64,000 nucleotides of DNA from Pseudocercospora fijiensis CIRAD86 (taxonomy: Eukaryota; Ascomycota; Dothideomycetes; Mycosphaerellales; Mycosphaerellaceae). Both the position numbers and the translations under genes were made by a program. Location of the stretch: the NCBI RefSeq assembly GCF_000340215.1, contig NW_006921543.1, positions 620,001-684,000 of the forward strand. Direction: 5' to 3'. Below are positions 1 through 64,000 of this stretch, one piece after another (positions within the stretch are counted from its first letter, which is position 1; each line of letters opens with the position of its first letter). The notes beneath the pieces are model-generated. The model ran no database searches. It saw only the letters and a list, made by a program, of their open reading frames with translations, and was not told the origin of the DNA.

Positions 1-62
1 AAGTACGGGAAGACTATAGCGAGAACGAGATATCGGAAAAGGAGGACTATTCGTAGTATATA

Positions 63-500
63 TAAAGGAAGGGGGTTCCTCGTAAAATAGTATCGAAAAA
101 CAAGGCGGCTTCGGCTAAAGTAGGAAAAAAAAGTAGGCGGACGAAGACTATCGCGAAGAAGAATTATTCTTCTATAAGGAAAAAGGGCAAACGCCGGCGC
201 TTTAAACCGGGTACTATTACCCTTCGCGAGATCCGGAAATTCTAAGAAAAAAAGGGGACTAAGCTTCTAATCCTTAAGGCTCCTTTCTAGCGACTCGTCC
301 GAGAAATTATATTAGATTTTAAGTCCGGTATGCGATTTACGGCTAAGGCGATTAGTATTCTTTAGGAAGCTACGGAGGCATTTCTTATAACCGAGTTAGA
401 GCTTTCTAACCTTCTTACTATCTATACGAAGCGGGTTACTCTTTAACAAAAAGATATACAGCTTCTAGCTAAGATTCGGCGTCGATTTATAGCGGAATAA
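63..500 (+). pseudogene. Histone H3-like gene, decayed copy A
   Basis: Read straight through, one frame gives a basic tail and then a full histone H3 fold with no indel from 195 to 500. Landmarks in order: FKPGT and LREIR (alpha-N), KAPF then a stop then RLVREI (alpha-1), DFKSGMRF (loop 1), a stop then EATEAF (alpha-2), YTKRVTL (loop 2) and QKDIQL (alpha-3). The internal stops are TAG/TAA exactly where H3 has Gln, so they are mutated CAG/CAA codons. The tail (63-194) is rich in Lys and Arg. Loop 1 has the H3 length, not the longer CENP-A length; there are two extra residues before KLLILKAPF. It cannot make protein now. The assignment to H3 is very strong. Whether the parent was a nucleosomal H3, a variant, or a transposon-carried gene is inference. 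Confidence 0.88.
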
Positions 501-1020
501 TTAGGATTTGTATTTAGTAACTAGACTAATCGCTTACCCGGCGAACGGCCTCTCTCGGGGCGTAAGCCCTTCGATGCCTTTTCCTTCTCCTTCTCTATTA
601 ACGCTCCCTAATTCTCTATTAATCGCATTGCTAAAGAATATCTATACTACGGCAGGCTTCCCTAGATAGGCCGGCTTTTTAGTAGGAGGAGGCTTCTTTC
701 TATATCCTTTTACCGGCTATATATGCTAGCTATACCTCTTATTTTAACTCCGCGCCCTGCCTAGATCTAGGCTACGAAGTAGAAACCTAGTATATATAGT
801 ATTATAGAGGTAGAGGAAGCCTTAATATATTAAGTAGAAGAGCTAGAGAGAGAACTTAGTTAAAAGTTCTTTCGTCGTCGAGCTAGTACTATACTCGTTG
901 CCCCTTAGCGAGCTATATCCTTTAGATAGGCGGCTATAGATGTCGCCTCGCGACTAGAGTCGCCTAGATAGTATATTATAGTCTATTTCTAAATTCTCTA
1001 GTAGGAACGCCGAGAATCTA
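501..1020 (+). pseudogene. Decayed ORF after H3 copy A; C-terminal part shared with TE-E antisense ORF
   Basis: The frame of the H3-like gene stays mostly readable beyond its last TAA (498-500), so this may be a fused C-terminal region or a separate gene. From about 807 the DNA aligns with 54,535 onward in TE-E: both encode a VEEA...EELEREL coiled-coil-like stretch, a Leu/Pro-rich part, and a similar end near 1,020. The N-terminal Cys motif of the TE-E ORF was not found here. No function is known to me. The shared block shows that this plus-strand cassette and the cassette inside TE-E have a common origin. Confidence 0.5.
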
Positions 1021-1290
1021 GTATTCTAAAAGTATATATTCTAGACATTTCCTATCTATTTTATCTTCTAGCTAGTTAGTCTAGTAGTATAGTTCTTAGC
1101 TACAAAAGACATAGTTGCTAGGTACGCTATTAGAGTCCCCGCTCCTCGAGCTATACTACCCTAGGTCCTAAGAACTCTAAGGCGCTATAATCGATAGGGT
1201 CTAAGAGGTCGTAGGTTTAATTCCTATACTAGTTATTTCTTTTTTTATAATTTTTAACTATCTGCTAATAGTATTGCTAAGTAGAATTTA
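1020..1290 (+). repeat. tRNA-like dispersed segment, copy 1
   Basis: This block matches 54,740-55,000 closely; 1,130-1,245 is nearly identical to 54,850-54,965. It contains a T-arm/B-box-like sequence at 1,214-1,224 (GGTTTAATTCC, a C-to-T variant of the box B consensus), flanked by a 5-bp stem. A run of T at 1,240-1,246 could act as a Pol III terminator. A D-arm-like CTAAGGCGC lies at about 1,176-1,185. I could not close an acceptor stem, so a functional tRNA is not supported. A SINE-like or tRNA-derived tail is possible. Confidence 0.45.
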
Positions 1291-1739
1291 CTAGATTCTC
1301 GCTATAAAGCGAGTCGCCGTTTTACTATACGGCGGATAGGTATTTCTATTTCTAGGCGAGAAAGCCGGTTCGGAATTTAATCGAACTACTAAAAAATACC
1401 TATATTATAGTAGGCTACCTTTATTACGCCGACTATTTACTAAAAGGAGGCTTTCGCCGTTTTCCTATACCGGCTATAAGTGCCGGCTATATTTTAAAGT
1501 TTGCCGTTCCTACCTCTTTTAGCCGTACCTACCTTCTTTGCTTGCTATAACGTTACTCTACTACGGGCTTACGCGAAGCTTACTTAGTTGCTTAGCGATA
1601 CCGCGTTACTACCCCTCTCGCCGTATATAATCTTCGTTTCGATACTTATACTTCTACGCTCTATATCTACTACCTCTACTATATCTCCGCTCCGCGCGCG
1701 CCTTTCTATACCTTCGTAACGCATCTTTTTACTAATTCG
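1290..1739 (+). other. Decayed sequence between the two H3-like copies
   Basis: This stretch is rich in TpA and CpG. It holds two small hairpins, near 1,294-1,311 and near 1,313-1,339. From about 1,481 a plus-strand frame gives an aromatic- and Leu-rich stretch ending in FYQFDDFYNSE-like residues near 1,760 (Q inferred from TAA). I do not recognise a family. It may be the 5' part of the second histone cassette. Confidence 0.3.
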
Positions 1740-2436
1740 ACGACTTTTATAATAGCGAATCTACTCGACTAAATTTAGAAGGGTCGTAAGAAGGGACCTA
1801 CCGCTACTTAGGGTCGTAATATAACTAGACCTAGTAGAAAGAGTACTATATATTTACGTAAGATAGCCGCTACCGCTACCGGTCGCGCTAGTTAAAAGCA
1901 AACTATAGGTAAGGCTCCGCGTAAGACGACGGCGGGCAAGACTCCGCGTAAGACGACGACGAGTGCTTCTACTACTAGTAGTAATAATCGTAGTAAGCGT
2001 CGATAGCGCCTAGGAAGTAAGTTTTCTCTATAGCCGGTAGCTATAGCTAGTAGCGTAGCCGGTAGCATAGCCGGCAGCGTAGCCGGCATCTTTACTCCTT
2101 TTTACTAATCCTTCTTTAGCCGTAGCCCTTTATAAGATTCGGAGGTATTAGAGGGGTAACAAGCTCCTTGTTCTAAAAGCTCCCTTCTAGCGACTTGTTC
2201 GCGAAATTGCCGTCTTCTATTAAGCCGATCTTCCCTTTTAGAGATCTGTAATCGAAGCCCTTTAAGAGGCTATAGAAGCCTATCTAATTCGCATCTTCGA
2301 ATATATATTTCTCTTCTACCTCTTTTCGAACTATACTAATGCTATTTTAGCTGTCTAGCTTATAGCTATTTACGCTAAGCGCATTACGATAATATAGAAG
2401 GATTTTATCGCCCTCGATTAGATTCTTGCTAGCTAG
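1740..2436 (+). pseudogene. Histone H3-like gene, decayed copy B
   Basis: The tail frame (from about 1,740) contains QKQTIGKAPRK and GKTPRKTT at 1,893-1,955, close to the H3 tail pattern, then a Ser/Asn-rich linker. The core resumes in another phase at 2,110-2,436. It shows KIRRY, a stop, KLLVLKAPF, a stop, RLVREIA, DLPF, EAL, a stop, EAIEAYL, AIYAKRITI and KDF. In-frame stops again replace Gln. About a dozen extra codons sit between the end of alpha-2 and loop 2, so it differs from copy A there. Copies A and B share LKAPF where canonical H3 has RKLPF, so they are relatives rather than independent captures. The phase change between tail and core (about 2,040-2,110) is an indel or a lost intron. 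Confidence 0.85.
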
Positions 2437-2760
2437 AATGTCTTTATTCGCTAGGGTAATAGGTAGCGTAGTTGTTCTTAGTGTCCTCTATAAGCGTTTC
2501 TATACGCAAAATGTAGCGCTATATAGCGCGCTCTATATACTCTCTAGGCATATATATATATAGTATAATATGCTTTCTTAGGCGTATAGAATTAAAGTCT
2601 TCGGAAATTCTATTAGTACTAGTCTTATAAAGGGCATGCTTTAAGTGTTAGAAACCGATAAATTCTATAGTTCGAACTAGCTAATCCTGTAGTTTCTTAG
2701 CAAACCGAACTAAACTAACCCGGAATTTTAGCTTAGCAAACTAACCTAACCTAACCCGAA
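2437..2760. other. Decayed spacer between H3-like copy B and the TE-A extra ORF
   Basis: No coding signal is visible. It includes a TA-rich stretch (about 2,548-2,572) and short CTAAC-type direct repeats at about 2,700-2,765. A boundary of TE-A could lie here, but I found no matching LTR at the other end. Confidence 0.3.
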
Positions 2761-5700
2761 CTACTACGGCGTCTAGAAGTAAATGTTTCCGTACTTATAG
2801 TTAAAGTTTTACGCGACTAGTATTAGATAATAGAGGTAGGCTTTCTATTCCTTTTCCGGAAATAGAGCGAAGATAAGCTAGCCGCTATCGACCTTAAGCT
2901 CGTAGAAGGCGGCATAGCGACGGATAAAATCTTTTTCTTATTCCTTCGATAGACGTAGCTTATCGCTAGGTATAATTCGACCTATATTCGCGTCGTAGAG
3001 GGCTATTATTATTCTCTAGAAATCGAGGCGACTCGTAAGGAGCCGGATTATAGCATCCGCTAGAAGTCCTTTAAGGGCCTTACCTACCTAGATAGCCGTA
3101 TCTGCGATCTATAGATCTTCGGAAGTTATAGTCTTACTCGAGTCTAAGTTGTCCTTACTAGGTGCTTTCTTCGACTTAGTCGATTTTACGGATAGAGCTT
3201 TAGTAGACTTAGGCTATCTAGCTGTAGCTTTCTCTAGCGCCTTCGTCGACTTAGTAGTTTCTATTAACTTAGTCGATTTCGCGGATAGAGCCTTAGTAGA
3301 CTTAGGCTGTCTAGCTATCGCTTTCTCTAGCGTCTCCGTAGACTTAGTAGATTCCGTTAGCTAAGCCTTAGTAGATTTAGCCTATACGGCTATTAGGGCG
3401 TTAGGCTTAGTCTTCTTCTTTGCCGGGGTCTTAGTAGATTTAGCCTTTTCGCTATTGTTAGTCTTAGTAGACTTAGCCTTTTTAGTAGTAGTCTAGTCCG
3501 GCGTAGGCGCCTCCTTACGCTTTCTAGCCTTCGAGGTAGAGGTAGCGGTCTATACTTTCGCAGCCTTTTAGGCTACTTTCTAAGCTTTTACGTTAGCCTA
3601 CTCTCGCGCTTTCTATTCTTAGAGCTTAGCCTTAATTTTCTCGGCTACCGCGGACATTTTTTAATCGATAGCTTTCTTCTACTTTATATAGTCGGGGTAT
3701 AGCGGCGTCGCCGGGCGTTAGTTCCTATCCTTCGTTATTCTCTTAGCCTTTTCCTTATAGTAGGTCGAAGGAATATCCTAAAAGATTATGCCTTAGGTAG
3801 TAGGCGTAAGGCTAAGCATTAGGTCTATAAGTAGAACTCGTAGGCCTAGCGGGAAACGGCCTAGCTGTATCTAGAATTTACGTATAACGCGCTCGAAATC
3901 CTTAATAGTATCGCTATATTTAGATTGCTACTTCTCGTCGTCTATAAGGGCCGCGATTAGCTATATATATATAGACCGCTATATTTTTAGTAACTCGCCT
4001 TAAAGTATAGGCGCTAGGAAAGGTCGTAGAAAGATCTCGAGTATAGACTTAAGGTCGTCGACGATTCGCTATTTTAGATCTCTCTAATAGGCGTAGAATA
4101 TGTCGGTTATTAATCTAGCGAAGGAATCTACTACGTCTAGGTAGCTTGCGAAATAGTACGCTCCCTTAGTACTCTAATATACTACTACGCTATAGGCGAC
4201 GGCGATAGGCGTTATCTCGCTATCGTAAATCTTATAAAAAGCCGTTACGTAAGCGAAACTCTCGCGCTCGTACCTTAGGATAGCGTAGTCCGGTATATTA
4301 AAGTTTTCCGGAATCTTAGGGGTATATATAATAGAGTTATCTATAGAGAAACTATTAGCGTTAATATTATAAAGTAGTTTATTACCGGCGGTCGCCTACT
4401 CGAGTAAGCGTATATTAGCGCTATAGTAGGGGTTGTTTAGTCCGCTTCGGCCTTTTTTTATCTATCTAGGAGGGTAGATCTCGCTAGTACTTTTCTAAAT
4501 CGCTTTAGGCTGCTCGCTAGGAAGAGGGGGGGGCGTACTACTAATTTACGTATTTCTTAAAACTATATATAGTATCTAGGTCGACGAGCGCTATTTTATA
4601 TTTATTAAGGTCGAAATACGATAGCTAGATAGAAGCGAGGTATGCCGCTAGTCCCTTAGATAGTATAGCGAGAAACTAATCGACTTGTAGTACTATATAA
4701 GCGCCGAGGATAGCTCCTATCCTCGCCTTAGTAGGCTTTTCCTCGTCGGCGTAGAAATCGTAGTTATCCTTAAAGGAGGCGAGGTCCGGCTAGAGGTAGT
4801 TACTATATACGTCGCAGTCCTTATCGTCCTTTTTCTTAAACTTTTTCTTATAGCGGTCGAGCTTAGCTTTTAAGGCCTTCTTAATATTAGCGAGGCGTAT
4901 AGCGCGCTCGCCCTCTGTCTCTAATTTAATCTATAGGGCGTTATAGTCCGATTTATCTCTAAGGCCTTCCTCCCTTAACTCCTTACGATAGACCTAGCGT
5001 CTAGCCTTAGTCGGTAAGCTATTATATAGCTTTTATTCGTAGAGGTCGAGGCGTTCGCGACCCTATTAATCGTAGGTATCGTAGTAGTATAGCGCGTCGG
5101 CGTTATACCTAGTCTCTAAGGTGTAATGTAAGCGATTTCTAAGAGCGCCGATTGTCTTATAGATCTAAGGCGTAGTAGTATACTCGATTCGAGGAGTACT
5201 AAAAGCTATATATCGCTCCGCGTAGATAGGAGCTACGGGTAACTACGGTATAAGAGACTTTTCTAGCCTACCGTTCGTTACGATCCTATATAGGAGCTTA
5301 TATTCGCGCCGAATTACACTATTAATAGAGCGCACTAGTATACTCGGTATATCTAAGATAGCGTTCGGCTTATAGCCGGCTCTATCGATATACGAGAGCA
5401 TATCGGAGAACCTTAGTACCTTGTTTAGGTACGGTATACGTAGGATTTCGCCTAGCTTAGATAGTGCGATAATAAGTCGCTTTATCTTAGGCGCCTATCT
5501 CTTAGTAGCCTTTTAGCCTTATCCTCTCTTTCCTTCGCCGTCGGAAGCCTCTTCCTTAGCCTCCTTATCGGCCTCTTCGTTATCCTATCCTTACTCTCTA
5601 CTATTAGTAGATATAGGCTACTCTACTACTTCTCCTCTATTACCTAAAGTAGTAGGCCGACTATCTTCGGGATTTTCGCTATCTATCGCGGCGTTCTTAT

Positions 5701-6050
5701 TCTCGTTTTTAGGAATAGGCTCCCTCTTATTATTCTTATTTTCTTTATCTACTTCTATCGCTTTAGGGTTTTCGTCGCGCTATAGCGATATCGTTACCTA
5801 GCCGGACGGAGGCGTCTCGAGGGTTCTACTAGGCGGAGGCGTATCTTTTAGGCCGAATATCGCTACTACTCGCTACGCCTAAGTTTATATTAGCGTTAGG
5901 CGGAAGAGCGCCTTATTCTGCCGACGAAGGTTCGATTCGTTAGCTATACTAGCGGCGGTAATAGTGCTAGTAGTAGGCGTAGTTGCGGTCGTATACCGCG
6001 TCGCTATATATATATTATTATACGTAGTATTACTATATATATTATTATTA
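2761..6050 (-). pseudogene. TE-A extra ORF downstream of integrase, function unknown
   Basis: Long minus-strand coding region in which nearly all stops are TAG/TAA at likely Gln or Trp codons. The N-terminal third (about 6,050-5,510) is Ser/Asn/Glu-rich and low in complexity. The middle (about 5,500-4,540) reads as one frame with charged helices, for example a KKKFKKKDDKD stretch near 4,830. The C-terminal part (about 3,660-2,761) is in another phase and is very rich in Lys/Ser/Thr/Ala, including a 93-bp imperfect duplication beginning at 3,176 and 3,269. I do not recognise a family. TE-D also carries a large ORF after integrase, so such an ORF may be a normal part of this clade. Confidence 0.6.
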
Positions 6051-6890
6051 ATATTGTTTAAAACTAGAGTTGAAATATTACTTTAGCGCTATAGTCTAAG
6101 CCTTTCGTCGCGTATAATAATAGTCGCGTAGATACGTAAACCTTATCTTAATCGCGCGCTTAAGAAATAGAAGGCGCTAGAATAGCTAAAGTAAGGATAG
6201 GGAAGAAAGAGAACAATTTAGTAGACCTAATATCTACGCCTACAATATCGTAGGAATCTATAAAGGTAATTTGTCTAGAAGACCTATTAGGCCTCTTCTG
6301 CTAGAGGAAAGACCTATAGCTAAGGGTCGAGATGCCGGTTAGTAGTAATAAGAGGGAAACGTAGCGTAGTAAAGAAGGATAGTAAGGTATCGTTACAGAG
6401 GATTTTGCGATGCGCTCCTACTTAGGTGTTTAGTAGAGCCGGAGTATCCCTCTATCGCTAGATTTCCTCCTTAGTAAGGCGCCTTACCGTTAGGATTAAT
6501 GTCCTAGCCTTTAGTTCTAGAGACCTGTTATTAGATACAGTCGGTAGACCTAAGGTCTTCGCCTATTTTTAGGCGTCGCAGCTCGTACTATCGCGGTAGC
6601 GATGCGTGCCGGAGCTCCCTAATTCGCCTAGCGTAGCAACTTCGCTTATTATAGGACTTAGCTAGTTCGGATCTATATTTAGGGTAGATTAAGTTATCGT
6701 CGCCTATTTAGTAGCAGAATAGGCGACTTTCTCGATAGACTTAGGGTCGTCGTCTTTAGTACAATTCGGCCTTCTACCTCCCCTTAGTAGCTAGCGTCCT
6801 ATAGGCTACGTATTCTATTACTACTATTCTTCCTCGCTACTATTTTCGATAGATTAGAGGTATTTTGCTGTTAGCGCGACCTACGTAGGC
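6051..6890 (-). other. TE-A linker between integrase end and extra ORF
   Basis: Decayed DNA between the extra ORF and the integrase tail. Minus-strand frames are readable in patches but I see no domain. It is equivalent in position to the short linker of TE-D at 44,950-45,190. Confidence 0.3.
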
Positions 6891-7857
6891 CTCTATAGCG
6901 TTAACGATAGTTTTATCTAAGTAATCTATTTATCTATAACTTAGGAGTTCTCGAACTGATCGATTAGGTAGGCGTTGCTCTCTTAGGGTTCGTCTACTCG
7001 AACCTATTTATTTATTATCGGCTACTCGTCCTTCTACTTAACTAGACATTCCGTTCTCCCTCTAAAGCTACGCTTTCTTAAAATACGCTTAGGAGTTATT
7101 ATTAGTTGCTTAAACCGTAGGTCTATTAGTACCGGAATGCGGTCGTATAGTCTTACGAACGGATCTTTCGCTAGATTTAGAGCTAGCTCTAACTACGCTA
7201 CTAATACGACTAGGTAGAACTTAGCTAATTACAGAAGCTTAAGTTCGTAGGCTAATCTACCTACTCTCTTCTTAATTTTAAAAGGGCCTATAGCTTAATT
7301 GCTATATTTACGATAGGTCTAACCGTATACGCGATATCCGTAATATAGCCTAAGTATAGCGTAGTCTCTAGGCTCGAAGAATATATACCGATGCTTACTA
7401 TCGTAGCGGTACTTTATATCTACTACTATAAAGGCTATAGATTCCTCGGCTATATCTCGAAATTGCTATCGTAGCGTCGCGTAGTCTTTTAGCTACAGTT
7501 CTCGAAGTCTAACAAAGGCGTTAGTATTTAGATCGAAACTAAATAGTATTTTATTAGGCGACACTCCTATACTAGCATTCTTAATACTTCTAAGGTAGGA
7601 TATAAGGGAGGGGAGGACGTCTGTCTATTAGGCATCTAGATTAGCTATAACAAAATAGCGTATCGCGATCTCTACTATCTAATTTATACGCTCGGACTAG
7701 CCGTCCGTCTATAGATAGTAAGCTATAGAGGCGAGGATCGATGTGCTTAGTAGCTTTATTATTATAGTAAAGAATTTAGATAGCTATTTAGGATCGCGGT
7801 CGTAGATAAAAACCTTTACGACTCGCTATAATCGCTCTTAAATAGACGTAAGGTATT
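6890..7857 (-). pseudogene. TE-A pol, C-terminal part: integrase core end and tail
   Basis: Continues the integrase interrupted at 15,010. Reading leftward from 7,857, the catalytic-core motif DRDPK appears near 7,800, then a TDGQSER-type motif (with Gln stops) near 7,700. After these come the GPFKIKKRVGRLAYEL-like barrel near 7,260 and an ECLVKQK stretch near 7,040 resembling a chromodomain remnant. The stops are TAG/TAA from Gln or Trp. The Glu of the DDE triad lies in the TDGQSE region as in other gypsy integrases. It ends at the TE-B target duplication GTATT (7,853-7,857). Confidence 0.8.
7853..7857. repeat. TE-B target-site duplication, left (GTATT)
   Basis: GTATT here and at 15,005-15,009 flank the two LTR ends exactly. 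Removing TE-B and one copy restores the TE-A integrase frame. Confidence 0.95.
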
Positions 7858-8054
7858 TGTAAGAAGGGTTATGTTAGCAGGTAGATAGGGTAGTAGTAAA
7901 TCAGTGTAGTATTCGATAGAGATCTAAGAGGAGAGGGAGGAGGGCAGGCTAGTTAGCCTAACGCTAAGCGCCAAGCCCTACCTAAGGCACTAAGACCCTA
8001 GCTTCACTCGGCCTAATTACATGCCAATTACGTGTAGCCTCTTTGGCTCTAACA
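7858..8054 (-). repeat. TE-B 3' LTR (197 bp)
   Basis: Begins TGTAAGAAGGG and ends CTCTAACA on the plus strand; closely matches 14,808-15,004. A purine tract (complement of CTTCCCTTCT, 8,059-8,068) sits just inside it, which makes it the 3' LTR of a minus-strand element. Confidence 0.93.
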
Positions 8055-9279
8055 CACGCTTCCCTTCTAAAGGCCGCGCCCTCGTAGCCTGTCTATGTTC
8101 CTATCTAATCTCTATTGCCGCTAACTTAGCAGGTCTAGTAAGCTGCTTAGCCCGCGCTAAATTGAACACTTAGCTACCTAATTATATAACTATGTTAAAC
8201 CTCACTTTTAACATAATGTCTAACTCTAACTGCGCTATCCTTGTATATAATAAGGTAATATATATCTATAAGAATTAAGGACTATCGACCAATTATAATA
8301 CGAGCGCGTCTTCCCTACTATAATAGGTAGACGTACGAGGTATTATAGCCCTGCCTCCGTTCTAAGTAATGTCGTACCGAGTTCTTTGCGTCTACTCTTA
8401 AAAGACCTAGTAATGTCCGCTTCCGAGGGTTGTTCTTATTATTACGAGGGCTATTATTGTTCGTAGTTTCGCTAGCCCCAATTGGTTAGGTTTAGCAGCC
8501 TTCAATTGTTAATCTTATCTTATCTTTTAAAAAAAAAACACAGCTCGTCTAGTTTCTATAGGTAAAGGCTATTATAAGTGTAGTAGTAGAGGTTCGCCTC
8601 GCTTAAAGGGTTAGATAGATCGAGGAGTAACCTATTGTCCGCAAGATCGACCCTAGCTAGCTTAGCTCTATAGTTTTGCCCTTAGTTAGTCTATTAGTCG
8701 CTCAATCTTTTAACTTAGTTAAAGTTTTGACTTGGCCTTAAAGTTTTAATTAAACCTTTAATAGGCCTAAAGCTTTAATCAAAGTTTTAATTAAAGGTGC
8801 CTTAGGCTCGTAGTGTAGGTAAGGTTGTGTTTATAGGCGTAGCGACAACAGCAAGTAATGTTAATAATAGTAGCGCTAGTCGTCTTAGCGCTAACTTTAC
8901 CTTCTTTAACTAACAATAACTCGGCAATACCGTTACTAACATAGCGGTGTCCTTCCTTTCTTAAATAGCAACACACCCCGCAACACTGTTACTAATATAG
9001 TCGCGCCGGCTACGCCGGCCGCGCCGATTGCCTAGGCCTCGAGGCCTCGACGGAGTAAGGGAATAAGAGGGGGACCTATAGGGCGCGTTAGTAAAGAGGT
9101 AGAATCCTTAAAAGAGTAGGCAATTAGTTAACGCGTCGTAGCGCGCTTGTTAACACTCGGTGCGCGTTTACTATAGTAGTGTAGTCTTATTGTCCTTTGT
9201 TGCTAACAATTGCTTGCTTCTAATTAGTTAGCTAATAGCACCCCGGGGGTAGCATTAATCCTAGGCCTTAGTAGTAACA
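8055..9279 (-). other. TE-B 3' untranslated region
   Basis: About 1.2 kb between the pol stop and the 3' LTR with no recognisable ORF. It contains the polypurine tract, an AT-rich stretch of repeated AAAGTTTTAA-like units at about 8,715-8,800, and a GC-rich palindromic patch near 9,000-9,050. The same region exists in TE-C, where it is partly diverged. Confidence 0.6.
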
Positions 9280-12200
9280 TTATAAGCTTTTAGCCTTCTT
9301 CTTGTTCTTTACGCTAGTCTAATACTCATCTAACAACTCGGTTATATCCTTAAAGGAGTCTTTAGCTTCCTATAAGTCCTATTCTAGTAAATAGCCTTGC
9401 TATCTTAATAGGTACTCCTTCTTGCCTTATCTAGTCCGATAGTTTAGGATACGTTCTACAGACTACAGTTCTTCGCTATTAGCCAAGACTTCTTCTAACT
9501 TAGTAGGCGCTTTATCGCCTTCGCGTTAGTAGTACGGTTTAAGGAGGGAGATATAGAAGGTGTTATAGATAGTATAATAAGGAGGAAGCTATAACTAATA
9601 GGCCTATGCGGAGGAGCCCTTAACTTCTCGAATACGGAATGGACTAATGTATCTTAGTGCGAGCTTAGGCCTTGTTTTGCCGTTAGGTAATAGGTGCTTA
9701 CGGATGCGGAGGTTCTTAGTGCTTAGCATAACTATGTCGCCTTGCTTAAAGGTTATTAGTGTATAGTGTTTGTCGTAATAGGCCTTCTAATAGGCCTAGG
9801 CTTTTGCTAGTTTGTTAGCTATCTTAGCGTAAATCTCTCGCATCTTTTAAACTCTCTTAATAGCCGCTAGTGTCTTAGGTGTTAGTACTTAACACGCTTC
9901 CCTTTCCTTGCGCTCGGCCTCGAGCGAGGTAAATAGGTCTTATAGCAGCGCAGGGTTGCTTCCTATTATAGCGAAATAAGGTAACACTCTAGTAGATAAG
10001 TAGACACTATTATTGTATACGAATTCGGCTAGTTATAGGAGATTGACCTAGTTATTAGGGTTCTTATTAATATAGCTACGCAGGTACTACTACAGGGTGG
10101 CATTCTGCCTCTCTGTTTAACCGTCAGTCTGTAGATAGAAGGCTGTTAATAGCCGATGCTTTAGTCTTAGCTGTAGGTATATCTCGCTCTAATAATAGGA
10201 TGTGAATGTCGTGCCCCGGTTAGAGACTATCCCCTTAGGGGTCCCCTAATAGGTATAGAAGATGTTGCTCTATAGAGCCTCTACTATGTTAATAGCAGTC
10301 TAATCCTTCCGTGCCGGGATGTATCGAGCGCCTTTAGTAAACCGATCTACTATAACAAGGATAGCATCGAAGATGTCCTTGCTGCCCCTACGTTTAGCAG
10401 GTAGAAGGCCTATAATAAAGTCTATTATAAGCTCTGCAAATAGCTTATAAGGGATTGGTAATAAGGACAACTCGCTAAAAGGCTAATGTTTTAGTGCCTT
10501 AATACGTTAATATACGGCATACGTGTTAACGTATTCCTTTATATCCCGCTTACTATTTAGCTAGTAGTATATGCGCGATAGTAGCTCGTGCGACCTCTCT
10601 ATGCTATAGTAACCGGCAAGCTTACTATTATAGTGTCGCTTAAGAAGCTCTTGTCGGATCGAATATTTAGCGGGGATATAGTATCTGCCCTTGAACTTTA
10701 AATAACCTTTATTATCGATCGACTAGTTGTTACTCTTACTAGATCGAGTCTTTCGCCTACTTACAAGCTTGTCTATACGTTTAGTAGCAAAGGCGTCCCT
10801 CTACTAAGCCCGTAATAGCTTATCTATAAACGATTAACTATCCCTATTTGCAAGGTTATTTAATAGCACCCTCGCTATTAAACGAGGTACGCATTATATA
10901 CATCTAATAGCACTAGCAGCCGGATTAACTGCATTAGTGCTATCGCTGTTACTATATATTACGATGTCGACTAGGGAGTTATTATAACTTCTCCTGTCTG
11001 TGTCCTTAGCCCTTGCCTTAACACGCACTATTAATATAGCAAGAGCATTAATATGCTTTAAGCCGTCGCGGAGTCCGGTAAGCCGCTTATCCTACGCTTG
11101 CTTATTAACAATACGGGCTATAGCGATCTTATACTACAGGGTTAGAAACAAAGAATTAATGTGCTAGGTCTCGCTATTGTAATTAGGCCGCCTCGATAGG
11201 CTATTAGTAGGGTTGCTTACGCCTAACCGATATAATACATCAAAATCGAACCCGGCGAGGTAGACGGCCTATCTAGCCTATCGACCTATAACCCTAGTAA
11301 CCTTAGTAATGCTACGGAGGTTGTTATAGTCCGTATAGACCTGTATTATATATTAAGCCCTATCGAGGTAGTGCCTCTAATGCTTAAAGGCCTCGACAAT
11401 AGCTAGGAGCTCTTACTCGTAGGTCTCGTAGCGACGTTTAGCATTAATTATCTTCCTCGAGAAGAAGGCAATCGGGTGCTAGTAATAGTCCTTATCCGAC
11501 TGTTGTAATATAATAGCGGATATAGCAAACTATAAAGCGTTAGTCTCAATACGAATTAGTTTGCTTAGTACGAAGTAGTATAACAAGGGGACTTTAGTAA
11601 AGCGTTGCTTTAGACCGTTAAAAGCGGCTTAAGCCTTGTTAGTCTATCTGAACTCTCTAGTCGGGTTAGCCTTAGTTTTAGTAAGCTTAGTTAGGGGCAT
11701 TGCGTGTCGTAAATAGCTCTTAATAAAGCGACGATAGAAGTTAGCAAAACCTAGGAATAATTGAAGCTCCTTAATACTAGTAGGCGTTAGCTACTTAGTA
11801 ATAGTCTTAATCCGGTTAGGATTAGCCTTAATACCCTTAGTTAATACGAGGAAGCTAAGGAAGGATACCTCCTTAGTAGCGAAGGTGCATTTAGAAGGCT
11901 TGCAATACAGTCTATAGGTCCGTAGGCGGTCGAGGACCTTACGTACTACGGCCTAGTGTTCTGTAATATTAGGTGAATGTGTGTAGACTAGGATGTCATC
12001 TAGGTAAACTATATAGAGATAGTCTAATAGGCCCGAAAGGGCCCGATTAATGTAGGACTAGAACGTTGTAGGGGCATTAGCTAAGCCGAATAGTATAACT
12101 AAGTACTCGAAATGCCTATAACGAGTGCGAAAGGCTGTCTTCTATTTATCGCCCTTACGAATACAGATGCGGTAATAGGCGTCCTTAATGTCTAATATAG

Positions 12201-13186
12201 TATAGTAATAGGTACTAGAAAGGCGGTCGAGGGTCTTATTAATAAGCGGAAGTAGACAGCGGTCTTTAATAGTAATAGCATTGAGCCTACGATAATCGAC
12301 ATAGAGGCGCAGGCTACTATCTTTCTTTAGTACGAACAGGATAGGGGCACCGGCAGGGCTATTACTATACCGAATTCGACTATTGGCTAGGTTTTCCTCT
12401 AGGTACTTACGCAATATAGCAAGCTCTCGTTTACTAAGGTTGTAGAGGGGTCTAAAAGGGACCTCTTTGCCCTCTATAATATTAATCTTATAATCCGTCT
12501 CTTTAAATATAGGCAATGTCGATACTAAGTGGTGTTTAAATACATTAATGTAGGTCTCTCGAATAGGCTCTAGTATACGAGCAAGCTAATTAGGGTCTAT
12601 GCTATTAGGGGGCACAGGTTTATCGTTATTACTACCGAGCAGGTCGGCAGTTAGATTAGCTAAGGCGGGAGTCAGGTTGCTAATGAATAGGACCCTAATA
12701 TTATTAGGACACTCGCTAATGTCGATGTATTTAATGTCCTCCTTCCTAGCGATTCTAAATCGCTATTGTTGACTGCCTAAGTCTATAACTATAGTATAGT
12801 ACTTAAGAATAGGGTTACTAATAACAATGTCGGATAGGAGGCTGTCTATATCTACCGCGTAGGCAGTAAAGTTTAGTATGCGTTCATTTCCGAGGTCGTC
12901 CTTTAGAGCTATATAGACATAGTAGGCTCCGTAGGTCAAGTGCCGAGCGTTATTAAACTAAGCAAGGGTTGGCAGGTTAGTCCTAGGCAATTGTCGAAGG
13001 TCTAATTACTTAGCTAGGCGATGGCTAATGAGGGCACTAACTGAAGTTCCTAGGTCTAGCGTAACCCTAGTTCTATAATTGTTGCTATACGAGTCCGATA
13101 CGAGATAGGTGCGTATAATAGCTAGCACAATGTCAATAGTCTTACGCCGCACAAGGCTAACAGTTAGTGCGGCGCTTACTCTTTTT
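9280..13186 (-). pseudogene. TE-B pol: protease, RT, RNase H, integrase, chromodomain
   Basis: Domains from right to left: retropepsin with DLGTS-like active site (about 13,050), RT with an open stretch at 12,516-12,142 and an intact YLDD at 12,006-11,995, RNase H (about 11,560-11,300), integrase HHCC and core (about 10,700-10,050, with IVDRFTKGARYIP and TDGQTERQN motifs), and a chromodomain ending near 9,300. The chromodomain has VERILNYRTRQGKKEYL followed by RQQGYL, its aromatic Trp codons mutated. The protein ends in a Lys-rich tail (KNKKKAKSL) and a TAA at 9,282-9,280. The chromodomain would normally target integration to modified chromatin. Many Gln/Trp stops make it dead. Confidence 0.9.
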
Positions 13187-14590
13187 TCGAATAGTTAGAA
13201 GGGCTAATAGGGGTAGCATTAGCGGCTAAGAGGTGCTTTCGGTGTTTAGCAGTAGCACGGTCGACTCGGGCCTAGTCTCGAGGCCTATTATATTAGCCTA
13301 GTAAATGAGTAGTACTATTACAATTGAAGCACTTGTATCTAGTTAGGGCACCGCTAGGTCCGCTCGAATTGGTGCTAGAATTGGATAAACGATTAGGGGT
13401 ATATAGAAATAAGCCCCTTCCTTGTCCTCTTCCTCGCTAGGGGTTTCTACTATAGTATCGGCCCCTGCCTCTTCCACGTTAGTCGTTACTGTTTCTATTG
13501 TTAGTAGTGTTGGTTTAGGGAGTACCTCCTTAGTTTCTACCGCGGCTACGGTTAGTAGATAGTCGTATCTTAGATTCTAACCGTTGCTATAGCTGTACTA
13601 TACGCTCTATAGTCTCTACTTCAACTATAAATTGAATGCGTATAAGATTGGCCTATTCGAACATACGGCGGCGGTCTAATTCAAGGACTAGTTCCTATCT
13701 TAGTTTAGGTCGTATCTTAGATATCTAGATAGAGTCGGTCTTAGGTAGCAAATCGTCCTTAAGGGTCTTTAGATAGGCCTCGAAGGATCGAGAGGTTTAG
13801 TCGGCCTTTTGCTTAGTACGTAGGTATTAGTCTTAGGCGTGCTACTAGCGTAATATAGGGTTGCTAAGGGTATTTAGTATAATAGTCTTGTAATCCTGCT
13901 ATTAAACAGCGGTCTAGTCGTAAAGGGAATCAAAATAGTTATCCTATATACGCTTAGGGTCACCGTTAATGTACTGCATAGTATAGACAACTAAGGAATA
14001 GTTATCTAGTAGCGCTCTCGGTGCATTGCGCTAGTTGAGCTTACAGTTACGAATATAGTTATTGTATTGCTTTCGACTAGAGCTATTAAACACGGTGCAG
14101 TCCTTAAGTTTAGCATCCTTCTTCTAAACTAGGACTAATAGTGAGGACGGCCCTACTATCGGCTTAGTATTAGTTGTTAGGGCCTCCTAAAGGCGACGAA
14201 TCTTAAGGAGATTATCCTTCAGCTATTGTTCTTAGCGTAGAGCAGCGAGCCTGTTTTAGGTAGCTTCCTAAAGTCTCGCTACTAGCTAGGGCCCAAAGGC
14301 TGGTTAGCTATATCGTCGGTTAATAATGTTGTTAAGAATGTCGTTAACAGGCAATTCTAGATCGTCGCCTAGAACTACAGGTTCTTCGGCAGGCCTAGTA
14401 GTAGGCTCTTTAGCAGGTACTTTAGCAGGTACTTTAGTAGGCACTTTAGTAGGTACTATGCTACTAGCGTTGTTATTGCTAGCGCTGCTAGCGGCAGCAC
14501 GGTTGTTGTTGCTTCGTAATAAACCGGCTATTGTGATAAGGGGTAGCACTAATAATGTATTATAGCCCCTTATAGTACGGATATAGCGGA
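13172..14590 (-). pseudogene. TE-B gag with CCHC zinc knuckle
   Basis: The C-terminal end has CFNCNSTTH followed four residues later by Tyr in place of Cys (about 13,330-13,290). This is a CCHC knuckle whose last Cys (TGC/TGT) became TAC/TAT. Upstream is an Arg/Gly-rich stretch (about 13,560-13,400), then capsid-like sequence. The N-terminus (about 14,560-14,310) is Asn/Ala/Ser-rich with a repeated KVPAKVP-type segment. I do not trust any GTG as start; the frame extends upstream of 14,549 and the true ATG is probably mutated to ATA. Gag is in a different phase from pol, with an A6 run at the junction. Confidence 0.78.
13182..13187 (-). promoter_or_regulatory. Possible gag-pol frameshift site (A6 run)
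   Basis: On the minus strand gag reads TCG AAA AAA GAG TAA while pol is read one base back (AGA GTA AGC). The same six-A run and phases occur in TE-C at 33,742-33,747. A -1 shift on this run would join the ORFs. The gag TAA could also be a mutated CAA. Confidence 0.45.
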
Positions 14591-14796
14591 ATTAGCGAGT
14601 ATCGGCCTAATGTGCTTGACTTAGTATAATAGGCCGTATAGAAGGCCTTGCTTGATAATTAGTACGGTTGTTTTAGTAGAATAGTACGTATAGGTCCCGT
14701 TCTTCGGGCGCAATATAGTTAAATCGATAGTTTTTCGTAGCTATACCGCTAAAAGCTTGAAATAAGGACTATCTAGCTACTGCCCTTAAAGGGTAG

Positions 14797-14807
14797 ATCG
14801 AATACTA
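14797..14807 (-). promoter_or_regulatory. TE-B primer-binding site, self-priming type
   Basis: These 11 bases lie directly against the 5' LTR (start 14,808) and are an exact inverted match to 14,857-14,867 inside the LTR. That is the arrangement by which Tf1-type elements prime reverse transcription from their own folded mRNA instead of a tRNA. Confidence 0.75.
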
Positions 14808-15004
14808 TATAAGAAGGGTTATGTTAGCAGGTAGATAGGGTAGTAGTGAATCAGTATAGTATTCGATAGAGATCTAAGAGAAGAGGGAGGAGGGTAGGCT
14901 AGTTAGCCTAACGCTAAGCGCTAAGCCCTGCCTGAGGCACTAAGACCCTAGCTTTACTCGGCCTGATTATATGCCAATTACGTGTAGCCTCTTTAGCTCT
15001 AACA
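14808..15004 (-). repeat. TE-B 5' LTR (197 bp)
   Basis: Partner of 7,858-8,054, same length, ends CTCTAACA followed by the GTATT duplication. The TG start has become TA on this copy. Confidence 0.93.
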
Positions 15005-15009
15005 GTATT
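15005..15009. repeat. TE-B target-site duplication, right (GTATT)
   Basis: Second copy of the 5-bp duplication. Confidence 0.95.
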
Positions 15010-18000
15010 AGGCTACCTAGGTTTCCGTAGTCTACTAGCATTTGCCCGGAAGGAGCAAGACTCGTTTAGATTTCTTATAGGTAACTATAAGGAGTATATC
15101 GAAGCCTTCGTTAGTTAGTAGGAGCCCTACAATCTAGTCTGCTATTTAGACGTCTATAGGAAGTCTATACTTCGAGTCTATTAGGTTAAGCTACCCGTAA
15201 GGCTTATACCGAGTAGGTTAATTTAAATTATATATATTATACTAGTCGATATATTATTCTAAATATCGGCGGCAGTTTCGGATATAGAAACTAGCGTTAA
15301 CTCGATCGAGGGTACGCTAGAATCCCGTATAATGCCTAAGGTTATATGCTATCTTAAAGATCTCGTAAGTAAGGCTAAAAGGAATATAAAGCTACAAATA
15401 GAGTAAGACTAGGTCGACGTAGTAAATAAGGCTGTCTTCCCGAAAGAATCTAATACTATATAGGGACTTTAGGTCTATAGGAACGTCGTCTAGCTTTTCG
15501 AGCGCATTCTGTAGGCTACGGGCGGCTATATCCTTCGAAGGGCGGAGGGAAGGCGGCTTTAGGATATAGCTAGGCGTCGTTTCTAGATAGACCTATAGTT
15601 GCGTACTATCGTCCTTATCCTAGGCTATATCGAGGTATACGGCCTTACGTTTAAGCTCTTTATTACGCTTACGCTTTTGTCTCCTCCTTTCTTAGCGGTT
15701 TAATATCTTCTTAAGCTAAGGTTGTTATTCCTACCTATACGCTATTTCGATAGACTAGAGGACTAAAAGTAGTCGTCTCTATAGTCTATCTTCCTAGTAT
15801 ACCTACCTAAGTCGCGTTTTAAATTTATCGAATAGGGATATAACTATTTCGACGTAGCAGCTAGGTTCCCCTCGTATACTCTAGAAAAAGGTAGGAATCT
15901 TATCGTAGGCTTAGTATTTATATCTATCGAGTCGCGAAAGAAACAATTCTGTATAGTCGATCCTAGATAGGGATATAACGTTAACTAGCGCTATAGTAGG
16001 GAGGAGAGGAACGTTTAGACAAAAATTTTAGAGGGCTAGAGATCTCTTTTTGCGATTTAGGCGAAAGGATTTAATGTTTGCTACGACCGCTAGGCGATTC
16101 GGTACATTTTCTATATCTCCTCCCGATCCGTATATAGCGTATACTTCTTTAATGTCGCTCCTGCTTTCGCCGATAGGCGTATAGTTAAAGGGCATTATTA
16201 TTATCGCCTACGTCTACGTTCTCGTAAATATAGCTAGAATCTCGTCGAGGCCACTTATATTAAAGTTATTTCAATCTAGGGAAATTACGCCCTATAGTCG
16301 GGAGAGTATATCTAGGGCTATATAATTCCTACCCGGCCTATAAATAATATCGAGATTTGCGAACTATAAAATATATACCGCGGCTTAGATAATTCGGCGG
16401 TTAAGGCTAGTAGTAGATACCGTCGTCGCGATTTACGTCTTCTTAGCTATCGCGGTAACTATACTATAGTCGGTAACTATAATTGTCTTCGCCGCCGAGT
16501 CGACTATATAAGAGGCCCTTTTAATTGCCTATACTACTCCGAACAATTCGAGTTCGGTAGGCTAGTAACGGGCATCGGCTCCCGTTAGTATATAGCTAGT
16601 AAATCCTAAGACCTTAAGTCTATTACGTAGAAATTGCTTAGATCGTCTTAACTAGGTAGTACTATCTACGAAATCCGAAACTATATCGTCCCTACGAGTT
16701 ACTAGTTCGGGCTCTTCGTATTTAATGTCTAGGTTTCCGTAAACTTAGTAGTATATTATCCTAATTCCGAACTCCTTAAATATATCGACGTCTATATAGA
16801 GAGTAGACTTAGGATCGAAGTACTAGAGGAACCCTTAGTACTCTTCCGACTATATTAACTATATAATTTCCTTAGCGGCGTCTATTTCGCTAGTCTAATA
16901 GAGTTGCGCGCCCCGTATTTAAGCGCGTCGCTTCCTACCTTTCGTCTAAGTAGCCTAGTAGTCCTTTATAGCCGCGACTTTAGCTTACTATAGCGGGAGG
17001 GTAATTTTGCCGAAATATAGTATAGTAGACCTAAGATAGCCTACTAATCCGAGGTAGTGCTTAAGCTGTTTAGCGTTAGTAGGTTTCTCTAATTCCCGCA
17101 ATGCTATAAGTCGTTCTACCTACGTCGCGAAGCCTTTTCCGTCTATCTTTCTACCTAGCATTTATATAGACGGGAAACCTAAAAACGCTTTTTCTAGCTC
17201 TAGGCTAAATCGTATATTATCTATCTTTATAAATACGCGATCGAGCAATTTCTAATAAGATTCTAGGTCTACCGAGCCTAGAACTATATCGTTAATATAC
17301 CCGTTTACCGCGTCGCCGAATTTACGTAGAGTGTTATTAAGTAGTCTCTATATGTATTAGACGCTATTATAGTAACCTATAGCGGCGACCTTTAGGTATT
17401 CTTGTCCTCGTATAGCATTAACTATAAATTTCTAACGATCTTTCTCCGCGACGGCGAACTAGTAAAATATAGATCGTGCATTTATAACTAAAATATACTT
17501 ATAGCCGCGTAATTTCGTAATAATATCGTCCTAGAGTAGCAACGGGTAGGTGTCCTTTTAAGATATACTATTAAGGCCTCGAATGTCGATAACTACGCGC
17601 GGTTTTCGATACGTAGTACTATTATTGCGAAACAAGGTTCTCTAGACTACGAAGACTAGCTAGGCTAGCGGCGATAGCTTTTTACTATACGCTATTTTGC
17701 CTTAAGTATAAAGCTTATCGAATTGCTTATTTACCTCCGCATTATCCTTTTCGGATATACGGTAGACCTTACTACTAAATTTCTTATTTTCCTATCCCGA
17801 CTTTAGTAGGAGTTCTAGCTATTTGTCCTCGGGAAGCCTAATTATAGTACCTCGATCCGTCTATAGCTAAGGGAATTTTTCTACTATAGACTTAATACGT
17901 AAGGCTATAGTAGCGTCTAGATTTACTACGTAGATCGTTACTCCCGCCGAGGTTATTACGGTAGCTATCCCCGTATCTACTAAGATCTTTATAGGATCGG

Positions 18001-18912
18001 CTAGGCTATCTAGGTCTATTAAGTCTATCTCGTTACTTTCGCTAAGTCCGCTAAGTATAGGTTAAGATTTAAGGATCTATTAGGGTTACGGGTTTGCTTC
18101 GGTCTAATCTACGGGATTTCTATATAGTTCTAAGATATAATAGAGTTTATTAATTACCCGTAGGTCTTCTACAAGAGGCGAGCCGCTAATCTTGCGCTCT
18201 ATAGACCTCGGGTTAGTATTAAACTCGTCTATTTAGTAAACGTTATCTATTTACAATTCCCGCAATTCGCCTATCCTTCGGTATTATTAAATAATTAAGT
18301 CTTCGTCGTAGCTAAGGTTACGTACTTATACGGCTAGCACGTCTAGCCTAGCTATATAGGCGCACACTACTACCGCACTTAGGAGACCTAGCGGATCTAG
18401 CGTAAAGAGAAAGTCCCTATTTGCGTCTCGTAAGGACTCCGCTTTATCGATTTGCACTTTAGCTATAATAGCTATACGCGGTAGTAGTCTTAGCCTTTCT
18501 ATAGACTTAACGCTAGCGCGTAGGAAGCGATTAGATTTTAGTAAGCAGGCGATTAGTATAAGCGCGCCGCTATTCCCCGTTATTTCGATATATCTAGCCC
18601 CTATATAAATAACAAATCCCGCGGGAGTTATAATATCTATCCCGAGGAGTATATTATAGGGTAAGTTAGGTATTACCCTTACTAGCTATATAATAAGGGC
18701 TAGAGCGGGTAACTAGGAATGCCTAGCGAAGATAGGAAAGTATATCGATAAATTTATCTATTACTCGCACTATATACTTCTAGCTAAACTACGGAATTCG
18801 AGAGGTTATTTAAGATACTAAATATTCTTGCGCCTAAGCTAAGTAGTAAGCTACTCGCGGTCTATTATAGATGCCTTTATACTAGTATTAAGGCAGACGC
18901 GCTTAAAATCTC
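15010..18912 (-). pseudogene. TE-A pol, N-terminal part: protease, RT, RNase H, integrase start
   Basis: Right to left: protease with VCLNTS near 18,890, the DTG-type active site changed to NTS by G-to-A. Then ILLGIDII near 18,650, RT (about 18,300-17,100) and RNase H with STLYIDVDIFKEFG near 16,800. The linker IIYRPG is near 16,350. The integrase start includes ITYKKSKRV near 15,070. The RT catalytic box at 17,299-17,288 reads YIND, one catalytic Asp lost by G-to-A. The frame breaks at 15,009 and continues at 7,857. The plus-strand frame that looks open at 15,010-16,250 is a shadow. Confidence 0.82.
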
Positions 18913-21900
18913 CTTCCGGAGCGAGGGCGTAATTTGCTTCGACGATATCGTAATATCTAAAGGCGTAAGCTAGATCTCCGGGAGGGAGTTTTACTATATA
19001 GGGTATAATCTATAATATTTCTTACGGGCGTTCTCGTATATAATAGACCTATAACTTAAGGCTATTAATGCTATCGAAGGAGCGCTTACTAAACGTAGGC
19101 CTAGTCGTCTGAGTAGTATAATAGACCTAAGACTATATTATAGCTATATCTAGATTAATCGGAGACTTCCCGATAGTAGTCGCTATATCTACTAAGATGC
19201 CTAGTAATAAATCTAATACCGGAATAGAGTTATATATAGTTCGTTACGAGGTAATTCTAGTAGAAGAATCTTCTATAGAAAAAACTAAGTTTATTGTCGT
19301 AGACGGATAATCTATAGTAGGCGCGCGTAATATCGATAATAGCTTAGGCATTTTAGGCTAAGTTGCTATCGATAGACTCGAAGCTTTAGGCTATAGTAGG
19401 GGCGATAACTATACGGATGTCGGTACTTAACTAGGCTATTCTATTATAGTTGCTACTGCTAGGCTTGGGATTATATGCTTATCCGGTAGTAAGCAACCTA
19501 GCGACTTTAGGCGTTCGAAGCTTCCTAATATCGTTAAGGATTCTAGGATTCCCGGTAGACTTAGGGTCTTATCCTAGCTAGTAGTAACTAGTTTTACTTC
19601 TAGCTCGAGGAGTTTCCCGAAGCTAGTTCGTATAGAACATTCGTACGCTTACTAGTAGCGTCTTTTAGGTACGTATAATCGAGGTAAGTATTAAAGAACT
19701 CGTTAGCTAATCGGAATACCTCTCTATATATATTGTAACGCGTCTAACGACCCTCTAGTCGCGTCTTATCGCGGGAAGACTACGTAGTTGTCTTAGGTCT
19801 ATAAACCTATAGCTAGGCGTAGTATACTAGAGTCGACTATAGATTTATAGAAGGAAAATTTCGCTCTTCCTCCGTATCGACTTCGGTAATATCTCCGCTA
19901 GCTTTATACTAATCCTTAGTCTCCTCTCTACCGTCGATTTAGCTAACGTCGCTGTACTCGGTTTCTTAGTATTCGGATTCCTACCCTAGGTCTACCGAAC
20001 CGTAGAAAAAGGTAGGTTTACCGGCAGCTATAGAATTAGTAGGAATTCCTTAATCTCTTATATTTCCGAAACTCGTCTACTATTTCTAAGGATTCGGATA
20101 CTACGGAAGACCGCGGGCGTCTACTATCTTCTCGTTTACGCTTACGTTTGCGCCTTAGGGTCTCTAGCGGCTATAGACTTAAGATCTAGGCTAACGACGC
20201 TATTAGTATAGGTTAGGCTACTACCGATTATAGGGGTTATTATTTCTAAGGAAAGACGAGCGTCTAGTATTAAAACGAGACCTAGACGTAAACCTAGGAT
20301 CTACGAACCTACCCTATAATAAATCGCTACGCCGGAAGTTAGACTTACTATTATAGTAGCTAGTAGTAGTACTACCTAGAGGATATAACTCTACCTATAT
20401 CGTATAATAGGCTTATATTATATTGATAAGTGTCTAATACGTCTATAGTAGCGTTAGGGTATTAAGATCGCTACGTAGTTCTAGCGCGATCTTTCGGAAC
20501 GCGTAGTTAATTTGTCCTACGAGCGATTCTATGCCGCTCTACTACGCTAGGCGTATAACGTTAATAACGAATTCGCTTACGCTCTTACGGGTAGCGACTT
20601 CCTTAATACGATATTATTCCGATTCTAATTCGCGCGCCGCGACTAAGGGGTCTAATCGGAACTGCTTACGTAAGGCTTCCTTCTATCGCTTAATGCCCGG
20701 GCTAGTCTAAAGAAGCGTACGGCGATCTTTAGTAAGGCCGTAAAGGTACTAGGCTAAGGCAGAGCCCTAAAGACATCTATAGAGTAATAGACGTAGGGTT
20801 GCTACGGGATATTCGCCTACTTAAATAGCTATATCGAGACGCGTAATAAATGCAAAAACATCGCGATAATAGGCAGTATTCCTAATATATACTACCGGGC
20901 CCTTACCCTTACTCTCCGGAAGGTCTTTATTAAAATACCTAACTTGCTTAGGCTTAAACTTATATAGTACAATCTCTTAACTAAAATTAGTAACTAAAGT
21001 ATAAGGAGGACTAGAATATACTAGAGTATATAGAGGAGCGTAGGCCTCGGTAGGCTCGAACCTCGGGTCTATAAAGCTAGCTCGATCTCGAGTAGGCCTA
21101 GGATTTCCTTCGCTAAGGACGCCGTAGGCGTAGCGTTCTAAGCCGATCTTAAGAGCGATGCTAGCTCGAGGATTCCGGTTCCGATTAGCTAGCCATTTAG
21201 CTCTAAATAGGCCTAGATTAGTTCTACTACGTATTACGCGAGGATTTGTATATCGCTACTATCCCGGCGGCTCTAAATAGTTATTATTCTACCGTAGGGC
21301 GGTAGCGTTATTAGACTGTATAGCGTCTACTAGCTTTCCTACTAATGCCTCTAGCTTGTTGTATCTAGTATTGGTATTACTATTATCGACGCTAGCTAAG
21401 GTATTGCCGTTTCTAGTATCAGTAGTAGTATTATTATTAGTAGTAGCACCGTTATTTAGGCGTATAGTAGACTCCTTATTCCTCCTATTCCGACGCTGCT
21501 CGTTAGTGGGGAACAATTTAGGAATGCTACTCGTATCGATAGTATAGCGTAATTCTAGGGCTATTAGAGGTAGTACTCTACTAGCTTTCGTACCCTTATC
21601 TCTATTCTTATTCTTAGCTCTTATAGCCTCTCTACGGCCTTCCTTAAACGCCTATTAGATTTAAGCCTATATCTCGAGCTCGTAAGCCTCGCGCTAGTCT
21701 TTAAGTATCTACCGTAGGCGTATACGGTCTAAGGCTCTATCGTTGTTAGCCCTTGTACGCTAATTAGCTAACTACTAAGCTACCTAAGACTTTATCTATC
21801 TAATTTTATCTTGCTATTCGGCGCTAGTAGTACCGTTAGCCGCTATAGTAGATCTAGAGGCTTGCTTTCCCGATATATCGTCTTCTTCCTCCTACTATAA

Positions 21901-22700
21901 CTCCGGTAGTAAGCTAAGTATCGAGCTACTAGATACTAAGGAGCTCTCGCGAGGTTTAAGAGGTAGATCGTCTTTACGAAAAGAGCCGAAATTCTTAAAA
22001 ACGTTACTTATTAGCGGATTGATTTTAAACGGCTCCCTACGTCTATTAGGCTTAAATTAACCTAAATTCTCCTCTTCGATTAAGCGACGAACGCTCTACT
22101 TCTCTAGTCGTAGAGGGATATAAGCCTTACGGCGACGCGGCTAATTCTCGCTAGCGGCTAAATCCTCTTTAGTAGACTTAAGGTGTTCCGCTAGCTACTA
22201 TGCGAAATGCGGGCTATCCGTCTAGTACGAAGTTAGGCGATATACTTATCGTATAGCGGAAAGCGATAAGGAGTTGTCGTTAACCTACGAACTAATAATT
22301 TCTACGCGCGTTTACGGCTTAGGAGTTGCTTCTTTGTTCGTATCTAGAATACGAGACTATAACCTTAGGCGGCGTAGAGGTTTAGCCTCTTCCAGATCTT
22401 CGTACTACTCCGTAATAGCGATAACTCTATATCTGAGATCTCCCTTAAATAACTTGCTTAGGTACTATCTTAATTTTAAGAAGGCAAGTAGCGTATAGGC
22501 TATATAGACTAAGTAGTACCTATCTTCCTTTAATTCGGGAAGAGTGCAATCCTCCTAAGCTATAGGCGGCGGATCGTTTGGAGATTCTTAGGCCTTCGAT
22601 GCTATAGGCCCTTTTATTAAGTTATCGATTAAGCTTGTTCGTTAAGCGACGAAGCGGCCGCCGTTACGATATCTACCGTAGGTACGAGCGTAGCGCCTAC
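18913..22700 (-). pseudogene. TE-A gag region, with a possible zinc finger before protease
   Basis: The long minus-strand region holds a capsid-like segment at about 20,700-20,400 (KQFRLDPLVAARELE then a helical stretch), as in fungal gypsy gag. An Asn/Thr-rich segment with an open frame lies at 21,516-21,289, and charged N-terminal sequence extends to about 22,700. Just before the protease, near 19,090-19,030, the sequence KRSFDSINSLKL resembles the core of the C2H2-like finger that TE-D has in the same place, although the Cys and His positions are mutated. The start codon is not identifiable. Confidence 0.6.
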
Positions 22701-23215
22701 CGTATAAGTAGTCGGAACCTTCTACTTATTATAGTATTAGAGAGCGAAGTTAGGAGGCTTAGCCGACTAGCTCTTACTAACCTAAAGATAGCGGTCCTTC
22801 CCTTAGCGAGTAAGGGTATTAATAGAGAGAGCGTAAGGCGCGCGACGGCGCTAGGCTAGGTCTATAGTCGATTTCCGAAGTAATTCGGCTAGTAGATCTC
22901 GTATGTTTTATACTAAGTACTATCTCTTTCTTTGTAGTTCGACTACGGCGTTTAATAGTACGGAAAGAAGTATTAGAGTAGTTTAGTAGGATTCTCTCTC
23001 GGCGCGGAGGACTTTCGCCTTAGGAGAGGGAAGTAGTAAACCGCAGTTCGAATAGTTCGTTTGAAGACGGTTAGTGCGCCTTTTACGCTAATACTCGAAG
23101 CGAAGCTACTTCAAGCTACTATTTTGTTATACATCTATTTTATAAAGGTTAATAATTATTCTAAGTCTATCTACGCTTAGAGAAGTATATACTATAGGAG
23201 CTTATAGTAGGAGCC
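22701..23215. other. Likely TE-A 5' end; LTR not identified
   Basis: No coding signal is visible. The 5' LTR of TE-A should fall here if the element is intact on this side, but there is no matching copy at the left of the window to prove it. Confidence 0.3.
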
Positions 23216-23730
23216 TAAGGAACTATCTTGCCTTCGTAATACTATATAATAAGCAGAAGCGCCGCAAGCGAGGCAAGAAGTTGTTTAAACAAGTAAGGGC
23301 AGAAGAAGGCTCTATTTCTATATTCTATAGCTCTTCTAAGCTACTAAGAGCTAAGGAAATATAGCAAGAGAAGGAATAATAGAAGGAGGCGGAGGCAGCT
23401 CGTAAACAAGACAAGAAGGTATAGAAGGTACTTAAGAAGCAATACCTACTTAGTATTAAACAGCTAAAGGCTATATAACGATAACTAGAGGCTAAAGAAA
23501 AGAAGGCAAGACTTACTAGGGAAGCCTATAAGAAGGAGATAAAGAAGGTAAATAAATAGGCCGCTAGACAGCTAAATACTAACCTATAGGAGGTTATTAA
23601 GAAGGCAAAGAACCCCCTCCGGCGTACTATCTTTAAGCAACCGCCTAAGTAAGACGTTATAGTATCTCTAAGCAAAAAAGCTAGTAGTTCGGCTTCTAGC
23701 AAACCTATACGTATTATATAGCTTGTAGTA
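23216..23730 (+). pseudogene. pogo/Fot1-type DDE transposase, C-terminal tail fragment
   Basis: The plus frame reads KQKRRKRGKKLF, VRAEEGSISIFYSSSK, then a long Lys/Glu/Gln/Ala coiled region with many Gln stops and a Ser-rich end near 23,720. This is the typical C-terminal tail of fungal pogo-family (Fot1/Pot2-like) transposases: KRRRRGK, a short AEEG patch with phase-like SPSK, then a basic coiled coil. The catalytic DDE domain and HTH domains are not present upstream, so it is a 5'-truncated remnant, perhaps cut by TE-A. Confidence 0.7.
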
Positions 23731-24180
23731 CAATATAGGACATAATCTCTATATTAGATTAAAGAGCGCTTTTAGCGCTTTTGTATATACTAACAATTTC
23801 TATAATCTAACTATTATTAAGTAAATGCGACCGCATTAAATACATATAGTAAAACCGTACGCTAGTACGCTACTATACGGCAGGCGGGAGTATACGGCAG
23901 GTAGGGAAGACTTCTAAAGCGTATAAGCGATAAGCGAAGAGATAGTATTAAACTAGACAGTAAGAAATAGCTTTAGTAGGCGTACGAGTACTTATAGGCT
24001 AAATTTAGTAGTAGAAGTAGCTACGTAGAGATAATTTAGTCTCGTAGAAGTAATAGAAAGCTATATAGAGGCCCTATATAGGTAGCGTACTAGTAACTTC
24101 GAGCCCCCCGCAACCGTAACTGTAGGTCTTTGTTCTTACTAGACTCTAGGCATCTAACTAATAAGCTAAAATAGCCTCTC
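23731..24180. other. Non-coding decayed stretch with a short tandem repeat
   Basis: It contains a TATACGGCAGG-type tandem pair at about 23,874-23,910. A C-rich patch near 24,100 (GAGCCCCCCGCAACC) is unlike the surroundings. No gene recognised. Confidence 0.35.
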
Positions 24181-26640
24181 TCGACTATATATATCCGTAA
24201 TAGCTATTTAGAGTAGCTTCTAGCGGCTTACTTCCTTATAGACTATAAACAAGTATACCTAATTAAGAAAGCGATTTCTAGGCTTAAAGAAATAGCTAAA
24301 TTAGACTATAGTCGTAAGGTTAGCGAATACGATAGATATAGGAAGCACTTCTGCGTTAACGACGGCTATTCTGGTAAAGCTAAAGATTAAGACGATTTAA
24401 ACTGGACTAAACAGTCTTCTTAGATAGCGCTATAGTCGATTACTAATAACTTAGTAAGTAAGCAACTCGGTATAGCTTAAGGCCTCTCAGATAGCGGCAT
24501 TGTTTAACACCTCTACTAACGCTATCTCGTTAAAACCCTCGAAAAGCACCTCAAGCGCTTTCCGGCTGTTTTAAAAGTAATAAACAAGGCTCTATCTATT
24601 GCTCGAGACTAAGAAGAATGCTAATACTTTATTAACCAAGCAATAGTAGCCCTCAAGTCCTACAAGAATACGGTCACAGCCGCCGAAGAGTTAGCTTATC
24701 TAAAGGCAAATTAGAAGGCTTCCGAAAGCGATCGCTAGGCGACTTAGTTACGCCTTAGAGACTTAATTTTAATAGCCGTTTGCACTACTAGCCTACTCGA
24801 GGGCTATTATATATACTTAAAGCGCCGAGACAAGCGTTAGATATATAAATAGAGCTTGCGAGGTACGTATTCGTCCTATTCTTATAGTATTATTAGAATT
24901 TATACAAAAGCTATATTTTTTAGAATAAGAGAATTTCTTAGTATAGCAGCTTTTAGTATTATTCTTACACTTTTATAGCTTCTTAGCTCTTCTATATAAT
25001 AACAACTAACTGTTATAGGCATTGTTCTATACGTCGTTTAGCTTAATAGCTATATCCGCGACCGAGTCCGTTAAAATAGCGTAGTTAAGAAGTATAGATA
25101 GCTTCTAATATAGCGGTAAAGTAAGACTATCGAATTTAGGCGCTTATCTCTTATAATATAGAAGAAGTTAGCAGATTGGCTTATATAGTGCTATACCGAT
25201 ATTAATAACTATAAGCCTACCTAGCGGATAGTACTGCCGGCTCTATACGATAATATATATAGTAAGTGCTTCTACTACTTCTAGTATAGCTATTACCTGC
25301 CTTATAAGTATATTTAGCGCTTCTATATCTAAGAAACGAGTGTTCTTATACTAGAACGTTACCGGCTCTGTATTAGTCGCTTCTAAGGTCTAAATAGCAA
25401 TCTAATCTACTCTAAATGGTATTAGACTAAGCTAATTATAGACGACGACAATTAATTAAGCCTAGTAGGTACTATTAAGGTCTATAAGGCACTAGGAGTA
25501 TTACGAAAGCGCTAAGTAAAGGACTACTTCTATTCTATATAAGAATTAGTCTTGTAGGCTTTCTTCCGGTTCTACGACTCGTAGGCTTCTAACCTAACCG
25601 ACGCTTAGTAATATAAGGCCCTTCTATAGTAGGTTACTAACTTCGCTTTAATAAGCTATAACTTAATTAACGCGTGTGTGCAATAGCAGTTTAATAACAG
25701 CTGTTAGGAGGCCGAGTTAGTATCTCGTCGTACCGCTAGATAGCGAGGTATAGATAATAGGCTATTACGTTAATCTATCTTCCGGTTAAAGCTATTATTA
25801 ATACTACCTAACTTAGTTATAGCTGCTTCTAAAGGTTTAGAGGTTAGTAAAGCAATAATAACTAAGCCTCCGATTAGGCCTTATATCTTAGCTAACGGCT
25901 ATACGCTACAGGCCTACAGCCTACCTAACTATTACAGCACTACAGAGGCTAGCGACTTGCTTATTTGGTTAGACAACGACGCTCTATACAAGGCAGACAG
26001 TAAAGACGACCTATTCGACAGCCTATTAGACACAGACCTCCTACAACCTATACTACTTAAAGCTAGTCGACTCGAGAGTAGTCGATTGCCGCTATCTTTA
26101 CTAAAGGACGCTAGTAAAAGTAATTAATATGATAACGACAAGGCATTAAGGTATTAATAGCCGTTACTATCGTCCTTACTAGACGATTTGCCCTTACTAA
26201 GTAAGCTGTTTCTACCTTCTATAGTAGAGCTACTATCTATAGTAGAGCTACTATCTATAGCTCTATCTATAGCTCTATATTTATTACCTATTCTATTATA
26301 TACTAGTAAAGACACTTTAAGTTTACTTAATCTACTATAGCTAATAGGTAGCTCTTATAAGCCTCGTCGTCGTTAGAAGCCCTTAATTAGTAAGCTAGTA
26401 ATATCTTCGAAACGCGCCTACGGAAGATTATATATAGATATACTATATTTACCGCCCTATATAGATTAATCCTCTCGTAAGCTATCTTCTGTACTAATTA
26501 GGCTACTAAAATGATAGATCTAAAGAGGAGTTATCGCTTCTAAGCGGTAGTAATAGTACTACTAAGGTATAGTCGTAGACTTAGTCGTTTTCGAGCGATT
26601 ACGGCTATTCGGAACAGCAGAAATCCGAGGTAATTAGCTT
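24181..26640 (+). pseudogene. Decayed plus-strand ORF of unknown family
   Basis: A plus-strand frame stays readable with stops mainly at Gln-type codons. It shows ISRLKEIAKLDYSRKVSEY near 24,280, RYLVKTLEKHLKRF near 24,530, VTAAEELAYLKAN near 24,680, and an acidic patch with LIWLDNDALYKADSKDD near 25,970. The C-terminal part is Leu/Ser-rich and includes short tandem repeats at 26,222-26,280. It follows the pogo tail but its sequence is not a pogo catalytic domain that I can recognise. It could be another transposon protein or a captured gene. Confidence 0.4.
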
Positions 26641-26989
26641 TTATAGGGGTGATTTGCAACACCCCGATTTGTATACTAATTTACGTAGTTTTAGGGCACT
26701 TTGCAGGGTCGTATAGAACCCTCGAGGTGCATGTAATTTGCTTTCTTAGTTGATCTGCTTGCATCTATTATTGCGCTTTGCCCTTCAGTTGGACGCAATT
26801 TAGCATATCCCGACACTCTTTCTCGATTTGGCGTCCGGCTGCGTTGTTTAGACAGGCATCCTAAGTTTTTTTGTTGTTCCGCATCCCTAAGGTTTGTTGG
26901 TTTTTAAAATGATTACTCCCTCCTCCTCTCCTCCTCCTCCTCATCCTCCTTCCCTCCTCCTTCCCTCCCTCTGATTTTTCTCAAACAAC
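26641..26989 (+). promoter_or_regulatory. Upstream region of the secreted-protein gene, with a CT-rich tract
   Basis: The mutation signature stops near 26,650 and CpA/TpG return. A strong pyrimidine tract of CCTCCT-type repeats occupies about 26,926-26,972, followed by a short AT-rich stretch and a good start context (CAAACAAC before ATG). CT tracts just upstream of the start are common in filamentous-fungal promoters. No clear TATA box was seen. Confidence 0.55.
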
Positions 26990-27238
26990 ATGCGGTCCCT
27001 CATTATTATCGCCAGTACCACCTTCGCTCTCACAACATCAGCACTCTATACCGGAGACAAATGCGACTGCTTCCAACTCGCAAACTGCAAGAAGGACAAA
27101 GCTTGGGGATGCGTACTCATTAACCAAGGACGCACGAAGCTAGGAGCGGCGAATTGCGTCGATCAGACCAAGGACACCTCGTGCGATGAACCGTGCGGTG
27201 CTCTAGGGTATGATTGGGCCTACCACAAGCATAAGTGA
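26990..27238 (+). CDS. Small secreted cysteine-rich protein, effector candidate (82 aa)
   Basis: Intact single-exon ORF in a small unmutated island. The N-terminus is a classic signal peptide: Arg at position 2, hydrophobic residues 4-14, and a likely cleavage after Ala18 (TTSA). The mature part is about 64 residues with seven Cys (25, 27, 33, 41, 56, 65, 69) and a His/Lys-rich end (YHKHK). Small size, secretion signal, many Cys and location between transposon blocks fit a fungal effector or apoplastic protein. I do not recognise the family, so no activity is claimed. The odd number of Cys suggests one free thiol or dimerisation. There are no CpA-to-TpA scars, unlike DNA on either side. The start is chosen because it gives the signal peptide and follows the CT tract. 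Confidence 0.8.
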   Translation: MRSLIIIASTTFALTTSALYTGDKCDCFQLANCKKDKAWGCVLINQGRTKLGAANCVDQTKDTSCDEPCGALGYDWAYHKHK

Positions 27239-28080
27239 GCGCGTAACCGTACCGAGTGTTGTTTGTATTCGTTGCTGAATAATGGCTAGCTCCGGCGATA
27301 CATCATGTGTTTGTAGTTTCTCGGATGCGGCGACGCATAGTTATAGTCCGGCTTGTGGGTAGAAGGAGCTTCAAGACTCTTCTCCGTCTTCAGGTCTTGC
27401 AAAGCGACTCAAACAGCATCGAGGCACATCATTTAAGGAGTCGGGTATTATGAGGATAATCTTAGTACTTCTTCGAAGACCAAGTACCAACTTATCAGCT
27501 TCAAGGTCAAGCGAGTCGAAAATAACACGACGCGTGAAAAAGTATACAATCCTCACTTCAATAGGAATACACGCTAGGCTCTCCATCTGGGTGAAAATTT
27601 ATCGCCTTCACTATCAAAACTGCTCCCGTTTTTCTCCTGTGTCACGAGAACCACATCGTAACCCTAGCAGCTTGTCACAAGCCTCTGTTCAGAAACGAAC
27701 GTCGTGGAAGTGAAGAGTTGGAACCTCACCTGAAGCAGCAGAAAGTCGACTGCGCCATTGAACGCTCGACATGCGGCTTGACTTGAATGGACGATGTTAG
27801 CATCCCAACGATGGGCCAAGCAATCTCGTCTGCGCTCTTGGTTGACGAAAAGAGATGGTAGCGTACTCGTTTCTGAAACCATGCTGCCGTCGCGGATCAC
27901 CGAAAAGTGATGGCTCCTTTTCTCACCTCAAACATCTTCCAACACAGAAGCTCTCTCACCGACCTCGCAAAGTGACTTCACTAACTCCGTCTCTCCTTAG
28001 GCAGAGAAGGGAACTGATTAGCGTGACCTTACATCGCTCGCCTTCTCTATACATATCCTCTTGCTGTCTCTAATCAGACC
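27239..28080. other. Unmutated intergenic DNA downstream of the secreted-protein gene
   Basis: Base composition is ordinary and CpA/TpG are present. Several overlapping ORFs of 71-87 codons exist on both strands, but none has a signal peptide, domain or start context that convinces me. An AATAAT at about 27,278 could serve as a weak polyadenylation signal for the upstream gene. Confidence 0.45.
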
Positions 28081-28401
28081 CTAGCTTCTTTTTTGCCTAA
28101 CGAAGCGGTATCCGAAACAAAACAAAAGCTACCTATTACAGACAATACTAAATAACTGCTCCCTCTTTACTTTATATAGCTCGGTGCCGAAGATGCCGCT
28201 CTTAATGCTAGTCCTAATCTCTAAGCGTGCCTACCCGGTCTAGTCGATATAATTATATATAGCTAGTTATATAAGACGCGATAGTAACAATTAAGCCTAT
28301 AACTATTTAGTATATTATTATAGCGCATAGTAGAGGGTCTATATCTATTATATAAGTACTAACCCGAAACCGTACTATATAATTACTAACTAAATACTAA
28401 A
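28081..28401. other. Decayed sequence left of TE-C
   Basis: The TpA-rich signature resumes near 28,120. I see no gene. It is continuous with 35,559 onward once TE-C is removed. Confidence 0.35.
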
Positions 28402-28406
28402 ATAAT

Positions 28407-28602
28407 TATAAGAAGGGTATATTAGTAGGTAGATAGGGTAGTAGTAGGTACAGGTAGTATTCGATAAGGAGCTAGGAGGAGAGGGAGGAAGGCAGGCAAG
28501 TTAGCCTATTGCTAAGCGCCAAGCCCTGCCTAAGGCACTAAGACCCTAGCTTTACTTAGCCTAGTTATATACTAATTACGTATAGCCTCTTTAGCCCTAA
28601 TA
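28407..28602 (-). repeat. TE-C 3' LTR (196 bp)
   Basis: Starts TATAAGAAGGG and ends CCCTAATA (the terminal CA now TA). The polypurine tract complement lies at 28,607-28,616. Preceded by ATAAT. Confidence 0.92.
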
Positions 28603-29839
28603 TACGCTTCCCTTCTAAAGGCCGCGCCCTCGTAGCCTGTCTATAGTCTACGACCTCTATTGCCGCTAACTTAGCAAGTCTAATAAGCTGCTTAGCCCGC
28701 GCTAAATTAAACACTTAACTACCTAATTATATAACTATATTAAACCTTACCTCCAAACAACACAATGTATAACTCTAACTGCGCTATCTCTATATATAAT
28801 AAACTATAAAGTAATATGTATCTATAAGAATTAAAGGCCTTCGACTAATTATAATACGAGCGCGTCTTCCCTACTATAATAGGTAGACGTACGAGGTATT
28901 GCAGCACTATCTCCGTTCTAAGTAATGTCGTATCGAGTTCTTTGCGTCTACTCTTAAAAGACCTAGTAATATCCGCTTCCGAGGGTTTATCCGTTCCGAG
29001 GGTTGTTCTTATTGTTACGAGGGCTATTATTTACTGTCGTAGTTTTACTAGCCCTAATTAGTTAGGTTTGGCAGCCTTTAAGTGTTAACTAATTATATCT
29101 TTTCAAAAAACTCAGTTCTTCTAGTTTCTATAGGTAAAGGCTATTATAAGTACAGTAGTAGAGGTTCGCCTCGCTTAAAGGGTTAGATAGATCGAGGAGT
29201 AACCTATTGTCCGCAAGATCGACCCTAGCTAGCTTAGCTCTATAGTTTTGCCCTTAGTTAGTTAGTCTATTAGTCTACTTAATCTTTTAAGCGGCTTAAA
29301 GTTTTAACTTAGCCTTAAAGTTTTGATTAAAGTTTTAATTAAGAGTGCCTTAGGCTCGTAGTATAGGTAAGGTTGTGTCTATAGGCGTAGTAACAATAGT
29401 AAGTAATGTTAATAATAGCGGCGCTAGTCGTCTTAGCGCTAACTTTACCTTCTTCTAATTTCCTTCTTCGACTAATAATATACTCCGTAACACCGTTACT
29501 AACATAGCCGCGTTAGCCGCCGGCATACTACTAGCTCGTAGCGCGACACTATTACCTTTATTACCGTTATTTGTACGCGCGCGTACATCGCCCTTGTCGA
29601 ACGCTTAGGTCTCGAGGCCTCGCTAGAATAAAGAATAAGAGAGGGACCTATAGGGCGCATTAGTAAAGAGGTAGAATCCTCGAAAGAGCAGTCGATTAGT
29701 TAATAGTTGTAGCGCGTTTGTTAACGCTCGGTACGTATCCGTTATCGTAGTGTAGTCTTGTTGTTCTTTGCTAACAATTGCTTGCCTCTAATTAGTTAGC
29801 TTAATAGTACCCCGGGGGTAGCATTATTCCTAGGCGACA
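28603..29839 (-). other. TE-C 3' untranslated region
   Basis: Equivalent to 8,055-9,279 in TE-B. It has the polypurine tract and the AAAGTTTT-type AT-rich stretch near 29,300, and no ORF. Small differences from TE-B include a short repeated GAGGGTT segment near 28,980-29,000. Confidence 0.6.
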
Positions 29840-32800
29840 TTATAGGCCCTTAGCCTTCTTCTTATTCTTTACACTAGTCTAATACTTATCTAATAACTTA
29901 GCTATATCCTTAAAGGAATCTTTAGCCTCCTATAAGTCCTATTCTAGTAAATAGCCCTGCTATCTTAGTAGGTACTCCTTCTTGCCTTACTTAGTCTAGT
30001 GCTTTAGGATGCGTTCTATAGACTATAGCTCTTTACTATTAGCCAAGACTTCTTCTAACTCGGTAGGCGCTTTATCGCCTTTACGCTAGTAGTATAGTTT
30101 AAGGAGGGATACGTAGAAGGTGTTATAGATAGTATAATAAGGTAGAAGCTACAACTAATAGGCCTATGCGGAGGAGCCCTTAACTTCTCGAATGCGGAAT
30201 AAGCCAATGTATCTTAGTACGAGCTTAGGCCTTGTTTTGCTATTAGGTAATAGGTGTTTACGGATGCGGAGGTTCTTCGTACTTAGCATAACTATATCGC
30301 CTTGCTTAAAGGTTATTAGCGTATAGTGTTTGTTATAGTAGGCCTTCTAATAGGCCTAGGCCTTTGCTAGTTTATTAGCTATCTTAGCGTAAATTTCTCG
30401 TATCTTTTAAACCCTCTTAATAGCTGCTAGTGTCTCTAGTACTTAACGCGCTTCCCTTTCCTTACGCTCGGCCTCGAGCGATAGTAGGTCTTGTAGTATA
30501 GCAGCATTCTAGCCTATTATAGCTATATATAGTAACACCTTAGTCGATAAGTAGACACTGTTATTGTATACGAATTCAGCTAGTTGCAGGAGGTTAACCT
30601 AGTCGTTAGGGTTCTCGTTAATGTAACTGCGCAGGTACTGCTATAGAGTAGCATTCTGCCTCTCTATTTAACCGTTAGTCTATAGATAGAAGGCTATTAA
30701 TAGCCGATGCTTTAGTCTTAGCTACAAGCAAATCTCGCTCTAATAGTAAGATATTAGTGTCGATCTACGATCGGACACGATCCCCTTAGGGGTTCCCTAA
30801 TAGGTATAGAAGATGTTAGTCTATAGCGCCTCTGCTATATTAATAGTAGTCTAATCCTTGCGCGCCGGGATGTATCGAGCGCCTTTAGTAAATCGATCTA
30901 CTATAATAAGGATAGTATTATATACATCCTTGCTGCCCCTACGCTTAGTAGGAGGAAGGCCTATAATAAAGTCTATTATAAGCTTAGCAAACGGCTTCCT
31001 AGGAACAGGAAGTAAAGACAACTCGCTAAATAGTAAGTGCTTTAGTGCTTTAACTCGCTAGCATACTGTATAGGTCTATATATACTCCTTTATATGCCGC
31101 TTACTATTTGGCTAGTAGTATATGCGCGATAGTAACTCGTGCGACCTCTCTATACTATAGTAACTAGCGAGTTTACTATTGTGGTGCCTCTTTAAAAGCT
31201 CTTATCTAATCGATTGTTTAGCGGGGATATAGTATCTGCCCTTAAACTTTAAGTAACCTTTATCGTCGATCGACTAATTATTGTTACTCTTACTAGATCG
31301 AGTCGCCCGTCTACTTACAAGCTTATTAATACGCTCGACAGCAAAGGCGTCCCTCTACTAAGTATGTAATAGCTTATCTATAAACGATTAACTATCCCTA
31401 TTTGCAAGGTTATTTAATAGCACCCTCGCTATTAAACGAGGTACGTATTATATATATCTAATAGCACTAGTAGCCGGAACTACTGCAACCTCTTCTATAG
31501 TACTGTCGCTATATAGGCTATTACTATAGATAGCAATGTCTTCAATCGAGTTATTATAGCTCGAGCGATCTACGTCCTTTCTTTTAACGTATACTAGAAG
31601 AACGACAACTCCGCTATAGTATTTATTGCCGCCGCGGGGTCCGGAAGTCCGCTTATCCTACGCTTGCTTATTAATAATACGGGCTATAGCAATCTTATAC
31701 TACAAGGTTAGAAACAAAGAATTAATATATTAGGTCTCGCTATCGTAATTAGGTCGCCTCGATAGGCTATTAGCAGGGTTGCTTACGCCTAGCCGATATA
31801 ATACATTAAAATCAAACCTAGCGAGGTAGACGGCCTATCTAGCCTATCGACCTATAACCCTAGTAACCTTAGTAATGCTACGGAGGTTGTTATAGTCTGT
31901 ATAGACCTAAATAGTGTGCTATGTACTATCGAGGTAGTGCCTTTAATGCTTAAAGGCCTCGATAATAGCTAGGAGCTCTTACTTGTAGGTCTCGTAGCGA
32001 CGCTCTATATCGATCATTTTTCGTAAAAAGAAGGCAATCGGGTGCTAATAGGTGTTATTAGCCTATTGTAATATAATAGCTAATATAGCGAACTGTAAAG
32101 CGTTAGTCTTAATTCGGATCTGCTTGCTTAGTACGAAATAGTGCAACAAGGGGACTTTAGTAAAGCGTTGCTTTAGACCGTTAAAAGCGGCTTATGCTCT
32201 ATTAGTCTATTTGAACTCTCTAGAAGGGTTAGCCTTAGTTTTAGTAAGTTTAGTTAGGGGTATTATATACCGTAAATAGCTCTTAATAAAGCGGCGGTAG
32301 AAATTAGCGAAGCCGAGGAACGATTAAAGCTCCTTAATAGACGTAGGAATAGGCTATTTAGTAATTGTTTTAATCCGGTTAGGGTTAGCCTTAATACCCT
32401 CGGTTAATACGAGGAAGCTAAGGAAGGACACCTCTTTAGTAGCAAAGGTGCATTTAGAAGGCTTGTAATATAGGCTATAGGCCTATAGGCGGTCGAGGAC
32501 TTTACGTACTATAGCCTAGTACTCTACAATGTTAGGTAAATAGGTGTAGACTAGGATGTTATCTAGGTAAACTATACAGAGGTAGTCTAATAGACCTAAT
32601 AGGGCCCGATTAATATAGGACTAGAATGTTATAGGGGCGTTCGCTAGCCTAAATAGTATAACTAAGTACTCGAAATAGCTATAGCGGGTACGGAAGGCTG
32701 TTTTCTATTTATTACCCTTACGGATGCGGATGCGATAGTATACATCCTTAATATCTAATATAGTATAGTAGTAAGCGCTAGAAAGGCGATCGAGGGTCTC

Positions 32801-33746
32801 GTTAATAAGCGGAAGTAGATAGCGGTCTTTAATAGTAATAGCATTAAGTCTACGGTAATTAATACATAAACGTAGGCCGCTATCCTTCTTTAGTACGAAC
32901 AGGATAGGTGCACTAGTAGGGCTGTTGCTATACCGAATTCGACTATTAGCTAAGTTTTCCTCTAGGTACTTACGTAATATAGCAAGCTCTCGTTTACTAA
33001 GGTTGTAGAGGGGGCTAAAAGGAACCTCCTTACCCTCTATAATATTAATCTTATAATCCGTCTCTTTAAATATAGGCAATATCGATGCTAGGTAGTGTTT
33101 AAATACATTAATATAGGTCTCTCGGATAGGCTCTAGTATGCGAGCAAGCTAATTAGGATTATTAGGGGCTATAGGTTTATCGTTATTACCGCCGAGCAAA
33201 TCGGCAGTCGGATTAGCTAAGGCGGAGGCTAGTGTTAGGTTGCTAATAAACAGGACCCTAATATCGTTAGGGTACTCGCTAATGTTAATGTGTTTAATAT
33301 CCTCTTTCCTAGCGATTCTAAATCGCTATTATTAACTGCCTAAGTCTATTACTATAGCATAGTACTTAAGAACAGGGTTGCTAATAACAATATCGGATAG
33401 GAGGCTGTCTATGTCTACCGCGTAGGCAGTAAAGTTTAGTAGGCGTTTATTTCCGAGGTCGTCTTTTAGAACTATAGGAACATAGTAGGCCCTATAGGTT
33501 AAGTGCCGAGCGTTATTAAACCAAGTAAGGACTAGCATGTTAGTCCTAGGCAATTGTCGGAGGTCTAATTGCTTAGCTAAGCGATAGTTAATAAGGGCGC
33601 TAACTGAATTTCCGGGGTCTAGTATAACCTTTGCCTTATAGTTAGTATCGGGCCTAGATATAAGACAGGTACGTATAATAGCTAGCACAATGTCGATAGT
33701 CTTACGCCGTACAAGGCTAATAGTTAGTGCGGCGCTTACTCTTTTT
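29840..33746 (-). pseudogene. TE-C pol: protease, RT, RNase H, integrase, chromodomain
   Basis: Same organisation as TE-B pol. A protease segment is open at 33,688-33,332 and an RT segment at 33,079-32,705. The RT catalytic box at 32,569-32,558 reads YLDN, the second Asp codon GAC having become AAC, while TE-B keeps YLDD. The RNase H, integrase and chromodomain regions follow to a TAA at 29,842-29,840. Stops are again mutated Gln/Trp codons, and the protein is dead. Confidence 0.88.
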
Positions 33747-35160
33747 TCGAAGGTTAGCCTATAGGGGTAGCGTTAGCCGCTAAGAGGTGCTTTCGGTGTT
33801 TAGCGGAAGCACGGTTAATTCGGGCCTAGTCCTTAGGTTTGTCGTATTAGCCTAGTAGATAGCTAGTGCTATTACAATTAAAGCACTTTAATCCGGTTAG
33901 TAGACTACCGTAGCTGTTATTGTTAGTTAAGCGGTTAGCGTTATAGGGATACGAGCCCCTTCTACGGCCCCTATCGCGGCCTCCTCTATATAGTCGCCGG
34001 CTACGGCCCCTTCTACGGTCGTTGTTACTATTCCTACTGTTAGCATTGTTGTCTTAGTAGGAACCTTAGTTTCCTCCGCGGCTACTACGATTGCCGCGGT
34101 TAGTACTAGCTAGCCGGATCCTCGATTCTAGTTATTATTAAAGCTAGACAGCTCGTTTAGCTGTTTCTACCTCGACTATAAATTAAATACGTATTAGGTT
34201 AGCCTGTTTAAATACACGGCGACGGTCTAATTCGAGGATAAGCTCCTATCTAAGTTTTAGGCGTATCTCGGAGATCTATATAGAATTAGTCTTAGGCGGA
34301 AGGTCGTTTTTAAGGGTTTTTAAATAGGCCTCGAATAAGCGAGCCGATTGATTAGTCTTCTATTTAGCTCGAAGATATAGGTCCTAAGTATATTGTTGCC
34401 TTAGTATAGGGTTTCTAAGGGTATCTAGTATAATAGTTTTATAGGTCTGCTACTAAACAGCAGTCTAGTTATTAAGGGAGTCGAAATAGTTATCCTATAT
34501 GCGCTTTAGGTCGCTATTGATGTACTGTATAGCGTAGACAACTAGTAAATAGTCGTCTAGAAGAGCCCTCGGCGCATTTCGCTAGTTAAGCTCGCAATTA
34601 CGTATATAATCGTTGTATTGCTTGCGACTAGAGCCGTTAAACACGGTACAGTCCTTAAGTTTAGCATCCTTCTTTTAGATAGGTAGTAAAGAAGGTCCCG
34701 CTATTAGTTTAGTTATCGGGGCTTCCTAAAGGCGACGGAGCTCGAGGAGATTATCCTTTAGCTGTTATTCTTAACGTAGGGCAGTAAGCCTGTTTTAAGT
34801 AGCTTCTTAAAGTCTCCCTAATAGTTAAGGGCTAAAGGCTAGTTAGCTATATCGACGGTTAACAATATTGCTAAGGATATCGTTAATAGGCAATTCTAGA
34901 TTATTACCTAGGACTATAGGTTCTTCGGTAGGCCTAGTAGTAGGCTCTTTAGTAGGAGGCACTTTAGTAGGTGCTTTAGTAGGCACTTCAATAGGTACTT
35001 CGGTAGGCACTATACTACTAGTATTGTTATTGCTAGCGCTACTAGCGGCGCCGCGGTTGTTGTTTCGTAATAAACCGGCTATTATAATAAGGGGTAGTAC
35101 TAATAATGTATTATTAGCCCCTAAGATGCGAATATAGCGGAATTAGTAGATATCGGTCTA
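33732..35160 (-). pseudogene. TE-C gag
   Basis: Parallel to TE-B gag: zinc-knuckle region near 33,880-33,850, Arg-rich part at about 34,110-33,950, capsid-like middle, and Asn/Ala/Ser-rich N-terminus with a PTK/PTE repeated segment at about 35,060-34,930. Heavily mutated. The gag-pol junction keeps the A6 run (33,742-33,747). Confidence 0.72.
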
Positions 35161-35346
35161 GTATACTTAACTTAGTATAATAGGCCGTATAGAAGGCCTT
35201 GCTTAATAATTAGTACGGTTGTTTCGATAGAATAGTACGTATAGGTCCCGTTCTTCGGGCGTAATATAGTTAGATTAGTCTTGTTCGTAGCTATACCGCT
35301 AAAAGCTTGAAATAGGGACTATCTAGCTGCTACCCTTAAAGGGTAG

Positions 35347-35357
35347 ATTGAATACTA
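35347..35357 (-). promoter_or_regulatory. TE-C primer-binding site, self-priming type
   Basis: An 11-base segment against the 5' LTR matches 35,406-35,416 of the LTR in inverted orientation with one C/T mismatch, the change expected from CpA/CpG-type decay. Confidence 0.65.
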
Positions 35358-35553
35358 TATAAGAAGGGTATATTAGTAGGTAGATAGGGTAGTAGTAGGT
35401 ATAGGTAGTATTCGATAAGGAGCTAGGAGGAGAGGGAGGAAGGTAGGCAAGTTAGCCTATTACTAAGCGCTAAGCCCTACCTAAGGCACTAAGACCCTAG
35501 CTTCACTTAGCCTAGTTACATACTAATTACGTATAGCCTCTTTAGCCCTAACA
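35358..35553 (-). repeat. TE-C 5' LTR (196 bp)
   Basis: Same length as the left LTR, ends CCCTAACA, followed by ATAAT at 35,554-35,558. Confidence 0.92.
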
Positions 35554-35558
35554 ATAAT

Positions 35559-36240
35559 ATACGACTAGGTCTAGTTACTATAAGATCTAAATGTCGCTAA
35601 GTATACTAAGGACAAGGCTAGACAAGATTGCTACTAGGACGGTTAAACTAAATGTCCTAGCTATAGAATCCGCTAGAGCCGGTTCCTTAGTAGAACCTAA
35701 GGTATCTATAGAGGCCGCTTCTAGAAGGAGATAGTCCTTTTATATAAGTACTTACTTCCTCCGATACCTATAATCTATTATTCTTACCTACGCGCTCTAC
35801 TATCTCGTTAAGCCTACGACTCGGAGCGTTAAGAACTAATCTTATAAGCTCTTATCTCCGTTATTATCGGAAATATCATAATACTCGATAATAATATAAG
35901 CTCTTACGATACTTCCTTACTATAGCTATTATATAAGTTATTATTATAGATAATTTAATTATAATTATATAGAAGGGAAGGCTAATTATAGGAGGTAACT
36001 ATTTCCTCGATTAGTTAGCTTATCCCTATACCCCTTCCTTTCTATTAGGCTATAATAGCGCTCTATTCTCTTAGAAAGCCTGTAAGAGTTCAAAATAATC
36101 CCTAGTACCCGCGACATTATCCTATTATAGAAGCGTAATATTATTAGTATAAGCTCTCGGTATATTCTCCCTTCATATCGCTCTATTATCTTCCCGATTC
36201 TATAACGCTCGAAAACCAACCCTAGCAGCTCCAACTACCG
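35559..36240. other. Decayed sequence between TE-C and the RCC1 island
   Basis: TpA-rich remnant. An 82-codon minus-strand frame at 36,234-35,986 is rich in Arg/Ile/Glu and lacks stops, but it matches no family I know. It may be part of an old transposon into which TE-C jumped. Confidence 0.35.
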
Positions 36241-36636
36241 TTAACCGATAAAGCCTACGACGATGTAGGTGACCTGTTAGTATGCTCACTTGCCATGTCA
36301 CTCCGATATCTGAACTGCGCTGCGAGGCCCGCAAACATACCTCAGCAGCATCGACTCAACAAGGTCTCAGAATCGAAAATCAATCATGAAGTAAACAAAT
36401 TCCATTTTTCACCAACTCAACCCTCTCAGGGAGTCAAAGCTACTCAACACCACAGAAAGTCTGCTCAAGACCAGCCAACTCAACCCTTTCAAGGAGTCAA
36501 AGCCTTCCTTCGCATAATTAAAAAGCCCATAATCCATTCGTTGTACTGTCGTTCCTCCTTCCTTCTTATGCAAAACTCCATTCCATGTGCGAAACTCAAA
36601 ATGCAACTTTTTCCCTTTTATCCCTTCCTTCAATGC
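36241..36636. repeat. RCC1 downstream region with a 29-bp direct repeat
   Basis: Unmutated DNA starts near 36,245. Two imperfect 29-bp copies (36,412-36,440 and 36,475-36,503, CCAACTCAACCC...GTCAAAGC) are spaced by 63 bp. The region includes the likely 3' UTR of RCC1; no other gene is evident. Confidence 0.55.
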
Positions 36637-38539
36637 TTAAATGCCGTTGGTCATTGGGACTTCATCGGCAGGCGCGGTAATAATGCTGAATTGGCCGCCG
36701 GTGGTAGCGCCGTTGAGCTTCTTTTCCCGGACGGCGGTGTTGTCAATCATCGTGGCGACTTTGACGTCGTCGTCTGTGCCTTGACCAGTCTGGTAATTGG
36801 CAGAGAAACCCCAAGACCAGGCCTTGCCCTGCTTGGTGATGACAATGTTGTGGTCGGACGCGGCTGCGACGTGTGTGACGGCGCCATCGATGGCGGGGAC
36901 CTTGTATGGCTGCGCGAGAATGCGCGGACGATCTTTCTCGTCCTTGATGATGGCGGCGCCGGTGAGACTGTCGATCTCGCTCTGGGCAATACCCGTTTGA
37001 GATCCGTCAATGCGACCCCAGATGAGGCAGTCGCCTTCTTCGGTAGCGGCGAGGGAGTGATGACCACCTCCCTTAATGGTGGTGATGTTCTTCCCCTTTA
37101 GGGCTGTGACGACCCGTGGGTTCATGATTACTGCATCGTCTTGGCCGGCATTGTCCATGATGCCTGTCTCGCCAAAGTTATTGAGACCCCATGCGTACAC
37201 ATCGCCTGTTCTTGAGATTGCGAAGCTGTGGTACGCTCCTGTCGAGATCGAAGTGATGCCCTTCTTTGGGCCTTTTGGCAGACCAAATTCTCGCGGGATA
37301 AGACCTTCCGCTTTGGTGCGCTCTACTATGCGGCGACCAAGTTGGTTTTGCTGGCCGGAGCCCCAGGCGTATACAGCGCCTTTTGTGTCCATTGCAAGGG
37401 CGTGATTTGCGCCCGCTCTTATTGTGGTGACATTCTTGAGGTTCGAGATGAGGACTGGTCGAGTTGCGACTTTGTGCTCAGGAGTAAAGCCGAAGATACC
37501 GTCGTTACTTCGGAACGTGCCCCAACCGTAGACTTTGCCATCATCTGTGAGGACGAATGAGGTAGAATCGCCTGCTGCAACCTCAACAAAGCGCGTGCCC
37601 TCGGCCAGCTGAGTCTGTGACCAATCGACCTCCCCTGGTGTGCTCTCCTTGGGGTTCAGGCCGTTGTCGTCTCCACTCTCGGAGTCACTGTCCGATGCGT
37701 TTTCGTCCATGTCTTTGAGTCCACCATCCCATGTGGTGTCTCTACCGAGTGTGCCTTGATCGTTGACACCCCATGTCAAGATCTTGTTGTCTTTTGTGAG
37801 CGCGATTGCGTGCATGCCACCAGCTTCAATCTGTACGACTCCCACATCTTTCGCGCTGAGATTCGGGTTAAGGCGTGGTCGCTTGACATCAACGCAGTTC
37901 TTTGCGGTGCCGAGGCCGAGCTCGCCTGCGGTGCCTTCGCCAAAGACGTAGACATTTAGTGGTTGTGTCGGCGGCTCCTTCAGCACAGGTCCCTTCACGA
38001 GAACCTTGACTTTCTTTGCTGGGGCGGCGGGTGCTTCGCCATCTGCCTTGCGCTTACGAGAGGCTTTCGGTGCGGGAGCTGCTGGCTCGGTCGAGCTTGC
38101 TTTCTTGGTAGTAGTGGTCTTCTTTGTGGCTGTAGCAATGTGTAAGCGATTCATTCCATCAATGAAGCAGAGGGGCATCGAGGCGCGTGAAGGAGACATG
38201 TTTGCTGCCGCGCAGCTGGACAAACCCAGACGCGTCGAGCGGGCGTATTTCCATGATATAGGGGGACAATGACTTACTCTTCGCCTTTGTGGCAGTCTTC
38301 TTAATCTCAGCCTCTCCATCAGTCTCAGCACTGTCTGAGGCTGCAGACTTCATTGCGCGGCTGGTCTTTGCTGTGCCATTGGTCTTCGCGGCGGCTGTCT
38401 TGCCTTTGGCGCCTGACTTTGTCGCAGCTGCTTTGCCTTTCGGCGCTGGTTTGGTGATCTTGGCCTTGGTGTTGGCCTTTGGCTTGTCGGCCGCGTCTTT
38501 TGCGCTGGCCTTTGCGGCGGATCCTCTCTTTGGAGGCAT
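36637..38539 (-). CDS. RCC1-family Ran guanine-nucleotide exchange factor (584 aa, one intron)
   Basis: RCC1 proteins bind chromatin and load GTP on Ran, setting the nuclear Ran-GTP gradient for transport and spindle assembly. Exon 1 is 38,539-38,278, starting MPPKRGS. The intron is 38,277-38,130 (148 bp, GTAAGT donor, CTACAG acceptor). Exon 2 is 38,129-36,637, ending PMTNGI and TAA. The joined frame is 584 codons. The N-terminus (about 130 aa) is Lys/Ala/Thr-rich with an NLS-like SRKRK...KKVK. The seven-bladed propeller then begins with VYVFGEGTAGELGLG. Repeats include HAIALTKDNKILTWG, HALAMDTKGAVYAWG, HSFAISRTGDVYAWG and HNIVITKQGKAWSWG. An acidic insert (DSDSESGDD) lies in an early blade. 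It is close in plan to S. pombe Pim1 and yeast Srm1. An ORF reading through the intron gives a false N-terminus and was rejected. Confidence 0.93.
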
Positions 38540-39216
38540 GGCGTCTGCTTCTGGCTCTGCCGCTGGCTTTCTGGCTTTGATGTATTTGATTTGCGCCACT
38601 GAAGGTACAGATGTCAGTCGAGTCCAAATTTGGTAGCTGAGTTGAGCCAGCAACGGACTTTTTGAAGCTATGAAGCTGTGGAATGTGAATGCGCTGGCGG
38701 AGCAATTCCACGTGCAAGTCGCGTGTATGGCTGCACAAAGCCTGAGAATCACAAGCTCTTGAATCAGTGCAGGTGAAAGCGCGCTCAATCAGTGCAGAGT
38801 AGCGTGGTGATGGTGTTATTAGAGAGACGCGTGCGAGAGAGAGCTGTGAGAGACGGATTTGCCGAAGCTTCATCACTCCGGCTAAAATCCGCGCCAACCC
38901 AACGCAATCCCGGCCACCGGCCTCAGGCTCCAAGCGTTTGAGGTCATTATGCTCACGACACAACATCAACATGACCATACATGACAGATCCATCGTCGCT
39001 TGAGCATCATGGGAGCAGCCTCCATGTCTGAGGTCATACGAGGTATTCAGAGCATTCCTGAGCTGACATACCTCCGCAGGCGTCTGAAGCACAGGCAGCA
39101 AGGCAGACACGATTGCCTCTTAGATTCACGCACCGCCGGAATTCACGAGCCATTTGTGACGCGTTAGCTCAATCACATGACAGACACGTGACCTCTTGGC
39201 ATGAAGAATTTTTACA
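38540..39216 (-). promoter_or_regulatory. RCC1 upstream region
   Basis: Unmutated DNA of about 680 bp between the RCC1 start and the copia element TE-F. Antisense and upstream ORFs here lack domain support. No clear TATA or CCAAT box was found. The copia insertion therefore lies within plausible promoter distance. Confidence 0.45.
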
Positions 39217-39480
39217 CTGTATTTTAGACTATAGAATAGACTAAGATATAGGCAATTAACGAAGCTAATTTAACCGCCGGTAATATAGTGTTACGTAAGC
39301 AATCCACTACGCTATGCGTAATAGTTATAAGCCCGGATTTAATCCGCGGTAATAGAGACTTCTATAGTAGGAAAGAATTTTTTCTATTCTACGAGACTTA
39401 TAACAATCGAATCGATAGTCTTTACGGTACTATAAATAATAACTATTTAAGCTTCTATAAGCCTCTATAACCGCTTTAAA
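39217..39480 (+). other. Probable TE-F 5' LTR/leader region
   Basis: The mutation signature begins abruptly near 39,217. There is no credible gene; a 60-codon ORF at 39,288-39,470 has no domain. Its position just 5' of copia gag suggests LTR and leader. Confidence 0.4.
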
Positions 39481-39623
39481 AGCAAAGTTAGTATGTCCTT
39501 AGTAGCCCTCTTATTAGCTAGCCGCCTTAGTAGTAGTAAGTTTATTATCCTTCGTAGACCTAACGAATAGGATCGATAGTTTAAGTAAACTAAGACGTAC
39601 CTAACTAGATATAAAACCTAGGT
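39481..39623 (+). pseudogene. TE-F copia gag, N-terminal piece
   Basis: The plus frame reads ILRRPNE, then DR, a stop, FK, a stop, TKTYLTRYKT, resembling the (GPENW)..W...K start of copia gag. It breaks at the TE-D target duplication TAGGT (39,619-39,623) and resumes at 52,912. Confidence 0.65.
39619..39623. repeat. TE-D target-site duplication, left (TAGGT)
   Basis: Matches 52,907-52,911 exactly. Confidence 0.94.
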
Positions 39624-39810
39624 TACTAGGCATATAGTTATAGTACGAAGGTATCGTAACGGTTATACGGTATAAAAGTTAATAATTCTCTAAGGTGCCG
39701 CGAGGCAAGCTATCTATATAATAGTCCTACTATTAGTAGTAATAGCGACCGTAGCGGTTAATAGTAACCCCTGCCTACTATCGTATATATAATAGTATTA
39801 TATTGTAATA
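39624..39810 (-). repeat. TE-D 3' LTR (187 bp)
   Basis: Begins TACTAGGCATA and ends ATTGTAATA; the TG...CA termini have both become TA. Near-identical to 52,720-52,906. Confidence 0.93.
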
Positions 39811-39829
39811 GCCTCCCCCTCTATAAAAA

Positions 39830-42800
39830 AGGTCGGCACTGTCTATAGACTTAGTATCCTAAAACAAAGGTCCTTAGTAGGCCGTACTATAGGAAGGTTT
39901 AAGGCAAAAGAGCGTAGTAGAGTCGTATAAAGGCTAAGCCTAAACAGTATACTAGAACGGTAATGCTAGGTATAGAATCGTGTCTCTCTAGTAATAACTA
40001 CGTCGGTTTTATACTTACTTGTTACGACGGTTACGAAGGGCGTCGCGTAAGCTAGTCGGTATAGTCTAAACCGCCTTTAGCTACGGCTAAGGCGCGACGG
40101 TCTTTATAGTCTTGTTATCGGATAGCGAGGTATTAACTGCGTCCGCTATAGTAGTAGCGCGGTCTAACTAATCGATAGGGATATTAGGGAAGTCGGTACC
40201 TAGTAATAGTAGCGTATCGGTATCGCGTATAGCACTATATAGCTTAAAGTAGTCGGCTATCTATACGTTAAGCTTTGCGATCTTATCTTTAGTAGTATTG
40301 CCTTATACGCCGCCGAGTAGCTTAAAAGCGTCCTCGTTAATTAGGTATAGTATAGGGATTGCCTATTACGGCGCGACGTGTAAGAAATCGTAGTAGAGAT
40401 AAGTTAGCGATAGCGTAAGGGAATCCTTTAAGACCGTAGCGAAAAGACGATACTACTAGGCTATCTAGCGCTTAGTTACTTCGCGGATCTATACCTTAGC
40501 TAGTATCTACTAAAGCTAGTATACCTTAGTTGCTGCTAACTCGGACTAGCGTATATAGTAGAGCGCTTGTAAGTTAAGCGTACGTATACTAATTGCCGTT
40601 ATATTATATTAGTACTATCCGTATACGCCTATAGTGTTTTCCTATAGGGCGGGTAGAGGTAGCAAGCGTATCGGAAGTAATAGGAGCTTATACTATAGCT
40701 ACGTAACCGTATTATTAGGCGGTAGTAGCTAAGCTGCAACTAGAGCCTTCGTAGGCGTAGAGAATAGGTTAGATAGTAGCGGTATCTTCGATAGTAGGCG
40801 AGGCGCTAAGAATAGGCTAGCGGTTAGCTTCTAGCGAGTATTTAACTTAGTCGATAGTAATACGCGCGAGGAATTTAGCTAGATCGCCTTAGTTAGCGGG
40901 GCAACGGCCGGAGGTTGCGGCTTAGCCCGAGTCGCGAGCTTCGGAGGGATAATTTTACCGAAAAAGTACGTATTAGTAAGGTCGGTCTCGTCTAGCGAGT
41001 AGTCGGGTAACGGTACTAGGAATGTATCTATAGGATCCTAAGTATAGTCGATATTATACTACTAGTAATTCTTATTCGTTACTATCTTATCGTACTTAAA
41101 AATAGTATTGCCCTATATAATACGCTCCTAGACGCCTAAAGGATCGAAGACTAGATTAGTAGAGGCCTTCTTCGGCAAATCGTAGAACTATAGCGTTAGC
41201 GCGGGCTCTAATCTATTAGGGATAGCGCCGTCCTTAAGTGTCTAGATATAGGCGATAAAGGTAGATAAGGCGTATACCGGATCGATCTAAGTTAGCTAGT
41301 AGACTAGGCTAAAGTCTACTAGGCATTAACGGTTAAGGAGTAGTAGAGGCATACCTTTGCCCTTATTAGTAGCATAGGTACCGTTCTAGTAGCGACCGCT
41401 ACTTATAAGCTAAGCGTACTATTCCGTACGTAACGCATTAGTAGCCTTCGTATCTATAAGCGCCTTATTAGTATAGAGGGCGGATATATAGCCCTCGCTA
41501 CGAAGCGTATAGGCGTTACGGACTATAACATACCGCTAGGTATAAGCGACGACGTCCTAGGTAATAGCTAGGCGACCTAGGTTGCGATAGTATAGGTAGG
41601 GTAGACTACTAGAGTTTAGGGAGGACTCGTACTACTTATAAAGCTATATAGCCGACTAGGTACTAAGCTCTATACCGATTAGTAGTAGCTAAACGGTATA
41701 GTCCTTAAGCTAGGAGTCTAGTAGAGGTAGGCGCACTATTAAGAGTCGTCCGGTAGCTACTATCTATAAGAATTAGACTTCGCCGTAGGTAGTTAGGTCG
41801 ATCTTATAATGCTTTATCGCTCCGACGTGTTTACTAATAGGTCGCTTGCCCGTCTTTTAGTATTCCTTACTATAATCGCGGTAGGAGACGTCCTTGCCGT
41901 TCTCGCTACGCTTATATAGGACCGGGTAACTGCCTACTATAATGCTATCGCGATGTTCTTCTAAGACGTAGCGGTCGAACTACTCTCGTATAAGGTTAAC
42001 TATCTATAGGAAGTATAGGATAGCGCGTACTATAGGACCGACTGCTCTATTGCAAATTAGAGATAGTACTAGCTAGAATCGTAGGTCGCTAGTATAAGTA
42101 CTTAAGCTAAGGAAATTCTTACGTAAGCGAATAATGTTTGCTAGGAGTAGATATTGCAACTTCGCGTAGTAGAAAGTAATAGTTAGCAGAAAGTTCGCGT
42201 TAAGGTTAGCTAATTTAGGGAGCTCCTTTAATTCGCCCGCTGTCGTAAGTACCGCGTACTCGCTAAAGCGTATCGCCTAGATCTCCTACTACGTATCGTA
42301 ACCGTCCGAGTAGAGGTCGGTCCTAAAGATAGAGTATTTACGGGCGTAATCGTTGTTTACGATTTAGAAGGAGTATAGTTATATAAAGAGTAGGTTTTTA
42401 AAATCGGTAACTAGCTTACCTATATACTAATGCAATTCGCGTAGAATCTAGAAGCGCCGATCGCCCGCGGTAAGGTATAGATAGTATAGGTAATGCTAAA
42501 GCCTTACTAGATAGTATTCGACGATTCGCTTATATAGGCGTAGGCGAAAGAGATTAGGTAGTCGACCGTCTACGTCCTTAGCGTACGCGTTATATACGAG
42601 TTTCGCGGCCTATATAAAGCGTATATCTTTAGTCTTATTACGCTCTATAGGATTAGCGGCGATTAGTATATCGACTTTCTTATTATAGTCCTTGTATTCT
42701 ACGTACTACCGGATTACCGCTTATTTAGGTATCTCGTTAGTACGAAGAAGACGCCTATTAATTAAAGTCTATCGCGCGCGCTACCCTCGGAGCCGCTATC

Positions 42801-44940
42801 GCTCGAACTTAAGTTCTTTAGGGAAAGGGTCTAGGTATTCTTCGTATACCGACTCGATCGGAGTAGTAAGCAGCTTAGGAGGAGCTAGCGCGGGCGCTTA
42901 TAGTAAGCCGTTACTCGGCGCCTACGTTAGGGAGGCTAGTGCCTATAGTAGCGGTAAATCTAGAAGGGTACGCGCTAGCGAAGATAGTAATTTTAGCGAA
43001 GCCGGTCGATTTACGGGTATTATTAAGGGTAGTACCGATTCTAAAGCCGAAGGCGTATAAAGAGGCTACGCGCTAACGGGATTAGTCGGGCCGCTTTCCG
43101 TACCGTTAACCGGGCTACTAGACGCGTAGGCCGCGGCGTTACGGTAGAGGGTAAAGAAGCTAGGTATAGCGTCCTATAGCTTCTTAGCCTCCGGAATCCT
43201 AACCTCTAACGCTTTGCCCTTCTAAACAAACTCCTATTTACCTAAATAGTACGGCGGAGGGTCGCCGTTATTAATAAAATAGTCGGCTATAGCCTTATAG
43301 AGTACTCGACCTATCTATCGGCCCTCGCCTAGTAATACCTTCGCTAATTCTATTAACTATTTCTTCTTTATAGTAAGCGCTATAACCGCCTATATAAACG
43401 ACTTCCTATCGAAAACGTAGTCTAGATTAACCGCCGCGATAACCGCCGGTATATAATATTTTAGAAATAAAAACCGTCTAATATCGGAGAGCGGATAGTC
43501 TAGATTCGGAAGCACTATCGATAGGTTAGCGATAGTCTAACGCTACGCTATACTAAACTTACTACCCGGCGTTCCCTACGATTGTAGCCGAGCTATTATA
43601 TCGAGCGATTCTAAATCGGACTCGTCTGCCTTATTAGCTAGGGGCAACGGTACTAAGCTTGCTATTAGCGTTTCGTTAATACGACTACGACCTAGGAATA
43701 ACGGTGCGTATCGTTATAATAGTTGTCGGCCGGCGTCCGTTAATACGTAGTATAGCTCTATATCGGATCTATCCTCGGTAAATATTAGGAAAGGCCGTAT
43801 ATACCTATCCTCGGCGGTATAGCTTAATACTGTCTAAACCTCGCTAGTGCTTAAGCTACCGTCGGTAGAAATAAGCTATAGCGCTCTATAAAAGATCTAT
43901 CGGATGTTGCCTTCTACTATAGCGAGAATTACAAAGCCTTCTAGCGTCTACGTTAGATTAGTACCGTATTCCTCTAGCCGCGGTTATTATAGGTCGAGCG
44001 CGGCGTTATCTATCTCTCTACGATACTTGCCGATCTAATCCGCTATCGTATTTTCTTCGCCTACCGAATCCTTTATCGAGTTCTCTATATTCTCTAGCTT
44101 AGGCGTAGCTATACGTATCTCGACTATAGCGCTAGGCGCTATATCCTTTCCGTTCGTTATATTCTTAAGCTTAGCCGCGAGCGTAGGAACCTCGATCGAA
44201 GGGTCTACGGCTACCTCCTCTTTGCTCGTTATATCCTTAGGCCTAGCCGCGATCGTAGGAATCTCGATTAGGGTATCTAAGGCTATATCCTCTCTACTTG
44301 TTACGTCCTTAGGCTCCGGCGCGGCTATACGATTCTCGACCGTTTCGTCTAATACCGTATCTTCCTTATCCGTTATATTCTCTAGCTCCGGCGCGGCCGT
44401 ACGACTCTCGACCGTAGTATCTAATACTATATCCGCCTTGTTCGTTAGGTTATCTAGCTTAGGCGCGGCCGTATAATTCTCGACCGTAGTATCTAATACT
44501 ATATCCTTATTGCTTGCCTTACTCTCTAGCTTAGGCGTAGGCGTTAAGCCGGTAACAAATAAGGACTATCCGGCCGATCCTAGACTGTCTAATAGTAGCG
44601 GTTCCCCGCGAGGAGCGTTAATCTTACTATTCCCTATCGTAGTATCCTAAGGGTCTCGATCCTCGCTTCTATAATATTCCTTAGCTATCGCTCCTTAGAG
44701 GAGGTCGAACGTATCGGTCTTATAGTATAGGCGAGACGCGCGTTATAAATCCGCCTCGAATAATGTAACGTTTAGGCGCTTATATCGCGATCGGTACTAT
44801 AGAAATTTTTGCTAAAAAGCTACTACTTTACGTTCCTTACGGCGGACGCGGTTCTCGCGCTTAAGAGCTATTTCTATTCGTCGTCGGTAATTAATAGAAA
44901 GCTCTCTTATCGTAGGATGCCGGAAAGATCGATACTAAAT
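39830..44940 (-). pseudogene. TE-D extra ORF downstream of integrase, with 24-aa tandem repeats; function unknown
   Basis: A minus-strand coding region of about 1,700 codons. The N-terminal end (about 44,930-44,680) is basic and helical (YRRRIEIALKRENRVRRKER), somewhat like a basic/coiled region. Next come six 24-residue repeats (44,550-44,119) with the pattern KEDIVLDTTVE...AAPKL. A long C-terminal part (about 44,050-39,900) contains DLLVEL-type helices, a Pro/Ser-rich linker (about 43,100-42,850), and a well-preserved stretch at about 42,030-41,300 including RDSIIVGSYPVLYKR, YRDYSKEYQKTGKRPISKH and GKGMPLLLLNRQC. I do not recognise it: not envelope-like, and no second RT is present. Stops are mutated Gln/Trp. 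Placement 3' of integrase is unusual for fungal gypsy elements. Confidence 0.6.
44119..44550 (-). repeat. Six tandem 72-bp repeats in the TE-D extra ORF
   Basis: Units start at 44,119, 44,191, 44,263, 44,335, 44,407 and 44,479, each with CTCGA, an exact 72-bp period (24 codons). Units differ by substitutions only, so the reading frame was kept through the array. Confidence 0.9.
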
Positions 44941-45189
44941 AAGGAATAGCCCGCGTCTACGTATAATAGTTGCCTAAGTAACGTAGTTACGATAACGATA
45001 TAAGGGTACGCCTAGGCGGATTATAACTCCGAAGGAGGAGTTACGCTACGGAGTCGTATCGATTTATAACGAACCGCGAGGGATTGCCCGGCCTCGCCTT
45101 TATTAGCGGAGCTAGTAACCTCTAAAAAAGGCTAGCGAGCTCTCGTCCGCTTTACTACCCTACGGAGGGTACGGGATAGCGGTACCTCC

Positions 45190-48100
45190 TCTAGAGGGTA
45201 TACGTTATCGTAGATTTTACGTAGATCGTCTACGCCTATTAAGTCGTCGATATTATACTATATATTATAGGCGCTCCTATAGCCCTTCTACTTTACTAGG
45301 TATTAGAGAATAGGCTAGCCTCTTCGGACGACGGTCCGTCGTCCGAGAAAGCGCTCGATTTCGTAAGAATCGCCCTCGTTACTAGAACCTAGACTGTCCT
45401 TAGCTATAACGGGCGGGGGCTCGTAATTAACAGTTCTCTTAAAAGGATCTAGGTCTTTAGGAGCTTTTTCTAACTGCGAAACCGATATTACCGGATAGAT
45501 ACGCATTAATAGCGGCAACTCGAGATAGTAGGCTAGTTGTCCGACTTTCTCGAGAACTATAAAAGGCCCTTTAAAATAGTAGCTAAACTTGTACGACTAA
45601 CCTAGCACTTCGTAACTACGGTATAGGCGAAGTGTAATATAGTTACCTAGCTTAAGGAATAGGGGCTTATACTTGCTATTATACCGTTCTTTTATTTTTA
45701 CGTTTACCTAAGTAATCGCGTCCTAGACTTCCTTCTAGATACGACTACGCGCTACCGCCCTATTATACGGATAGTCGTATAGTATATCGAGCGAGTCGAG
45801 ATTCGTCCTTATACCCGTAGTAACCTCGTTTAGCGACTAACCGGTAGTCGCATTATAGGAGTTATTAAGCGTAGCTTATAGCTATAGGATAAACGTCGTC
45901 TAATCCTCGCTAGGATAATCCGCTAACTAGTAACGAATTGCTATCTCAACCGTTTAGTTAGTTCGCTTAGATTAACCGTCGGTCTAAGGGTAGTAGGCCG
46001 TAGACGTAGCTAGCTTCGTACGTAGGCGCGAAAAAACGCCCTTAAAGAAGTCGCTTAGCTAGCAAGAATTACGATTAGCGATAAGTACTACTAGTATACT
46101 TATATCTATTAAACAAAGCCTATCGATTAGGGCGATACCCTAGTCGCAGGCCTTCTAGTCCTCTTTGCCTAAGACGACTACTACCCGCTTAGACGTTTTA
46201 TAAGTAATCGTATATAGTATATTAAATCTATCGGTCGTAACCGGTAAGGCAGTTACGAGATCTATCGTTATAGTATAGTATAGGCCCTTTGTATCCTAAA
46301 TCGGGTAAAGTTCGCTATAAGGAGCGTATCGGAGGGTACGCAAAAGGAGATACTAGTAATAATAATCTAAATAGAGGCGAAGGTAGCGAGCGAGTCGGTA
46401 TATAAAGAAGGAAGCTTAAATGCGGTCGAAGACGCGCTAAAAGCCTTAGTAGCAACGGTTATCGTAAGCCTACTCGAAAATCTCGCCTATTAAGGCCTAA
46501 GGGATATAGAGTCGCTCGCGCCCTAAAGATTAGTTATAGAAATATAAGAGGCCGTCCCTCTCGAAGAATCGAATACCTAGCGGACTATTAAACTTATTAC
46601 CTACGAATAGGTCCGGATTTTTGCTACCCTTATACCGAACTAACGTCTTCGTTACCGAAGGTATATTAGCTCCCTCCGAATAGAGACGCTCTAGAGCATT
46701 CCGCGCCTATACTTATCGAACTAGTCGTAATACCCTAGACTAATGTTCGTCGTTATTATACGCTCGGTTTAAGCGTCGTCGGAAATCCGGATCTAGTTCT
46801 ACTAATATTATATAAAAGTAGGCCACTTCCTCTAGATCGGCCGAAGAGGGTATAATATCGGTATAGTAGGAGAGCGGGTCTAAGTTCTCCTCGTCTAGCG
46901 TTAACTTAGGCGACTCTATGTCCCCTAGGAGTCGACTAAGGGCGTCTAGAACTAGGTATATCCGCCCTAGACGATAAACTATATTAACTCGATATTAGGA
47001 AAGGAACATCGATACCTTTACTAATTTTAGGTTCTGCTTGCCTATATCGGTAGTCGTAGTTATCGATACCGAGTTAGTAAGACCGACCGCGGTATAGTAG
47101 GCTATAAAGATAGTCGTCGGCCTCGATAAAGCATATATTAAATAGCCTACCTTCTTTACTATCTATACGATTCCCGAGTATTCGAGCTCTATTAGCTAAT
47201 ATCGTATCTCCGCCTAAGTTAGGCCTCGGCTTAAGAATAGAATAGGCTAAACCTTATAGTAAGGAAACAACTATGCCTTTCCCTCCGATAGAATCGGGTC
47301 TAGATCCCTATCGATATAGTAGAGCACTACGCTATAGCTAAACTCTTTTAAGGAATCTATATTAGCGTATAAGCGATAGTTAGGGTCGAAATAGTATAGG
47401 AAGGAGAGCTCGTAGAATATCGATTATAATAAGCGAAACGCTTTTACTAGCTCGTCGTAGTGCCGATCGTTCTTACCTAGCGTCGTAACGGCGACGTGCC
47501 GGCGACGACTATTGCCGGTAACTAGTGCCCCTTTTAATAAGCGTATCTTCTCCGCCTATAGAGGCGCTACTATCTACGCGTAGTATAGGATGTATTACCG
47601 TAACTAATTAGTTAGACCGAGATAATACTCTAGTTTCTATACGTTTTCCGGGAACTAAAGCGAGGTAATCGCTACGATTTTCTCCTTACTCGTAGCTAAA
47701 CCGAGGCCGCTAATATGCTAACCTAAAAGGGTCGCGGAGGGGAAGCCTAAGAAAGTCTTCTTCGGACTAATGCTAATCCTTACGGCGTCTAATCTCTAGA
47801 AGACCGCTTCTAGATAATCGAGATACTTAGGCAACGTTTGCGAAAATACTACGATATCGTCGATATAAGCTCGCGCAAAGCTACGATAGTCGCGAAGGAT
47901 CTAATCTAGCTTCCGCTATACGAATTAGACACTATTCGAATATCCTATAATAGCGACCTTATACTATTCCTAGCCGCGATAAGTATTAATCGTTAATTTG
48001 TAACGATCCTCCGGTTTTACGCCCTATTAGTAGAAGAAGGTTAGATAGTCTATAGTACTAATATACTAGCACCCTACTAATTATACAAAAAGATCCGCCT

Positions 48101-49335
48101 AGAGCGGTATCTAATAGCTATCGGGGATCGTTACCTTATTTAAGGCGCGGATATCGACTACTACTCGCGGCTTATTAATTATGCTACCTTTACCGTTAGC
48201 AACGCGCTTCTATACGATAAACACTAGAAAGCCGAAGGGCGTAGGCTCGGTTATATACTATATCTTCCCCTAGCGGTATAGGTCGTCGTATATCTTATCT
48301 ACTACTTTACGATCCCTCTTGCCTAGGTTAATTATACGAGAGGGCGGCAACAGATCTAGGTAATTTAGCACGGTTAGGATAGGCACATAATCGTGCTCTA
48401 GAATATTAACGACCGTTTAGCGATTAGTAAAAAGCTCCGAGTACCGCTCGACTACTATAGCAATTTAGTCTACCTAGTTATTATTACTATAGATCGTTAC
48501 GCCTACGGTATACCGGTATTCCTACTATATATTTAGTATATCCCGCGTAGCCGTAAAAGCGTTAGGACTTAATCCCGCTAGTCTATAGTCGGCTACGTCG
48601 ATATAGTAGGCCCTAGTAATAGTCCTATTACTTAACGAACCGAGTAGCTATCTAGCTCGAATCGTTACTAGAGTCGTCGCATCGTTACGAATATATATAT
48701 AAGAAAAATTAGCGTTTACGACCTAATTATACGCCGTTACTAACGGCGGAGCTTATAACGACAATCCCTATATATTACTAGTTAGCTAAACTAAGAAACC
48801 GGCGTTAAGAATGAAATCCCGGCCCTTAGGGAGGTTACCGCCGTACTTAACTAGCGCGAGAGCGACCGTACGCGGCGCTAATGTTACGTCCTCTACTAGC
48901 CTTACGGGGCGCTAAACCGACTTCCCTTTCTTACGCTTAACGGCAACTTTAAAGTAGGCGTTGTCCTAACTAGCTATAGTAACCGTCTACGCGGGAATAT
49001 CGATCTTTATTCCCTTTAGGGCAATCGTATCTATACCGACTAGGATCTTCGCCTTTAGTTTAGGAACTAGGTAAACCTTACGAGTTATCCGTACTAGAGA
49101 GACCGTACTATCTGTCTTCGCTACTAGGATAAATATATCTAAGACGACGTATTCCTCGGAGCGATACGCGCCGGTAATGCCGCCGATTTTAATCGGTTCG
49201 CGTAGCTTACGTATTTCTACGTCCGGGCGATAGCTTAAAATAAAGTCCTTTTCCGTAATAGTAAGCGTATAGCTAGTATCTAGGCAGACCTATACAGATG
49301 CACCGACTAGTAACAATCGAAGAGAGAAAGTTATA
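45190..49335 (-). pseudogene. TE-D pol: protease, RT, RNase H, integrase, chromodomain-like end
   Basis: Protease active site at 49,280-49,272 reads DTS (DTG with G-to-A), preceded by VCL. RT holds an intact YIDD at 47,867-47,856. RNase H shows YRLYANIDSLKEFS near 47,370. RH-IN linker: VYRLGR...LDALSRLLG near 46,930. Integrase has QAYDNRCYQGF near 46,440, then ITYKTSKRVVVVLGK near 46,190 and YYPQTDGQSERTN (Gln as stops) near 45,970. The end has YLVK...KGYRSAYN near 45,290, a chromodomain-like motif with Trp codons lost. An open stretch at 45,518-45,315 covers the region just before it. Dead through many stops. Confidence 0.88.
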
Positions 49336-49451
49336 TACTACTAATTACAGAATGCGTAACCCTACTAGGCTAACGGAGGCGCCTTCGACTAAATTACTTC
49401 CGAATTCGCTAATACGCGTTCGACAATAGTAGAAGGCGTCGTTACTCCTAT

Positions 49452-49517
49452 ATACTCCCTACGAACATACTAGTATAGAAGGTTGCCCGACCTAAATCGC
49501 CGCCTATAGATCTTACA
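49452..49517 (-). other. C2H2 zinc-finger remnant between TE-D gag and protease
   Basis: Reads C-K-I-(C to Y)-RRRF-RSGNL-L-(H to Y)-stop-(H to Y)-VRRE-(H to Y). The spacing C-x2-C-x3-F-x5-L-x2-H-x4-H is exactly a C2H2 finger once CpA/TpG decay is allowed for. Such a finger next to protease is known in some fungal gypsy elements. Confidence 0.65.
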
Positions 49518-52500
49518 AGCGTGCTTCGTAGAGGTAAATAGTTAGATCGCCGCTAGTAGGGACGCTTTAGCCTATAGTACCGAGTTTAACGCTAATAGTA
49601 AGCGGTCGCCTACGCCCGCAAAGTAAGCTCCTAAGCCCGGATCGGAGTCGTATAGGTCGGTAAAGTAGTCGGCGTCTTCTCCGGCGTTACCGAAATAGCT
49701 ATAGTTATCTACGTCGGTTCTCCTATTATCCTCCTAACTATCCTCCTAATAGCTGTCGTCGGCTTAGTTAGTATTATTTACAGTATTGCCTGCTTTCTTA
49801 CTATTATCGGCAAAGTTAGCCTACTTACGAGCTCGATCGTTACGCTTTCTATCCTATTAATTAAATAGGCGCGAATTAACTCGCTTTAGGTCTTTCGGAA
49901 GGAAGGTAGAGCTACTACCCTTCGATAGTCCTTTACTATTTCCTACTAGTAGCAGGCGATTCTACTAAGGGGCGTTAGGTAGGCGATTCTGCTAATAGGC
50001 GTTAGTAAGGCGTAGTAGGTTCGGTCGGTCGATATCGCGGTTCTAGTAGTTAGGGGATGCTCTTACTAGAGCGAAGCTCGCGAGGGTATAAGAGGCGTTC
50101 CCTTCTTATCGGTTCTACTAGGCAGCCTTACTAGCGCGGCTATTATTCCTAGTCGTAGCGTCCTAGCGACGATTAGACGAGGACGAAAGCATATGCTCCT
50201 AGATTAATACCTACTTCTTATAGTACGTAACCTACTTATTAACCTTTATACGACGATTTAGCTCGTCTATATTTAATTAGAGACGCGGGTCTATTCGACG
50301 ATAAGCTTCTAAGAGCCGGTTCGATTTCTATATACTAGCATCCTTAGCGAGTTGCACCGTCTTAATAATAAAGTCCGTTACTAAACGCTCTAAAGCGATA
50401 TCCTACCGGTCGTAGCGTTACCTATCGAGGAGATCTATCGCCTTTATCGGAGGGACCTTCTATTTCTTACTAAGACAACGTTCCTAGCGCTTTAGACTGT
50501 ATCCGCTATAGAGCTTTACTCGGTTACGGCTAGAAAGGTAACTATAATACTAACTAAGCGCTATCTCTCGAAAGTAAAGGAAGAGATTAAAACGAACTAT
50601 CTCTCGCTCTACGATATAAGTATAATCCTTAGCCGCTTCGATAAAAGTATAGACCGAACGGTATATTATCTTGTTTCCGACTAAGGCGTAGTCTCTCTTA
50701 CCGTAATCTGTAATACTAAGTAGAGGATCGAAGAACCCGAGATACGCTAGATCGAACTATAGCCGCTAGGGGCGGGCGTAGTACCCTTAGAGATAACTCG
50801 CTTTAGAAACTAGCGATTCCGCGACGTAGTCTAGACAATACTAATAGTATCTACGACAGCGAGCGTGTCTATAATAACTAGTATCTAAGGAGCTATCGTT
50901 ATCTAATAAGGATTAATCGGAGTCGTCCGAATCCTCGCTATCCGACGAGGATCTATCCTTACTCGGATTACCCCGATACCGACGGTGTTTCTAGCGTTGC
51001 TTCTTGCCTTCTCGTAGTAGACCCTATAGGTCTAATAGCGGAAAGGGCAAAGACTAATCCTATACCGGCTCGCGAGAGGGATCGCCCGGATCGAAGTTAC
51101 TAGCTAGTAGTAGCGGTAGATAGACTAACGAATTGCTAGGAGGGTTACTAGTAGGGTTGCTAGGAGGATTACTAGGCGGATTGCTAGGCGGATCGCCTAG
51201 CGCAAAGCCGCCCCGACGTAAGCGGCTATACCTATAGGTATTTATATATACGTCTACCCTCTACTAGTAATCGTATTAACCCGAGTTCGGCTAGGGCGGA
51301 CTTAGCTTACGCGTAGCCGATAGCGGTAAAATCGCCTATTCTATTAGAAAGTCTAATACGGCTTCGTTAGGATAGACTCCTCTCCGTCTAGCTAATTCGC
51401 GAAGATAATTACGACGCTAACGGTTTTATTATATAGCGATGTTCGCCTTATCGATCTCCTCGGTTATCTACGAGGTATCTACTAGAGTACGATATTAGAA
51501 ACGACTACGCGGCTCGTTAGTCTACGGGTCGGCGAGGCCGTCGTTTATTAGAGGCAATTAGCCGCGACTAATGTCCTAGAACGGCGACGTCGATAGATCG
51601 GAAGGCCCGGTTAACAGTTCCTTAGAGGAAGTCTTAGGTAAAGGCCCCCCTAGCTTCTAAGGATTCTCGTCCGCCGGGTATCGTAGCTTAAGTAGCCTCT
51701 ATAAGAAAACCGATTTAAGCGAGCTATTAGGCGAACCGGGACGCTATTCCGGCGGTACGGTTGTTTCTACTATAGTAATAGGCGAAACCGTAGGCCGCGG
51801 TAGAACTTAAGCTAGTCGGGCCGGTAGGCGCTACTCTACTATAGGTAGTAGATGTGTATCCGGGTAGAATTAACGGTAATAGCGTAAATCGCGCACCGTT
51901 AGGAGCGCGGCTTTAAGCTCCTTAACCGATTTAGTTAGAATTCCTTTATCTACTACCTACTACCCTAGGAAGTTGTAACCGTTAAGGGCGTTTAGATAGA
52001 GTTCCTCGATTTTAGCCTATAGAGGCGGCGGATTTCCTACGAGCAGGTAATAGTATAGAATATATAAGGTAAGCAAGTCGATTCGGCCGTACTTTGCCCT
52101 AAGCTAGGTCGCGAAGTTCTCGCTATAATCGACGTAGCTCTAAATATAGGAACAGATACGTAGGATATAGGGCTCTATATCTAGCAATCCGAGATTGTAG
52201 TACTAGGGCAGCGGTTAAACCGCTAGCTTAGCTAATTTCGAGGCTTCTACCGGAGTTAGAAGCGAGTCCGAAGGAGCTATAGTAAGCGGGTAAACTATTA
52301 GTAAGAGGGTAGAGGCGAGATAGTCTCTAGATAGAGGACAATAACAGAGAACCGACTAAAGGCGGAGGAGCGTAGCTTATCGGGGCAGGTCCTTCTAGGG
52401 AAAGTAGCTACCCCTAGACCTAGGTATAGTAGGCAATTGCTACTAAAGGTAGAAACTACTACTACTATCTCCTCGGGGTACTAATAGGATCGCCGATAAG

Positions 52501-52700
52501 GCGCTCGCGCGTCGGTAGGGTATAGTACGGAAGGGTAGTAAATCGAATAGATACCGTCGTAACGGGTAGGAGTTAAATCGTAGTAATCGGCGGAAGATCG
52601 GTAGGACCCGTAGCTAATCGCGTCGATTCTTATCGTAGCTATACCGACCGGGGTCGATTCGGGTAGAGGACTAGTAGTTAGTATAGAAGCTAACTAAGTG
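49518..52700 (-). pseudogene. TE-D gag
   Basis: Minus frame in continuity with the finger and protease. Recognisable segments: a Cys/His/Tyr-rich knuckle-like patch (HARCRRYY) near 50,850; helical capsid-like sequence at about 50,700-50,250 (KLYSGYSLKR, LERLVTDFIIKTVQLAKDAS); a Lys/Arg/Asn-rich part near 49,850; and a Pro/Gly-rich N-terminal half (about 52,650-51,000) with GGFALGDPP-type short repeats near 51,170. No start codon is certain. Confidence 0.55.
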
Positions 52701-52719
52701 TTAAGCGAAGCTACTAAGT

Positions 52720-52906
52720 TGCTAGGCATACGGTTATAGTACGAAGGTATCGTAACGGTTATACGGTATAAAAGTTAATAATTCTCTAAGGTGCCGCGAG
52801 GCAAGCTATCTATATAATAGTCCTACTATTAGTAGCAATAGCGACCGCAGCGGTTAATAGTAACCGCTGCCTGCTATCGTATATACAATAGTGTTATATC
52901 GTAATA
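52720..52906 (-). repeat. TE-D 5' LTR (187 bp)
   Basis: Begins TGCTAGGCATA, ends ATCGTAATA, then the TAGGT duplication. An 8-base segment just inside (52,710-52,717) is an inverted match to 52,829-52,836 of this LTR, offset two bases from the LTR edge. Confidence 0.93.
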
Positions 52907-52911
52907 TAGGT
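52907..52911. repeat. TE-D target-site duplication, right (TAGGT)
   Basis: Second copy of the duplication. Confidence 0.94.
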
Positions 52912-53753
52912 CCTTACTAATCTATATTCGACTAAGCCTACTAAACTAGTATAACCTATTCTTCCGGAGTTCGATATAGAACAACTTATAAGCAACTCCC
53001 TATATTAGGCTAGGGCAAAGCTTACTAAGGAACACTTTAATATAAGGAAGGCGGAGTTTAAGCGCTTTAGGATAGCTCGTAATAAGACAATTAAATATCT
53101 AGCTACAACTATAGATATTCGCTATTACTTAGAGATTACTAATCCTAATATAGACAATATAGTACTAACTATACGGCTTATTCTAACTCGATTAAAGAAT
53201 AAGCTAGCACCTAACACTTAGTAGCAACTTGAAAGGACTGCCCTTAGTAAGGAGCTTTACCGCCTTGTAAATTCTAAGCAGGTAAAGGATCCTAAGCACT
53301 AGTATAAGGAATAGCTTAACCTTTATAAGACGATAAAACGCATACAATACCCGGAATTTAACAACCTAGTAACCTACCTATATACTATAGTTACGAATAT
53401 AGATAAGACCTATAGCAAAGGCCTCTATATAATATACTAGGCAGGGCTATTAGTTAATAACTTCTATTAACTAATTAGCATAGTACGAGAATATGCCTAT
53501 AATATGCTAGGTGCTTCTACGAAGAAGGGTTTATTATTTAGCATTATATACGAAGAAACAGATAAAGCTAGTACTAACGCCGCTTTGTAAGCTACGGACG
53601 ATAAGAACAAGGGCCGTAGTAATAGTAGCACCCGCATACTAAAGACCTATACTAAGCTTACTAGTATAGGTAAGAAGAAGGTATATAAAAACCGCGGCAA
53701 ATGCACTATAGTAAACTACCGCCTTCGAGAATAGGTTAAAGAGAAGGATAAGG
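52912..53753 (+). pseudogene. TE-F copia gag, main part
   Basis: The plus frame reads LISNSLYQARAKLTKEHFN, FKRFRIARNKTIKYLATTID and later LNLYKTIKRIQYPEF. This matches the copia gag plan of a helical domain followed by an LYxxL...LKRI region (the UBN2/DUF4219-type domain). A basic C-terminus (GKKKVYKNRGKC) precedes the TE-E insertion at TAAGG (53,749-53,753). Only Gln/Trp stops. Confidence 0.7.
53749..53753. repeat. TE-E target-site duplication, left (TAAGG)
   Basis: Matches 60,651-60,655; frame of TE-F resumes after removal. Confidence 0.94.
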
Positions 53754-54099
53754 TATTACAGTTACTCGCGATAGATCGTTAGGTAACTTCTTATTACGTG
53801 CAAGCCGAGGCTTCTTTAGAGAGGCTAATATAAGCGGGAGGCAGAGACAGAATAATTAGTATAAAGGTAATTCCAATTAGTAAGTAGGTAATATAAGTTA
53901 AACGCCTCGAGCTATAAGGGCATTCCGGCGTTCCCAAATACAAAGGAGATATCTTATCTATAGTCGTAAGCGACGTAAGCGACGCTATCGCTCTCGACCG
54001 CTTCTATCGCTCCTAGTAAGATAGAGCGATAGCTTAGCCTACTAGTCTTAGCGTCGCTCTAAGATTATATAAGGACTCTAGCTAATTAGATCCGTAACA
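53754..54099 (-). repeat. TE-E 3' LTR (346 bp)
   Basis: Highly similar to 60,305-60,650. Contains a strong internal inverted repeat built on CGCTATCGCTCT/AGAGCGATAGC at about 53,980-54,035. Confidence 0.94.
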
Positions 54100-54163
54100 C
54101 TATCCCCCTCCTTAAGCGGAATAGTCCCTTATTCCGGAACTTTCTAATTCTAACTTCTTCGTT

Positions 54164-54745
54164 ATACTAAAGTTATCGAAGGACTTGTCTTCTCGCTAGC
54201 GTAAGGAAAATATCGCAAATAACATTCTCGCCGACTATCTCGAAATACCGATCCGCTACTTTTATTACGAATAGGCCGGTAAATCCTATAAGGTCGATCT
54301 TCGTTCCGGTCGCTACTCCGAGTACGCCCTATACGGCTAGTCCTATAATATGCAAGTTATTTATATAGAGTATAAAAAAACCCGGAAGGCGCGCCTAAAG
54401 ATAGCTAAAAATCTTAAGGCGGCCGAAGAGGAGGAGGACCTTCTTACGCGGAAACTCTTCGAGTACTACGTAAAGGTCCGCCGTTTACGTAAGTCGCTAC
54501 GTATAAAGGAGCATCGGGAGATATAAGCTCTTAAGGTAGAGGAAGCCTCTATTTAATAGGCGGAGGAGCTCGAAAGAGAGCTAGGCTCTTCGCCTATAGA
54601 GCCGATATTATTCTCGTTGCCTACTAACGAGCCGTTTCCCCTAGATAGCCGATTATAGATATCGCCTTATAACTAGAGTCGTCTAGATAGAATATCCTAG
54701 CCTATCTCTAAAATTCCTAGTAGGAGCGCCGAGAATCTAGTGTCC
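54164..54745 (+). pseudogene. Antisense ORF in TE-E: Cys-rich motif plus coiled coil
   Basis: Start is probably ATA (ATG mutated) at 54,164, followed by LSKDLSSR. Residues about 30-60 show a run RYFYYE..GKSYKVD...GRYSEYALYG. The Tyr codons at six spaced positions are all TAC/TAT, the products of TGC/TGT, so the parent motif was C-x2-C-x5-C...C-x2-C-x5-C, a zinc-binding-like pattern. It is followed by a Lys/Glu/Arg/Leu coiled coil (KAAEEEEDLLTRKLFEYY) and EELERELG. Similar Cys-plus-coiled-coil proteins are common as repetitive hypothetical proteins in filamentous fungi. Coding strand is opposite to gag-pol. The C-terminal part is homologous to 807-1,020. Confidence 0.65.
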
Positions 54746-55000
54746 TAAAGGTATATATTTCTAGTGTTTCCTATCTATTTCATCTTCTAGCTAGTTAGTC
54801 TAGTAGTATAATTCTTAGCTATAAAAGATATAGTTGCTAGGTACGCTATTAGAGTCCCCGCTCCTCGAGCTATACTACCCTAGGTCGTTAAGAACTCTAA
54901 GGCGCTATAATCGATAGGGTCTAAGAGGTCGTAGGTTTAATTCCTATACTAGTTATTTCTTTTTTGTCTAGTTTTAATATTTTTTAATTATCTACTAACA
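54740..55000 (+). repeat. tRNA-like dispersed segment, copy 2
   Basis: Partner of 1,020-1,290, with box-B-like GGTTTAATTCC at 54,934-54,944 and a T run at 54,960-54,965. Better conserved between copies than the coding DNA beside it. Confidence 0.45.
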
Positions 55001-55009
55001 GTTCTGTAG

Positions 55010-58000
55010 GTTTTCTTTTAGTTCCTAAGTGTTTTCTAAATGTAGGTATCCTTTCTATTTAATAAGGTATTTCTAACCTTACTAGTCTAGGATTTTCTCG
55101 ACTTTAAACTTATTTTCTTCCTTAGGTTAGAAGTGAAATGTTTCTTAATACGGTGTTTCGGCGTCTATAGGTTCTAGTATAGAGATATAGAATACTAGGT
55201 AGATTTTTGCGTTATCCGGTAGTTTAAGTCGGTAATTAACTAGTCCTTTAGGCTTATTAATTAAAAATAGCCCGACTTTAACGTAGTCTAGTTTCTTAGT
55301 CGATCTCCGGGCTTTTAGATTCTTTATTAGGAGGTAGACCTTATCCCCCTTTTTAGCTAAGGTGCCGTTTTTCGTTTAGCATTATACGGTCCCGTAAGCT
55401 TTTCTTAAGACTCGGCAATTGCCTTTTGCAATTGTTTATATACCTGCTTCAAGTCTTCTAAAGCGACTATCGCTTTATCCGCGTATAGATACTATAAATA
55501 CTGTTCCCCGAATAGCTACGGATGTTTCCTAAAATTAGCGAAGAATAGTGTTTCTTTGGTAGTCTTAGATTGCTAATTGTTTAGTGCAAGTTATACTATA
55601 GGCAATAGCGATGCCTAATTGTTCTATACGTAATTAACGTAGTATCGTAAGTATACCTCTAAGGCCTAATTCTTGATTTCCGTTTAGCCGTCTATCTATA
55701 GATAGTATACCGTTAATAGCTTATACTTAATTCTAAGTGTCGCTATAAGCGTCTTCTAGTAGTTTGATATAAAGAGCTTGTCTCTATCCGTAATATAGGT
55801 CCTTAGGAATCCGTAGTATCGTATAAGTCTATCTAGTACGAGGTATCCGAGTTGCTCTACCGTACTTGCTTCGCTAGCAGGAATAAAGTGTATATATTTC
55901 GTAAGCCTATCGACTATAACAAGTATTATATCGTAGCTATATCCTATAACTAGATCCTTAGATTTTAGTAGTTTCGTAATAAAGTCTATTATAACTTCGT
56001 CCTATAGTTTATCTAGTAGCGTCCTAAATTAGATATATCTATATTTAGCGTGTCTATTAGCCTTATTACGCTAATATTGTAGACATTTCTTAATATATTC
56101 TAGAACTCGTTGTCGCATATATAGGAATCCGAAGCTTCGCTTAACTAGTTCTATTGTTTTTGAAACTCTAGGGTGTCTATTTTCTAGTCCGTCGTAGTGT
56201 TGTCGTATATACTCCGTAACTCGTTCCTTAGGTACTTAGTATTTCCTATACTCGATTAGGAACTGTTCTTCTATATCCTAAAGAATTCGTATAATATAGT
56301 TAAATTCCTTTATATTAGTACTAAGGCTTCCGTCTTAGTTTGCCTTTAATATCTGTTGCTATACTAGTTCGTAACCTTCTATATAGTCGCTACGGCGGCT
56401 TAGTGCGTCGGCTCGTCCGTTCTCGCGTCCTAGGGTATAGCGGATTTCGAACTTGTACTATCCTAGTAGCTCCGACTAGCGGGCCTATCTTCGGGTTAGT
56501 ACTTTAGTCGTAGTAAAGTAAGTTAGATTCTTATAATTAGAAAGAATCGTAAGACTTAGTGCTCCTTCCGCGTATACTCGCTAGTATTGCAGTAATACAA
56601 CTATTGTAAGTAGCTCCTTATTATAGATATCGTAGTTCTATTCCGCGGGTAATATCTTTCTCGAGTAATAGGCTACCGGGTATCGTTTCCCGTTATACTC
56701 TTGCGTAAGGTATACTCCTATAGCTCTATCTAACGCGTCTGTCTCTATCTAGACCGCCTTATTCCTATCGAATAGTCGTAGCGTTAGTACGGAAGCGCAT
56801 TGCTCCTTTAGTTGCCTAAACGCTATATCTTCCTTCGTACTCTAGTTCTATTTCTTGTCTTTCTTTATAAGCTCCGTAAGGGGTGCCGCTATCTTAGAGT
56901 AGCCCTCGATAAATTTCCTATTATAGTTAGCTAATCCTAGGAATAATTGTACGTCCTTAACGCATATTAGCGTTAGCTATTCCTATATTAACTTGGTTTT
57001 TTCTAGATCGATCCTAATTCCTATAGTACTAATAATAAATCCTAGGAACTTGACTTCCTTCTTATAGAATTCGTATTTCTTAGGTGCAGTCTTGAATCCT
57101 ACTTAAGTAAATCGTTTAAAGACGTCCTATACTATCTGTATATAGTCCGCGAGAGCTCCCTTAGTATAGACTAAGATATCGTCTATATATACGATAACGT
57201 ATACGTCTAGGAGGTCTCGGAGGACTTCGTTTATAAGGTCTTAATATAACGCTAGGGCATTTGTAAGTCCTATAGGTATAACTAAGAATTCGTAAAGCCT
57301 ATATCTTGTTCGGAATGCTATTATCTATTCGTATCTAGCTACTATACGTATTGCGTAAAACGCATCGCGTAGGTTAATCTTCGTATACTAGTCTAATCTA
57401 GTTAATCGGTCTTATATTTCTTCGATATTCGGTAGTAGGTACCGATTCTTAATCGTAATATCGTTAAGTCGTCTAAAATCGACTACTAGCCGTCCTTCGT
57501 CTAATCCGGCGTTCGGAACGAATATTACTAGTAAGGCTGCCGAGGATATCGACTTCCGTATCTAGCCTTTTTCTAATTTCTCTTTTAGCTACTTGTCTAG
57601 GGTTTTAAGCTCTTTCTTAGACATTGCGTATAAGGGTCCCTATAGAGGCTCTTTCCTAGGCTATAAGTATATCTTATAATCCTATAGTTAGTGTTTAGGT
57701 AAGGCTACCTTGCCTCTCTCCTCTTTAAAGAGTCGCTTCTACTTACTATACTCTTTAGGAATGTCTAGGTCCGAGATTCTAGTTTTATTCTTCGATAGCG
57801 TATAACTTCTATCCTTCCCGTAATTATTATTATAACCCTCCTAACCTAACGGTAGTATCGATCCGGATTGAATACGGTTCTCCGTAATTCCTATCGACGT
57901 AAACGTCTTACGAGTCGCTCTACGTTTATTAATCTTATCTGCCTACGAACGCTACCGCTATATAGGTTGAATGCCGATTATATAGTCGCATTCCTTAAAT

Positions 58001-58420
58001 GTAAGTACTCCTCTTCTCTAGTCTACGACTAGGTTATACTTTCTTAACTAAGGTATACCTAATACGATGTTATAACTAGCTATATTAGTAATATCTAAGA
58101 CAATTTCCTCGTAGTGCTGTTAGATAGCTAGTAGTAACGGTATCGTTTCTCGTTCTATACTAGGTAGCGGTAACCTATCTACTACTATAAGTTTATACGC
58201 TCCTTCTCTTCTACTTCGGGTTGCGATCCTTTAGCTTTTAACGAATAATTCGGAGGTAAAGTTCCCGCTCGCTCCGGAATCTATTAATGTACTCGTCGGG
58301 TACCTATTAACGATAACTTTTATACGGAAGACTGCTATTAATACTTAAGCGCTTTCGGTATTAAGGAACTCTCTTAGAACGCTCTAATCTAGAGAGTTAG
58401 TCCGTTTCCCGACTAATTAG
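55010..58420 (-). pseudogene. TE-E pol: protease, RT, RNase H, integrase, chromodomain
   Basis: Protease keeps an intact DSGA (Asp at 58,281-58,279). RT keeps YIDD at 57,189-57,178 followed by ILVYT and, further on, FLGFIIS. RNase H and integrase HHCC/core follow (about 56,900-55,500). The integrase tail reads GDKVYLLIKNLK then NYRLKLP and ISILEPIDAETPYQE near 55,150. The chromodomain at about 55,125-55,010 has FKVEKILD, KYLIK, a stop, KGY, LENT, a stop, EL and NLQNC, with both aromatic Trp codons turned to stops. A standard chromovirus polyprotein. Confidence 0.9.
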
Positions 58421-60290
58421 TAGCCTAACGTTGTTCTAACTAGCTACGGATCCGTAGTCCTGCCGTTCGTACTTCTTCGGTATATAATTTTTCTTCGAGG
58501 GTGTCGTTATATACATCCCGTCCTTACGCTGCTATAGCCTTTCGGTATTACTAATTTAGTCGCTAGACCGTCTAACGTATATCTTAAGTAATAATCGTCC
58601 TTTCGTCGGGTAGGACGTATCCGTAGGGCGTAATTATACTTCCTATCGGTACTCGCTCCGTAATGAAGTTATAGTACGTATAGTCTATAGGTATCCGGGG
58701 GTAATTCTAGAATTTTGCCCGTAAGCTTATCTAGAAATAATTAAAGTAGATAGGATCGACCTTCCGTTATCTATTAACCTTTAGAAACATTTCCTCGTAT
58801 TTACGTACTAGATACAAGGCGATCGTTCGCGCTACTATAGGTGTATCTATTATAAACGTAAGGATCGTATCGTCGTTAATTCTAAATTCGTCTTTACTTT
58901 CTTTATTCGTAGTTTCTTCCTCGGTATCTAGACTTTTTTCTAAATCTTCTTGCTATTCCTCCTCTTACTAAGGGGACTCCGGTACTTCTAGGATATCTCC
59001 TAACTCCTCTCTAGAAGGGAATAAAGCTTCCGGATCTCGGTTTTCTTTATCGTCGGTATCTAAGTAAGATTTATTAATCGTTTCTTCTTCTAACTAGGAT
59101 TTCGTATCTTCTCGTACGAGTCGCCTAATCTAAGGGAAGAATCCTACTTCTATTTTAGTAGAATAATGAATTTAGTATTAGTCGTCGTAATAGAATCTCT
59201 AGTAAAGGGTTCTATATATAGGTTCTTATCGTCGTGCTATTATATAGATTTGTCGTAGCTCTTTCTTTACGACCTCTACGTAGGTCCTCGGCGTACTATT
59301 AGTAGAGTATAGCCCTACTATTATTTAGTAGCCTCCTCTATCCGAGTCCTTTCGTTGCATTATATTAAACTGTTCGCGTCGTACTATATTCTTACTGCGG
59401 CAGTTCTATACTATATAGCCTTCCTTGCTATATATATAGCAAGTTAATCTTTCTACTTTCTTAGGCGAACTCTTACCTTTTCTTCCTTTAAATACTCGAC
59501 CCTTCTAGGTAGCGTCTAGCTCTATTAGTTGCGCTCTATAGTAGTTGTTCCTCTTTAGTTTATCGTAGGTACTATAGTTTCGTCTATTATCGTATCTAGG
59601 AGTATAACTAGCTTTTCTAGAAGTCTTAGAATCGTAGCGTCGTTCTAAAGCTCGTTCGTAGAGCCTATCGTCGAGATCGATCGTAACCTTAACTAATGTT
59701 CCTATATTATCTATCTTTCTACTATCGCGTATAAGCTCGTCCTTAATATTATCCTTAAGACCTCGCCGATATATTGTTATAAGAGCTTCGTCGTCCTAAT
59801 CTATAAGTTAGGCGTATTCCTAAAATTTAGCGGCGTAATCGGTATATAACCCCTTCTAAGTTAAGTATTAGATAATCCTAACTACGGTAGCAACCTCGTT
59901 AGAAGATCTAAAGACCTTCTTTATCGCACGCTTAAGGTATTCGTAGCTTGCGAAGATTCTATCCGAATTGTCGGTCCCGTTGCTATCTAGATAGGTCCTA
60001 AGAAATAGTTTAACCTAATGCTAAGCCCTGCCTCGTATAAACGTCGTTACGAAGACTAGCTTTAAGTTGTCTTAAACCTAGTTAAATATGAAATATATAT
60101 CTATCTAGCTAACCTAGGTATCGAACTTATCTCGGTCGCCGTAATAAAAGGCTAGCTTTCCGATCTTAAGGGAATCGTTTCTAGTATAGGTTCCTAGTGT
60201 ATTGCTAATACTAGAGGTAGTACGTCGAGTACTGCCTATCTCGCTAGGGGCGGGAGTTCCCCTTCCGACTTATAATAAGGCACTTATCCT
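58421..60290 (-). pseudogene. TE-E gag with CCHC zinc knuckle
   Basis: The knuckle at about 59,440-59,395 reads C-Y-I-(C to Y)-SKEG-(H to Y)-IV-(Q stop)-N-C, exact CCHC spacing after decay. Upstream is capsid-like sequence (about 60,100-59,650), and downstream a Glu/Ser/Asp-rich stretch (about 59,100-58,900). Start near 60,250 is uncertain. Confidence 0.7.
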
Positions 60291-60293
60291 AAG

Positions 60294-60302
60294 GGCGTTC
60301 AA
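60294..60302 (-). promoter_or_regulatory. TE-E primer-binding site, self-priming type
   Basis: Nine bases, two bases away from the 5' LTR, are an exact inverted match to 60,449-60,457 within the LTR, as for TE-B and TE-C. Confidence 0.55.
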
Positions 60303-60304
60303 AG

Positions 60305-60650
60305 TGTTACGGTTACTCGCGACAGATCGTTAGGTAACTTCTTATTACGTATAAGCCGAGGCTTCTTTAGAGAGGCTAATATAAGCGGGAGGTAGAGACA
60401 GAATAATTAGTACAAAGGTAATTCCAATTAGTAAGTAGGTAATATAAGTTGAACGCCTCGAGCTATAAGGGTATTCCGGCGTTCCTAAATACAAAGGAGA
60501 CATCTTATCTGTAGTCGTAAGCGACGTAAGCGACGCTATCGCTCTCGACCGCTCCTATCGCTCCTAGTAAGATAGAGCGACAGCTTAGCCTACTAGTCTT
60601 AGCGTCGCTCTAAGATTATATAAGGACTCTAGCTAATTAGATCCGTAATA
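60305..60650 (-). repeat. TE-E 5' LTR (346 bp)
   Basis: Starts TGTTACGG, ends CCGTAATA, followed by TAAGG at 60,651-60,655. Confidence 0.94.
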
Positions 60651-60655
60651 TAAGG

Positions 60656-61001
60656 ATAATAAGTAGAAAGGAAAGCTAAAGTACTTTAAGGCCTACCTAC
60701 GTAAGAATAAGGGCTTCTATTTAAGACAAGCTAAGTTCTTTAAGGACCTACTAGCTATTAAGATTGTATAGCAATACTATAGTTTATCCTCTTCCTCTAA
60801 TAATAGAAATAATGCTAGAATAGGCAATAGATTAGACAAAGTCTTACTAGCCTACTTCTTTAAGCTAGACACTCTAGACCTATTAGCCTTTACCTTAGTT
60901 ACCCTTATACTAACTACCTATCTATTAATAGCTATAAGAGACAAGAAATAGAACCCCTTTATTAGCCTAATATATAATAGTAGATCCAACTACAATATTG
61001 T
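60656..61001 (+). pseudogene. TE-F copia gag end to protease start
   Basis: The frame resumes after TE-E with KGKLKYFKAYLRKN. Near 60,985 NSRSNYNIV fits the copia protease active-site region (D-S-G-A-S...H-I), with Asp and Gly codons mutated. It is then cut by the MITE-like element at 61,002. Confidence 0.6.
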
Positions 61002-61419
61002 TCGAGCGGAGCGATAGGCTAAAAAAACAGGCACCTAGAGCAACCTAAGGAGCTTGCGACGAAGGTTGTAGAAGGTGTTTGTTTTAGCCTGTCGTAGAGC
61101 TCGAGAACAAATTAGATTAGTGTTATTGCAGCGAGCGTACCGAGGCTTTAAACAACGTGTATATGTAATGCGGTAGGTAAATAGGCGCGGATAGGAGGGC
61201 TAAATTTCAAAGATGCGCCCGCAAAATAAAGCGCGCGCTATAATTAGCTTAAATCCGAGAAGATATTACGTGTTTTGCAATCCTTAGGCTAACTTCTAAC
61301 CTTAGCAGTATAGCGTATACGAAGGACAATGCGATCGCTATACGATCGCTGCTTGTGTGGTTGCGCGCTACAGATACTAATCTAATTTGTTCTCGAGCTC
61401 TACGCGTCGCTCCGCTCGA
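61002..61419. mobile_element. MITE-like element, 418 bp, little mutated, inside copia
   Basis: Ends are 13-bp perfect inverted repeats, TCGAGCGGAGCGA (61,002-61,014) and its complement (61,407-61,419). A second, 28-bp perfect inverted pair lies inside (61,094-61,121 and 61,376-61,403, beginning GTAGAGCTCGAG). Between the left outer and inner repeats is a further 75-bp hairpin unit with AGGCTAAAA/TTTTAGCCT ends (61,016-61,090). CpA and TpG are common, unlike the flanks, so it arrived after or escaped mutation. No transposase. TSD not clear. Confidence 0.75.
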
Positions 61420-63700
61420 TTAGGACAAGCACTATAGGGCTTAAACGATACTTTATTAACTATCCTAGTCGCTTTAACTTTCAGGCAATGTTTATTCTAC
61501 CGCGAGCTACTATAGCAATAGGAACTAGATATAATAAAGTTATCGCTATTAGAAGGGCATCCTTTACTATTAAGTTAGTAGTAGGTACACCCCTAACTAT
61601 TAAGCTAAAAGAGTGCCTCTATATCCCTAATTTCTATACTAATATTGTTAAAGGGGCAATCTTCTATTACCGTAGGTTTAAGCACAATAAGCTTAATAAT
61701 GTTCTCTATAACCTATAAGGGAAACTACTAGTCCCTCTTGTTAGACCGGACAACTATATGCCCTATTTCGATATTACCTATAAAGTAGATAGTAAACCTC
61801 CGCTTAAATAGCTAATAGGAGATAAAGGCAAGCTATACCTATACCTATTCTAACTGTCTTAGTTAACTACAACTATACTATTAGCCTACGTAACAGCTCG
61901 ACGCTCCGTACGCCTACTACCGCTAAGGAAGCTTACCCTTAAACAAATACATAAGGTGTTTAGACATCTCGGCTCTAAGAGAGCGTAAGAGCTTATAGAT
62001 AGAGTTAATAGAATAACAAGAGATTATATATATAATAATAAGGTACTAAGAACACCACTTTGTCCTATCTATATATAAGCAAAGGGCAAGAGGCTTATCT
62101 CTAGGAGACTAAGGCACTATAATGTGTCGATACTAACTCTATATAGACACCTTATAGCCGACCTAATGTAGCTAGATCTAGCCTAGAATAGTGATTAGTA
62201 CATTTTCTATACATACGACCTAAATACTACTAGTAGCCTTTATTTTATATAGACTATTAGCAATCGTTAGGAGTTAACTCTTCTATAATGCTAGAACTAA
62301 ATAGCTACCTTCGTGCGTAGCATTAGTAGAGACATTATATGCCTATTATCTAACAATAAGGGAGGTATTTTAGGCCTTCGGTTTCGGTCGTATCTACGCA
62401 ATAACTATACTATATAGAGGCTAACAGCCCTATATATATTAGAATAGGACCTAGTAGAGCGAGCAGGCCGTACTATTATTAAGGTAGCTCGAGCCTTAAT
62501 AATACACGCTAGATTTCTACACAACCTATAGCTAGAAGCAGTTTATATAGCAACCTTCCTAGCTAATAGGTTACTAAGATTACGTATAGCCGACCTATCG
62601 ATACGTACCCTATATAAGATTAGCACTAGCTATAAGCCAAATATAGCCTATATCTACTAGTTTAGAGCAAGGGCATATCTAGTAATCTACGGTATAGAGG
62701 CAACTAATAGCAAAAGTAGGCTATACTGCTAAACACTATAAAAGTAGCCCTACGCACCTATATTAGATACCTATATAGATATAAAGGATACTCTATCTAT
62801 AGGATATAGGTACCCTTACGAATAATAGTGCTACGTACAAGGGACGTTATATTTAATAAAACCAAGTTCTATAATAGCTACAATAATGACCTAGGTGTTG
62901 TTATAACTAATTAAGAGCTTGTAGAAGAATATAGTAATCTCGAAGAGGCATAAGCACCCGCCTCGGAGCATTAGTTTAACGAGCTTCAAGAAGCCTACGA
63001 TATACCTCTAGACCTTGTTAGGTTTAGAGCTAAGGGGGTAGATACACTAATAGGGCCTAGTTGACTTATAATAGTTAACAGGCTAATAGATAACCCTATT
63101 AGACTAGAACTACTACTACCTTAACTACTAGCACTAGCTAAGCTATAGCGTATATAGGTACCTATATAGAAACAAGACTTTCTAATTAATCTACGCGAAA
63201 TACTATAGCCGCGTAATAACGTGCTAAGTGAATTAGTTAAACTAACTATTAGTTAGCTAACTATTAATTAGCAACCTTAACAACCTAAGAACGATGCTAG
63301 TACTTATACCCCTACTAACAATATAGACGCACTAGGTTACGCAGATAATATAGACATAAATTTACTACGTATAGAGCTTGCTAAATTGCTAATGCCAATT
63401 AAAGCAGCTAATATATCTTATCGTTACTTACTAAATACAGGAGGTCTATACTATCGTATTAATAATCCAAACAAGCGATAACGAGCAGCCGCGATCCGTT
63501 ACTGTATTAACGACCGAGACTAAGCGAGAAACCTCCTTCTATTTAGCAACCTATATATAGTAGCAGAGCACGAAGCTAGGTTAATACATAGTAATAGCGC
63601 CGATAATAATCAAGCCGATAGCGATCTGCTACTACTACTTCCTCGTAATAAAGACGATCTAACCCTTATACCAAAAGTGTTAGACTTGCTAAAGGAGCTA
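61420..63700 (+). pseudogene. TE-F copia protease end and integrase
   Basis: An open stretch (61,488-61,718) reads TIKLKECLYIPNF, the copia V-L-Y-V-P motif after protease. Then come HLGSKRA with the GAG-pre-integrase plan, YRHLIADLM and later LYILEQDLVERAGRTI (Q inferred), HARFLHNLWLEAVYIATFLANRL and YKPNIAYIYQF. These are the conserved copia integrase landmarks ending in the W-E-A...A-x-L-x-N-R block. A region of low conservation (about 62,750-63,700) links to RT. Confidence 0.82.
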
Positions 63701-64000
63701 CGCAACTAGCGACAGGTACTAAAGAGCAAATTTAAAGAGCATTAGATACATGCTGCAAGAGTGGAATTCAATAAGGCGTTAGAGATACGTATATTCGAGT
63801 AGGTAGATCTAAATATACTAGACAAACCTAACCTCCTGCCTCTTACCTAGGCATTTAAATACAAGGGTAATGCCAATAGTCGACCAATCAAGCCTAAAGC
63901 AAGAGCATACACAAGAGGGGACCTTCAGAAGAACACACACTTAGACATCTATGCCTTAATACTAGCTATACGAGTTTTTAGAGCCCTTATAGCTATCGTA
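63700..64000 (+). pseudogene. TE-F copia RT, N-terminal part (cut by window edge)
   Basis: Reads LPLT, a stop, AFKYKGNA, then PKARAYTRGDLQ and LDIYALILAIRVFRALIAIV. This is the copia RT start: W-V-F-K-x-K, then K-A-R-x-x-x-R-G-D-x-Q and the Y-A...R-x-L block. The gene continues beyond 64,000. Confidence 0.82.

What the first reader, a model, noticed from the sequence alone, without database searches (positions are those of the whole stretch)
63..500. Histone H3 fold hidden in RIP-decayed DNA, readable through its stops
One frame carries every structural landmark of H3 (alpha-N, alpha-1, loop 1, alpha-2, loop 2, alpha-3) over 102 codons without an indel, and the in-frame stops fall on Gln positions. 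No ORF caller would report it. A histone gene in a repeat block implies it was once multicopy, since RIP acts on duplicated DNA. I know of no described fungal retrotransposon family carrying a core histone.
Basis: partly seen in the sequence, partly recalled or inferred. Interest (0 to 1): 0.86.

Follow-up and report, generated by a model that had tools for sequence, protein, structure and literature searches.

The report
Decayed hAT transposon carrying histone H3
The window opens inside a mutation-ridden copy of a hAT-type DNA transposon that carries two histone H3-like genes; several hundred such copies lie in this genome, very likely that of the banana fungus Pseudocercospora fijiensis, and the phenomenon was published in 2019, but likely introns in one H3 gene and weak signs of selection suggest that the histones may have been working parts of the transposon rather than dead freight.

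Summary
In detail: window 66-497 reads as histone H3 through four in-frame stops. Reproduced here: the window copy is an 8.6-kb element ending at 2775, with inverted ends and an 8-bp target duplication; genome-wide 372 first-H3 and 375 second-H3 matches. Not found in what I read of that paper: (1) the second H3 is interrupted by two intron-like stretches; the published '16 AA insertion' is one of them (48 bp, 16 of 16 copies aligned), so 'no introns, hence retrocopy' likely fails for that gene; (2) RIP-proof transversions between two subfamilies suggest constraint on the H3s (0.46 of neutral, P=0.008; 0.61, P=0.03 with the second H3's tail), like the transposase pieces (0.51), but not against a third subfamily; (3) 373-bp MITEs share the ends. 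No element H3 examined is stop-free. Known phenomenon; the cargo-gene reading is new and unproved.

The parts
1..2775 (+). Right-hand part of an 8.6-kb hAT-type element copy (genome C12:614177-622775; its left 5,824 bases lie upstream of the window)
   Evidence: Alignment to other copies and reading of the ends
66..497 (+). H3-I: first histone H3-like gene, uninterrupted frame with four internal TAA/TAG stops; a fifth at 498-500 ends the frame
1788..2016 (+). H3-II amino-terminal tail exon (start approximate) with KAPRK-like motifs; a 27-bp unit varies in number among copies
2017..2119 (+). H3-II intron-like stretch A (GTAAGT ... CTAAT ... TTTAG), 103 bp here, 79-116 bp in the 14 of 16 copies where the pattern matches; same phase as, and one codon from, the second intron of the intact host H3
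2122..2301 (+). H3-II histone-fold exon, first part (VAL...IFE)
2303..2350 (+). H3-II intron-like stretch B, 48 bp (donor GTATGT in copy L037, CTAAT, TTTTAG): read as the published '16 AA insertion'
   Evidence: PMC6710886
2353..2448 (+). H3-II histone-fold exon, last part (V.LIAIYAKRITII...)
2756..2775 (+). Right terminal inverted repeat
2776..2783 (.). Target-site duplication GAAGTAAA (its partner lies just left of the element, outside the window)

Best explanation
Window 1-2775 is the right-hand part of a hAT-type DNA transposon copy bearing RIP-type mutations, two histone H3-like genes, terminal inverted repeats and an 8-bp target duplication, one of several hundred related copies in this genome, and both H3s may have been kept as working genes of the element before RIP likely destroyed each copy. 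Shown here: the ends, the duplications, the two H3-like genes, the copy numbers, the RIP-type pattern of differences, and stops in every element H3 examined. Inferred: a hAT transposase encoded upstream (pieces recognisable, all broken) moved the element by cut and paste; subfamilies diverged for a long time as working elements; a burst of near-identical copies followed; RIP then changed CpA to TpA in each copy separately. Inferred with less certainty (about even): the H3s were under selection in the working elements, as the transposase was, and so would have made H3 variants; the second H3 was likely taken up as genomic DNA with an intron near the host position. What such an H3 would do, perhaps keep the element's own chromatin open, is a guess.
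For: Ends and 8-bp duplications in 4 of 4 copies read to both ends and in 3 of 3 MITEs. Copies: 913 end matches against 5 for the reversed control, MITE ends included; 372 H3-I and 375 H3-II matches against 0 control. hAT: the piece at element-D 3003-3518 matches an intact 805-aa hAT protein of the same genome at 55.5 bits; best of 200 shuffles 32.0. RIP: copies B, C and D differ pairwise by 255-284 RIP-type changes, 23-27 other transitions and 1-10 transversions over 9.9 kb. Of 150 scored H3 places 148 carry at least four stops (read from its list); the two stop-free ones are the ordinary H3 and CENP-A genes. H3-II has at least 6 stops in its fold exons in 16 of 16 copies. Constraint: H3-I plus the H3-II fold exons, window copy against L034, 19.0 of 51 transversions synonymous (expected 0.215; ratio 0.46; P=0.0076); four transposase pieces, copies A and D, 23.0 of 72 (0.51; P=0.0076); shifted frames of these two comparisons 0.89-1.16. 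Indels in H3-I among the three copies compared are 6, 12 and 21 bp; none in the H3-II fold exons. Dhillon et al. 2019 describe the same family.
Against: The constraint step is thin. The pooled figure leaves out the H3-II tail; with it the ratio is 0.61, P=0.03. H3-I alone is not significant (6.5 of 20, P=0.26), the H3-II tail alone shows none (2.0 of 15), H3-II fold exons alone 12.5 of 31, P=0.02. Against a third subfamily (L048) the ratio is 0.71 (P=0.24) and 0.85 (P=0.52), and in the latter a shifted frame (0.68) scores lower than the true one. The significant copy pairs share one subfamily split and are not independent. Two further upstream pieces tested were not pooled: one shows no constraint (5.5 of 32, ratio 1.04), one has 4 transversions. 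The dimerisation domain stays below Pfam's cut-off (14.3 against 21.4 bits), Pfam gave no hAT hit over cut-off, two of four transposase pieces do not align in order on the intact hAT, and a protein-set search with one stretch found nothing. Splicing was not tested. No intact relative was found, so expression cannot be shown.
Confidence: 0.8

Rival explanations
1. Passive transduplication, as published: a host H3 transcript was captured by a hAT transposon, amplified as dead freight and mutated by RIP; divergence of the H3s is drift.
For: Published reading of Dhillon et al. 2019. The constraint signal is weak, weaker with the H3-II tail and absent with the third subfamily. Element H3s are far from the host gene (53-60% identity for H3-I, 56-78% for H3-II over the fold segment, seven copies each). 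H3-I shows no intron in its frame.
Against: H3-II is interrupted by two intron-like stretches (by pattern 14 of 16 and 16 of 16 copies), which a transcript would not carry. H3-I and H3-II both persist in three subfamilies, and between two of them their ratio is like that of the transposase pieces.
Confidence: 0.4
2. The 48-bp stretch in H3-II is a coding insertion of 16 residues, as published, not an intron.
For: It is a multiple of three and has no stop in copy D's frame; the published paper reads it so.
Against: It begins with GTATGT in copy L037, holds CTAAT and ends in TTTTAG in 16 of 16 copies; the pattern occurs at no other place in four full copies and is expected 0.005 times per element and strand in a first-order model; passing over it lines the flanking exons up with host H3 by eye.
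Confidence: 0.1
3. The introns of H3-II were gained inside the element after capture of a transcript.
For: Stretch B has no counterpart in the intact H3 or CENP-A gene (splice sites by eye). A second match to the stretch-A pattern lies at 918 of copy A and holds the same 12-bp repeat.
Against: Stretch A lies one codon from, and in the same phase as, the second intron of the host H3.
Confidence: 0.4
4. Local pseudogene of the genome's own H3, or a retrotransposon that carries H3.
For: Only the H3 resemblance.
Against: Inverted ends, 8-bp duplications and hundreds of copies on many contigs; the intact H3 lies on contig 6, beside an H4-like gene by eye.
Confidence: 0.01

Closest known systems
H3-carrying hAT family of Pseudocercospora fijiensis (Dhillon et al. 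2019, PMC6710886)
   Same: 20-bp terminal inverted repeats, 8-bp target duplications, 9.5-9.9-kb full elements, one or two H3-like sequences each, CpA-to-TpA bias, intact three-exon H3 on scaffold 6, hundreds of copies (784 H3-like there; 372 plus 375 pattern matches here).
   Different: The window copy belongs to an 8.6-kb subfamily. I read two introns in the second H3 (paper: none, and a 16-residue insertion), find weak signs of constraint, a sub-threshold dimerisation-domain match (paper: not identified), and 373-bp MITEs with the same ends (the word 'MITE' does not occur in its main text).
H3L-carrying hAT of Pyrenophora tritici-repentis (Manning et al. 2013, PMC3538342)
   Same: hAT transposase plus an H3-like gene that is neither canonical H3 nor CENP-A, with tail insertions.
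   Different: 5.6 kb, nearly identical copies, ESTs for the H3-like gene; Dhillon et al. report no similarity between its sequence and these elements. I had no sequence of it to compare.
Canonical histone H3 and CENP-A of the same genome (L001, L026)
   Same: H3 fold; phase and near position of one intron (H3).
   Different: Element H3s are 53-78% identical to host H3 over the fold segment; the compared H3-I and H3-II pieces lack the CENP-A loop-1 insertion.

Membership tests
hAT superfamily DNA transposon | Terminal inverted repeats | tested here: met
   TAGACCCCG-type ends at both sides of 4 of 4 copies read to both ends; 913 pattern matches against 5 control
hAT superfamily DNA transposon | 8-bp target-site duplication | tested here: met
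   4 of 4 elements and 3 of 3 MITEs, read by eye
hAT superfamily DNA transposon | hAT transposase core region | tested here: met
   One of four pieces matches an intact hAT protein of the same genome at 55.5 bits (25% over 168 residues), 200 shuffles at most 32.0; no Pfam hAT family reached its cut-off
hAT superfamily DNA transposon | C-terminal dimerisation domain PF05699 | tested here: inconclusive
   14.3 bits, E 0.035, cut-off 21.4; 24.3 bits against residues 666-697 of the 805-aa hAT
Dhillon 2019 H3-hAT family | Two H3-like genes within 9.5-9.9-kb elements with 20-bp inverted repeats | tested here: met
   Copies B, C, D: 9,922-9,952 bp; two histone stretches in B; the window copy itself is 8.6 kb
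Histone H3 | Histone fold above the curated cut-off | tested here: met
   100.4 bits with stops as Gln, 91.5 bits in the six-frame search
CENP-A | Loop-1 insertion as in the genome's own CENP-A | tested here: not met
   H3-I of copy L034 and the first H3-II fold exon lack it
LTR or other retrotransposon | Reverse transcriptase or long terminal repeats in the element | tested here: not met
   No Pfam hit other than histone at E up to 0.01 in six frames of copy B's L033 part and three frames of its left 2 kb; the three opposite frames there were not run; inverted ends instead
Functional element-encoded H3 | Expression and incorporation into nucleosomes | not testable with these tools
   No stop-free element copy among 148 scored; no transcript data

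The most novel reading that the evidence does not exclude
This hAT lineage made its own histones: two diverged H3 variants, one with spliceosomal introns, kept by selection alongside the transposase while subfamilies split, so the transposon would have acted on chromatin, its own or its host's, and the published picture of a passively copied host transcript would be wrong.
Probability: 0.4. Interest if true: 0.75.

Novelty: already known. Interest (0 to 1): 0.4.

Why it matters
The amplified, RIP-killed H3 is published, so the finding as given is known. If the element H3s were genes of the transposon under selection, they would be a rare case of a mobile element equipped with its own nucleosome part; an H3-like gene in a hAT of another Dothideomycete is also in print (Manning et al. 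2013). It would make testable whether transposons change chromatin to escape silencing. The intron reading also changes how one of the genes was taken up.

Tried and rejected
Rejected: retrotransposon, local pseudogene, CENP-A (see tests). Tried without result: Pfam on nine frame translations of copy B (six of its L033 part, three of its left 2 kb; the three opposite frames of the left 2 kb not run) found nothing but histone at E up to 0.01; Pfam on five pieces gave only sub-threshold hits; the protein search with the H3 read-through gave 180 hits, the 120 listed at 42-60% identity, none an evident close relative; six fungal ones that I aligned look like CENP-A; the protein search with a transposase stretch scored none of 6,354 candidates at E up to 0.1; the codon comparison across the whole element gave no single clear frame; PF05699 rang at 47 places of the genome, which I did not map against the elements. 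Of the transposase pieces on the intact hAT protein, the mid and HA pieces have their best matches out of order. The spacer between the two H3s does not align between subfamilies (45-58% identity in most windows); I first took this as a sign of constraint on the H3s, but part of the spacer is a repeat that also lies at 54599-54886, so I do not use it. In the pooled transposase count I used four of six upstream pieces tested; the two left out are told under evidence against. Literature: five paper searches (one search listed 15 of 132) listed PMC6710886 and PMC3538342 as the reports of H3 in a fungal hAT; nothing in what I read of them tells of introns in the second H3, constraint on the element H3s, or MITEs. 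PMC3562529 (transposable elements of Mycosphaerella fijiensis) and PMC3017866 (DeRIP) were seen in the listing only. Supplements were not open to me.

Full report
What is there. Window 63-500 on the + strand is a single frame that reads as histone H3 through in-frame TAA and TAG codons. With these read as Gln it scores 100.4 bits against PF00125 (E 1.1e-28) and E 4.7e-30 against a solved H3.3. A six-frame search of the window's own genome, which reads through stops and counts them, gives the same place 91.5 bits. The four internal stops stand at Gln positions of the genome's intact H3 (two by the alignment, one, one by eye).

Copies. The window is C12:620001-684000 of a 73.9-Mb assembly in 30 contigs. 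PF00125 gave 772 candidates, of which the best 150 were scored and matched; 148 carry at least four stops and 2 are stop-free (read from its list). The two are the ordinary H3, three exons by eye and with an H4-like gene beside it (L001), and a CENP-A gene (L026). In the copies aligned, H3-I has at least 4 stops (44 rows, some loci fetched twice) and the H3-II fold exons at least 6 (16 of 16 loci). Pattern counts: first H3 372, second H3 375, each against 0 control matches.

The element. Seven copies were fetched, four of them with their left sides. They define an element of 9,922-9,952 bp (copies B, C, D) and a related shorter subfamily of about 8.6 kb to which the window copy belongs (copy A, 82% identical to B over 5.4 kb). 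Ends are TAGACCCCG-type inverted repeats; the target duplications are GAAGTAAA (A), CAAAGTAC (B), CCTAAGAA (C) and AGTTTAAT (D), 4 of 4. The window copy spans C12:614177-622775, so window 1-2775 is its right part. The end pattern with up to 2 mismatches occurs 913 times against 5 for the reversed control. Some of these ends belong to 373-bp MITEs with the same ends and perfect 8-bp duplications, 3 of 3 read; their middle matches the element only over 32 bp in 2 of 3.

Transposase. Pfam found only histone in nine frame translations of copy B at E up to 0.01. A piece upstream of the first H3, element-D 3003-3518, aligns to an intact 805-aa hAT protein of the same genome at 25% over 168 residues (131-295), 55.5 bits, while 200 shuffles reach at most 32.0. 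The dimerisation piece aligns weakly to residues 666-697 of that protein (24.3 bits) and stays below Pfam's cut-off (14.3 of 21.4 bits); the two other pieces have their best matches out of order. A protein-set search with one stretch found nothing. With the ends and duplications I file the element as hAT, as the paper does (it reports DUF659).

RIP. In the 10 kb of L031 around the finding CpA and TpG are at 0.14 and 0.15 of expectation and TpA at 1.68. Copies B, C, D differ pairwise by 255-284 RIP-type changes but only 23-27 other transitions and 1-10 transversions over 9.9 kb; A and B differ by 565 transversions in 8,226 aligned bases. So by this RIP-proof measure the subfamily split is old and the three copies of one subfamily are young, each likely mutated on its own.

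Known or not. Dhillon et al. 2019 (PMC6710886; abstract, Results, part 1 of 2 of the Discussion, Methods and found passages read) report this family in Pseudocercospora fijiensis: 784 H3-like copies in 471 hAT elements, 20-bp repeats, 8-bp duplications, 9.5-9.9 kb, RIP bias, intact H3 on scaffold 6, and similar events in five further species. Manning et al. 2013 (PMC3538342; found passages and part 1 of 2 of section 20 read) report an H3-like gene in a hAT of Pyrenophora tritici-repentis, with ESTs. The phenomenon is therefore already known.

What I add: introns. The paper infers capture of a transcript from absence of introns and reads a 16-residue insertion in the second copy. In 16 copies that I aligned (L031-L037 and L046-L054, of about 375), the second H3 is interrupted twice. 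Stretch B is 48 bp in 16 of 16, starts with GTATGT in copy L037 (first two bases GT in 3 of 16, AT in 13, a RIP-type change), holds CTAAT and ends in TTTTAG. Stretch A is 79-116 bp, GTAAGT...CTAAT...TTTAG in 14 of 16 by pattern; the other two show the same donor with a changed branch motif (L032) or acceptor (L047). Its length is 79, 91 or 103 bp in 11 of 14 (12-bp steps) and not a multiple of three in 13 of 14. Apart from one further stretch-A match at 918 in copy A, the two patterns occur only there in four full copies, against 0.005 (B) and 0.02 (A) expected per element and strand from 200 first-order random sequences. Stretch A is in the same phase as, and one codon from, the second intron of the intact H3. 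Splicing was not tested. If these are introns, the second H3 was likely captured as genomic DNA, or gained introns later.

What I add: constraint. Transversions are immune to RIP. Between the window copy and L034, the first H3 plus the second-H3 fold exons have 19.0 of 51 synonymous against 0.215 expected (ratio 0.46, P=0.0076); four other copies of that subfamily against the window copy give 0.48-0.50 (P 0.014-0.016), and L051 against L034 0.51 (P=0.013); these pairs are not independent. Four transposase pieces give 23.0 of 72 (0.51, P=0.0076). Shifted frames of these comparisons give 0.84-1.16. Against this: with the second-H3 tail added the ratio is 0.61 (P=0.03); the first H3 alone is not significant (P=0.26) and the second-H3 tail shows nothing (2.0 of 15); the third subfamily gives 0.71 (P=0.24) and 0.85 (P=0.52), the latter with shifted frames at 0.68 and 3.03; two further upstream pieces, not pooled, show no constraint or have too few changes. 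H3-I indels among the three copies compared are 6, 12 and 21 bp; the H3-II fold exons have none. Against one representative of each, H3-I and H3-II are no closer to each other (46-60%) than to host H3 (53-60% and 56-78%) over the fold segment, so two separate H3s likely predate the subfamilies.

Mechanism. Most likely a hAT element with its own transposase carried two H3 genes, was mobile for long enough for subfamilies to split with both H3s in frame, then burst and was silenced by RIP. I put the hAT, H3 and RIP part at above 0.9 and the cargo-gene step at about 0.4-0.5.

Noticed in passing
L058 (C1:8853279-8853651), L059 (C2:581713-582085), L060 (C1:10656734-10657106): 373-bp MITEs with the element's ends (84-97 bp each side, 82-90% identical) and perfect 8-bp target duplications; four such 373-bp pairs stand in the 100 places listed.
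   Followed up: yes
L032 (C17 copy), second H3, last exon: The sequence runs from the H3-II last exon into a MITE-like end; alignment to the window copy resumes about 380 bases later, as if a MITE had inserted into H3-II.
   Followed up: partly
window 7867-15046 and 28415-35595: Two roughly 7.2-kb related stretches, each bounded by 230-bp direct repeats about 6,950 bases apart: LTR-retroelement-like.
   Followed up: no
window 53750-54049 and 60301-60600: 300-bp direct repeat, 95% identical, 6,551 bases apart.
   Followed up: no
window 880-1167 and 54599-54886: Repeat in the spacer between the two H3s with another copy at 54.6 kb; a tRNA-like 3' part near 1190-1250 by eye, but ARAGORN finds no tRNA in the window.
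   Followed up: partly
window 36637-38331, - strand: 564-aa open frame that looks RCC1-like by eye, in the GC-rich stretch 36-39 kb.
   Followed up: no
element copies, e.g. copy D 921-960, 2920-2933, 8263-8287, 8891-8915; stretch A: A TAGCCGGYAGC-type repeat scattered in the element on both strands, in variable number inside stretch A.
   Followed up: partly
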